Shown here in pieces: positions 1 to 33,662 of a stretch of 33,662 nucleotides of DNA. Below the pieces are notes generated by a model that saw nothing but the letters and a program-made list of their open reading frames with translations, was not told where the DNA came from and did not search any database. The translations under genes and the position numbers were made by a program. Position 1 is the stretch's first letter, and each line of letters opens with the position of its first letter. The DNA lies in IMG/VR virus record IMGVR_UViG_3300035698_009495, positions 1-33,662 of that record; one strand, 5' to 3'. The stretch is from a virus.

Positions 1-213
1 AGGGCGCACGAACTCTCGTCGCAGATCGATGCCGACTTCTTCCTTCATTTCTCGACGCATGCCAGCGAGGATGCTTTCGCCATCTTCTACGCGCCCACCG
101 GGGAACGCCCAGACGTCTGGCATCCAGATGCCTTTATCGTCATCGCGTAGCTGCATAAGGACATGGTCGCCCCTCATGATCAGCATGGTGACAGCTTGTG
201 GTTCTACGATCAT
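1..213 (-). CDS. Nudix hydrolase, C-terminus cut by window edge
   Basis: The protein starts MIVEPQAVTML and carries a complete Nudix box: GGRVEDGE, seven residues, then REMKEEVGI, matching the G-x5-E-x7-RE-x2-EE-x-G pattern that binds the catalytic metal. Nudix enzymes cleave nucleoside diphosphates linked to another moiety; the substrate cannot be told from this fragment of about 70 residues. The ATG at 213 is preceded by GAGGAGAA about 5 nt away and overlaps the TGA of the upstream small gene (ATGA), so it is translationally coupled. The gene runs off the window at base 1. It is the last gene seen of the glycan-type cluster, where a Nudix enzyme acting on nucleotide sugars or modified nucleotides would fit; that is inference. 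Confidence 0.85.
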   Translation of the reverse strand, partial: MIVEPQAVTMLIMRGDHVLMQLRDDDKGIWMPDVWAFPGGRVEDGESILAGMRREMKEEVGIDLRREFVRP

Positions 214-392
214 ACGTTCTCCTCAATGCAGGCTACTTCGTCCAAGCGATACGTGAAGGGCGTAATGTTTGTCAATCCAAATTGCGGGAACGCGATGACG
301 ATAGCATCGATTGCATTGGGAGCCGGAACTGTCTTCTCGCGCTTGCAACCTCCGACCCAACACTCCGTAGATCTGACTCGATAGGGATTCAT
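210..392 (-). CDS. small hypothetical protein, 60 aa
   Basis: I do not recognise this protein. It has two cysteines close together (CWVGGC, residues 11-16), a basic stretch after them and a beta-rich second half, and no membrane segment. It is supported mainly by position: its ATG overlaps the TGA of the methyltransferase gene and its TGA overlaps the Nudix ATG, an ATGA chain typical of this cluster. It may be a small accessory protein of the neighbouring enzymes; no function is assigned. Confidence 0.6.
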   Translation of the reverse strand: MNPYRVRSTECWVGGCKREKTVPAPNAIDAIVIAFPQFGLTNITPFTYRLDEVACIEENV

Positions 393-862
393 TTCTCTGC
401 CCTCAGTCTGTAGTAACAGTCGCCATTTCCAGTAGCGTCATGTCTGTGTTCTTCCATATGGAAGCAACCGTGAATACCGTACATGGGACCACGCTCGATC
501 ACGTAGACTCCATTTTTCTTCTCCCACATCTGGAACGACCACTGATCCCAATCGGTCTTCTTGTGGGTGAAGTCCTTGCCTCCGTTGGGCGACTCGGCAT
601 TGGGCAGGAAAACTTGAACGCAAGCTTCGGCTTTCAGGACTCTCCAGATTTCATCAACGATGAAGATCAGATCCTCTCCGTTGAAGTGTTCCAAGATCTG
701 CTTGGCCATGATGCCGTCGAACGTGGAGTCATTGAATGGCAAGCCTCGTCGCAAGTCTCGCACAACGTCCACCCCTTTGAAGGGATGGTGGTCCATGCCG
801 ATGTGCCCACTCAGCTTGTTGGGACCACAGCCGACATCAAGCAGCTTCAGAGGTCTGGCCAT
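389..862 (-). CDS. class I SAM-dependent methyltransferase
   Basis: The first residues form motif I of class I methyltransferases (LLDVGCGPNK, residues 7-16), the glycine-rich loop that binds S-adenosylmethionine. An acidic residue follows at the end of the next strand (GMDHHPF), then a typical helix and hydrophobic strand (IMAKQILEHF, IWRVLKAEACVQVFLPN). At 157 residues it is at the short end for the fold and has little room for a substrate-recognition domain. It overlaps the GT4-like glycosyltransferase gene by 26 nt, so the two are probably expressed together, and a role in modifying a glycan or a protein is likely. The substrate is unknown. Small methyltransferases of this kind are common next to phage glycosyltransferases. 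Confidence 0.8.
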   Translation of the reverse strand: MARPLKLLDVGCGPNKLSGHIGMDHHPFKGVDVVRDLRRGLPFNDSTFDGIMAKQILEHFNGEDLIFIVDEIWRVLKAEACVQVFLPNAESPNGGKDFTHKKTDWDQWSFQMWEKKNGVYVIERGPMYGIHGCFHMEEHRHDATGNGDCYYRLRAEK

Positions 863-1754
863 TTTTCATCTCCGTGAAGAAGTACTCAACGTCCTCAGCG
901 AAATTCTTCGGCGTCATACGCAGCACTCTATGGCGATCTCCGAGCTTTCTGTTAAACAAAGAGCAAAAGGTGCGCACAAAGTCGGTGATATCGCCGGGAG
1001 TGAAAACGCATGAGGCGTGAACGTATTCTGGACACCACCCAACGCCAGCAGCGATGATTGGCGTCCCCGTTGCCTGTGCTTCCAAAACAGACATCGGGCC
1101 ACCTTCCCACAGTGATGGAATCAACAGATAGTCGATCCGTCTGTAGAAGTCAGGGTAGGTATCGTAGCTCTCATCCAGATCGAATGTAGCTGAACACACC
1201 CTTTCTACTCCAGTCTCGTCCCAGCCACCACCCTTGAAGTGGAAATGCAGGAAGGGCTTGACGTTGTCGGGGAGGGCCTCAATGGCCTCAGGCAAGAAGT
1301 GACTTCCCTTACCTTCGTCGTAGCCTCTCTGGCAAATTCCTATCGTGATTTTCTTGAACTCAAACTCTGATAGGTCTGCGCCGGGATTGGCTACAATCAT
1401 ATTGTGGCGACCCCACTTCTCTCTCTTGTGGAGAAACATGTCGAAATATCTCTCCGACATATGGATCATGCCGTCCAGAATATCGTAGTGCTCTCGATAC
1501 TGATCCATGCTGTCCATGTGGAGGTGCGTAAAGAGGCCCACGTGAGGAACTGCGTTGGCCGTATTCCTTTTCAGCGACGGCGCAAAACAATTCTGCACAT
1601 CGACGTAGAACCACCCCTCCATGGTGCGCAGATCGACTGGAGTGATCGACCCAAGAGTCCTCAGATGGAAGACGTCTGGATTTGCGTCAGCCATGCGCCT
1701 TGCGATGGACTGCAAGATCCATCCAGAGTCTACGTGGACGACACCGATCTTCAT
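837..1754 (-). CDS. GT-B fold glycosyltransferase (GT4-like)
   Basis: This 305-residue protein has the C-terminal signature of GT4-type retaining glycosyltransferases: SLWEGGPMSVLEAQATGTPIIA. In it the EGGP/E-x7-E region binds the nucleotide-sugar donor, followed by the usual helix and VGWCPEYV segment. The N-terminal half (MKIGVVHVDSGW..., then FTHLHMDSM) fits the acceptor-binding Rossmann domain. It is predicted to be cytosolic and to transfer a sugar from an NDP- or GDP-sugar to an unknown acceptor. It overlaps the zinc-ribbon gene upstream (ATGA) and the methyltransferase downstream, so it belongs to one transcription unit. The exact family is less certain than the fold. Confidence 0.85.
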   Translation of the reverse strand: MKIGVVHVDSGWILQSIARRMADANPDVFHLRTLGSITPVDLRTMEGWFYVDVQNCFAPSLKRNTANAVPHVGLFTHLHMDSMDQYREHYDILDGMIHMSERYFDMFLHKREKWGRHNMIVANPGADLSEFEFKKITIGICQRGYDEGKGSHFLPEAIEALPDNVKPFLHFHFKGGGWDETGVERVCSATFDLDESYDTYPDFYRRIDYLLIPSLWEGGPMSVLEAQATGTPIIAAGVGWCPEYVHASCVFTPGDITDFVRTFCSLFNRKLGDRHRVLRMTPKNFAEDVEYFFTEMKNGQTSEAA

Positions 1755-1996
1755 CCCTCTTCTGTCTCCTGTGCGTCTTCCTTGGCGTGAGTGCGCTCTT
1801 TGGCCCCAGCGAGGAAGGCAGTCAGCGCTTCCTCATACTCGGTCGCGAACATTGCGGCGTGGCGATCTTGAATCTCATTGCGCATCGTGCCGTGATCCAG
1901 TTCGCAATTGAGACAGAAATCGACCTGTTCACCGTCTGTCCGACGATACGTCTCGATATCATGCACTACAGCTTCACAGCCATCACAGATTTTCAT
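1751..1996 (-). CDS. small zinc-ribbon-like protein, 81 aa
   Basis: The N-terminal half has two CxxC-type pairs (CDGC at residues 4-7 and CLNC near residue 28), which suggest one structural zinc. The second half is a charged, alanine- and glutamate-rich helix with an acidic tail. It starts with ATG overlapping the stop of the previous gene (ATGA) and its stop overlaps the glycosyltransferase start in the same way. No enzymatic motif is visible. It resembles the many small zinc-binding proteins of phage accessory regions and could bind nucleic acid or a host protein, but I cannot name a function. Confidence 0.65.
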   Translation of the reverse strand: MKICDGCEAVVHDIETYRRTDGEQVDFCLNCELDHGTMRNEIQDRHAAMFATEYEEALTAFLAGAKERTHAKEDAQETEEG

Positions 1997-2319
1997 GGGT
2001 AGTCAGGCTCCTGCATTTCACCACAGTCAATAAGGTGACAGTGGAAGTGTCCAGTGTAGTGCTGGAGATCGTAGTCGATGCGATACCAATGCCACGGCCA
2101 CACCTTTGCTGCTGCACGACACGCCAGATCTTTCACCTTTACTTCGTCCTGCCTCGTGAATCCTTCTCTCGACCGATGGTCGTTACTGATGATCATCGGG
2201 GTCTTGCACTTGCCACACCGGACAGCAACGAAGCCGTCAACTTTTTCCAGTATCGCTTTCTTCGGTGGGGGCTTGCAGATGCTGCAAGTTTTCGTCTGAG
2301 CCGTAGAGGGCTTCTTCAA
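1993..2319 (-). CDS. zinc-binding hypothetical protein, 108 aa
   Basis: Two CxxC pairs are visible (CSIC near residue 12 and CGKC near residue 35), making a likely zinc ribbon, followed by a basic middle section and a His/Trp-rich C-terminus (WPWHWY, HFHCHLIDC). The best start is TTG at 2319, which has GGAGAA about 10 nt upstream; no ATG fits. The gene begins inside the 3' end of the GT2 gene (83-nt overlap in another frame), longer than most overlaps here, so a later start is possible. It is followed by another small zinc-ribbon gene. Function unknown. Confidence 0.55.
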   Translation of the reverse strand: MKKPSTAQTKTCSICKPPPKKAILEKVDGFVAVRCGKCKTPMIISNDHRSREGFTRQDEVKVKDLACRAAAKVWPWHWYRIDYDLQHYTGHFHCHLIDCGEMQEPDYP

Positions 2320-3148
2320 GGTTTTTGTATTCTCCTACCATCTCAGGCGTCAGGGTGGGCTCTGGAACAGGGCTCATGCCATCAGGCCGACAAGATGCTG
2401 GATACCAATCCAGATCCATTTCATGGAGAGTCATCTCGACCGGCTTGTCCATGAGCATTCCTGTCTCAGACACGAGTCGATCCAAGGGATATCCAGTCTG
2501 CCCCTCACGCTTGTATGTGAAGTATTTCGCCAACACTCGGTCCAGCGTGGCGAAGCCATAGTGAATCAACCTCTGAGTCTCTTCTTGGAACTTGATCGCC
2601 CCTACTTTGACCTCCTCGCCCTCGCGTTGATAGAAGGGGATGGGGAACTGTTTCTGATGCAGACCCGAACTTGGGTCATAGTGCAACTCTCCCGTGTTTC
2701 TCCAGAAGACACAATGCCACAGGTTGTCATACTCTATGTCGCTGCGATAGTGTGTCTCGGATCTCCACAGGTTCGTGTTGTGGAGATAGACCTGAACGAG
2801 CCCTGCCTCGGAGACTCGCTCCAGTGCTGCGTTGACTGCCTCCCGGTCGTCGAAGAACGAGCCGAGCACTGCATCGCTGTCATACCAACAGATCCAGTCA
2901 CAGTCTGGATGGACACTTAGCAAAGCCTTGAGAAGCTGCGACTTGTGATGAAGCTCCTTGCTGAACTGGTTCTTCAGCCCGTAGATGACCGTGCAGCCAT
3001 ACTCGTCATACAGAGCCTTGGTCTCCTCGGTGCTGGCGTCGTCGTAGACGAAGATGTCATCGACAACCACTTGCATGGACTCAAGGCAACGCTTCAGGTC
3101 GCCATTGCCGACGCCGTTGAAGTTCTGGAGAAAGCCGATGATTTTCAT
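2237..3148 (-). CDS. GT2-like family glycosyltransferase
   Basis: The start MKIIGFLQNFNGVGNGDLKR, the motif VDDIFVYDDASTEETK and the metal-binding WICWYDSDAV (a DxD-like motif near residue 105) are those of GT-A fold glycosyltransferases of the GT2 type acting on NDP-sugars. A Trp- and His-rich C-terminal half (LIHYGFATLDR, LHEMDLDWYP) resembles other phage and bacterial members that modify surface glycans. The ATG at 3148 overlaps the TGA of the preceding small gene, and I preferred it over an in-frame codon at 3184 because the conserved first strand begins right after it. The C-terminal 30 residues are acidic. Acceptor unknown. Confidence 0.85.
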   Translation of the reverse strand: MKIIGFLQNFNGVGNGDLKRCLESMQVVVDDIFVYDDASTEETKALYDEYGCTVIYGLKNQFSKELHHKSQLLKALLSVHPDCDWICWYDSDAVLGSFFDDREAVNAALERVSEAGLVQVYLHNTNLWRSETHYRSDIEYDNLWHCVFWRNTGELHYDPSSGLHQKQFPIPFYQREGEEVKVGAIKFQEETQRLIHYGFATLDRVLAKYFTYKREGQTGYPLDRLVSETGMLMDKPVEMTLHEMDLDWYPASCRPDGMSPVPEPTLTPEMVGEYKNLEEALYGSDENLQHLQAPTEESDTGKS

Positions 3149-3306
3149 TCCATTGGTCTCTCTTCTTGATCGCCACGCACCCAATCTAGTGCGGCTGCGA
3201 TGCCCTCCTCGTAAGTCATGCCGGGATACTTGCTGCCACCCTTATCGGTCTGCTGGTAAACTTCATTGAGCAGATCGGCAATCTCGTCATCACTCTTCAC
3301 TATCAT
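3145..3306 (-). CDS. small hypothetical protein, 53 aa
   Basis: This acidic, helical protein starts MIVKSDDEIADLL and continues with GGSKYPGMTYEEGIAAALDWV. I do not recognise a family. ATG 3306 follows a purine-rich AAGAGA; an in-frame ATG at 3357 has no ribosome binding site and would lengthen the overlap with the HNH gene to 68 nt, so I chose the shorter form. Its stop is coupled (ATGA) to the start of the GT2 gene. Confidence 0.6.
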   Translation of the reverse strand: MIVKSDDEIADLLNEVYQQTDKGGSKYPGMTYEEGIAAALDWVRGDQEERPME

Positions 3307-3787
3307 CTTGTTCTCTTGTCCTTTTGTTGTGACATCGTGGGCAAAGCCAATTGACATCTAAGAGTTTTGAGTAGTCCTCGTGGTGCGCCTGCGTCTGGCA
3401 CTCATTCTTGCAGTTCTCACATTGTGGAGCACGGCCCAGCTTGCCAGCTTTCATTGCCCTCCTGACTGCGGTGTGTGCCCTCTTCTTCTCTGGATTGTCT
3501 CTCGCCCATTGATTGCACCGATCTCGATGTGCGTCGGACAAGCGATATCTCTGCTCTGACTCTCTTTGTTTTTCTGGATTATTTTTTCGCCATCGCGCCT
3601 TTATGCCTCTCGACTGAGACCTGTTCGCCATAGTCCATGCCGTAGCCTTGGCCGTGGCACAGTTGCGACACTGATGCGTATAGCCCCACTTGCATTTGGC
3701 ATGTCTGGAAAATGCCTCAATCGGCTTCTTCTTCTGACACTTCTTGCACATCCTGTGGGTCGGGCACCCAGACATATCCTGAGACAT
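3290..3787 (-). CDS. HNH-type endonuclease, free-standing
   Basis: The N-terminus has a zinc-knuckle-like CKKC...KKPIEAFSRHAKCK...CRNC. The middle is a basic, repetitive DNA-binding linker (NNPEKQRESEQRYR, DNPEKKRAH). The C-terminus has an HNH-like core, CENCKNEC then HHEDYSKLLDVNWLCPRCH, in which His residues and two CxxC pairs build the beta-beta-alpha-metal fold. Such proteins nick or cut DNA and are often selfish homing endonucleases or packaging-associated nucleases. The start at ATG 3787 has AAGGAG 7 nt upstream and lies inside the end of the GT2 gene (71-nt overlap). Two related proteins are encoded at 23.3-23.9 and 29.9-30.3 kb. Confidence 0.8.
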   Translation of the reverse strand: MSQDMSGCPTHRMCKKCQKKKPIEAFSRHAKCKWGYTHQCRNCATAKATAWTMANRSQSRGIKARWRKNNPEKQRESEQRYRLSDAHRDRCNQWARDNPEKKRAHTAVRRAMKAGKLGRAPQCENCKNECQTQAHHEDYSKLLDVNWLCPRCHNKRTREQDDSEE

Positions 3788-4523
3788 TATATCGCTCCTT
3801 CAGATATTCCATGTCGGCTCGTTTGGATTCCAGTTCGCTCGCCTCTTTCAAGGTGTTGATCATTTGACCTTCGTGAACTCTGCGGCGAACAAATGGTTCC
3901 GAGACAGCCATAAAATTCCAACGCTCAGCACAACGTAGCAAGAATTCATAATCTTGACAGTGTTGTATGCCCTGATCGAACAGGCCCACCTCGTCGAACA
4001 CTTCCTTCTTCCAGAGACACGTAGCTGCGTTGATGAAGCAGTGCTTGCGCAGGGCTTCATACAGCGCCTCTTGCGTGGGGAAGTGGGGCGCAGGAATCGC
4101 CTCCTGTGCTATGGGCATGCCAAGCTCATAGGAGCAGTAGGACACCATCCACTCGGGGTCCATCTCGTCGGCCACGAAGATCTGGGTGTCTGTCTTCTCG
4201 TGGAAGAAGGCATCGTCTGACGGGAGCCACGAAATGATGTCGCCACTGGCAACTGAGATCCCAGCGTTCAATGCACCGGCTACGCCCAAGTTCTCCTGAC
4301 GCACATACTGCCATTTGCGCGTGCCGGTCTGGATGGAAGGCAGGCGATCCCGACAATTCTCAAAGACCTCCAAAGCGCTATATTGATGGTCGAGGTCAGA
4401 CCCGTCATCCACGAGAACGATCTCGATGTGCGAGTAGGTCTGGAAGTAGGCCGATCTGATGGCAGCTTCCAGAAACCGTCGGTCCTGATTGTAAGTCGGT
4501 ATAATTACAGATACGAGCCTCAC
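3717..4523 (-). CDS. GT2 family glycosyltransferase
   Basis: This is a textbook GT-A/GT2 domain: MRLVSVIIPTYNQDRRFLEAAIRSA at the N-terminus, IEIVLVDDGSD (donor-binding Asp), QENLGVAGALNAGI, then GDIISWLPSDDAF containing the metal-binding SDD. The acceptor side shows CLWKKEVFDEVGLFD and CQDYEFLLRCAE, the usual ED-like catalytic base region. It is expected to transfer a sugar from an NDP-sugar in the cytosol. The start is GTG at 4523, with AAGGAC about 5 nt before it, and overlaps the TGA of the ribbon-helix-helix gene (GTGA). The C-terminus is acidic and overlaps the HNH gene. Confidence 0.9.
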   Translation of the reverse strand: MRLVSVIIPTYNQDRRFLEAAIRSAYFQTYSHIEIVLVDDGSDLDHQYSALEVFENCRDRLPSIQTGTRKWQYVRQENLGVAGALNAGISVASGDIISWLPSDDAFFHEKTDTQIFVADEMDPEWMVSYCSYELGMPIAQEAIPAPHFPTQEALYEALRKHCFINAATCLWKKEVFDEVGLFDQGIQHCQDYEFLLRCAERWNFMAVSEPFVRRRVHEGQMINTLKEASELESKRADMEYLKERYNVSGYVWVPDPQDVQEVSEEEAD

Positions 4524-4693
4524 AGGAGTCCTTTCTTTTTCAGTGTTCTCTTCTCGGTTGCCACCAACTCTGAGATCATCTGCGCCATGCTGATTTCTCT
4601 GGCAGCAGCCACGAGCTTCAACTCACGGTGGTCGGTCTTCCAGATCTTGATGGTTGTAAACCGATCACCTTCATATTGTTTGTCCTTAGCCAT
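4520..4693 (-). CDS. ribbon-helix-helix (Arc/CopG-like) DNA-binding protein, 57 aa
   Basis: A 57-codon reading frame starts ATG at 4693 (MAKDKQYEGDRF) and stops in the GTGA overlap with the GT2 gene. The pattern RFTTIKIWKTDHREL (beta strand plus first helix) followed by KLVAAAREISMAQMISELV (second helix after a short turn) fits a ribbon-helix-helix dimeric repressor. Such proteins bind short inverted repeats and often autoregulate. It is divergent from the DUF5675 gene at 4764, and the 70-nt space between them holds an inverted repeat that could be its operator. The ribosome binding site is weak (GAGAAA). The fold call rests on pattern, not on a search. Confidence 0.6.
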   Translation of the reverse strand: MAKDKQYEGDRFTTIKIWKTDHRELKLVAAAREISMAQMISELVATEKRTLKKKGLL

Positions 4694-4721
4694 TGGGGTT
4701 TCTCAGTGGAAAAGTAGTAAT

Positions 4722-4746
4722 TTGGCCCACCACCATGATAGGCCAA
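4722..4746. promoter_or_regulatory. inverted repeat in divergent intergenic region, candidate operator
   Basis: TTGGCC (4722-4727) and GGCCAA (4741-4746) form 6-bp arms separated by 14 nt, midway between the starts of the ribbon-helix-helix gene (minus) and the DUF5675 gene (plus). Position and symmetry suit an operator controlling both genes. No clear -35/-10 pair could be assigned on either strand. Confidence 0.35.
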
Positions 4747-4763
4747 TATAAGGAGAGAGTCAA

Positions 4764-5300
4764 ATGGAACTTGCAGTCTTCAGGTTCAGTTCAATGTCAG
4801 ACAGCACACTCGGTATCCTCATGGAGGTGGACAGGAAGCCCCCGTACGTCCCAACCAAGTTTCTGGCCTATACCATTGAAGACGAGTACCGGACCAAGAA
4901 GGTATCTGGCGAGACGCGCATTCCGGCTGGTCGCTATCGGATTATCCTTCGCAAGGAGGGGGGATTTCACTCCAAGTATCTGGCAAAGTTTGGCGATGAC
5001 TTCCATCATGGAATGCTGTGGCTTCAGGATGTACCCAACTTCGAATACGTCCTGATCCATATCGGCAACTCGGACGAGGACACGGCAGGATGCCTCTTGG
5101 TCGGAGACTCCTCCTTCCAGAACCTCACAGAGGAAGGAGCCCTCGGCAGCAGCACTGCTGCATACCGAAGGATCTATCCCCTGATCGTAAGTCGTCTCCT
5201 TGCAGGCGAAGACGTATGGATCACCTATCATGACTCTGTTATTCCTCCAGAGCCAACGGAGATTCCACCCAGCCACCAACCCCCTGCGCGATTTCGTTGA
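4764..5300 (+). CDS. DUF5675 family protein
   Basis: This 178-residue protein matches the DUF5675 pattern: a first strand (MELAVFRFSSMSDSTLGIL), a conserved ...YTIEDEYRTKKVSGETRIPAGRY segment, MLWLQDVPNFEYVLIHIGNSDEDTAGCLLVG in the middle, and a variable Pro-rich tail. The family is common in phages and prophages, often near lysis or tail genes, and its biochemical role is not established. ATG 4764 has AAGGAGAG 6 nt upstream. It is the only plus-strand gene between 1 and 11.6 kb, read divergently from the ribbon-helix-helix gene, and its last 62 nt overlap the convergent giant glycosyltransferase gene, so the two transcripts collide. Confidence 0.85.
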   Translation: MELAVFRFSSMSDSTLGILMEVDRKPPYVPTKFLAYTIEDEYRTKKVSGETRIPAGRYRIILRKEGGFHSKYLAKFGDDFHHGMLWLQDVPNFEYVLIHIGNSDEDTAGCLLVGDSSFQNLTEEGALGSSTAAYRRIYPLIVSRLLAGEDVWITYHDSVIPPEPTEIPPSHQPPARFR

Positions 5301-7494
5301 GCGAGGTGACCTGTCCAAGTCGGGCATCCAACTGCGCATCGTAATCGCGCAGTTGGTGCTCGCGCTTCTTGCTTGCCAGCAGATACTCGACCAGCGTGTC
5401 GATCTGCGCGAGCATGCTGGTGAGACTGAAGTTCTCCTCGATGTGCGTCCGGTAAGCCTCAGAGTCATAAGGACCCTGTAGCAGACGACGCAGATCCCGG
5501 CTGTCGGTGAACGTGTCTTCCCAGATGGCTCCCTGTCGATCATAGATCAGGGGCTTGATTCCCATGCACATCGCCTCGGCAATCCCAAAGCCAAAGCTCT
5601 CCACGATGGAGGGCGACATGAGATAGTCCATGCCATCCAACCATTCCACTTTCTGGTGAGCTTCGATCCAGCCGTAGTACCAGACATTCGGCATGGACGC
5701 CACGGCATGCTGGAACCAATACTGCAAGTGGTTGTCTTGGAATGTCCCGGCGATGTGGAACTCGTAGTCTGGATTCGCCTTCGCGCATTCGACCAACAAG
5801 GGGAGGTTCTTCTTGTTGTTCATGTAGCCGAGATAGGCGATGCGCTTGCCGTGCTCGCGCTTCCTGAATGGGTAGGCCGCAGTGTTCACGCCATTGGGAA
5901 TGATGGAGTGATCGACGCGCTCAAGCTGATCTGGCCAGCGCAAGGCGAAGAGGTCTCGGATATGAGGGGCCACGAAGACAAGGTGGTCCACTGTATCCCA
6001 GTTGCAGTTGGCAGGCACGTCGGTGAATGCCTCATAGCTATGCAGGCGACAGACCACCGGCACCTCCCATCCACGCATGGCGACCTCTTGGATATTCTGG
6101 TCAGCCCATTCCACCCACGTGAAGTCAGCCCACCCATGCCATCGACTGTCCAGAGCCTTGCGCGTGGCGACATGCCAGTTGTTGCTCATGTGACGGGCGA
6201 TGTCGCTGCTGAAGCTGCCGAGCGAATCGAGCATCAGAAAGTTCTCACGGTTGTCGCGTGAGATCTTCTGTCGAAGAGTGTCCTTGAAGTGCTCTCGCTT
6301 GGTGATCAGGAAGCGATCCTCTGGACGCCAACGGATAGCCTCCTGACAAACCTCCAGTGCTTCCTCCAAGCGATCCAGGGCTTCCAGACATTTCATGCGC
6401 ATGATGATCGGCATGTAGGTGTAAGCCGAGCCCTGACAGAACATGACGGTGAATGGGGCCTTGACGGTCTGGCCGATCTTCAGCCAATGGATGCACTCTT
6501 CCCACTTCTCCTCAGCGAAGGCGATCTCAGCAAGGAGGATGTAGGGCTCACGACGCTGCCATTGAATCTGGATCGATCGCACTATATGTTCACGGGCCTT
6601 TGCGTAGTCCTGCTTGTGCCTCAGATACATGAGACCTAGCTGCTGTCGCGCTTGGTAGACCTCCTCGCCAAACTTGGGCGACTTCTTCAGATACCTCTCA
6701 TACCACCAGATGGCTTTGCCAGTCTCTCCCATGTCAGCATAGGAGTTGGCGATATAGAAGTAGGGTCGGGTGTCATCGGGATTCTTCTTGATGTCACCCT
6801 TGAGGCCGTCGAGGTTCATGCGCTTACGCTGCACCTTGCGCTTCTGCTCGCGATCTGCTGGCATGTTGTGGATGATGCAGACCTCAGGACAACCCACGGC
6901 ACGCGTCGATTCGTATCCGTCCAGATGATTGTGGACCTTCGACTTGTATTTGATCTTGCCGTTGTTCCTGAAGAGTCTAGGCTGGAGAAAGAACAACTGT
7001 GGGATGCGATCATCGCCCACGTTCATGCACAGGTTGAAGCAGGCCACGTCGAAATTCTCATCGAAGCCATGGGCGAGTACTTGTTCGATAAAGCTGCGAG
7101 AAGTGAGGATCTGGCGAGAAGTCGGATCAAGCTCGTAGATCGAGGCCATGTTCTCCAGAAGGAGATCATTGTCGTCCGACAACCATTCATGCCCATCGAG
7201 AATCAGAATCATCGATCCATTGGCTCGCTCGATGGCCTGATTGCGAGCGCCAGAGAAGTCATTGTTGAAATCAAACTCGAAATAGTCAGTGGCATACTTC
7301 CGAGCGATCTCTGGCGTGTCGTCAGTGCATTTCCGGTCTACGCCGATGACGATCTCATCCACAAGGTCTTTGACGCTCAGGATTGCCTGCTCCAGCGTCT
7401 CTCCTTCATTGTGGACCACCATACAGAGGGAAATGCTTTCACGGCTCTCAGGAGGGCTTAGAAGCGCTTCTGAGGGGGGTGCTTGGTCTTCCAT
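5239..7494 (-). CDS. multidomain glycosyltransferase: GT2 - TPR - GT-B
   Basis: The 751-residue protein has three parts. Residues ~20-230 are a GT2 domain: SLCMVVHNEGETLEQAI, VDEIVIGVDRKCTDDT, ARNQAIERANGSMILILDGHEW (metal motif DGHE instead of DxD). Residues ~230-420 are helical repeats of TPR type (YFYIANSYADMGETGKAIWWYERYL, CLEALDRLEEALEVCQEAI). Residues ~440-720 are a GT4-like domain with IIPNGVN, KRIAYLGYMNNKKNLPLLVE and SIVESFGFGIAEAMCMGI. It may add two sugars in sequence, with the TPR part holding a protein acceptor; that is inference. I chose ATG 7494 (GGAG 6 nt upstream) because an in-frame codon at 7530 lies inside a terminator hairpin. Confidence 0.88.
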   Translation of the reverse strand: MEDQAPPSEALLSPPESRESISLCMVVHNEGETLEQAILSVKDLVDEIVIGVDRKCTDDTPEIARKYATDYFEFDFNNDFSGARNQAIERANGSMILILDGHEWLSDDNDLLLENMASIYELDPTSRQILTSRSFIEQVLAHGFDENFDVACFNLCMNVGDDRIPQLFFLQPRLFRNNGKIKYKSKVHNHLDGYESTRAVGCPEVCIIHNMPADREQKRKVQRKRMNLDGLKGDIKKNPDDTRPYFYIANSYADMGETGKAIWWYERYLKKSPKFGEEVYQARQQLGLMYLRHKQDYAKAREHIVRSIQIQWQRREPYILLAEIAFAEEKWEECIHWLKIGQTVKAPFTVMFCQGSAYTYMPIIMRMKCLEALDRLEEALEVCQEAIRWRPEDRFLITKREHFKDTLRQKISRDNRENFLMLDSLGSFSSDIARHMSNNWHVATRKALDSRWHGWADFTWVEWADQNIQEVAMRGWEVPVVCRLHSYEAFTDVPANCNWDTVDHLVFVAPHIRDLFALRWPDQLERVDHSIIPNGVNTAAYPFRKREHGKRIAYLGYMNNKKNLPLLVECAKANPDYEFHIAGTFQDNHLQYWFQHAVASMPNVWYYGWIEAHQKVEWLDGMDYLMSPSIVESFGFGIAEAMCMGIKPLIYDRQGAIWEDTFTDSRDLRRLLQGPYDSEAYRTHIEENFSLTSMLAQIDTLVEYLLASKKREHQLRDYDAQLDARLGQVTSLNEIAQGVGGWVESPLALEE

Positions 7495-7511
7495 GGGATC
7501 TCCATATATGC

Positions 7512-7548
7512 AAAAAGCCGACGCCCCCAATATTGGAAGCGTCGGCTT
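7512..7548 (-). terminator. rho-independent terminator after the capsid operon
   Basis: Arms AAGCCGACGC (7515-7524) and GCGTCGGCTT (7539-7548) are perfectly complementary over 10 bp; the loop itself contains the palindrome CCAATATTGG. Read on the minus strand, the hairpin is followed by TTTTT. It lies between the last head-region gene (stop at 7616) and the glycosyltransferase gene (start 7494), so it separates structural from glycan genes or sets their ratio by read-through. Confidence 0.85.
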
Positions 7549-7615
7549 GATGATTTCGATGCTTACTGCGTGGGGTCCCAGAAGTGTAGCACCCCATTAC
7601 AACTTTGGCAACCTC

Positions 7616-7969
7616 TTACTTGATGCGCTGTGCTCCGAGCACCACGTAGGCGTAGCCGTCGTCGGCACTCAGTGAGACGACACAGCCCTCCGAGAATCCA
7701 AAGACGTCATCGGGGAGCTTTGCCAGCCCACCGTTCACTCCCGCAGAAGCGAACAGGGTGAGCTTGGTGTCGAGGGTCGCATTGAAGCCGACAGAGGTCG
7801 CTGAGTTGATCAGACGCAGTGAAGCGTTTCCCGAGCGACAATCGATATAACCAGATGTGATCATAGTCGATTCGCCCCTGCCAGAACTGACAGGGCCACC
7901 GATCTTGATCAACTGATTGCCGGTGCCGGGCCTGATGAACACAGGCTCAGACCTACGTCGCTGTGACAT
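7616..7969 (-). CDS. hypothetical head-region protein, 117 aa
   Basis: I do not recognise a family. After a basic start (MSQRRRSEPVFIRPG) the sequence is Gly/Ser/Ala/Val-rich with alternating hydrophobic residues (YIDCRSGNASLRLINSATS, KLTLFASAGVNGGLAKL, YAYVVLGAQRIK), as in beta-sandwich virion proteins. ATG 7969 is preceded by GAGGTGA about 8 nt away and overlaps the previous stop (TAATG). It is the last gene before the terminator at 7512-7548, so it is probably co-transcribed with the capsid genes and may be a minor virion or decoration protein. Confidence 0.65.
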   Translation of the reverse strand: MSQRRRSEPVFIRPGTGNQLIKIGGPVSSGRGESTMITSGYIDCRSGNASLRLINSATSVGFNATLDTKLTLFASAGVNGGLAKLPDDVFGFSEGCVVSLSADDGYAYVVLGAQRIK

Positions 7970-8208
7970 TACGCAATCACCTCTTTTGTTTTCTTGTCAG
8001 CCTTCTTGACGGGCCGTCGAGAAGGCTTGGAAGCAGGCTTCGAGGAGGAGGAAGCAGAAGCCTCCTCCTCGCTCAGGTATTCGCCCCACTCCTCGAATGG
8101 CCCCCACTGCTCACAGTATTGAGAGATAGCCATACGGGGCCAGTCATGGACTTCTCCTTTTTGTAAGCTGGCACGCTTGCCAACCGTTTTCTTCAACCGG
8201 ATATACAT
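7969..8208 (-). CDS. small protein with Lys-rich tail, 79 aa
   Basis: The first 45 residues look folded (MYIRLKKTVGKRASLQKGEV, WGPFEEWGEYL). The rest is low complexity: an EEE/SSSS stretch followed by a lysine-, proline- and arginine-rich tail (KPSRRPVKKADKKTKE). ATG 8208 has GAGG about 8 nt upstream. It sits between two probable virion proteins in the capsid operon. Proteins with this kind of basic tail can bind DNA or acidic partners, but no function can be assigned. Confidence 0.6.
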   Translation of the reverse strand: MYIRLKKTVGKRASLQKGEVHDWPRMAISQYCEQWGPFEEWGEYLSEEEASASSSSKPASKPSRRPVKKADKKTKEVIA

Positions 8209-8225
8209 GATGTTCGCCTCTCAAT

Positions 8226-8702
8226 CTACTCGTTGAAGGCCGGGTGCCACTCGACCTGTACCGTGAGATTGCTCAGAGTCTGGGGTGTCCCTGAGACCTC
8301 CAGTTGCAGGAACAACCCTGCGCCTGCTTCCAGAGTGTCGTTCTGATCGATGGCAGCATCTGAAAGAGTCTTGAAGCCCGTAACAGCAATCGTCTGACCA
8401 CTGAGACTGGCATCTGCACTCATCAATTCAGACCCAGATGACTTGTCCACGAGGTTCATGTTCCACGTGTTGGCAGCACTGGCATTGTGGAAGATCTCCC
8501 TTGTCTGCCCAAAGTTCAGGCTGACATCTTTGATCTTCGCACCACCAGCAGGCGCACGCAACAGAAAGACGTCGATTGCGCCAGAGCCAACAACGGCACC
8601 TACGTGAACTGGAGTGACCCGCCGTTTGGTAGCCATGTTGTCGAACTCGAAGCTACGTCCACCTCGATCATTCCACCCAGTTCTACCGGGAGTCTTAGCC
8701 AT
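8226..8702 (-). CDS. probable virion protein, beta-rich, 158 aa
   Basis: It follows the major capsid gene directly (15-nt gap) with GGAG about 9 nt before ATG 8702. After a flexible 22-residue basic start, the sequence from MATKRRVTPVHVGAVVG onward alternates hydrophobic and polar residues (AIDVFLLRAPAGGAKI, LFLQLEVSGTPQTLSNLTVQVEW), suggesting a jelly-roll or beta-sandwich. No enzymatic motif is present. By position it could be a capsid-decorating, head-fibre or head-completion protein. The family is unknown to me. Confidence 0.65.
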   Translation of the reverse strand: MAKTPGRTGWNDRGGRSFEFDNMATKRRVTPVHVGAVVGSGAIDVFLLRAPAGGAKIKDVSLNFGQTREIFHNASAANTWNMNLVDKSSGSELMSADASLSGQTIAVTGFKTLSDAAIDQNDTLEAGAGLFLQLEVSGTPQTLSNLTVQVEWHPAFNE

Positions 8703-8717
8703 GATGAAGCTCCTCCC

Positions 8718-9650
8718 TTATGCGACGATGCTGGAGAAGAAATACCCAAGATCAGTTGCGGTGACCTTCATGTCGAGATCGACATTGGCCTCAACGACAT
8801 CCTGCTCTTCGGGCTCCTCACGGAACGTCTTCGTGGAAACACCCTTCCACTGGAACGTATATCCAGCAGATGCCTGATCAATACTGGCACCGGGAGTGAC
8901 ATACATCAGGAGCGCATTCTTGCCCCAGATGCGAGCCATGGTGGCCGTCTGGCCTTCGTCGGCGCTATTGTAGATTGCCGTACCGACGACCACGTTCTCC
9001 ACGTCCAACCATGCGGCGATCTGCGCCGGGGTCAGGATGCCAGTCTGCGTGTGCTTGAACCGATCGATTGCATCGGGATGCAGGCGCAGAGACTTCATGA
9101 CCTCATGGCCAATGACCAGAGTATTCGGCTCCACGCCCGTGTTGCCAGAAACAGTGTCCTTGGCATCGGCCATATCCTTTGCAGGATCACCGTTGGCAAA
9201 GTCACTCCACTGATCAACGTCCGTTCCACCGACGACGTCGGTGTCCCAGATGCCAGTCGTGAAGACATCGGTTGAGAGACGGCGCTCGCGCCGAATCATG
9301 ATCTGCGACATCACATGGGACGTCGCGTTCTCGAAGGGCCGCACAACATCGTCGCTGTTGTCAACGATGTCATCAGGCACGCCCTGTGCGAAGCTGATAC
9401 GCTTACACGCATACTTATCCGTGCTCACATTCCAGCCACCACGTGGGGCGCGTGATCCCGGCTGACGATCATTCTCAGCATCGTCACGGAACCGGTCACC
9501 CTTGGTGAAAATGTAGTAGTCATCTGACTTGTGCCTGACACCCACAGTCGGGAACATGCGCTCAGCAATGAACTGCGCATTGCTGTAGGCCATAGCGACC
9601 TCACTGATTGCGCTATCGACATGAATATCAGCATTTTTAGGTTCGGGCAT
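8718..9650 (-). CDS. major capsid protein (HK97 fold)
   Basis: The 310-residue protein follows a common phage capsid family: an N-terminal arm ending IAERMFPTVGVRHKSDDYY, a segment starting FTKGDRF, then RRERRLSTDVFTTGIWDTD, QWSDFANGDP, GVEPNTLVIGHEVMKSLRLHPDAIDRF, and a C-terminus YTFQWKGVSTKTFREEPEEQDVVE...TDLGYFFSS. These belong to the HK97-like coat fold that builds the icosahedral head. ATG 9650 has AGGAG 8 nt upstream. The neighbours agree: decoration protein and protease/scaffold upstream, small virion-type proteins downstream. There is no long N-terminal delta domain, in keeping with a separate scaffold encoded upstream. Confidence 0.92.
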   Translation of the reverse strand: MPEPKNADIHVDSAISEVAMAYSNAQFIAERMFPTVGVRHKSDDYYIFTKGDRFRDDAENDRQPGSRAPRGGWNVSTDKYACKRISFAQGVPDDIVDNSDDVVRPFENATSHVMSQIMIRRERRLSTDVFTTGIWDTDVVGGTDVDQWSDFANGDPAKDMADAKDTVSGNTGVEPNTLVIGHEVMKSLRLHPDAIDRFKHTQTGILTPAQIAAWLDVENVVVGTAIYNSADEGQTATMARIWGKNALLMYVTPGASIDQASAGYTFQWKGVSTKTFREEPEEQDVVEANVDLDMKVTATDLGYFFSSIVA

Positions 9651-9668
9651 ATTAGTCTCCTATATCCC

Positions 9669-10046
9669 TTACGTCGCAGCTTGTGTCTGCTGGACAAGAA
9701 CCGGAATGATATCACCGGTTTCGCCATCTGCCAGCGCGATAGCGCCGTAGTAGGCATCCCCCAGACCTCGCGCGCCCGTGCCGGTGGAACTCGGCTTGAC
9801 GGTCTGACCTGCGGTGACTGTGGCTCCGAGGCGCAGTTTCGAGGCACCAACGAGTCGAACGGCGATGCAGCGACCATTGATGGCTGTTCCCTGCGAAATC
9901 CCCAGTACTGGATCGCCTGCATGTGCGGCCACAACCTGTGGAGACGTTGCGCCAAACTTGACGAAAATGAATTGGTCTGCGGCTGCTGACAGATCGTTGC
10001 CAGATACGGCAAAGGTCACATCAAGCAAACCGTTTTCGTAGGCCAT
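9669..10046 (-). CDS. capsid decoration protein, DUF2190-like
   Basis: At 125 residues, with repeating Gly/Ala/Val-rich strands (FIFVKFGATSPQVVAAHAGDP, VLGISQGTAINGRCIAVRLVG, GATVTAGQTVKPSSTG) and an ending GETGDIIPVLVQQT, it resembles small capsid-stabilising proteins placed between scaffold and coat genes (lambda gpD position, DUF2190-like pattern). It is expected to sit on the outer head surface. ATG 10046 has a very strong AAGGAG site, which fits high expression. The exact family name is an inference from pattern and position. Confidence 0.75.
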   Translation of the reverse strand: MAYENGLLDVTFAVSGNDLSAAADQFIFVKFGATSPQVVAAHAGDPVLGISQGTAINGRCIAVRLVGASKLRLGATVTAGQTVKPSSTGTGARGLGDAYYGAIALADGETGDIIPVLVQQTQAAT

Positions 10047-10058
10047 CGTATATCTCCT

Positions 10059-10757
10059 TTACGATGCCTTGGCAGCTTGTGCCAGAGTGGGATTCTCGTC
10101 AGCAACGAGTTTACGCGCCTCGGCCTGAGCCGCAGCGTAATCGTTGAACTGGACCGTATCGCTGGCCATGAGTTCGCGCGACTTCGTGCGAACGGCTGTC
10201 CAGTATTCGGTCTTCGGATCGCTGACTACCGTTTCGGTATCGCTGTCGCCCTGCTCTGTGAGCAAAGCGGCGTCGATCACGGGACGGGCCGCGATAATGC
10301 CGTCAAAGACATCGGGACTGTTGAATGCCAGAGTGCGCATAGCAGGAACCACATCTGCGCCATCGGCGTTCTTGGTCACATTGACCTCGGACGGATATGC
10401 CTTGCGAGATTCGATGGCGAGCTTGATGCGCTCTTCGCCATCGGACTGCTTGCGTTCATCTTCGACCGCAGTCAGTCTCTCGGAAAGCTGTACGACCTCA
10501 CCCTGAAGGACTTCCTTCTCAGTAGTGAGGCGCTGAACATTCTCTTGAAGCTGGACGGTCTGTGTTTCGTCCTGCAACTTCGTCTCTGGATCTTTGTCTC
10601 CAGCGTCAGGCTGTGCTTCCAGCTTGGCGTTGAGTTCATCGATCTGGGTCTGAAGCGTAGGAATCTGACCGACCTTCTCCGACAGAGCAGTGATGGCATC
10701 CTCAATAGAATCCTCATCACCGATGCTCAGCAGCTTACGAAGGGTCTCTTCGTTCAT
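10059..10757 (-). CDS. nested scaffold protein (internal start of the protease gene)
   Basis: In the frame of the protease gene, ATG 10757 (MNEETLRKLLSIGDED) is preceded by GGAG 8 nt upstream and begins exactly where the coiled-coil region starts. Translation here would give a 232-residue protein consisting only of scaffold. Nested scaffold genes within the protease gene are established for Mu (gpI/gpZ) and lambda (gpC/gpNu3). The sequence shows the start and the site; that both products are made is inferred. Confidence 0.6.
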   Translation of the reverse strand: MNEETLRKLLSIGDEDSIEDAITALSEKVGQIPTLQTQIDELNAKLEAQPDAGDKDPETKLQDETQTVQLQENVQRLTTEKEVLQGEVVQLSERLTAVEDERKQSDGEERIKLAIESRKAYPSEVNVTKNADGADVVPAMRTLAFNSPDVFDGIIAARPVIDAALLTEQGDSDTETVVSDPKTEYWTAVRTKSRELMASDTVQFNDYAAAQAEARKLVADENPTLAQAAKAS

Positions 10758-11624
10758 TGCATGCTCTCCATCATCTGAAGTTTCACTGGCTCCTTCAGGA
10801 ACCAGACTTTGGACAACGTCTTCTTCGGACGCTGCGACATCCTCCATCGCAATCGGGACAAAGGCTCTACGAACCTTCTTCCATTGCTCTGGAGAGTTGA
10901 ATGAGACACCACCGTCGTCAGTGGGCTCGAAGTCTACCTGAAACAGATCAGACGACCCTGCGGAATCCCGACGCACGATGACATTGTCATCTCTCACGTC
11001 TTCGATCCAGTAATTGGTCGCCTCATTGTCCCGGTATGTTCTGTAGAACTGTTGCGTGACTGCTTGCACCTTCTCGGAAATACTCTCGTTGCTCGTCAGC
11101 GCCAGAATGGTCTCAGCAAGCTTGTCGTCTACTGAGAGCATCAGTGGAACAACGTCTTTCGACGTCTGCGCCAAAGTCACGGGAGACATCCCCGGCAGGA
11201 ACGGTCTGTTGGTCAGCGCAAAGGCGAGGAGCTTGGCTCCCACGCTTTGACCGGATTCTGGATTCGTGTAGGCCCAAGTAAACTCTGGACTCACAAACCT
11301 GAATTCCTCATTGTCGATAAATTCTCGCGCTGCATCAGTCCATCGGACTTCAGCCATGAGCGAGAGCCTATCGTCGCGCTGCTCTTTGAACAGGTTGACT
11401 AGCCAGCCAGCCGCACGATTCTCTTCGGGAGAGCCGTCTCTTGCACTGTTGTGATTGTAATCGACGGCTATCCGGTCAGGCTCGAAGTTCGCCAGAACTT
11501 GATCCATGGTGTCTTCGGAAATTTCAAAGACGCCATATCGTGGGTGGGTAAACTCTCCAGTGCGCATGATCTCGACGGGCGCAGCTACGTCGGAGAGCTT
11601 GACCGATATGAAAAAATGATCCAT
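10059..11624 (-). CDS. Mu gpI-like prohead protease fused to scaffold
   Basis: Residues ~15-160 match the Mu-like I protein (protease) family: FEPDRIAVDYNHNSA, AAGWLVNLFKEQ, WTDAAREFIDNEEFRFVSPEF, LLAFALTNRPFLPGMSPVTLA. Residues ~160-285 are an acidic insert with a small beta module (YWIEDVRDDNVIVRRD). From ~290 on, a coiled coil (IPTLQTQIDELNAKLEAQ, LQENVQRLTTEKEVLQGEVVQL) and a helical tail form the scaffold. The protease matures the prohead and removes scaffold. It is the first gene of the capsid operon. An internal start at 10757 probably makes free scaffold, as Mu I/Z and lambda C/Nu3 do. Confidence 0.88.
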   Translation of the reverse strand: MDHFFISVKLSDVAAPVEIMRTGEFTHPRYGVFEISEDTMDQVLANFEPDRIAVDYNHNSARDGSPEENRAAGWLVNLFKEQRDDRLSLMAEVRWTDAAREFIDNEEFRFVSPEFTWAYTNPESGQSVGAKLLAFALTNRPFLPGMSPVTLAQTSKDVVPLMLSVDDKLAETILALTSNESISEKVQAVTQQFYRTYRDNEATNYWIEDVRDDNVIVRRDSAGSSDLFQVDFEPTDDGGVSFNSPEQWKKVRRAFVPIAMEDVAASEEDVVQSLVPEGASETSDDGEHAMNEETLRKLLSIGDEDSIEDAITALSEKVGQIPTLQTQIDELNAKLEAQPDAGDKDPETKLQDETQTVQLQENVQRLTTEKEVLQGEVVQLSERLTAVEDERKQSDGEERIKLAIESRKAYPSEVNVTKNADGADVVPAMRTLAFNSPDVFDGIIAARPVIDAALLTEQGDSDTETVVSDPKTEYWTAVRTKSRELMASDTVQFNDYAAAQAEARKLVADENPTLAQAAKAS

Positions 11625-11665
11625 TAGGAAACAACCTGTGGAGGATGGGTTTCGTTATGGGTACA

Positions 11666-11694
11666 GGGGGCAGAACCCAGAGGACTCTGCCCCC
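11666..11694. promoter_or_regulatory. strong hairpin in the leader of the capsid operon
   Basis: GGGGGCAGA (11666-11674) and TCTGCCCCC (11686-11694) form a perfect 9-bp GC-rich stem with an 11-nt loop, about 40 nt upstream of the protease start. There is no T-run on either side, so it is not an obvious terminator. It would form in the 5' untranslated RNA of the minus-strand capsid operon. Confidence 0.5.
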
Positions 11695-11719
11695 CGACCC
11701 TCCCCAAGGCGAACATCAC

Positions 11720-11745
11720 CATGAAGACCTGACGCGGCCTTCATG
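11720..11745. repeat. inverted repeat CATGAAG/CTTCATG
   Basis: CATGAAG (11720-11726) pairs with CTTCATG (11739-11745) across 12 nt. It is the second of several inverted repeats in the 303-nt gap between the two divergent operons. Confidence 0.4.
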
Positions 11746-11757
11746 AGAATAGTCGGA

Positions 11758-11784
11758 GGATTTTTCTCCCGAAGATAAAAATCC
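11758..11784. repeat. inverted repeat GGATTTTT/AAAAATCC
   Basis: GGATTTTT (11758-11765) pairs with AAAAATCC (11777-11784) across an 11-nt loop. The AT-rich arms could be a protein-binding site or the weak stem of a terminator for transcripts crossing the gap in either direction. Confidence 0.4.
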
Positions 11785-11813
11785 AGCCCCTGTCGCCATG
11801 GAACTGGCGTAAG

Positions 11814-11830
11814 TGTCTGGAACACAGACA
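11814..11830. promoter_or_regulatory. inverted repeat upstream of the -35 box
   Basis: TGTCTG (11814-11819) and CAGACA (11825-11830) form a short dyad centred about 32 bp upstream of the TTGACA box at 11851. Position suits an activator site, but the arms are only 6 bp. Confidence 0.3.
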
Positions 11831-11850
11831 GTTGAGTATCATTCTGAGTC

Positions 11851-11880
11851 TTGACAAGTCTTATAGCTGGTCCCTATATT
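11851..11880 (+). promoter_or_regulatory. sigma70-type promoter of the plus-strand operon
   Basis: TTGACA (11851-11856, perfect -35) is followed after 18 bp by TATATT (11875-11880, -10; CTATAT with a 17-bp spacer is equivalent). Transcription should start near 11887, directly at the palindrome at 11888-11910, about 40 nt before the first start codon. It is the clearest promoter in the window. Confidence 0.75.
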
Positions 11881-11887
11881 CTGTCAC

Positions 11888-11910
11888 AGGGGGTTAACGG
11901 TTAACCCCCT
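11888..11910. promoter_or_regulatory. perfect 23-bp palindrome at the transcription start, candidate operator
   Basis: The half-site AGGGGGTTAAC (11888-11898), a central G, and the exact inverse GTTAACCCCCT (11900-11910) make a perfect dyad. It lies between the -10 box and the ribosome binding site AAGGAGG (11913-11919). A bound repressor would block initiation; in RNA the arms would make a hairpin 2 nt from the binding site. I saw no second full copy in the window. Confidence 0.7.
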
Positions 11911-11927
11911 TGAAGGAGGGAGAATGC

Positions 11928-12239
11928 ATGTTGAGTAGGAGTCCCACCGAGGTCGAGGGGATGATCCGACGCATCACCTATGCTCTGGAAACCACCCCAG
12001 AGCACGACCTGTTCGGCAAAGACAACATCAATGAGATTGCCAGAATGAAGTCGGATTTAGATCTGCTGAAGAAGATCCAGAAAGATCATCTGGAACAGAA
12101 ACGACATCAGGCCGCGAAGACCATACAACTGAGGGACCGTAGGTCTGTGGTCCTGTGGCTGATGGGGATCAATCACTCGCTACCGTATGCGCCTATCGAG
12201 AAAGGAGATTTCATTGGGAACACAGATTATACAGGGTGA
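11928..12239 (+). CDS. hypothetical protein, first gene of plus-strand operon, 103 aa
   Basis: ATG 11928 follows AAGGAGG by 8 nt; another ATG 4 nt earlier is in a different frame. The protein is helical and charged (MLSRSPTEVEGMIRRITYAL, MKSDLDLLKKIQKDHLEQKRHQAAK) with a probable coiled coil at residues ~40-65. I recognise no family. As the promoter-proximal gene next to an operator it could be the regulator of the operon, but no helix-turn-helix is evident. Its end overlaps the methyltransferase start. Confidence 0.75.
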   Translation: MLSRSPTEVEGMIRRITYALETTPEHDLFGKDNINEIARMKSDLDLLKKIQKDHLEQKRHQAAKTIQLRDRRSVVLWLMGINHSLPYAPIEKGDFIGNTDYTG

Positions 12240-13347
12240 CTCATTGCACATCGGGGATCTCATAAAAACCCCTGTGCATACCGTGATCACAAGCCCTCCT
12301 TATTACTCTCAACGTGACTATCACGTGCCTCCCACTGAGTGGGATGATGGCACCTCGTTTTGTTTAGGCATGGAGCCTGATCCAGATCTGTTCGTAGCGC
12401 ATCTATGTGACATCTTCGATTCTGTGAAGGGCGTGCTGCGAGACGATGGAACGATGTGGGTCAACCTTGGCGACACCTATGCCGGTGGTGGTGGCATCAC
12501 GGGAGTTCCAGAAGATTGGGAATCTCTCAGCACCAAGAACCGGGACAAGTATATCAAGAACGCGCCGTCGCGTGACGCCAAGAAGATCGGGGCCAAGAAG
12601 AAGGACCTATTACTGGTGCCCTTCCGATTCGCCACGGAGATGCGTGATCGTGGTTGGTATCTGCGACAGGTGATCATATGGTCGAAGCCGAACCCTGCCA
12701 GAGAATCTGTTGTTGATCGCCCAACGACGCAGCATGAATACATCTTCCTGTTCTCGAAGAGCGCCACCTACCACTACGATCAGGAAGCTGTGCGCATGGA
12801 GTCTGGAGCCAACAGGGGCTCCGTGTGGGATCTCACGGTTACCAACTTCAAGGGGCAGCACTTCGCCACGTTCCCCGTTGAGCTAGTTGAACGTTGTATC
12901 AAGGCTGGGACATCCGAACATGGTGTGTGTGACAAGTGCGGTGCGCCCTACGAGCGCGTTATCGAAAAAGGTGAGCCCGACAAGGAATGGCAGAAGAAAT
13001 CTGGAGGGAATGAAGATGGTGAATACTTCGGTGAAGCTGTCAAAGATTATGAGTCTGGAGGAGCAGAGAATCCGTCAGATGTTAAACGACGAATCCTCGC
13101 TGGAATGGTCGCACGGAAGACAGTCGGATGGAAGGCCACGTGCAACTGCTTCGGCGCTTACCCTGTACCTGCGAGAGTGCTTGATCCATTTTCTGGAGCA
13201 GGAACAACCCCGATGGTTGCTGACCGGCTCGGGCGCAATGGCATCGGCGTCGAACTTAAAGGTGACTACGCAAACATGAGCGACAACCGGACGTTTGATG
13301 ACAACCCCTTGTTCCACCAGCCTCATCTCAAGAAAGATCTGTCTTGA
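12214..13347 (+). CDS. DNA N4-cytosine/N6-adenine methyltransferase with zinc insert
   Basis: Catalytic motif IV TSPPYY stands near the N-terminus (residues ~26-31) and the SAM-binding motif DPFSGAGTT near the C-terminus, the beta-class order. VIIWSKPNPARES and HEYIFLFSKS are further conserved blocks. Between them is a cysteine insert (CDKCGAPYERV ... CNCFG), probably a zinc finger, as in many phage methylases. It methylates an exocyclic amino group of adenine or cytosine, perhaps to shield phage DNA; no nuclease partner is visible. I prefer TTG 12214 (AAGGAG 6-7 nt upstream) over ATG 12187, which lacks a site. Confidence 0.88.
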   Translation: MGTQIIQGDSLHIGDLIKTPVHTVITSPPYYSQRDYHVPPTEWDDGTSFCLGMEPDPDLFVAHLCDIFDSVKGVLRDDGTMWVNLGDTYAGGGGITGVPEDWESLSTKNRDKYIKNAPSRDAKKIGAKKKDLLLVPFRFATEMRDRGWYLRQVIIWSKPNPARESVVDRPTTQHEYIFLFSKSATYHYDQEAVRMESGANRGSVWDLTVTNFKGQHFATFPVELVERCIKAGTSEHGVCDKCGAPYERVIEKGEPDKEWQKKSGGNEDGEYFGEAVKDYESGGAENPSDVKRRILAGMVARKTVGWKATCNCFGAYPVPARVLDPFSGAGTTPMVADRLGRNGIGVELKGDYANMSDNRTFDDNPLFHQPHLKKDLS

Positions 13348-13793
13348 CAGAATGGTGGAGAGACTGTCCCTCGGGACTCTGGAGAAATGCATGGCCGGAT
13401 AAGCCATTGTTCTCGCTAGCAGATCACTCATGGAAGATTCAGAGCATCGCGGGCAGGGTCAGGTTGGACGCCGACCCTGATGGCAGCGACACGCTCGTGG
13501 GTCGCTGCGGTGAACTATCAGAAGATCTGGCACAAACCTTCCAAAAGTGGGGCTTTGATAGTGTGTCCGTGGTGTCCAACATGACACATTGTTGGAATTA
13601 CGTGGACGGATGGTTGGTGGATGTGACCATGACGCAGTTCTATCGAAACGCACCAGAAGTAGTGCTTTTCCCGTTCCATGAGTATCACCCTGATGATTTT
13701 CCCATGTGGTGGCAGATTGAAGAAGTGGAGAATCTTTTTCCAGATGGAAACCGAACCATGGAGGAGCTATGCGATCCACGCCCGTCTTCTTAG
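13344..13793 (+). CDS. transglutaminase-like / papain-fold protein, 149 aa
   Basis: Three blocks recall the Cys-His-Asp triad of transglutaminase-like proteins: GRCGELSEDLAQTFQKWG (Cys55 at the start of a helix), THCWNYVDGW (His82) and LVDVTMTQFY (Asp93). The C-H and H-D spacings (27 and 11) fit the fold. Members act as peptidases, amidases or acyl-transfer enzymes; the substrate here is unknown. Translation starts at TTG 13344, overlapping the TGA of the methyltransferase gene, so the two are coupled. The end overlaps the RuvC-like gene by 25 nt. The call is by pattern only. Confidence 0.6.
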   Translation: MTEWWRDCPSGLWRNAWPDKPLFSLADHSWKIQSIAGRVRLDADPDGSDTLVGRCGELSEDLAQTFQKWGFDSVSVVSNMTHCWNYVDGWLVDVTMTQFYRNAPEVVLFPFHEYHPDDFPMWWQIEEVENLFPDGNRTMEELCDPRPSS

Positions 13794-14266
13794 GAATCGA
13801 TCCCGGTCCCACGACCAGTGGGGTGGCGCTCTGGGACGACGCAGTGCAGAGGGTGATATGGTCTGCCGACAAGATGCCCACCGATGAAGTAATCAGACAG
13901 ACCAACAATCTGGACGAAACAGGCACAGTTGTCGTCACCACGATTGAAGAGGTCGTCAGCTACGGTAGGCCAGTCGGCGTAGAGGTATTCCAGACCGTCT
14001 TCAATGCTGGACGCATCGCACAGGCATGTGAAGTGCTCGTACGCAACACATGGGTCCGTGTGCCCTTCAGGATCGTAGGGAAACACTTCTGCAATTCAGG
14101 ATCAGGCGTGAAGGAGTCCTATGTGCGTCAGGCCCTACGAGACCGGTTCCCAGAGGGCAAGGGCACCATCAAGGCTCGCGGTCCATTCTACGGAGTCAAG
14201 GGACACGCATGGAGTGCTTTGGCACTCGCGATCATGGAGGCTGATACCCGTGCCGGTCGCACGTAA
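13769..14266 (+). CDS. RuvC-like RNase H-fold nuclease
   Basis: The start FLGIDPGPTTSGVALWD is the first strand and turn of RuvC-type resolvases, with Asp11 as the first metal ligand. TTIEEVVSYGRPVGVEVFQT supplies the second acidic position (Glu60/61) and GRIAQACEVL the following helix. The last conserved block reads KGHAWSALALAIMEAD, where RuvC usually has an Asp before the Ala; here it is Ser, with Asp159 as a possible substitute. It may resolve branched DNA before packaging. ATG 13769 has GGAGGAG just upstream. Confidence 0.78.
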   Translation: MRSTPVFLGIDPGPTTSGVALWDDAVQRVIWSADKMPTDEVIRQTNNLDETGTVVVTTIEEVVSYGRPVGVEVFQTVFNAGRIAQACEVLVRNTWVRVPFRIVGKHFCNSGSGVKESYVRQALRDRFPEGKGTIKARGPFYGVKGHAWSALALAIMEADTRAGRT

Positions 14267-14795
14267 GAACGGTGAGGCCGTCTGGATGCCTCCCCCTTCG
14301 CCAAGACAATATGACGCGCTGGTATTTATCCAGAGCTTTGTCAATGCTTCGGGTGGTTACTTCCCACCCATGGAAGACATCGGCAAGGCTCTCGGTATCA
14401 GAAAGAACTCAGCACAGGCCCACGTCGAAGCGCTGGTGAGGAAGGGATATATCAACAGGAAGCCGGGGCAAAAGGGCAGACCCAACATGCACTGCCTGCA
14501 CACTTCGTCGTGGAAGTTCGACATACAGATGCTCGATTTCGTAGATCTGGCATGTTCGGTTTTCATGCACAGTGGAAAGGCTACAAAAACGCAGATCGAT
14601 ATGGCACAGGAGATCTGCGACAACGTCAGAAAGGAACTTTTCAATGCCGGCCAAAGCAAGAAGCCCACAGACAACAGAAGTGGATTCGGTTTCAACTGGG
14701 ACAAGCCGCAGCGCAGAGGGGATAGAGAAGACGGCGTCGTTCAGCACGGACAGGAAGCATCGCTACGTCCTACAGAGGATCTGGAGAAGGAATAA
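14250..14795 (+). CDS. LexA-type winged-helix protein without protease domain, 181 aa
   Basis: Residues ~10-75 match the LexA N-terminal DNA-binding domain: SPRQYDALVFIQSFVNASGGYFPPMEDIGKALGIRKNSAQAHVEALVRKGYINRKPG is the region, with wing residues after KGYI. The rest has no S24 Ser-Lys peptidase motifs, so it should not self-cleave. The start is GTG 14250 with GGAGG 9 nt upstream; it overlaps the end of the RuvC-like gene. A cleavage-blind LexA-like binder could repress host SOS genes or the phage palindrome at 11888; both are inference. Confidence 0.72.
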   Translation: MPVARKNGEAVWMPPPSPRQYDALVFIQSFVNASGGYFPPMEDIGKALGIRKNSAQAHVEALVRKGYINRKPGQKGRPNMHCLHTSSWKFDIQMLDFVDLACSVFMHSGKATKTQIDMAQEICDNVRKELFNAGQSKKPTDNRSGFGFNWDKPQRRGDREDGVVQHGQEASLRPTEDLEKE

Positions 14796-15204
14796 GCCTC
14801 GCTGTTCCTTCATCGGGCTCAACCCATCGACTGCTGATGAGGTGCAGAACGACCCCACAGTGACTCGCTGCCAGAACTATGCAGAGAAGTGGGGATACGG
14901 TGGTCTGGTCATGTTGAACATCTTCGGATGGCGCGACACCGACCCCAAGGGCATGAAGGCCGTCGATGATCCAATAGGTCCAGACAACGATCACTGGATC
15001 TATAAGATGGCCAGAAACTCTGGAATCGTCATATGTGCATGGGGAACACATGGAGCGCACAAAGATCGAGGCGAAGCCGTTGAGGCTATGCTGCGTGATC
15101 ACGATGTAGCACTGCACCACCTCGGCCTGACCAAGGATGGATTTCCTCGTCATCCATTGTATCTCAGGGCAGATCTGGAACCAACTGAATGGGAGATAAG
15201 TTGA
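14644..15204 (+). CDS. DUF1643 family protein
   Basis: The conserved core is FIGLNPSTADEVQNDPTVTRCQNYAEKWGYGGLVMLNIFGWRDTDP (region ~80-125), followed by GIVICAWGTHG, and ends GLTKDGFPRHPLYL, the DUF1643 signature found in phages and bacteria. Its activity is not established. ATG 14644 has AAAGGAAC 7 nt upstream and gives a 152-nt overlap with the winged-helix gene; no start codon lies nearer the conserved region, so I keep it. The N-terminal ~45 residues are Ser/Thr-rich and probably disordered. Confidence 0.8.
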   Translation: MPAKARSPQTTEVDSVSTGTSRSAEGIEKTASFSTDRKHRYVLQRIWRRNKPRCSFIGLNPSTADEVQNDPTVTRCQNYAEKWGYGGLVMLNIFGWRDTDPKGMKAVDDPIGPDNDHWIYKMARNSGIVICAWGTHGAHKDRGEAVEAMLRDHDVALHHLGLTKDGFPRHPLYLRADLEPTEWEIS

Positions 15205-15399
15205 ATGGCCTCTATTCCTACGGCTCCTGAATTACTGGAGCAAATCGACGAAGAGGGAGTGCGCCACTTTGCTCACTGGGCCCACCTCTACATCGAGGCA
15301 CTGAAGAAAGAAGGTATGAGTCGGGATGACGCGCACGCGTTCATACTCGCCTTCGTGCGCGACATGAGACAGCACCCAACAGAGGGGGCTGACGCATGA
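15205..15399 (+). CDS. small hypothetical protein, 64 aa
   Basis: A helical protein (MASIPTAPELLEQID, HFAHWAHLYIEALKKEGM, RDDAHAFILAFVRDMRQ) with three predicted helices and no recognisable family. ATG follows the DUF1643 stop immediately, with GGGAGA about 8 nt upstream, and its stop overlaps the phosphoesterase ATG (ATGA), so it is translated with its neighbours. Confidence 0.7.
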   Translation: MASIPTAPELLEQIDEEGVRHFAHWAHLYIEALKKEGMSRDDAHAFILAFVRDMRQHPTEGADA

Positions 15400-16043
15400 A
15401 GGTACGCATCGTTGGCGACGTGCACGGGAAGACCGAAGAGTATGTTGACTTGGTGAAGGATCAGGTCGCCTCTGTTCAAGTGGGCGACATGGGATTTCGG
15501 TACGAAGAACTGGACGCACTGAATGCCAGTGATCACGTCTTCGTACCGGGAAACCACGACAACTACGACAACCTCCCACCGCGTGCCTTGGGAGACTATG
15601 GTGTGGGGCTCGTAGGCTATCCGTCAGACGTCACTGGAGACGTCTTCCCGTTCTTCTACGTGAGAGGGGCTGACAGTCCAGACAAGGATTACAGGATAGA
15701 ATACGAAGCCGCACACGGGAAGTCATGGTGGCCCGAAGAGCAGCTATCACCTCGCGCCATGGATGAGGCACTGCAAGCCTACACTGCCTTCAGGCCGAAT
15801 GTGGTGATCACACACGATGCCCCTGCGTCGATCCTCCGTCATATCCCAAGCCATGAGAATCACTTTGTGGTCTCAGACACCGAGAAGCTTCTGGGTAGGA
15901 TGTTTGAGGCGCATCAGCCACAGTGGTGGTTCTTCGGACACTGGCATTGTGACTGGATCGATGAGGTCAACGGCACCACATTCAGATGTCTGGACGAGAT
16001 GTCTCACGTCGATTTCAACACAGGGACGTGGCAACCAGAATAG
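15396..16043 (+). CDS. calcineurin-like metallophosphoesterase
   Basis: All five metal-binding blocks are present: GDVHGK (residues 7-12), VGDMG (~29-33), PGNHDNYDN (~50-58), THDAP (~139-143) and GHWHCD (~181-186). The fold binds two metals and hydrolyses phosphoesters; phage members act on phosphoproteins, nucleotides or nucleic-acid ends, and the substrate is not evident here. Length (215 aa) is normal. It is the last gene of the plus-strand operon, and a hairpin follows at 16078. Confidence 0.88.
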   Translation: MKVRIVGDVHGKTEEYVDLVKDQVASVQVGDMGFRYEELDALNASDHVFVPGNHDNYDNLPPRALGDYGVGLVGYPSDVTGDVFPFFYVRGADSPDKDYRIEYEAAHGKSWWPEEQLSPRAMDEALQAYTAFRPNVVITHDAPASILRHIPSHENHFVVSDTEKLLGRMFEAHQPQWWFFGHWHCDWIDEVNGTTFRCLDEMSHVDFNTGTWQPE

Positions 16044-16077
16044 ACAGTGCCGTGATGGCATATCCGTACAAAATCAA

Positions 16078-16120
16078 GAACGCCACCGACTCCCATTGCT
16101 CAAGGGAATTGGTGGCGTTC
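16078..16120. terminator. hairpin between convergent operons
   Basis: GAACGCCACC (16078-16087) and GGTGGCGTTC (16111-16120) are perfectly complementary; inside the loop TCCC and GGGA add 4 bp. It lies between the end of the plus-strand operon (16043) and the end of the portal operon on the minus strand (16142). On the minus strand it is followed by TTGATTTTG, a poor U-run; on the plus strand there is none. A termination or RNA-protection role is likely, the strength uncertain. Confidence 0.6.
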
Positions 16121-16141
16121 CAGAAGAAGTTGATCACCTCC

Positions 16142-16342
16142 TCAGCTACTCGTGACCACATACGAGTCGCGATAGCATGCAGGGATATTACTCATCTGTT
16201 TCTCCAGTTCGGATACACGTAAGCGTAATGCTCCTACCTCCCCTCTGATGCTTTGCATCTCTTGAAAGATTTGGACCATCTGCCCTGCCGTCCAATTGCT
16301 GCTGTCGGCTTGCAGGGCCTCTGCGGCGTCGTAGTATCCCAT
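16142..16342 (-). CDS. small coiled-coil protein, 66 aa
   Basis: MGYYDAAEALQADSSNWTAG is followed by a heptad-like helix (MVQIFQEMQSIRGEVGALRLRVSELEKQM). ATG 16342 has GAAGGTG about 7 nt upstream and the gene follows the portal stop by 4 nt. A short helical protein after the portal could be a head-assembly helper. A plus-strand frame over 16054-16222 overlaps it but is less convincing. Confidence 0.6.
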   Translation of the reverse strand: MGYYDAAEALQADSSNWTAGQMVQIFQEMQSIRGEVGALRLRVSELEKQMSNIPACYRDSYVVTSS

Positions 16343-16346
16343 AAAT

Positions 16347-18665
16347 CTACACCTTCAAACTATAGACCCACATACATCGACATGCACCTTGGCCTTCGCA
16401 GAACGCCAGAGGTGGCATCAGTTCGTGGTAACGTGCGCTGTCCACTGTGACTACCTCGCCGTCAACGTCCTTGCAGGGCTTGCATCGATTATCGTCGAGG
16501 AGAGTAGACAGCGTGGCGTCCTGTATCAAGCCCTGATTGCTCAGTTCTGTGGCTTCGGCTGCGCGTCCCATAGAGAATGATTCTGACGTGTTGTGCGTGG
16601 CCATCATGCGAGCCTCGCGTTCCACGGAGGATGTCATCTCGACAACGATGGTGTCCAGATCCTCCTCAGTGAATGCGCTGCCCTTGGTGCGCTGAATGTC
16701 GAGCGCCAGACGATGTGCAGACTCGACAGTCTTGCGACTGAGACGCTGGACGATGTCCTGTGTCCTGCCCTGCATGATCCCCTGAGCCTCAACAGGAGTC
16801 AGGGGCTCGTCGCGCAGTCTGAACGGGAGTTCCACCACAGAGCCACCAGATCGCGCCTGAGAGGCTATCTCTTCTCGGACGGCTCGACGGCCATCTGCAT
16901 AGAGATCGGCCAACAGGGGCCGAATGTGGTTCTCCATACGCTTCTCATCCATCGCCCCGAGGTCGGTCATCATGATCTCAGAGGTGCGCCCTGAGGACAG
17001 GGCTCGACGCATGTTGTCACGCATGACGTTCACCCAGTCGTCCCTGACCACCAGAACGCGGTGCATGATCCTGTCGCGAGTCGAGTCCAGCGTGTGCTCG
17101 ATCTCATTGAGGCTCATGTGGGACTCCAGTTCAGTGGGGTCCCGGCGAGGGTGATCATCGGAGGCGTGAACCACCTCCTCGCCATCATGGTCTTCAAACG
17201 TAGATTGGCGAATCTGCATGTCGGACGCTGCTACCTGACGACCGGCGCGATTGGACGTGGCCGCACGGGCTGGTCGACCACCTTCGCTCGCAGCCGTCCT
17301 GTCCTTGCTCCTGTCGCGATCATCACGGGTGGCCTGCTCTGCGGCGTCCTGCTCCTCCAAGTTCTTCCCACGACGCCCTAAGCGCTCCTGCTGCTCATTG
17401 TAGGTGTCTTCCTCCTTGACTGGGAGGTTGAGCAGATCGCGCAGACGATTCTCAAGATCCAGATCAGGAGTGATGTAGGTGTCACCTACGATGCGAATCG
17501 CGCCCATCAGTTCAGACAGGGAGATCGCACCGATATTCGTTGCCTTGAGCAGAGGTCGGGGCTTGTTGGGGAAGTTCATGTCCAAGATCGGCCAGAGCAT
17601 CTGACGATTGACAACTCCAGCAATCCACTCTGTCAGTCCCAGAAGTGCATCGTAGAAGAAGTTGGTCGTCACCTCGCCAAGCGCACGAGTTCCCGAACTG
17701 TCACCGAAGTTGATGAACTGCGCCAGACCGGCCTTGGCGATCTCTTGGTTGTGATGGTCGATGGTGTGCATCACATCCAATGCCTGCGAAGTCATCTGGA
17801 CAATGTTTATGCCCCACCCCTGTGGCGTCACAAGATAGCTCTGTTCGCCACCCTTCCAATTCTTGCCGATGTCCTTGGCGTGCGCCAGATCCTCCGAGTC
17901 CCATTCCTCAGGAAGCTCGATGTGAGGCACACCGATGGCGAAGCGCTCGTGGCGAATCGCATCGATCCGGTAGATGTTGTCCTTGATATACCAGTGCTTG
18001 TAGGCACCACGCAACAGGGACATCCCCTCGTAGTTGTTGCCCTCCTGTTGATAGGAGAACATCACCAACTTGTCCAAGTTGATATCGACTTCGCCAGTAT
18101 CTGCGATCCCGGCGACTGTGCTTACGCGACGTTTCTTGACGTCGGTCTTGAGCTTCTGCGTCACACGGACCAGATTGTCTTGTTTGTCAGTCCACCACTT
18201 ATACAGCGTCGATGCCAGACGTGGCGAAACCTTCTGGAACTTCCACTGTCCGTCTTCGATAGCGTAGACCTTCTCAAACCACGAGTATCCAGCCCATAGG
18301 CAGGATAGAGCGTGACGCAGGAAGATCTGGAAATCGACCCTGTTGAACAACTGGTCCCTGGCAAACCTCAGGTGCTCTTCAGTAACAGGAGTCCCACCGT
18401 CGCTATCGCTCTCGCGAGGAGCCTCGATGTCCCAGTCTGCTGCCAGAACAGGAAGCTGGATCGCATACAGAAGCGCTTGAACCTGTGCGTCGGTCCTGCG
18501 CATCTTGTCATACGTCTCGACTCCCTTGAGTCCAGTCAGGTTCTTGTTGAACTCTTCGTTGTCGATGAATCCACCGACGAATGAGGTTCCTCCTTGGCCC
18601 AATTCTCTCAGTAGGGCTTTGTCGTTCGTCTTCTGTTCGACCGTTCTCGGGTCTTGCTTAGCCAT
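16347..18665 (-). CDS. portal protein (DUF935, Mu gp29-like) fused to MuF-like domain
   Basis: Residues ~35-440 match the Mu gp29-type portal family (DUF935): MRRTDAQVQALLYAIQLPVLAADWDI, FLRHALSCLWAGYSWFEKVY, LVMFSYQQEGNNYEGMSLLR, KAGLAQFINFGDSSGTRALGE, LLNLPVKEED. Twelve portal copies form the DNA entry ring. A disordered charged linker (~440-510) leads to a C-terminal domain ending CKPCKDVDGEVV ... FCEGQGACRCMWVYS, the cysteine-rich end typical of MuF (SPP1 gp7-like) head proteins, which in Mu is a separate gene (gpF). Length 772 aa fits both together. ATG 18665 has GGAGAG 8 nt upstream. Confidence 0.88.
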   Translation of the reverse strand: MAKQDPRTVEQKTNDKALLRELGQGGTSFVGGFIDNEEFNKNLTGLKGVETYDKMRRTDAQVQALLYAIQLPVLAADWDIEAPRESDSDGGTPVTEEHLRFARDQLFNRVDFQIFLRHALSCLWAGYSWFEKVYAIEDGQWKFQKVSPRLASTLYKWWTDKQDNLVRVTQKLKTDVKKRRVSTVAGIADTGEVDINLDKLVMFSYQQEGNNYEGMSLLRGAYKHWYIKDNIYRIDAIRHERFAIGVPHIELPEEWDSEDLAHAKDIGKNWKGGEQSYLVTPQGWGINIVQMTSQALDVMHTIDHHNQEIAKAGLAQFINFGDSSGTRALGEVTTNFFYDALLGLTEWIAGVVNRQMLWPILDMNFPNKPRPLLKATNIGAISLSELMGAIRIVGDTYITPDLDLENRLRDLLNLPVKEEDTYNEQQERLGRRGKNLEEQDAAEQATRDDRDRSKDRTAASEGGRPARAATSNRAGRQVAASDMQIRQSTFEDHDGEEVVHASDDHPRRDPTELESHMSLNEIEHTLDSTRDRIMHRVLVVRDDWVNVMRDNMRRALSSGRTSEIMMTDLGAMDEKRMENHIRPLLADLYADGRRAVREEIASQARSGGSVVELPFRLRDEPLTPVEAQGIMQGRTQDIVQRLSRKTVESAHRLALDIQRTKGSAFTEEDLDTIVVEMTSSVEREARMMATHNTSESFSMGRAAEATELSNQGLIQDATLSTLLDDNRCKPCKDVDGEVVTVDSARYHELMPPLAFCEGQGACRCMWVYSLKV

Positions 18666-18795
18666 TCTTCTCTCTCCGTCTGAAGGGCAGGGTGCCGGTA
18701 TCCAATATAAAGGGGAGGACCGTGGCCCCTTCCAGATACACTGGAAGACTCGCTATCTTCCAGCCGTTCCCGGCTGGGGGAATCACGACACCCAT
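18658..18795 (-). CDS. micro-ORF between terminase and portal, 45 aa
   Basis: ATG 18795 lies 4 nt after the terminase stop with GGAG 10 nt upstream; the frame runs to a TAA overlapping the portal start. The peptide begins MGVVIPPAGNGWKIASLPVY and ends in a basic RRREKNG. The exact fit into the 134-nt gap supports translation, but the region also contains inverted repeats that could be the real feature. Function unknown. Confidence 0.45.
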   Translation of the reverse strand: MGVVIPPAGNGWKIASLPVYLEGATVLPFILDTGTLPFRRREKNG

Positions 18796-18799
18796 CTCT

Positions 18800-20386
18800 T
18801 CAGAACTCCATGCTTATTACGTCGTCTTTGATTGCCATTGGCTCATGCACTGTCTCCAGTGGCATGTCCCCGAAGTGTGATGTTCGCTTGGCACTTGCGT
18901 TGGCCTCAAGGATGTGGCTCTGGTTTCCAATATCCGACATCTGTGCCCAAGAAGCAAAGCCTACACATTCTGCTCTATCTGGAGATTTCTCTCCACGATC
19001 CAGCATCTTGTCTTTGGTCTCTGCCATCAGGCGACCATCTGATCTGAAATCAAACTTCCTTGCTGCCAGTTGGTGGATCAACTTCTTGTCGTTGGGGATG
19101 GAGACGCCGATGTGAGGAGCACCTTCTCCTTCCTCAAACGTCTTACGGAATCTCTCTCGGAGACTCCAGATCATTTCTGTGCCCAGATTGAAAAACTTCT
19201 TCGCATCCTTGGGACTCTGCCCCGCGTTGACAGGGTAGATGTTCTTCTGCTTCAACTCCCTCAGTCGATCTGTGACGCCCCCACCAAGCCCTGCGTCGTC
19301 GATGCAGACTCGCTTGACGGTTTGACATAGGTTGCGAACCCTTCCAGCAGTGGACATGAGGTTTTTGCCGATGTAGTGATCAACGAAATCGAAACGTCCC
19401 CCCTTGAAAGCTCCCAGAACGGTCTCGTCATTACCAAATCTGGCTATGTCAGCGCCACCCCCTGAGAATAAGGCGTCTTCAACCACGGCGCGTTCCACGG
19501 CTGACATGACCCATGATAGGGGTATAATCGTATCCTCTGTCTCATCTGGAAACTCTCCACACACCATGCTGACGAACAGGGGGGAGAGTTCGCCAAGGTC
19601 GGCTGAGTCGTCGGCCACCATTCCGAGATTGATACGGGAGGACTCGTAAGCAGACATCTCAAAGGTGTGCCATCGGTGTGCTTGATCACCCCGGCAGATA
19701 TCATAGAAAGGCCCAGAAGGCGAACCGGGGCTGCTGAGGCAGATCCACCAAAACTGTCCATTGGGGTTACCACGAAGAATCCTCCTGACGGCGTTGAAGA
19801 TTTCTGGCTTGATCGCCTTGGCCTCATCCATCAGCACCATGACGTAGTCGCCGTGGACACCTTCGAAGGTTGCCTCCTCGGTAGCTGCACGTCCGAACGC
19901 CGCCCAATCAGGCCCAAGGTCAACGGAGGTCTTGCCGAGACGGTCAAGACTGGCAGCGATCGGCTGCGTGGCTCGTCCAGCCCACGTCGCGATCTCGCGC
20001 CATAGCTGCTCGCGTAGCTGCGACCACGTTCCTGCTGTGGTGACCACGCGCCCACCGGGGTAGTTGTCGAGGAACCAGTGAACCATGATCGCTGCTGTCG
20101 ACGTCTTGGCGATACCGTTGGCCCACTTGAAGGAATAGAAGCCGGGTTCAGCCATCTTGTCCAGCGCGTCGGCCTGATAAGACTTTCTCGAATCCAGAGA
20201 AAGCTTGGCGTCCTTCATCTGGCGACGACACCACTGATGGCTATTGGAAGGCTGTCCTGCGAGCCAGTCTTCCAGTTCGTTGCGGCCTCGATACTTGGCC
20301 AGCTTGATTTCAAGGTGATCCTCGGCCCATTTGGATGGGTGCGCTCTGTAGTAGAGCATCTTACGTGCAGAGTCAGATACGTTCAT
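18800..20386 (-). CDS. large terminase subunit (TerL)
   Basis: The 528-residue protein has the two TerL halves. ATPase: Walker A region KWANGIAKTSTAA (Lys94-Thr95), Walker B YVMVLMDEAKAI (Asp187-Glu188) and CLSSPGSPSG as the coupling motif. RNase H-like nuclease: GGADIARFGNDETVL, VKRVCIDDAGLGGGVTD and SPDRAECVGFA carry acidic metal ligands. It cuts concatemers and drives DNA into the prohead through the portal. The Walker A lacks two of the usual glycines. ATG 20386 overlaps the ParB-like gene stop (ATGA); the ribosome site is weak, so coupling is likely. Confidence 0.92.
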   Translation of the reverse strand: MNVSDSARKMLYYRAHPSKWAEDHLEIKLAKYRGRNELEDWLAGQPSNSHQWCRRQMKDAKLSLDSRKSYQADALDKMAEPGFYSFKWANGIAKTSTAAIMVHWFLDNYPGGRVVTTAGTWSQLREQLWREIATWAGRATQPIAASLDRLGKTSVDLGPDWAAFGRAATEEATFEGVHGDYVMVLMDEAKAIKPEIFNAVRRILRGNPNGQFWWICLSSPGSPSGPFYDICRGDQAHRWHTFEMSAYESSRINLGMVADDSADLGELSPLFVSMVCGEFPDETEDTIIPLSWVMSAVERAVVEDALFSGGGADIARFGNDETVLGAFKGGRFDFVDHYIGKNLMSTAGRVRNLCQTVKRVCIDDAGLGGGVTDRLRELKQKNIYPVNAGQSPKDAKKFFNLGTEMIWSLRERFRKTFEEGEGAPHIGVSIPNDKKLIHQLAARKFDFRSDGRLMAETKDKMLDRGEKSPDRAECVGFASWAQMSDIGNQSHILEANASAKRTSHFGDMPLETVHEPMAIKDDVISMEF

Positions 20387-21108
20387 GCGACGATATCCAC
20401 GGTCCTACCCATGTCTCGCAGCACCCTGCGCACGTCTTTGGCGTAGGTGCCAAATTCATCTGGAGGATTCTGACGAATGTATTGCGCCATCTTATCCATC
20501 TTGGATTTCCACTTCAGGAAGAGCATCACGTCGCGTTGACGCGAGTCCATCTGCCCTTGTCTTTGTCGAGTCACACGCTTCAACTGGCGATGCGCCTCGG
20601 TCACAGTAATCTTGCCAGCGTTGACTTGCATGATCACATCTGAGTTCCCAGACTCCATGACCTTACGAAGTCTATAGTAGTGTGCCTGCGAGGTTTCAAG
20701 CTCTTGCGCTACGCGACGGCGAATGTCTGTGATCCCCTCGCCGGTCTCCTCTTGAAGATACAGACGCTCAAGTTCTACGCCTGCCTTCCAGATCATCCCC
20801 TGTGTCAGGTGTCGCCTCAGGAGATTGTCCAGAATGAGATGCTTGCGAATCAGCGCCTCATCAATCAACTCGCCCCTGATGACAACGGGCACCTCTTTGA
20901 CGCCCAACTCTTTGAGAGCACGGAGCCTCTGTGATCCACAAATCACAAATCCACTGGGGCATAGCTCCAGAGGATGCATGATCCCTCGGTCCTTGATATC
21001 AGCCTTCAGTTCATCGAACTCATCCTGATCCATCTGGCCGAAGATCTGGTCAGATAACGGATGAGGCTCAAGGCTGGCTACCTCTTTATGCGTCAGATCT
21101 TCCCACAT
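20383..21108 (-). CDS. ParB/Srx-fold protein with helical domain, 241 aa
   Basis: Residues ~8-80 match the ParB N-terminal domain: LEPHPLSDQIFG, FDELKADIKDRGIMHPLELCP, the CTP/NTP-binding-box-like GSQRLRALKELGVKEVPVVI. A helical part follows with a helix-turn-helix-like stretch (DIRRRVAQELETSQAHYYRLRKVM) and a basic tail. Such phage proteins can be nucleases, partition-like clamps or adaptors. ATG 21108 is chosen because the conserved domain starts there; longer versions would overlap the sigma-like gene in another frame. It is directly upstream of terL, so a DNA-site role in packaging is possible but unproven. Confidence 0.78.
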   Translation of the reverse strand: MWEDLTHKEVASLEPHPLSDQIFGQMDQDEFDELKADIKDRGIMHPLELCPSGFVICGSQRLRALKELGVKEVPVVIRGELIDEALIRKHLILDNLLRRHLTQGMIWKAGVELERLYLQEETGEGITDIRRRVAQELETSQAHYYRLRKVMESGNSDVIMQVNAGKITVTEAHRQLKRVTRQRQGQMDSRQRDVMLFLKWKSKMDKMAQYIRQNPPDEFGTYAKDVRRVLRDMGRTVDIVA

Positions 21109-21736
21109 ACGCGCTTGCTTCAATCTGGAGAAATTCTCTCGGCGTCTGCCACTCGTTGGACAGTTGTCCAAGGGTTGCGCCGTCAGAGAGTGCAGATAGC
21201 AGGGAACGTATGTGAATGGGTGGTTTGTCGATGGTGGGCTCGTCTGGAGGAATTGACAGGTCGATGTCGTCAACATCGACATACTCTGGACCGTCGTGGA
21301 GGCGATCCCAAGTGGCTCCTATGGTGACACCATAGACGAAGCACACTTCCTCAGATGTTGGATTGCGACCGATGCGCTGCCGAAGGCTTTCAACCTTCTT
21401 GAGGGCATCCTTTTCCTTGCGAGTTTCCCACTCAGGCTTGGTTACAGTACCCTCGGACGTGCGAGTAAACTGGACAACTGCCCGGCGCACTGAGATCTTG
21501 GCGAAAGCTCCAAATCGGCAATTGGGGTTCTTGGCAATGAACTCGTCAACGCTCTCACAGAGCGCCACGGCTCCTACGCCATTAAGGTCTTCATACTGAA
21601 CTTCGCCACCACCGTTCACATACTGTCGAGCTATGTTGTGCGTGATGCCCACATGAGATGCCACCATCTCGGATCTGGCAGTTCCATTGCCAGTTCGGAT
21701 CTCGATCCAGAGCTTGCTCTCAGTGGTCGTATTCAA
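21086..21736 (-). CDS. sigma-70 family factor-like protein, 216 aa
   Basis: RSEMVASHVGITHNIARQYVNGG, YEDLNGVGAVALCESVDEF and FGAFAKISVRRAVVQFTR reproduce sigma region 2 (core binding, -10 recognition); LRQRIGRNPTSEEVCFVYGV resembles region 3. Region 4 is not clear: LGQLSNEWQTPREFLQIEA might be a divergent -35 helix-turn-helix. It may direct host RNA polymerase to phage late promoters. The best start is TTG 21736 after a purine-rich AAAGAGAAA; no ATG is available. It precedes the ParB-like and terminase genes. Confidence 0.68.
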   Translation of the reverse strand: MNTTTESKLWIEIRTGNGTARSEMVASHVGITHNIARQYVNGGGEVQYEDLNGVGAVALCESVDEFIAKNPNCRFGAFAKISVRRAVVQFTRTSEGTVTKPEWETRKEKDALKKVESLRQRIGRNPTSEEVCFVYGVTIGATWDRLHDGPEYVDVDDIDLSIPPDEPTIDKPPIHIRSLLSALSDGATLGQLSNEWQTPREFLQIEASAYVGRSDA

Positions 21737-21794
21737 AATTTCTCTTTCTTACCAACAGGGAGGATGGTAAGTGGTGTTCGCCTTGAGGGCCTAC

Positions 21795-21977
21795 TTACGT
21801 CGTCGAAAGACGAGTTCTGGTGCGTGTGCTACGACCAGATCGACGCGCTACTCGCGCCCGGTCGGAGCCGCCAACGCCGGACCCTTCCAGTTCGGCGTCT
21901 GTGGTGGACTCGAAGAAAGACTGTGCTGTCTGCACGCCCTGCTTCTGGCCACCAACAGATATCTGACCTCTACCCAT
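21795..21977 (-). CDS. small disordered Gly/Ser/Arg-rich protein, 60 aa
   Basis: ATG 21977 (MGRGQISVGGQKQGVQTAQS) follows AAGGGAAG by 6 nt. The second half is low complexity with many Gly, Ser and Arg-Thr repeats (RRSGRSTRTRTRLSTT), which suggests a flexible nucleic-acid-binding or virion-associated tail. A CTTCGCGAAG palindrome overlaps the ribosome binding site. No family recognised. Confidence 0.5.
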   Translation of the reverse strand: MGRGQISVGGQKQGVQTAQSFFESTTDAELEGSGVGGSDRARVARRSGRSTRTRTRLSTT

Positions 21978-22040
21978 TGTGTACTTCCCTTCGCGAAGAG
22001 AGTGGCCCCTGAAAACCGGAAGCATCGTGGACCACGAACG

Positions 22041-23333
22041 CTACTTCCCCCCACGCAGTCTTGATGCTGCGCGAGATCCTATCCAGTGATACTTAGTGTT
22101 GCCCTGAGGGAGCGACGGCTCGATGTGCTCTCGGTGAACATCACCCCCATACATGATCAGGTTCTGAGGCTCGATGGTCTCAATGGCCGTCTTCATGCCT
22201 AGGGCATCCATGCCTCTACGGCGCTGAGCCTCTGGATCGTCTCCCTTGCCCCAGAGCATGGTCCTGCACTGAATATAGGCAACGGGGACGCCACGTGGTA
22301 TCCCAGAGAAACAATAGGCATATGACTCCGAATCTGTAAAGGTAATATTCGGAGCGACATAAATTCCAGCTTCTTGGAAGAATCGCGCACACCAGTAGCT
22401 CTTATACATTTGGTGGATCTGCAACGCTCGGGGCTGACCTTCCCAGATGGAGAAGTCAGGGGTGACCACAGTTCCCCATTTGTTGATCCTCAGCCTGTAG
22501 ACGGCATCCACAGGATCATTCCAGACGGACTCGAATTTGAAGTCGTCGTCATAGAAGCAGATCACGCCTCCTTCGCCCATAGCCGTGGTCCAGTGGGAGC
22601 CCTTGATGCCATGCCATGTGCACAGGGTTCTCTCAGGTGGCGTCTCGATGGGAGGTTTCTCATTCCAGACAAACTCAGGGATGCCCGTGGCGAGCATGTC
22701 AGGGAGCAGTTCGGGGATCTCCCAATAGTTGTCAGCCGGGAAGACCACAGATGGGTTGAGATTGTAAATGCCAGAAATCTCTTCCTTGGGAATATTGGTC
22801 TTCTCTGCTAGATCCTTGTCGAACTGCGCCTCTGCTGCTGCCGTTGGGCGCTCGGCCTTTTCGGCTGCGGGGTCATAAGCCAGATCGGGTAGCTGCCGCA
22901 TCAACTCAGATTGCTCGAAGCCAGTCTTCTGTAGCTCCTCCACTGACGACAGGTCTTCTGACATCTCATGGATGGCTCGCATCTCCATGGCGAGAATCTT
23001 GTTGTCCCACGTCGCCTCTTCGGTGATTCGGTTGTCGAAGATGACGAACTGTCGAATTTGCTTCTCGCTGAGATGTGTGACCTTGATCGTGGGTATTTCC
23101 TTGATCCCAAGCTGACGCGCAGCCATGCAGCGACCATGCCCCGTCACGATGGTGTCATCTTCGCGAATGACGATAGGCTGGAGAAATCCCACCTCAGCGA
23201 TCCAACCGGCCAGCTTGTCGATCTGGCTCTGTGGATGCTTGCGAGCGTTGCGAGCATAGGGATTCAGATCATCGAGATTGCGATACTCGATGTTGATGCG
23301 CACATCTGGAAGCTTTTCAGTGACTTCGGTCAT
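22041..23333 (-). CDS. ParB/Srx domain fused to DUF4417
   Basis: Residues ~10-110 are a ParB-type domain: YRNLDDLNPYARNARKHPQSQ, GWIAEVGFLQPIVIREDDTIVTGHGRCMAARQLGI, typical of phage adenine-modification or DNA-binding proteins. The C-terminal ~210 residues match the DUF4417 pattern: ICFYDDDFKFESVW, WGTVVTPDFSIWEGQPRALQ, FFQEAGIYVAPNITF, CFSGIPRGVPVAYIQCRTM. The role of DUF4417 is not established. ATG 23333 overlaps the HNH-XRE stop (ATGA) and has GGAG 7 nt upstream. The fusion of the two modules in one 430-residue chain is unusual to me. Confidence 0.75.
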   Translation of the reverse strand: MTEVTEKLPDVRINIEYRNLDDLNPYARNARKHPQSQIDKLAGWIAEVGFLQPIVIREDDTIVTGHGRCMAARQLGIKEIPTIKVTHLSEKQIRQFVIFDNRITEEATWDNKILAMEMRAIHEMSEDLSSVEELQKTGFEQSELMRQLPDLAYDPAAEKAERPTAAAEAQFDKDLAEKTNIPKEEISGIYNLNPSVVFPADNYWEIPELLPDMLATGIPEFVWNEKPPIETPPERTLCTWHGIKGSHWTTAMGEGGVICFYDDDFKFESVWNDPVDAVYRLRINKWGTVVTPDFSIWEGQPRALQIHQMYKSYWCARFFQEAGIYVAPNITFTDSESYAYCFSGIPRGVPVAYIQCRTMLWGKGDDPEAQRRRGMDALGMKTAIETIEPQNLIMYGGDVHREHIEPSLPQGNTKYHWIGSRAASRLRGGK

Positions 23334-23917
23334 CCGACAACTCCAGTGATTGACGAGGCCGGTATCTGGTAGACCTTCTCCAGTTTCCAAATGAGGGAAG
23401 AGTCTTCTTCCCCTTTATCTTCGACGGCCATCAGGTGGTCCTTGGGAATGTCGAGCAAGTAGGCGAGTGTGGCCACGTCATGGCCACGGGAGATTCTGAG
23501 CTTCTTGATCCGAGTGCCGACACTGTCCTTACCCTTGCCCCAAACCCCATCGTTCTCAAAGCGCCAGTTCGCATGGCACTTGCGACAGAGGAAGCGAATC
23601 TCTTCGGGCTTGTTGTAGTCGTCATGGTGACGCTGTGTGTCTGGATCAGCACAAGATTCGCACGGAAGAAGGTGAGGATGCTTCTCCCGTGCTATGCGTC
23701 GAGCACGATTCTTGAGGCGTCGAAGGGGATCGTGCTTGACGCGATTTCGTTGGTCTTCCTTCAGTCGATCTTTGTGTCGGTCGTAGAAAGAATCAGAGTA
23801 GACCTTCACTGCCTGTCCACGAGGTCTGGCTTTGTTTGAGCACGAGTTTGAACAAAACCTCCGTGTGGAGTGAGTCGCTTCAAACCCGTGCTCGCAGAAC
23901 TCGCAAACTTTATTCAT
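23330..23917 (-). CDS. HNH nuclease-like protein fused to XRE-type HTH
   Basis: An N-terminal zinc finger (CEFCEHGFEATHSTRRFC...C) is followed by a basic linker and an HNH-like core CESCADPDTQRHHDDYNKPEEIRFLCRKCH at residues ~80-110. The C-terminal ~65 residues form a helix-turn-helix of XRE type (GTRIKKLRISRGHDVATLAYLLDIPKDHLMAVED). The HTH could guide the nuclease to a site or make it self-regulating. It is linked by ATGA overlaps to genes on both sides. It shares the HHxDY...LCxxCH core with the genes at 3290 and 29880. Confidence 0.78.
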   Translation of the reverse strand: MNKVCEFCEHGFEATHSTRRFCSNSCSNKARPRGQAVKVYSDSFYDRHKDRLKEDQRNRVKHDPLRRLKNRARRIAREKHPHLLPCESCADPDTQRHHDDYNKPEEIRFLCRKCHANWRFENDGVWGKGKDSVGTRIKKLRISRGHDVATLAYLLDIPKDHLMAVEDKGEEDSSLIWKLEKVYQIPASSITGVVG

Positions 23918-24165
23918 CTACTGTTGGCCATCCATCGCGTTGACAGCTTCAACCTGTGATCGAATGGTTGATCTGTCTCCAGTTTGTGAACTTGACTTCG
24001 CCTGACTTCGATGACACCACAGCCGTTCGACAGGTCGATCTTGAGCACATGATCTTTCTTGTCGGGCTGCATAGCTACAAGGGTCCCCTTGAGGATCGGG
24101 GGAGCCACTTCGTTGTCATAGACGAGGATGAAATCGCCAACAACTGGCATTTCTTTATTCGTCAT
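23914..24165 (-). CDS. small SH3-like hypothetical protein, 83 aa
   Basis: MTNKEMPVVGDFILVYDNEV, LKGTLVAMQPDKKDHVLKIDL and VIEVRRSQVHKLE give a series of short beta strands as in SH3-like or KOW-type barrels. A charged C-terminal stretch follows. AGGTG precedes ATG 24165, which overlaps the stop of the phosphatase-like gene. No family can be named. Confidence 0.65.
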   Translation of the reverse strand: MTNKEMPVVGDFILVYDNEVAPPILKGTLVAMQPDKKDHVLKIDLSNGCGVIEVRRSQVHKLETDQPFDHRLKLSTRWMANSR

Positions 24166-24575
24166 ATGGCACCTTCCCTTCTGGCTTGATCCATGAGAGT
24201 TTGGTACACCAAGGGGTTGGGATTGTAGTGTCCACAGGTGTTGATGAAATTGCGCCTCTGGACAAACTCTACAACCATGGCGACGGCTGCGCTTCGCGAG
24301 ACTCCATACTTGGAACTGACGAAGATCTGCTTGGAGAGGTTCCTTTTGGTGAAAGCAATGATGTCCTTGGCTTGCTCTCTGCCAATAGGAACACTGCCAT
24401 GGCCGGGATGCTTCGGGTCGTCTGGAACCACATCGTCAAAGCGTACAAGCATGATCTCAGCAGGCGCACCATAGATCGCTGGAGAGTCTTGCGTCACATC
24501 CAGAATACAGATGACTGCCTGTGTCTCATCGAAGATGTCGTTCTCTACTGCCTGCTCTGACAGAGCGATGACCAT
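24162..24575 (-). CDS. dual-specificity phosphatase-like protein lacking the catalytic Cys
   Basis: The P-loop HCxxGxSRS of Cys-based phosphatases is replaced by FVSSKYGVSRSAAVAMVVEF: Gly91, Ser93, Arg94 and Ser95 are kept but the nucleophile position is Ser88 (codon TCC, minus strand 24314-24312) and the preceding His is Ser87. The first strand (AVICILDVTQDSP) and the C-terminal NPNPLVYQTLM helix fit the phage members of the family. As read it should be inactive or a phospho-binding protein. ATG 24575 (after GAGAAAG) is better than an in-frame TTG at 24611. Confidence 0.72.
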   Translation of the reverse strand: MVIALSEQAVENDIFDETQAVICILDVTQDSPAIYGAPAEIMLVRFDDVVPDDPKHPGHGSVPIGREQAKDIIAFTKRNLSKQIFVSSKYGVSRSAAVAMVVEFVQRRNFINTCGHYNPNPLVYQTLMDQARREGAI

Positions 24576-24645
24576 TGAAGCTTTCTCTCGGCAATGGGTA
24601 ATTGTTACCAAAGGTATTACGCCTGTTGGATGTGCGCAAGCCAGA

Positions 24646-24768
24646 TTACATGGGGGTCGAGTTGATCATTTCCTCGTCTGAGGAGTCGGGCACATGGATC
24701 AGCCAGTCAAAGACTATCCAGAAGAACCCGACAAGGACAATCCATCCGTGATGGGCAGCCCACTCCAT
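24646..24768 (-). CDS. micro membrane protein, 40 aa
   Basis: ATG 24768 has GGGAGG 7 nt upstream and encodes MEWAAHHGWIVLVGFFWIVF, a single strongly hydrophobic helix, then an acidic tail (HVPDSSDEEMINSTPM). It overlaps the end of the SAF-like gene by 55 nt in another frame. Small single-span proteins are frequent in phage accessory regions; a lysis-related role cannot be told from sequence. Confidence 0.5.
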   Translation of the reverse strand: MEWAAHHGWIVLVGFFWIVFDWLIHVPDSSDEEMINSTPM

Positions 24769-24932
24769 GGCCTTCCTCCCAAGTGACATATCGGTGTCAG
24801 TTTGTATTCGAAGACCTCTCCTGCCTTGATGTCCTGATCGGCCACCAGAACCCTGCCGTGGATGTCCTGTACGACATTGTCTGGCACCTTCTCGCCCTTA
24901 CGTCGCCATCTACAGCTTGCCGTCTTAGCCAT
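24714..24932 (-). CDS. small protein with SAF-like motif, 72 aa
   Basis: The core VQDIHGRVLVADQDIKAGEVFEYKLTPIC resembles the beta-clip SAF motif (a strand, then 'DIkaGe'), known in sialic acid synthases and pilus proteins. The N-terminus is basic (MAKTASCRWRRKGEK). ATG 24932 (AGGA 3-4 nt upstream) overlaps the previous gene by 8 nt. The last 20 residues are Gly/Ser-rich. Function unknown; the SAF link is tentative. Confidence 0.55.
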   Translation of the reverse strand: MAKTASCRWRRKGEKVPDNVVQDIHGRVLVADQDIKAGEVFEYKLTPICHLGGRPWSGLPITDGLSLSGSSG

Positions 24933-25077
24933 TGATCCTCGCATACAACCAACTGGGAACCAACCACCTGAACCTTGAGTCCGTCCAGTGATCGGGGCGC
25001 AGATGACTGTTCCACATGAGCACGTTGGCGTAGCCGACGATCCCCCATGGGATCAGGTTGTTCCACAGGACATTCAT
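24925..25077 (-). CDS. small hydrophobic protein, 50 aa
   Basis: MNVLWNNLIPWGIVGYANVL forms one short hydrophobic, Trp-rich segment, followed by a charged section (HLRPDHWTDSRFRWLV). ATG 25077 starts 10 nt after the stop of the collagen-like gene with GGGA just upstream. In-frame codons further upstream would overlap that gene, so the short form is preferred. Perhaps a small membrane-attached protein. Confidence 0.45.
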   Translation of the reverse strand: MNVLWNNLIPWGIVGYANVLMWNSHLRPDHWTDSRFRWLVPSWLYARING

Positions 25078-25087
25078 AGAATCCCAC

Positions 25088-25510
25088 TCAAGGATTCGCC
25101 AGTGCCTGATCTGGATCATAGATCCGAACGGCTCCTGCGGTCGTCTGCGAGAAGTATGCATCGACATTGAATGCACTCATCCAGTCCGACAGAGGTACCC
25201 AATACGCCTCACCTGTGTCATCGAAGATGCCCTGCACGTAGATACCAGAAACAGTGAGTGGGCCGAAGTTGTCGTTGTTCAACCAGAACGACGAGGTGTC
25301 CCTGTCCCAGCCTCCAGCCACGACATCGAAGTACCACCACTCGAAGAGGATCGTCTGTCCTTCAATGTCGGCTGAGTCGCCAGCCGGTCCAGTGAGTCCA
25401 CGGGGTCCGGTCTGACCTGTGCCCCCTGCTTCTCCAGATATGCCTTGAATTCCTTGTTCGCCTGCTGGTCCCTCCGGTCCTGCTGGTCCCTCACAAGCTA
25501 CGAGTGCCAC
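25088..25510 (-). CDS. collagen-like protein, former lipoprotein with disrupted start
   Basis: Gly-x-y repeats (GPAGPEGPAGEQGIQGISG, then GPRGLTGPAGDS) precede a beta-rich domain of ~90 residues (IEGQTILFEWWYFDVVAGGW ... YDPDQALANP). Upstream of the only in-frame start (GTG 25510) the frame still reads VLLAVVAIVALVAC, a lipobox-type signal, back to a TGA. The ATG at 25538 with an ideal AAGGAG is out of that frame. Loss of two bases near 25535 would explain it. As written the product lacks its signal; intact it would be an outer-surface lipoprotein. Confidence 0.6.
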   Translation of the reverse strand: MALVACEGPAGPEGPAGEQGIQGISGEAGGTGQTGPRGLTGPAGDSADIEGQTILFEWWYFDVVAGGWDRDTSSFWLNNDNFGPLTVSGIYVQGIFDDTGEAYWVPLSDWMSAFNVDAYFSQTTAGAVRIYDPDQALANP

Positions 25511-25573
25511 GATTGCGACTACGGCGAGTAGAACGCATCAGGGTTCTCCTTCCCTTGTTAAATGTTTCCAGTC

Positions 25574-25786
25574 TCAGTTAAAGATCACCGCCATGGTACC
25601 TGAACACGCCATGGTCACCCCGGAAAATTCTGTAGTTGGCTCCCATTTGCGGTCAATGATTCGGTTGTCGTAGTTGACAGGACGCTCTGCGCTCTGGACA
25701 ACAACACGATCTTTGTCTCCTTCCCATTCCCCCATCCAAATCTTCTGGACGAACTGCTTTACACTTTGTCTCTTCTTAGACGCCAT
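25574..25786 (-). CDS. small hypothetical protein, 70 aa
   Basis: MASKKRQSVKQFVQKIWMGEW is basic and helical, followed by a beta-type half (DRVVVQSAERPVNYDNRI, GVTMACSGTMAVIFN). ATG 25786 is preceded by GAGGA about 9 nt away. It overlaps the upstream gene by 28 nt. No family recognised. Confidence 0.6.
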   Translation of the reverse strand: MASKKRQSVKQFVQKIWMGEWEGDKDRVVVQSAERPVNYDNRIIDRKWEPTTEFSGVTMACSGTMAVIFN

Positions 25787-25995
25787 GAGAGAATCCTCTT
25801 CTTGGTTTCAAACCTCCACACCTCAATGGGTAAGACAAGTTCGCCATCCAACGTGAGCATTTCCTGATCTCGAAACTCTCCAGTTTTGAACAGCTTGTAT
25901 CGTAAGTCACCATCCTCAATAGGAACGCCGTCGAGAGACAGATTCACCGTGAATCGACCTTCCCCGATTCTTTTCTCATCGGGGAAATCTAACAT
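25759..25995 (-). CDS. hypothetical protein, 78 aa
   Basis: The sequence is beta-rich and acidic in the first part (GEGRFTVNLSLDGVPIEDGD, LTLDGELVLPIEVWRF) and basic at the end (KKRILSWRLRRDKV). No Shine-Dalgarno sequence precedes ATG 25995, which is unusual here; a possible promoter places the transcript start at or very near this ATG. No family recognised. Confidence 0.55.
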   Translation of the reverse strand: MLDFPDEKRIGEGRFTVNLSLDGVPIEDGDLRYKLFKTGEFRDQEMLTLDGELVLPIEVWRFETKKRILSWRLRRDKV

Positions 25996-26001
25996 GATGT
26001 A

Positions 26002-26030
26002 AACTTACAACCTTTAAGATGCTGTGTCAA
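26002..26030 (-). promoter_or_regulatory. possible promoter giving a leaderless transcript
   Basis: On the minus strand TTGACA (26030-26025) is followed after 17 bp by TAAGTT (26007-26002), a weak -10. Transcription would begin around 25995, the first base of the next start codon. The -35 is perfect but lies in the end of the small-terminase-like gene, and the -10 matches only half of the consensus. Confidence 0.3.
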
Positions 26031-26767
26031 ACCTCCGTGAAGTCTGCCTCTACGGGGGTAAGCCCCTGATCCTCTGACCATCGCCTGATCTCCTTGTCTG
26101 CCTTGCGCCTCTCGTCCAGATTGGCACCCTCTGCGACCGACCCTTGGTCCACGGCGTCTTGAACACGGGCCGGTCTGGCGAAGTGCTCAGGATCAGTTCT
26201 CTCCAGAAACCATGCGTCAGCAAACCAGTTGGGTGCCTGCTCTCGTCGAGTAACGACCGGTCTGCCCTTGGCGTCTACAGCAATGTCGCCAGACTCCTCG
26301 TCCTTGAGGTATTCTGCTGGCGTGCCAGCCCCGGCCCTGCGAATACGAATCAAGGACGCCATCTTGCTCTGCGCTTCGGCCTTCGCTACGACCTCATGGA
26401 AGTAGCAATGAAGAGCCTTGCCGGGATCGACCAGCATCGACAGGTCCAGCTTCGAGCGCCATCCGGCCATGTGCGCGTGAAGCTCATCCCCCTCCATGTG
26501 AGACGAAACCCTCTCCATCTCCTTGCGTTCCATCTGCTGCGCCAAGGTGATCACCCTGCGCTTCTCACGGGCACCCTCAGTGGTCCACCGATGGATGGCC
26601 CCAGAGTCCACACCATGGAGGGCTTCTGCCCAATGATCCAGAGCGCCCGACGACAAGGCTGATGCGATATCGTCGCATAGCTCCTTGGTCAGAATCTTCG
26701 GACGCCCTTCGATGTTCTGCGTTCCCTCAGGGAAGCGCAATGAGATGTTGACGATTTCTCCAGACAT
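26027..26767 (-). CDS. putative small terminase subunit (TerS-like)
   Basis: The N-terminus has GRPKILTKELCDDIASALSS and GVDSGAIHRWTTEGAREKRR, a helix-turn-helix pattern of small terminases and related phage DNA binders. A long helical centre follows (CYFHEVVAKAEAQSKMASLIR), and the end holds WFLERTDPEHFARP, a block common in these proteins. The small subunit recognises the packaging site and recruits TerL. TerL is 5.6 kb downstream rather than adjacent, so the assignment rests on pattern. It starts 1 nt after the stop of the membrane protein gene. Confidence 0.65.
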   Translation of the reverse strand: MSGEIVNISLRFPEGTQNIEGRPKILTKELCDDIASALSSGALDHWAEALHGVDSGAIHRWTTEGAREKRRVITLAQQMERKEMERVSSHMEGDELHAHMAGWRSKLDLSMLVDPGKALHCYFHEVVAKAEAQSKMASLIRIRRAGAGTPAEYLKDEESGDIAVDAKGRPVVTRREQAPNWFADAWFLERTDPEHFARPARVQDAVDQGSVAEGANLDERRKADKEIRRWSEDQGLTPVEADFTEV

Positions 26768-27139
26768 TTACTCTCCGTATTCTTCTTCGATGCTGTCGGC
26801 CATGCCTCTCAAGGTGCTGCAAATCTGCTCGTGGTGATTGTCTATATCGATGCCACTGAAGGCTAACCCCATATGTTGATTGCCATGAAAATTGGCGAAG
26901 TCAGAACCTTCTTCCAGATCGTACTCGTAGAGCAACAGATAGAATGTTGCCTTCTGCATGATCGCCTTGTGGGCCGAATAACCGGGGTCTTCTTCCCTGT
27001 CCACTCCAGTATCAGGTGGCCATATATGGGTCGGCATCCCAGCGCCTGAATGCTGCCTCAGGAGGATAGCGCAACATGTCAAGACTACAGCGCAGCCCAT
27101 AGCGCCCCCGATGATCATCACAAATGCAGGCCCACTCAT
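26768..27139 (-). CDS. membrane-anchored hypothetical protein, 123 aa
   Basis: One hydrophobic segment at residues ~5-27 (FVMIIGGAMGCAVVLTCCAILL) is followed by a soluble acidic domain of ~95 residues with His and Asp (FHGNQHMGLAFSGIDIDNHHE). The N-terminus is short, so the segment could be an uncleaved anchor. ATG overlaps the stop of the HTH gene (ATGA). No family recognised. Confidence 0.65.
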   Translation of the reverse strand: MSGPAFVMIIGGAMGCAVVLTCCAILLRQHSGAGMPTHIWPPDTGVDREEDPGYSAHKAIMQKATFYLLLYEYDLEEGSDFANFHGNQHMGLAFSGIDIDNHHEQICSTLRGMADSIEEEYGE

Positions 27140-27330
27140 GATGTCATAGACAAGATTTGCGAGATGCGTGGCTGCGTCAACCTGAAGCGCTCGGCTAGAT
27201 CTATCTGTTTCACTCCCTCAGTATACAACCTGAAGATCCTGTCGTCACGCTCCTTGTTACGACTTTTCCTACGTGTGGCCATCTCCAGCCCCGACGTCAT
27301 CGCTGGAATCTTCCTGACTATGACGCTCAT
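27136..27330 (-). CDS. small helix-turn-helix protein, 64 aa
   Basis: The C-terminal half KERDDRIFRLYTEGVKQIDLAERFRLTQPRISQIL is a classical helix-turn-helix of the resolvase/sigma-4 type, with QIDLAERF and TQPRISQIL as its two helices. The N-terminus is basic. ATG 27330 has GGAG 7 nt upstream; an internal ATG at 27282 would avoid most of the overlap with the micro membrane protein. It probably binds DNA as a small regulator. Confidence 0.68.
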   Translation of the reverse strand: MSVIVRKIPAMTSGLEMATRRKSRNKERDDRIFRLYTEGVKQIDLAERFRLTQPRISQILSMTS

Positions 27331-27424
27331 ATGTGTCTCCTTGGGTGACTGCGTGGAACAAGCTTCCGATGACGATGAAGACCACTGCTCCGACGAAGAT
27401 GGATGCGACTACGATCTCAGTCAT
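27269..27424 (-). CDS. micro membrane protein, 51 aa
   Basis: ATG 27424 encodes MTEIVVASIFVGAVVFIVIG, one clear transmembrane helix, followed by a polar acidic tail (GDTYERHSQEDSSDDVGAG). AGGA lies about 9 nt upstream and the ATG overlaps the TGA of the zinc-ribbon gene. It overlaps the HTH gene by 62 nt. The topology suggests a short periplasmic N-terminus or the reverse; function unknown. Confidence 0.55.
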   Translation of the reverse strand: MTEIVVASIFVGAVVFIVIGSLFHAVTQGDTYERHSQEDSSDDVGAGDGHT

Positions 27425-27579
27425 TCGCTGTCTTCCTTTTTCTTGCAGATGAAAAACCCCTCGTCTCCGAAGCCGGGAGGAGCGTAGTGTGGACCCTCCT
27501 CTCCACAGTTTGGACAGACACTCTTCTTGACAGCCAGTTTTGTCTTACGTCGTCTCCATGGTGGCTTCTTTCGTGGCAT
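27421..27579 (-). CDS. small zinc-ribbon protein, 52 aa
   Basis: A very basic start (MPRKKPPWRRRKTKLAVKKS) precedes CPNCGEEGPHYAPPGFGDEG and FFIC, so three cysteines and a histidine could hold one zinc. AAGGAGGAGAG directly precedes ATG 27579. The stop is coupled to the next ATG. Similar small zinc ribbons ('CP.CG..G.Hy.PP..G...f.C') are common in phages; role unknown. Confidence 0.65.
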   Translation of the reverse strand: MPRKKPPWRRRKTKLAVKKSVCPNCGEEGPHYAPPGFGDEGFFICKKKEDSE

Positions 27580-27608
27580 CTCTCCTCCTTGCTTGCGGGC
27601 GTATTAGG

Positions 27609-28829
27609 TTATCGTCCGACGACGACATAGCGTGCTGCTGCAATCATCATTTCACGGGGGTCCAGCGACGACTCTGTCAGCCCATGCAACGGCTCGTGCT
27701 GGCTCTGGATTTCAGCGTATCGCTCACGGATCTTAGCCAGTTCGAGATTCGCGCTGGCGTAGTTGTACTCCGCAAACGCTTTCTTCTGCTCGGCCTGCTC
27801 TCTGGCGGCGACCTCTGCGGCGAGGGCATCCCATGCGCATGTTGCCCACACTGAGTGGTCGCACTGCTTGTAGAAAGCCGTCTGGTCCCACACCGTCTTG
27901 TCAGCCAGCGTCAACGAGTCGGACGAGGGACCGTCTCCTCTTCCTCGGGGATCGCTCTCCGAAGCATCATCGGTTTGCGGCAGCCCCTCGCCTTGCTCCG
28001 TGGATGGCTCTGCTACACGCTTTCCACACCGACAGCGCCCGTCGATCAGCAGGTGCATCTCGCCACACTGTTCTTCTGGAGTGCACGGGCCTCCATTCCG
28101 CAACTCCATCTCATGCACTACCTGTTTGTAGGTCAGAGTTCCTCCGTGAAACTGGAGGTCCTTGTATCGTGCCCAGCACTTCTCACACGCTGGCATGTCA
28201 GTCCTCCTTGCATCCGTGGATGGCTCTGCTGCGGGACGTGTTGTCACCAGAGTCAGAGTCGGTGGTATCCGTTCCAGCGCCCGGCGCAGGGTTGCGTCGC
28301 AACACTTCGGCAATCCGCCTTCGATTGTCTCGTGGTTCGCCGCACTCCAGCACTCCCGCTGGATCCGCTGCGTGAAGTGCTGGATCGTCGCCATGGGCCC
28401 GAGGGTGGGATCGTGCTCGCCGAGCACCTTGATCCAGATCTGATCTCGAGCCCAGGACATCTCCAGCTCGGCTTCTTGCCGGATCACCCAGTCGTGGGCC
28501 TCCTGCGCTTCCTCGCTGGCTTGGCCAGCACGCTCAATGGCGTGATGGATCGCCTCTGCTTGCTCGGGATCGATCGCCGTGCCGCCCTGGAACGCCTGAT
28601 GCATGATCATCCACACGCCCTCGACGCACTGCAGGCGGAACCCGTCGGCCAGGTGGACCGTGTCAGGCAAATCTTGCTCCGCCGGCGCTTCCTCGGCAGC
28701 CGGCACCACCTCTTCGAGCAGCCATTTTTGCATAGCCGCCCACTGGGGCCAGTCGACCCCGCCGAGATCATCGGGCCCGGCGAGGATCCTGGCCCGGATG
28801 GACTCGATGGTTGCGCGCTCACTGGTCAT
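27609..28829 (-). CDS. mosaic hypothetical protein, GC-rich region, 406 aa
   Basis: ATG 28829 has AGGAGG 6 nt upstream. An in-frame ATG at 28970 (MKTCAHCKQQKDDARF, coupled by ATGA) would add 47 residues with a zinc-knuckle-like start. The protein is a chain of modules: an acidic helical part (~1-190), CEKCWARYKDL ... PCTPEEQCGEMH (~220-260, a motif seen in small phage proteins), RCRCGKR, an Asp/Ser linker, and a helical end (EVAAREQAEQKKAFAEYNYA). The linkers share AEPST, encoded by repeated DNA. Base composition is richer in G+C than in neighbours. Possibly several small genes joined. Confidence 0.55.
   Translation of the reverse strand: MTSERATIESIRARILAGPDDLGGVDWPQWAAMQKWLLEEVVPAAEEAPAEQDLPDTVHLADGFRLQCVEGVWMIMHQAFQGGTAIDPEQAEAIHHAIERAGQASEEAQEAHDWVIRQEAELEMSWARDQIWIKVLGEHDPTLGPMATIQHFTQRIQRECWSAANHETIEGGLPKCCDATLRRALERIPPTLTLVTTRPAAEPSTDARRTDMPACEKCWARYKDLQFHGGTLTYKQVVHEMELRNGGPCTPEEQCGEMHLLIDGRCRCGKRVAEPSTEQGEGLPQTDDASESDPRGRGDGPSSDSLTLADKTVWDQTAFYKQCDHSVWATCAWDALAAEVAAREQAEQKKAFAEYNYASANLELAKIRERYAEIQSQHEPLHGLTESSLDPREMMIAAARYVVVGR
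27997..28014. repeat. direct repeat R2, copy 1
   Basis: The 18 bases TCCGTGGATGGCTCTGCT recur exactly at 28213-28230, with similar flanks (CCTTG on the left). On the minus strand both encode AEPST, followed by D or E, in linkers of the mosaic protein. Confidence 0.75.
28213..28230. repeat. direct repeat R2, copy 2
   Basis: Exact second copy of the 18-bp unit at 27997-28014, 216 bp away and in the same frame. The core TGGCTCTGC also occurs at 28849-28857 and 29639-29647. Confidence 0.75.
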
Positions 28830-28966
28830 CGTCGACCTCCTCTTCACCTGGCTCTGCTGCGATGGCGTCACACATTGCTGGCCTCTTCTATCCAGACCAT
28901 CGGGCCGGCTCCGGCAGACGGAAAATCTGGCATCGTCCTTCTGTTGCTTGCAGTGTGCGCAGGTCT

Positions 28967-29899
28967 TCATTCTGAAGTCTTCTCATCCGTAGCGACCACC
29001 TCCCCTGCATCGGGCAATCCGAACACGCGGAGTATGATAGAGTCGTCTTCTTGATGGTCTACTTTGAATCGATGGGCATTCCCACATCTGCAACAAGCGA
29101 AGGTGAATCCCTCTGTTTCACTGAGGATGTGCAGGCCGTCGCCGTCATGGAGTTTGATTGCCGGTGCTTCGTCTTCCCCTGCATCCATTGCGGCTTCCGG
29201 CCCCCCGCTCGCACCTACTGTTTGTGGGGATCGCGAAAAGGCCATTTGGGCAAGGAGCGATGCAGTCCTTGCCCCTTGAGAAGTCTTCGACTCGGTCGCC
29301 TCGATGATCTCGCCTATCGCATATAGCAAGTCGCGTGCATCATCCAAAGCGTAGGCCAACTCTTCTATCAGCAGTAGATCCCCTCCGGCCCACGCTTCAT
29401 GGGCATAGGCTGCGAGGACCTCGACCTCATCCGTAGCGACCGCCTCCCCTGCGCCGGGGGCCTGCTCTGCCACCAACGATGGCGGGATGTGAGGATACAG
29501 CACCTGACGCTCGCCCTCGTTGAGTGGGGCCTGCGAGGTGTCGCCTGCCTCTGGCTTCGCAGTCATGCACCGGCCACAGTAAGTGCCCCGGTTTTTGTGG
29601 TCGCACTCAGGGCACATCCACGGGTCGTCGTCTGCCTCTGGCTCTGCGATGACAGGGCAGTCGGGCTTGTGCATTATGTCACCATGCTCTCCAAGTGCAC
29701 CGCATCCATCACAGCGGGACATGCCCAGCATGTCGGTCCGCACCTTCATATTCGCCGCCTCTGGCTCTTCGAGGGCGGCGGCGAGGGCGTAGATCGGAGT
29801 GCCGGGGGTCATGTAGGAGTCACGTCCCCGGCGAGTGCGCCATTCCACCACCACCCGCTCTGCCGCCGTGCGTAATTGTTCACACTGTTTGCAAGGCAT
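28967..29899 (-). CDS. mosaic zinc-binding hypothetical protein, 310 aa
   Basis: ATG 29899 (MPCKQCEQLRTAAERV) has GGAG about 8 nt upstream. Modules in order: a CxxC helical start; CDGCGALGEHGDIMHKPDC (~65-85); a ribbon WMCPECDHKNRGTYCGRC (~98-115), close to the RanBP2 zinc-finger spacing; an alanine-rich helical middle (VEVLAAYAHEAWAGGDLLLIEEL); and an end FACCRCGNAHRFKVDH. Linkers GEAVATDE and GEVVATDE are nearly the same and come from a 27-bp DNA repeat. I do not recognise the whole protein; it looks assembled from small zinc-binding units. Confidence 0.6.
   Translation of the reverse strand: MPCKQCEQLRTAAERVVVEWRTRRGRDSYMTPGTPIYALAAALEEPEAANMKVRTDMLGMSRCDGCGALGEHGDIMHKPDCPVIAEPEADDDPWMCPECDHKNRGTYCGRCMTAKPEAGDTSQAPLNEGERQVLYPHIPPSLVAEQAPGAGEAVATDEVEVLAAYAHEAWAGGDLLLIEELAYALDDARDLLYAIGEIIEATESKTSQGARTASLLAQMAFSRSPQTVGASGGPEAAMDAGEDEAPAIKLHDGDGLHILSETEGFTFACCRCGNAHRFKVDHQEDDSIILRVFGLPDAGEVVATDEKTSE
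28982..29008. repeat. direct repeat R1, copy 1
   Basis: A 27-base unit beginning CTCATCCGTAGCGACC recurs at 29426-29452 with a single A/G difference. It encodes the AGEVVATDE linker near the C-terminus of the mosaic zinc protein. Confidence 0.8.
29426..29452. repeat. direct repeat R1, copy 2
   Basis: Second copy of the 27-base unit, 444 bp from the first (a multiple of three), encoding AGEAVATDE in the middle of the same protein. In-frame spacing means recombination between copies would delete 148 codons without a frameshift. Confidence 0.8.
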
Positions 29900-30287
29900 G
29901 TCGCTTCTCCGCATGATGTCGCTGGTGGCAGAGGTGGCACAACCATGTCACCTCAAGGGGGTTTGAATAGTCCTCGTGATGCCCCTCGATTCGGCGCTCG
30001 TTATCTGAGCACTGTGGACAACTGTCTGGCTTGACGAGGGTTCCGTTCTGGAGGGCAGACCTTACCTCTCGTCTGCATTTCTGCTGAAGAGGGCTTGCTT
30101 CTCGTTGAGACTTGCTGCGCTGACGAGCCTTCTCCGATCTTTCAGGATTGGCACGTAGCGTGGCATTGTAGTCCACTCTATCGGACCATTCCTTGCGCTC
30201 AACAACCATGCAAGCCCTGCACTTCAGCCTCTCAGGCCGGAAAGCCTCTTCTGGTTTCTGCTCCTTGCATACGCGACACGTCTTCAT
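29880..30287 (-). CDS. HNH-type endonuclease, free-standing
   Basis: The start MKTCRVCKEQKPEEAFRPER...CRAC is a zinc knuckle typical of phage HNH proteins; a basic linker (ANPERSEKARQRSKSQRE) and the core CPQCSDNERRIEGHHEDYSN, PLEVTWLCHLCHQRHH follow. It resembles the protein at 3290 most closely (HHEDYS, LDV/LEV, WLC, CH). ATG 30287 is coupled (ATGA) and has GAGGGA 6 nt upstream; an in-frame codon at 30320 is less likely. It sits at the edge of the GC-rich mosaic stretch, which may reflect its mobility. Confidence 0.8.
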   Translation of the reverse strand: MKTCRVCKEQKPEEAFRPERLKCRACMVVERKEWSDRVDYNATLRANPERSEKARQRSKSQREASPLQQKCRREVRSALQNGTLVKPDSCPQCSDNERRIEGHHEDYSNPLEVTWLCHLCHQRHHAEKRHALQTV

Positions 30288-30781
30288 TCGCTGTCCCTCA
30301 ATTCGACCCGTGCTCTCCATCGTGCATAGCCTTCGTCGTTGGGGTCAACCATCTGTGTATTCTTCGCCCAAATGGATTCCTCCCATTCATCATCTGCAAT
30401 GTTGTGAAGGGCATAGTGGGCGGCTTCCAATGCTTCCCGTGCCTCGGCCAGTTCCTTCTCCAGCCGTCGTTTGAAAGTGCGAAGCATCATCAATTCGCCC
30501 ATCTCTTCGTGCATGAGGTTAACCTGTGATCGCACGCCCCACTTCACCGTAGCCTCTTCCAGTAGATCTTGGTCGAGCGCTACGATCTTCTTCAGTTCGT
30601 CCCTGGCCCTGTAGGCCAGCCAGAGATGGAATATACCCCACTCAAGGTGGTATGCTTCTTCTCCCTCTGGGCAGCCCCTGCGCCACTCGGCGTAGAGAGG
30701 GTGAGCCTTCTGCTCTTTGTCTCTGTGGTTTGCTGGTAGCTGCATGCGCAGCGCCGACTCGACCAGTTCCATACCCTTCAT
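30284..30781 (-). CDS. MazG-like or related helical protein, 165 aa
   Basis: The block KWGVRSQVNLMHEEMGELMML recalls the first helix pair of MazG-type pyrophosphohydrolases ('WG...Q...l.EE..EL'), where two Glu bind metal. The expected second metal site (ExxD) is not clear: the following helix reads EKELAEAREALEAAHYALHNIADDEWEE. The N-terminal part is different from MazG. It may therefore be a partial or divergent nucleotide-hydrolase fold, or only a look-alike. ATG overlaps the upstream stop (ATGA). Confidence 0.55.
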   Translation of the reverse strand: MKGMELVESALRMQLPANHRDKEQKAHPLYAEWRRGCPEGEEAYHLEWGIFHLWLAYRARDELKKIVALDQDLLEEATVKWGVRSQVNLMHEEMGELMMLRTFKRRLEKELAEAREALEAAHYALHNIADDEWEESIWAKNTQMVDPNDEGYARWRARVELRDSE

Positions 30782-31059
30782 TGCAGTTGTCTTTCGATGT
30801 CAGAGAGGCATTGTGCCATGTTTTCGATACCTTGATTGCCAGATCTGAACTCCCTGATGATTTTTTGAATGTTGCTCAAGCTCTGCGCGTTATCATCGAC
30901 CACCTCATTGTAGTCCAGCATGTCAGCCATGTCGCGCATTATAGCCAGAGCGCCCTCCAGTAGGCGCAGTGTCTTTCGGCCATGCTCTGTGTCCACAAGC
31001 CCGGTTCCTATGGTGGCCGCGCCTTCTTCCAGCGCTTCGACTCGCTCTCTCAATCCCAT
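30778..31059 (-). CDS. helical hypothetical protein, 93 aa
   Basis: Almost entirely helical: MGLRERVEALEEGAATIG, LRLLEGALAIMRDMADMLDY, LSNIQKIIREFRSGNQ, MAQCLSDIERQLQ. AAGGTG stands 8 nt before ATG 31059. It overlaps the end of the micro membrane gene by 10 nt. No family recognised; an oligomeric coiled-coil protein is likely. Confidence 0.65.
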   Translation of the reverse strand: MGLRERVEALEEGAATIGTGLVDTEHGRKTLRLLEGALAIMRDMADMLDYNEVVDDNAQSLSNIQKIIREFRSGNQGIENMAQCLSDIERQLQ

Positions 31060-31208
31060 AATGACAACACCTTCCTCAATAGAAGACCTGCGCCGATTCC
31101 CATGAACATTCTGGCAGCCAGTGTGAACTCATCCATCGACCACAGGGCGACCGTCAGTGGCACGGCCAGCACGATCATGATCGATACAATCATGTGTAGC
31201 GTTTTCAT
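31050..31208 (-). CDS. micro membrane protein, 52 aa, two spans
   Basis: ATG 31208 overlaps the TGA of the preceding frame (ATGA). The sequence begins MKTLHMIVSIMIVLAVPLTV (first span, after a short basic start), has a polar turn (WSMDEF), then AARMFMGIGAGLLL (second span) and a basic end (RKVLSLWD). The shape resembles small holins or other membrane peptides of phages, but no lysis gene is next to it. Confidence 0.6.
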   Translation of the reverse strand: MKTLHMIVSIMIVLAVPLTVALWSMDEFTLAARMFMGIGAGLLLRKVLSLWD

Positions 31209-31539
31209 TCCCCGAACCCCTTGACCACGACCTCTCCTCCCTCGCCCTTACAGGGGCAAAACGGGAGTCTGCACCCAACTGGATGAATGACGGCGTAACC
31301 TGTCCTGACGTAGGGCTTGCCGTCCAATGCGGCCAATGCGGTCCCTCTGATGTAGTCCCTCTCCCCATTGCTGCCGTAATTCCACATGAGGACGTCTCAT
31401 AAGGGCCGTCAGAGCCTTCTTCGAACCTTCCGGTATGACGAGGTGTCTCCCACTTCGCAATGGCTCTGAGCGCCTCCTCAGCGCGTATCAGCGCTGTCCC
31501 GATTCTAGCTAGTTCGCTCGCATCGACTTCGATCTTCAT
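31129..31539 (-). CDS. hypothetical protein with doubtful C-terminus (possible frameshift)
   Basis: The first ~50 residues look real: MKIEVDASELARIGTALIRA, EEALRAIAKWETPRHTGRF, with an ATGA-coupled start at 31539. After about residue 50 the frame becomes Ser/Thr/Arg-rich and lies over a more protein-like frame (31387-31205) and over the micro membrane gene. This suggests that the true protein continues in the other frame after a one-base indel near 31385-31400, or that this gene is decayed. Confidence 0.5.
   Translation of the reverse strand: MKIEVDASELARIGTALIRAEEALRAIAKWETPRHTGRFEEGSDGPYETSSCGITAAMGRGTTSEGPHWPHWTASPTSGQVTPSFIQLGADSRFAPVRAREERSWSRGSGNENATHDCIDHDRAGRATDGRPVVDG
31205..31387 (-). 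CDS. small zinc-binding-like protein, 60 aa, possibly C-terminal part of the upstream gene
   Basis: MWNYGSNGERDYIRGTALAA, LDGKPYVRTGYAVIHP and CRLPFCPCKGEGGEVVVKGF form a beta-rich fold with three cysteines close together. Its stop is coupled to the next ATG. It could start by itself at ATG 31387 (GAG about 8 nt upstream) or be joined to residues 1-50 of the upstream frame by a frameshift. Function unknown. Confidence 0.5.
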   Translation of the reverse strand: MWNYGSNGERDYIRGTALAALDGKPYVRTGYAVIHPVGCRLPFCPCKGEGGEVVVKGFGE

Positions 31540-31832
31540 GTTACCTCCACTGGAACGCCCTTGTATTCAGTGAGCCCTGACAATTTATCGATCAAGAGGG
31601 CTCTCGCGACTTCCTGCGTTTCCTCCCGCGCTATGGTCTTCTGCATGAGCTTCAGGATCTCATCCATCTTGCGCTTGACCTGACGAATAGATACTGGAAA
31701 CCACCAGTTCACGATCTCTCTGCGCATCACTACCTCCCAATCGACCGATCTGACCAACTTGTGTTTTCCCAATTCTCCCGGAGGCCCAATTTTCTCAATG
31801 ACGTCGTATTGCTCATTGTATCCTTGGTTCAA
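31536..31832 (-). CDS. hypothetical protein, 98 aa
   Basis: The likely start is TTG 31832 (MNQGYNEQYDVIEKIGPPGE), with no good ribosome binding site. The middle is basic and Trp-containing (WEVVMRREIVNWWFPVSIRQ) and the end helical (KRKMDEILKLMQKTIAREETQEVARALL). The stop is coupled to the next gene. I recognise no family. Confidence 0.55.
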   Translation of the reverse strand: MNQGYNEQYDVIEKIGPPGELGKHKLVRSVDWEVVMRREIVNWWFPVSIRQVKRKMDEILKLMQKTIAREETQEVARALLIDKLSGLTEYKGVPVEVT

Positions 31833-31877
31833 GGTGACTTGGAGCAGCTTGTGCGTGAGTGACGAGGATGCGCCACT

Positions 31878-32555
31878 TTACTGGAAGTCTCTTGATTTGA
31901 TCTTGCATCGCATCGGCCTCCCTTTCCAGTCATAGACGTTGGTGGAATGGCGCAGCACCAAACCCTCAACCGGAAAATCTCCGAAGGACGATTGCAGCCC
32001 ATACCGCACACGCTGAACAGCTTCGTAGATCGTGCCATTCCATACAGAAGGCACGTGGTTAATGTCCAATTGCTCAGCGATCAATTGGACATTCTTCCAG
32101 TCCAGCCACTTGTCACCGATGCGCACGTCGAACAAAATGAAATCCTGCTTCAGGCCGTAGTTCCCTCCACCCTTCTGGACCTTCGGACCGAAACCCTCAC
32201 CGTAGAGCGTCACGTGAGGCAGTAGAATCTCCTCTGGACAATCTGCGCTTCCCCCGTCGTATTCAGGGTGCCTCTGCGGGAACGCTTCCTCCATCCCGCA
32301 GCCGGTGAACTTCTCGCCCAAGACTTCCAGTAGCACCTTGGGTATATCCGACGTCTCAGTCCTGCCGTGAAATGACACGGCTCCTCCGTCGAAGTGCACA
32401 CGGATGTTGGTGCCATCGATCTGCTCAGTCCAGATCCAACTGGACGCAGCCAACGACAGCAACTCTCCAGTGCGCCATTCTCCCTGTCGCAGCTTGTGCG
32501 TGATGTCGTCGCGAACGAAGGGACATTCGATCTTCGGGTATTCGATGTTGTTCAC
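31878..32555 (-). CDS. RNA ligase-family protein with Gln at the nucleophile position
   Basis: Nucleotidyltransferase motifs are laid out as in Rnl2-type ligases: motif I WTEQIDGTNIRV (43-52), HGRTE (63-67), IIIa LYGEGFG (117-123), FILFDVR (139-145), IV EGLVLRH (197-203) and V CKIKSRDF (217-224). In active ligases motif I is K-x-D-G, the Lys taking AMP; here position 45 is Gln (CAG, minus strand 32423-32421). As read it should not adenylylate itself, though it may still bind RNA or seal pre-adenylylated ends. ATG 32555 is coupled to the upstream stop. Confidence 0.78.
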   Translation of the reverse strand: MNNIEYPKIECPFVRDDITHKLRQGEWRTGELLSLAASSWIWTEQIDGTNIRVHFDGGAVSFHGRTETSDIPKVLLEVLGEKFTGCGMEEAFPQRHPEYDGGSADCPEEILLPHVTLYGEGFGPKVQKGGGNYGLKQDFILFDVRIGDKWLDWKNVQLIAEQLDINHVPSVWNGTIYEAVQRVRYGLQSSFGDFPVEGLVLRHSTNVYDWKGRPMRCKIKSRDFQ

Positions 32556-32746
32556 GTCAGCGCCTCCATATCGTCGTATTCCTCGCGCAAGATGCGCACC
32601 TCATCAACGGCAGTCTCTGCCAGTCTCCAGTTTTCGTTGCCATCAAGATCGGCTCCCGACAAACGGTAGCATTCAGCGAGATCCTTTATCGCCTGCTCGT
32701 ATTTCTCCTCAAGACTCAGTGGGCTACTCGGGCTGTAATCGCTCAT
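32552..32746 (-). CDS. small acidic helical protein, 64 aa
   Basis: [40 protein letters not shown] and [20 protein letters not shown] form two or three helices. ATG 32746 has AGGAG 7 nt upstream, better than an in-frame GTG just before it. It overlaps the acetyltransferase gene by 23 nt. No family recognised. Confidence 0.65.
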
Positions 32747-33245
32747 CACCTGTCTCCTCTATGTTTCCATAGCTGTCTACTTTGCCTCTGACTCGCGCCG
32801 GGACACCGAGCACCATGGCATAATCTGGCACGGACTGTGTCACCACGGCTCCAGCGCCGACCATGGCATACCTGCCAATGGTCACACCACACACGATGGT
32901 GCAATTGGCTCCGAGTGTGGCTCCTTCCATAACCAACGTCTTCAGCATCTCATGCTTGCGGTCTACGAAGGCACGAGGATTCTTGACATTGGTGAAGACC
33001 ACCGAAGGGCCGACGAACACATTCATCTCCAGCGTCACGCCTTCGTAGACCGACACGTTGTTCTGGATGCGACAGCCATCACCGATTCTCACGCCGGGAC
33101 CCACATAGACGTTCTGTCCCAAGACGCACTGCGCACCGATCTTGGCTCTTTGTGAGATGTGACAGAAGTGCCAGATCTTCGTCTCGACGCCGATGATGCA
33201 ATTGCTGTCGAGGACGGCCGTGGGGTGGATCTCGGGGGTCACCAT
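32724..33245 (-). CDS. left-handed beta-helix N-acetyltransferase (WlbB/WbpD-like)
   Basis: Hexapeptide repeats run through the whole chain ([25 protein letters not shown] is the type region), with [17 protein letters not shown] and [39 protein letters not shown], all typical of acetyltransferases acting on UDP-3-amino-sugars. Members form trimers and use acetyl-CoA. In a phage it could make or change a sugar donor for the glycosyltransferases at 0.8-7.5 kb, although it lies far from them. ATG 33245 overlaps the upstream stop by 7 nt. Length 173 aa is normal. Confidence 0.85.
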
Positions 33246-33580
33246 TCAGTTATCCTCGCGACCATGCAGTTCTGTAAAATGAAATAGAGCGCCTTCTCAC
33301 GTTGTCGATCTGTCGCATTTTTCACACATCGACACTGGCCGTTGGTGCCCATTCCAGTTGGCTTCACAAACAAGCAGCCGTGGTCACCACAGACGCTGAG
33401 CGTCCATGTGTCCGACATGGCAAATTCACCGTAGACCAACTCGCCATCCATCAGACGAAACTGGTTGATGTGGCCCCATGTCACTTCTCCACCGTAGGCA
33501 CCCACCACTCGGTAAATTGATTCCCTCTCGAAGAGGACGCTCACGTCCAGTAGTGACGTTATCCTTTTGGCAGCTTTCAT
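33239..33580 (-). CDS. hypothetical protein with Cys/His cluster, 113 aa
   Basis: ATG 33580 has GGGAG 7 nt upstream. The protein starts [20 protein letters not shown], has a beta-rich middle ([17 protein letters not shown]) and a Cys/His cluster [19 protein letters not shown] followed by CRC, perhaps a metal site. No family recognised. Between 33581 and the window end I see no gene. Confidence 0.65.
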
Positions 33581-33662
33581 GGATGTCTCCCTTGGTGTGG
33601 TGCCATTATCCAGACCCCAAGACGTAGGTGTGGCCGATGCTTGAGAGGTGCCCACTCATACA

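What the first reader, a model, noticed from the sequence alone, without database searches (positions are those of the whole stretch)
11851..16043. Self-regulated plus-strand cassette inserted inside the head-morphogenesis module
The head genes are minus-strand and would normally run terminase, portal-MuF, protease/scaffold, capsid. Here a 4.2-kb opposite-strand operon splits portal-MuF (ends 16347) from protease (starts 11624). It has its own perfect -35 promoter, a palindromic operator and a hairpin after it. Contents: DNA methyltransferase, transglutaminase-like protein, RuvC-like nuclease, LexA-type binder, DUF1643 protein, phosphoesterase. The opposite orientation, separate control and enzyme set suggest an independently acquired unit, perhaps DNA modification/defence or an anti-host system.
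Basis: partly seen in the sequence, partly recalled or inferred. Interest (0 to 1): 0.7.

Follow-up and report, generated by a model that had tools for sequence, protein, structure and literature searches.

The report
Reverse-strand accessory operon in phage head genes
An uncultured tailed phage carries a small eight-gene block, read in the opposite direction and with its own promoter, between two of its capsid-building genes; its one known close relative has the same block in the same place, so it is a settled accessory operon of this lineage and not a fresh acquisition or a new defence system.

Summary
Window 11851-16043 is a plus-strand operon of eight tightly packed ORFs. It lies between the minus-strand portal-MuF gene (16347-18665) and protease gene (10059-11624), has a near-consensus sigma-70 promoter (11 of 12) and a 23-bp palindrome at its start, and ends at a convergent hairpin. 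The reading needs correcting. The only close relative found (IMG/VR contig 3300025131_004421; portal 62%, TerL 76%, MCP 73% identical) has the same block, strand, position and promoter. Core genes are B1, N4/N6 DNA methyltransferase, RuvC-like resolvase, LexA-type winged-helix protein, a ~64-aa ORF and a metallophosphoesterase; the transglutaminase-like and DUF1643 genes are extra cargo here. GC content and codon usage match the flanks. No restriction partner or defence system is recognisable. Elsewhere the block genes occur singly. Of 12 named phages with related capsids, six carry accessory genes between portal and capsid, three with some on the opposite strand (Vibrio phage 1.023.O: six genes). 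Best explanation: an old moron-like early or accessory operon with swappable cargo that divides the head genes into two transcription units. New member of a known kind, modest interest. The hairpin's T-rich tail fits a terminator of the portal unit better than of the block.

The parts
11625..11850 (.). Divergent intergenic region between protease (minus) and block (plus)
   Evidence: Partly conserved with the sister, e.g. CTGGCGTAAGT
11702..11721 (-). Conserved non-coding element TGGTGANGTTCGCCTTGGGG upstream of protease
   Evidence: 19 of 20 positions identical in the sister; only copy in the window
11659..11700 (-). Strong RNA hairpin in the protease leader; the stem is kept in the sister with a different sequence
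   Evidence: window -34.5 kcal/mol, z -4.6; sister -39.9 (fold includes a second small hairpin), z -6.3
11851..11880 (+). Sigma-70 promoter TTGACA-18-TATATT
   Evidence: sister has TTGACA-17-TATATT at the same place
11888..11910 (+). 23-bp palindrome (11-bp arms), candidate operator or 5' mRNA hairpin
   Evidence: sequence not conserved in the sister
11928..12239 (+). B1, small protein of unknown function, 103 aa
   Evidence: SD AAGGAGG; sister homologue about 28-35%
12214..13347 (+). Beta-class N4/N6 DNA methyltransferase, TTG start, 377 aa
   Evidence: Pfam N6_N4_Mtase; sister 68% with the start aligned
13344..13793 (+). B3, transglutaminase/YunG-like candidate (weak), absent in sister
   Evidence: Pfam YunG E 0.0018 below cut-off; possible C/H/D triad read from sequence
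13769..14266 (+). RuvC-like resolvase, phrog_1770
14250..14795 (+). LexA-type winged-helix protein, GTG start, no peptidase domain
   Evidence: Pfam LexA_DNA_bind; sister equivalent hits the same model and phrog_362 repressor
14644..15204 (+). DUF1643 protein, absent in sister
   Evidence: Pfam 4e-50; AlphaFold pLDDT 93
15205..15399 (+). B7, 64-aa ORF; sister has an unrelated 63-aa ORF in the same slot
15396..16043 (+). Calcineurin-like metallophosphoesterase, phrog_1649
   Evidence: sister 47%
16078..16120 (-). Hairpin at the convergent junction, T-rich tail on the minus side, likely terminator of TerL-portal unit
16347..18665 (-). Portal-MuF fusion protein (flank)
10059..11624 (-). Mu-I-type head protease, probably with scaffold (flank)

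Best explanation
A long-resident, moron-like accessory operon, probably expressed early, sits at the portal/protease junction of the head module. Shown: the opposite-strand position, a near-consensus sigma-70 promoter conserved in the sister, a conserved core gene set, and gain or loss of cargo (B3, DUF1643). Inferred: host RNA polymerase reads the operon soon after infection. The methyltransferase marks phage DNA, giving protection from host restriction or cut-site control. The RuvC-like nuclease resolves branched phage DNA before packaging. The LexA-type winged-helix protein lowers the operon's own promoter, perhaps through the palindrome at its start. The phosphoesterase and DUF1643 act on host or phage nucleic acid or nucleotides by unknown reactions. 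The head genes then form two transcription units: TerL-portal, ending at the 16078-16120 hairpin, and protease-capsid, starting from the divergent region next to the block.
For: Same block, strand, place and promoter in the sister virus. In the MTase, RuvC and MPE comparisons, differences are fewer at codon positions 1 and 2 than at position 3, with the MTase about as constrained as TerL. The sister wHTH hits a phage repressor family. GC content and codon usage match the flanks. In 6 of 12 related-capsid phages accessory genes lie between portal and capsid; in 3 (Vibrio 1.023.O, RHph_Y52, Kovu) some are on the opposite strand. A sigma-70-family gene lies beside TerL, a candidate late regulator.
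Against: No transcript data. Both genomes are fragments without replication genes, so the block could be part of a larger early set. The palindrome sequence is not kept in the sister and nothing tests binding; the wHTH proteins are only about 23-26% identical. The RuvC-like family has Trp/Ser where the last catalytic Asp would be, so activity is unproven. Comparison rests on one sister virus.
Confidence: 0.6

Rival explanations
1. A recently acquired, self-contained DNA-modification, defence or anti-host island.
For: Opposite strand, own promoter, methyltransferase plus nuclease plus regulator. DUF1643 has many bacterial chromosomal relatives.
Against: The sister has the same block. Composition is equal to the flanks. 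No restriction partner; PADLOC shows only methyltransferase models and one weak match. No flanking repeats of note. None of the loci fetched with the MTase or phosphoesterase outside the sister contains a second block gene.
Confidence: 0.1
2. The ordinary early/replication module of this phage type, of which only a piece is seen because the genome is incomplete.
For: RuvC-like and MTase genes often lie in early modules; ValentiniPuff has some 46 genes, including a DUF1643 gene, between its head genes.
Against: No polymerase, primase, helicase or SSB in the block; it is bounded on both sides by head genes in both viruses, so it cannot extend.
Confidence: 0.2
3. An antisense timing device: early transcription of the block interferes with the converging portal unit and the diverging protease unit, so that turning the block off releases head gene expression.
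For: Convergent and divergent layout, repressor-type gene inside, palindrome at the start, conserved leader element and hairpin before protease, and a phage sigma factor.
Against: Purely architectural; no transcript evidence; the junction hairpin is not clearly conserved in the sister.
Confidence: 0.08
4. Assembly chimera.
For: Metagenome-derived contig.
Against: The same junctions occur in an independently assembled sister contig; the portal-phosphoesterase junction is also seen in a second one, L003.
Confidence: 0.01

Closest known systems
Morons (transcriptionally autonomous extra genes in phage genomes; described for P-SS2, PMC2784084, and phage 0305phi8-36, PMC2147016)
   Same: Own promoter, opposite orientation, placed between structural genes, variable cargo
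   Different: Eight genes instead of one or two, kept in the sister, composition equal to the flanks, no clear terminator of its own
Portal-to-protease insertions of related-capsid phages: Vibrio phage 1.023.O gp12-17, Rhizobium phage RHph_Y52 EVC29_061-062, Arthrobacter phages Kovu/Salgado/Ottawa
   Same: Non-structural genes in the same general interval; opposite strand in Vibrio, Rhizobium and one Kovu gene
   Different: Gene content is not homologous; the Arthrobacter genes are mostly on the same strand
Orphan phage beta-class DNA methyltransferases (phrog_67)
   Same: N6_N4_Mtase fold, no recognisable nuclease partner
   Different: Target site unknown; inside a head-module operon
LexA repressor
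   Same: LexA-type winged-helix DNA-binding domain
   Different: No LexA peptidase domain, so not a self-cleaving SOS repressor

Membership tests
Moron / autonomous accessory cassette | Own promoter | tested here: met
   conserved in sister
Moron / autonomous accessory cassette | Own terminator | tested here: inconclusive
   Hairpin present, T tail only on the opposite strand
Moron / autonomous accessory cassette | Lies between genes that are adjacent in relatives | tested here: met
   No unrelated genes between the head genes in Jenst, ZS04 and KPP23
Moron / autonomous accessory cassette | Absent from close relatives (recent insertion) | tested here: not met
   Present in the only close relative; only B3 and DUF1643 are variable. 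Hence 'moron-like', not filed as a moron
Moron / autonomous accessory cassette | Deviant base composition | tested here: not met
   (null at least as large as observed in 9%)
Moron / autonomous accessory cassette | Dispensable for phage growth | not testable with these tools
   needs a cultured phage
Restriction-modification system | DNA methyltransferase | tested here: met
Restriction-modification system | Cognate restriction nuclease | tested here: not met
   No restriction-enzyme model matched in the block
LexA repressor | Winged-helix DNA-binding domain | tested here: met
LexA repressor | Autopeptidase domain | tested here: not met
   Only residues about 17-74 match LexA
RuvC-like resolvase (phrog_1770) | Family profile match | tested here: met
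   1e-15, sister 5e-9
RuvC-like resolvase (phrog_1770) | Canonical four-acid metal site | tested here: inconclusive
   D11 and E60 kept; the last Asp is replaced throughout the aligned family (HxW)

The most novel reading that the evidence does not exclude
The block is a built-in developmental switch: a repressor-controlled early operon placed in opposition inside the head genes, so that its transcription delays portal and capsid expression until its own wHTH protein and the phage sigma factor take over.
Probability: 0.08. Interest if true: 0.5.

Novelty: new member of a known kind. Interest (0 to 1): 0.3.

Why it matters
It adds a clear case of an accessory operon that has stayed in the middle of a head module across considerable divergence (about 25-38% protein difference in the head genes) while its cargo changed. 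It also indicates that the portal-to-protease interval is a recurrent place for extra genes in phages with this capsid type. It gives a specific, testable prediction about split head-gene transcription, but no new class of system.

Tried and rejected
Flanking repeats or insertion scars: none convincing. Defence system: PADLOC shows only methyltransferases and one weak hit. Rfam: nothing. DUF1643 as a uracil-glycosylase-like fold (my guess): a good AlphaFold model gave no PDB match better than E 3e-3 and TM 0.37, none a glycosylase in the 50 listed. B3 structure: single-sequence model useless, pLDDT 33. A DUF1643 search of viral contigs found no relative with exact patterns, and the portal search of bacterial genomes found none. 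A second copy of the palindrome or of the protease-leader element: none. A 14-mer shared between the junction hairpin tail and the sister turned out to lie inside TerL there, so it is chance. Block-wide DNA search of named phages: only a 143-base MTase fragment. LexA-type protein in named phages: no match.

Full report
What is there. The window is a 33,662-base virus record, probably an incomplete tailed-phage genome. Every credible gene outside the block runs on the minus strand: TerS, ParB-like genes, a sigma-like gene, TerL, portal-MuF, protease, scaffold/decoration protein, major capsid protein and a glycosyltransferase cluster. Between portal-MuF and protease lies a plus-strand operon, 11851-16043. 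It starts with TTGACA-18-TATATT (11 of 12 matches; 0.15 such sites expected per window-sized Markov sequence), followed within ten bases by a 23-bp palindrome, and holds eight tightly packed ORFs. Start codons, placed by ribosome sites and the sister sequence, differ a little from mechanical ORF calls: MTase at TTG 12214, LexA-type protein at GTG 14250.

Contents. Tool-supported: beta-class N4/N6 DNA methyltransferase, RuvC-like resolvase, LexA-type winged helix without peptidase, DUF1643, calcineurin-like phosphoesterase. B3 is only weakly YunG/transglutaminase-like. B1 and B7 are unassigned.

Conservation. Protein searches of viral contigs found one close relative, contig IMGVR 3300025131_004421 (L002, L010, L058, L072), with fragments L003 and L004 nearly identical to it in the genes they cover. 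It is colinear with the window from ParB through portal, protease and capsid to the glycosyltransferases. Between its portal and protease lies the same opposite-strand block: B1, MTase (68%), RuvC-like (36%), a LexA-type protein confirmed by Pfam, a 63-aa ORF and the phosphoesterase (47%), behind TTGACA-17-TATATT. It lacks B3 and DUF1643. So the block predates the split of these viruses, while its cargo changes. Differences at codon positions 1 and 2 are fewer than at position 3 for the MTase, RuvC-like and phosphoesterase genes; the MTase is as constrained as TerL, whereas B1 and the wHTH protein have diverged strongly. GC content and codon usage do not set the block apart, and strand skews follow gene direction.

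Co-occurrence. Forty-eight viral loci found with the methyltransferase and 19 with the phosphoesterase contain no second block gene apart from the sister. The genes do not form a travelling unit in the collections searched. The search is limited to flanks of at most 8-10 kb.

Wider context. Phages with related capsid proteins (26-34% identity) were inspected: Kovu, Salgado, Ottawa, ValentiniPuff, KPP23, RDJL Phi 2, Tedan, ZS04, RHph_Y52, Mulvp2, Vibrio 1.023.O and Jenst. Six have accessory genes between portal and capsid; three have some on the opposite strand, six genes in Vibrio 1.023.O. The interval is therefore a recurrent place for extra genes. These twelve were chosen by hand, so this is not a frequency estimate. 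Opposite-strand autonomous genes in marine siphoviruses were described before (P-SS2, PMC2784084).

Regulation. The protease leader on the minus strand holds a conserved 20-base element and a strong hairpin whose stem is kept in the sister with a different sequence; two sequences are too few for a covariation test. The junction hairpin 16078-16120 has a T-rich tail only for minus-strand transcription. Together these suggest that the head genes are transcribed as two units, one on each side of the block; this is inference. The wHTH protein is a plausible repressor of the block promoter, because its sister equivalent matches a phage repressor family, but binding is untested and the palindrome sequence is not shared.

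Verdict. It is a moron-like accessory operon, old in its lineage, of modest interest. The claims of recent acquisition and of a defence system are not supported. It is not filed as a moron in the strict sense, because absence from close relatives and deviant composition were tested and not met.

Noticed in passing
L104 2061-2966 and similar loci L099-L178: In Rhodobacteraceae chromosomes the DUF1643 gene lies in the rbfA-truB-pnp neighbourhood; a TruB-cluster protein was found in 55 of 80 loci and, in the examples looked at, directly upstream of DUF1643. This hints at an RNA or translation role for this uncharacterised family.
   Followed up: partly
21086-21736 (minus): Sigma-70-family gene beside TerL; the sister homologue passes the Pfam Sigma70_r2 cut-off. 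Candidate late transcription factor.
   Followed up: partly
837-7530 (minus): Cluster of glycosyltransferases, including a 763-aa two-domain enzyme with TPR repeats, close downstream of the capsid gene, where relatives have head-tail and tail genes; conserved in the sister.
   Followed up: no
11659-11721 (minus): Protease leader with a conserved 20-base element and a strong hairpin kept by structure but not by sequence in the sister.
   Followed up: partly
L060 6949-7347, L063 9698-10408, L064 11719-12456, L069 10913-11326: Genes called 'DNA methyltransferase' or phrog_1530 in RDJL Phi 2, KPP23, RHph_Y52 and Vibrio 1.023.O match only the C-terminal part of that family; some also match head maturation protease families, so they are probably the prohead protease and not methyltransferases.
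   Followed up: partly
13769-14266: The RuvC-like family has HxW where canonical RuvC has its last Asp pair, in all relatives aligned but one (DxW).
   Followed up: partly
20383-23390 (minus): Two ParB-domain genes, one fused to DUF4417, upstream of TerL; ValentiniPuff has a ParB-like nuclease in a similar place.
   Followed up: no
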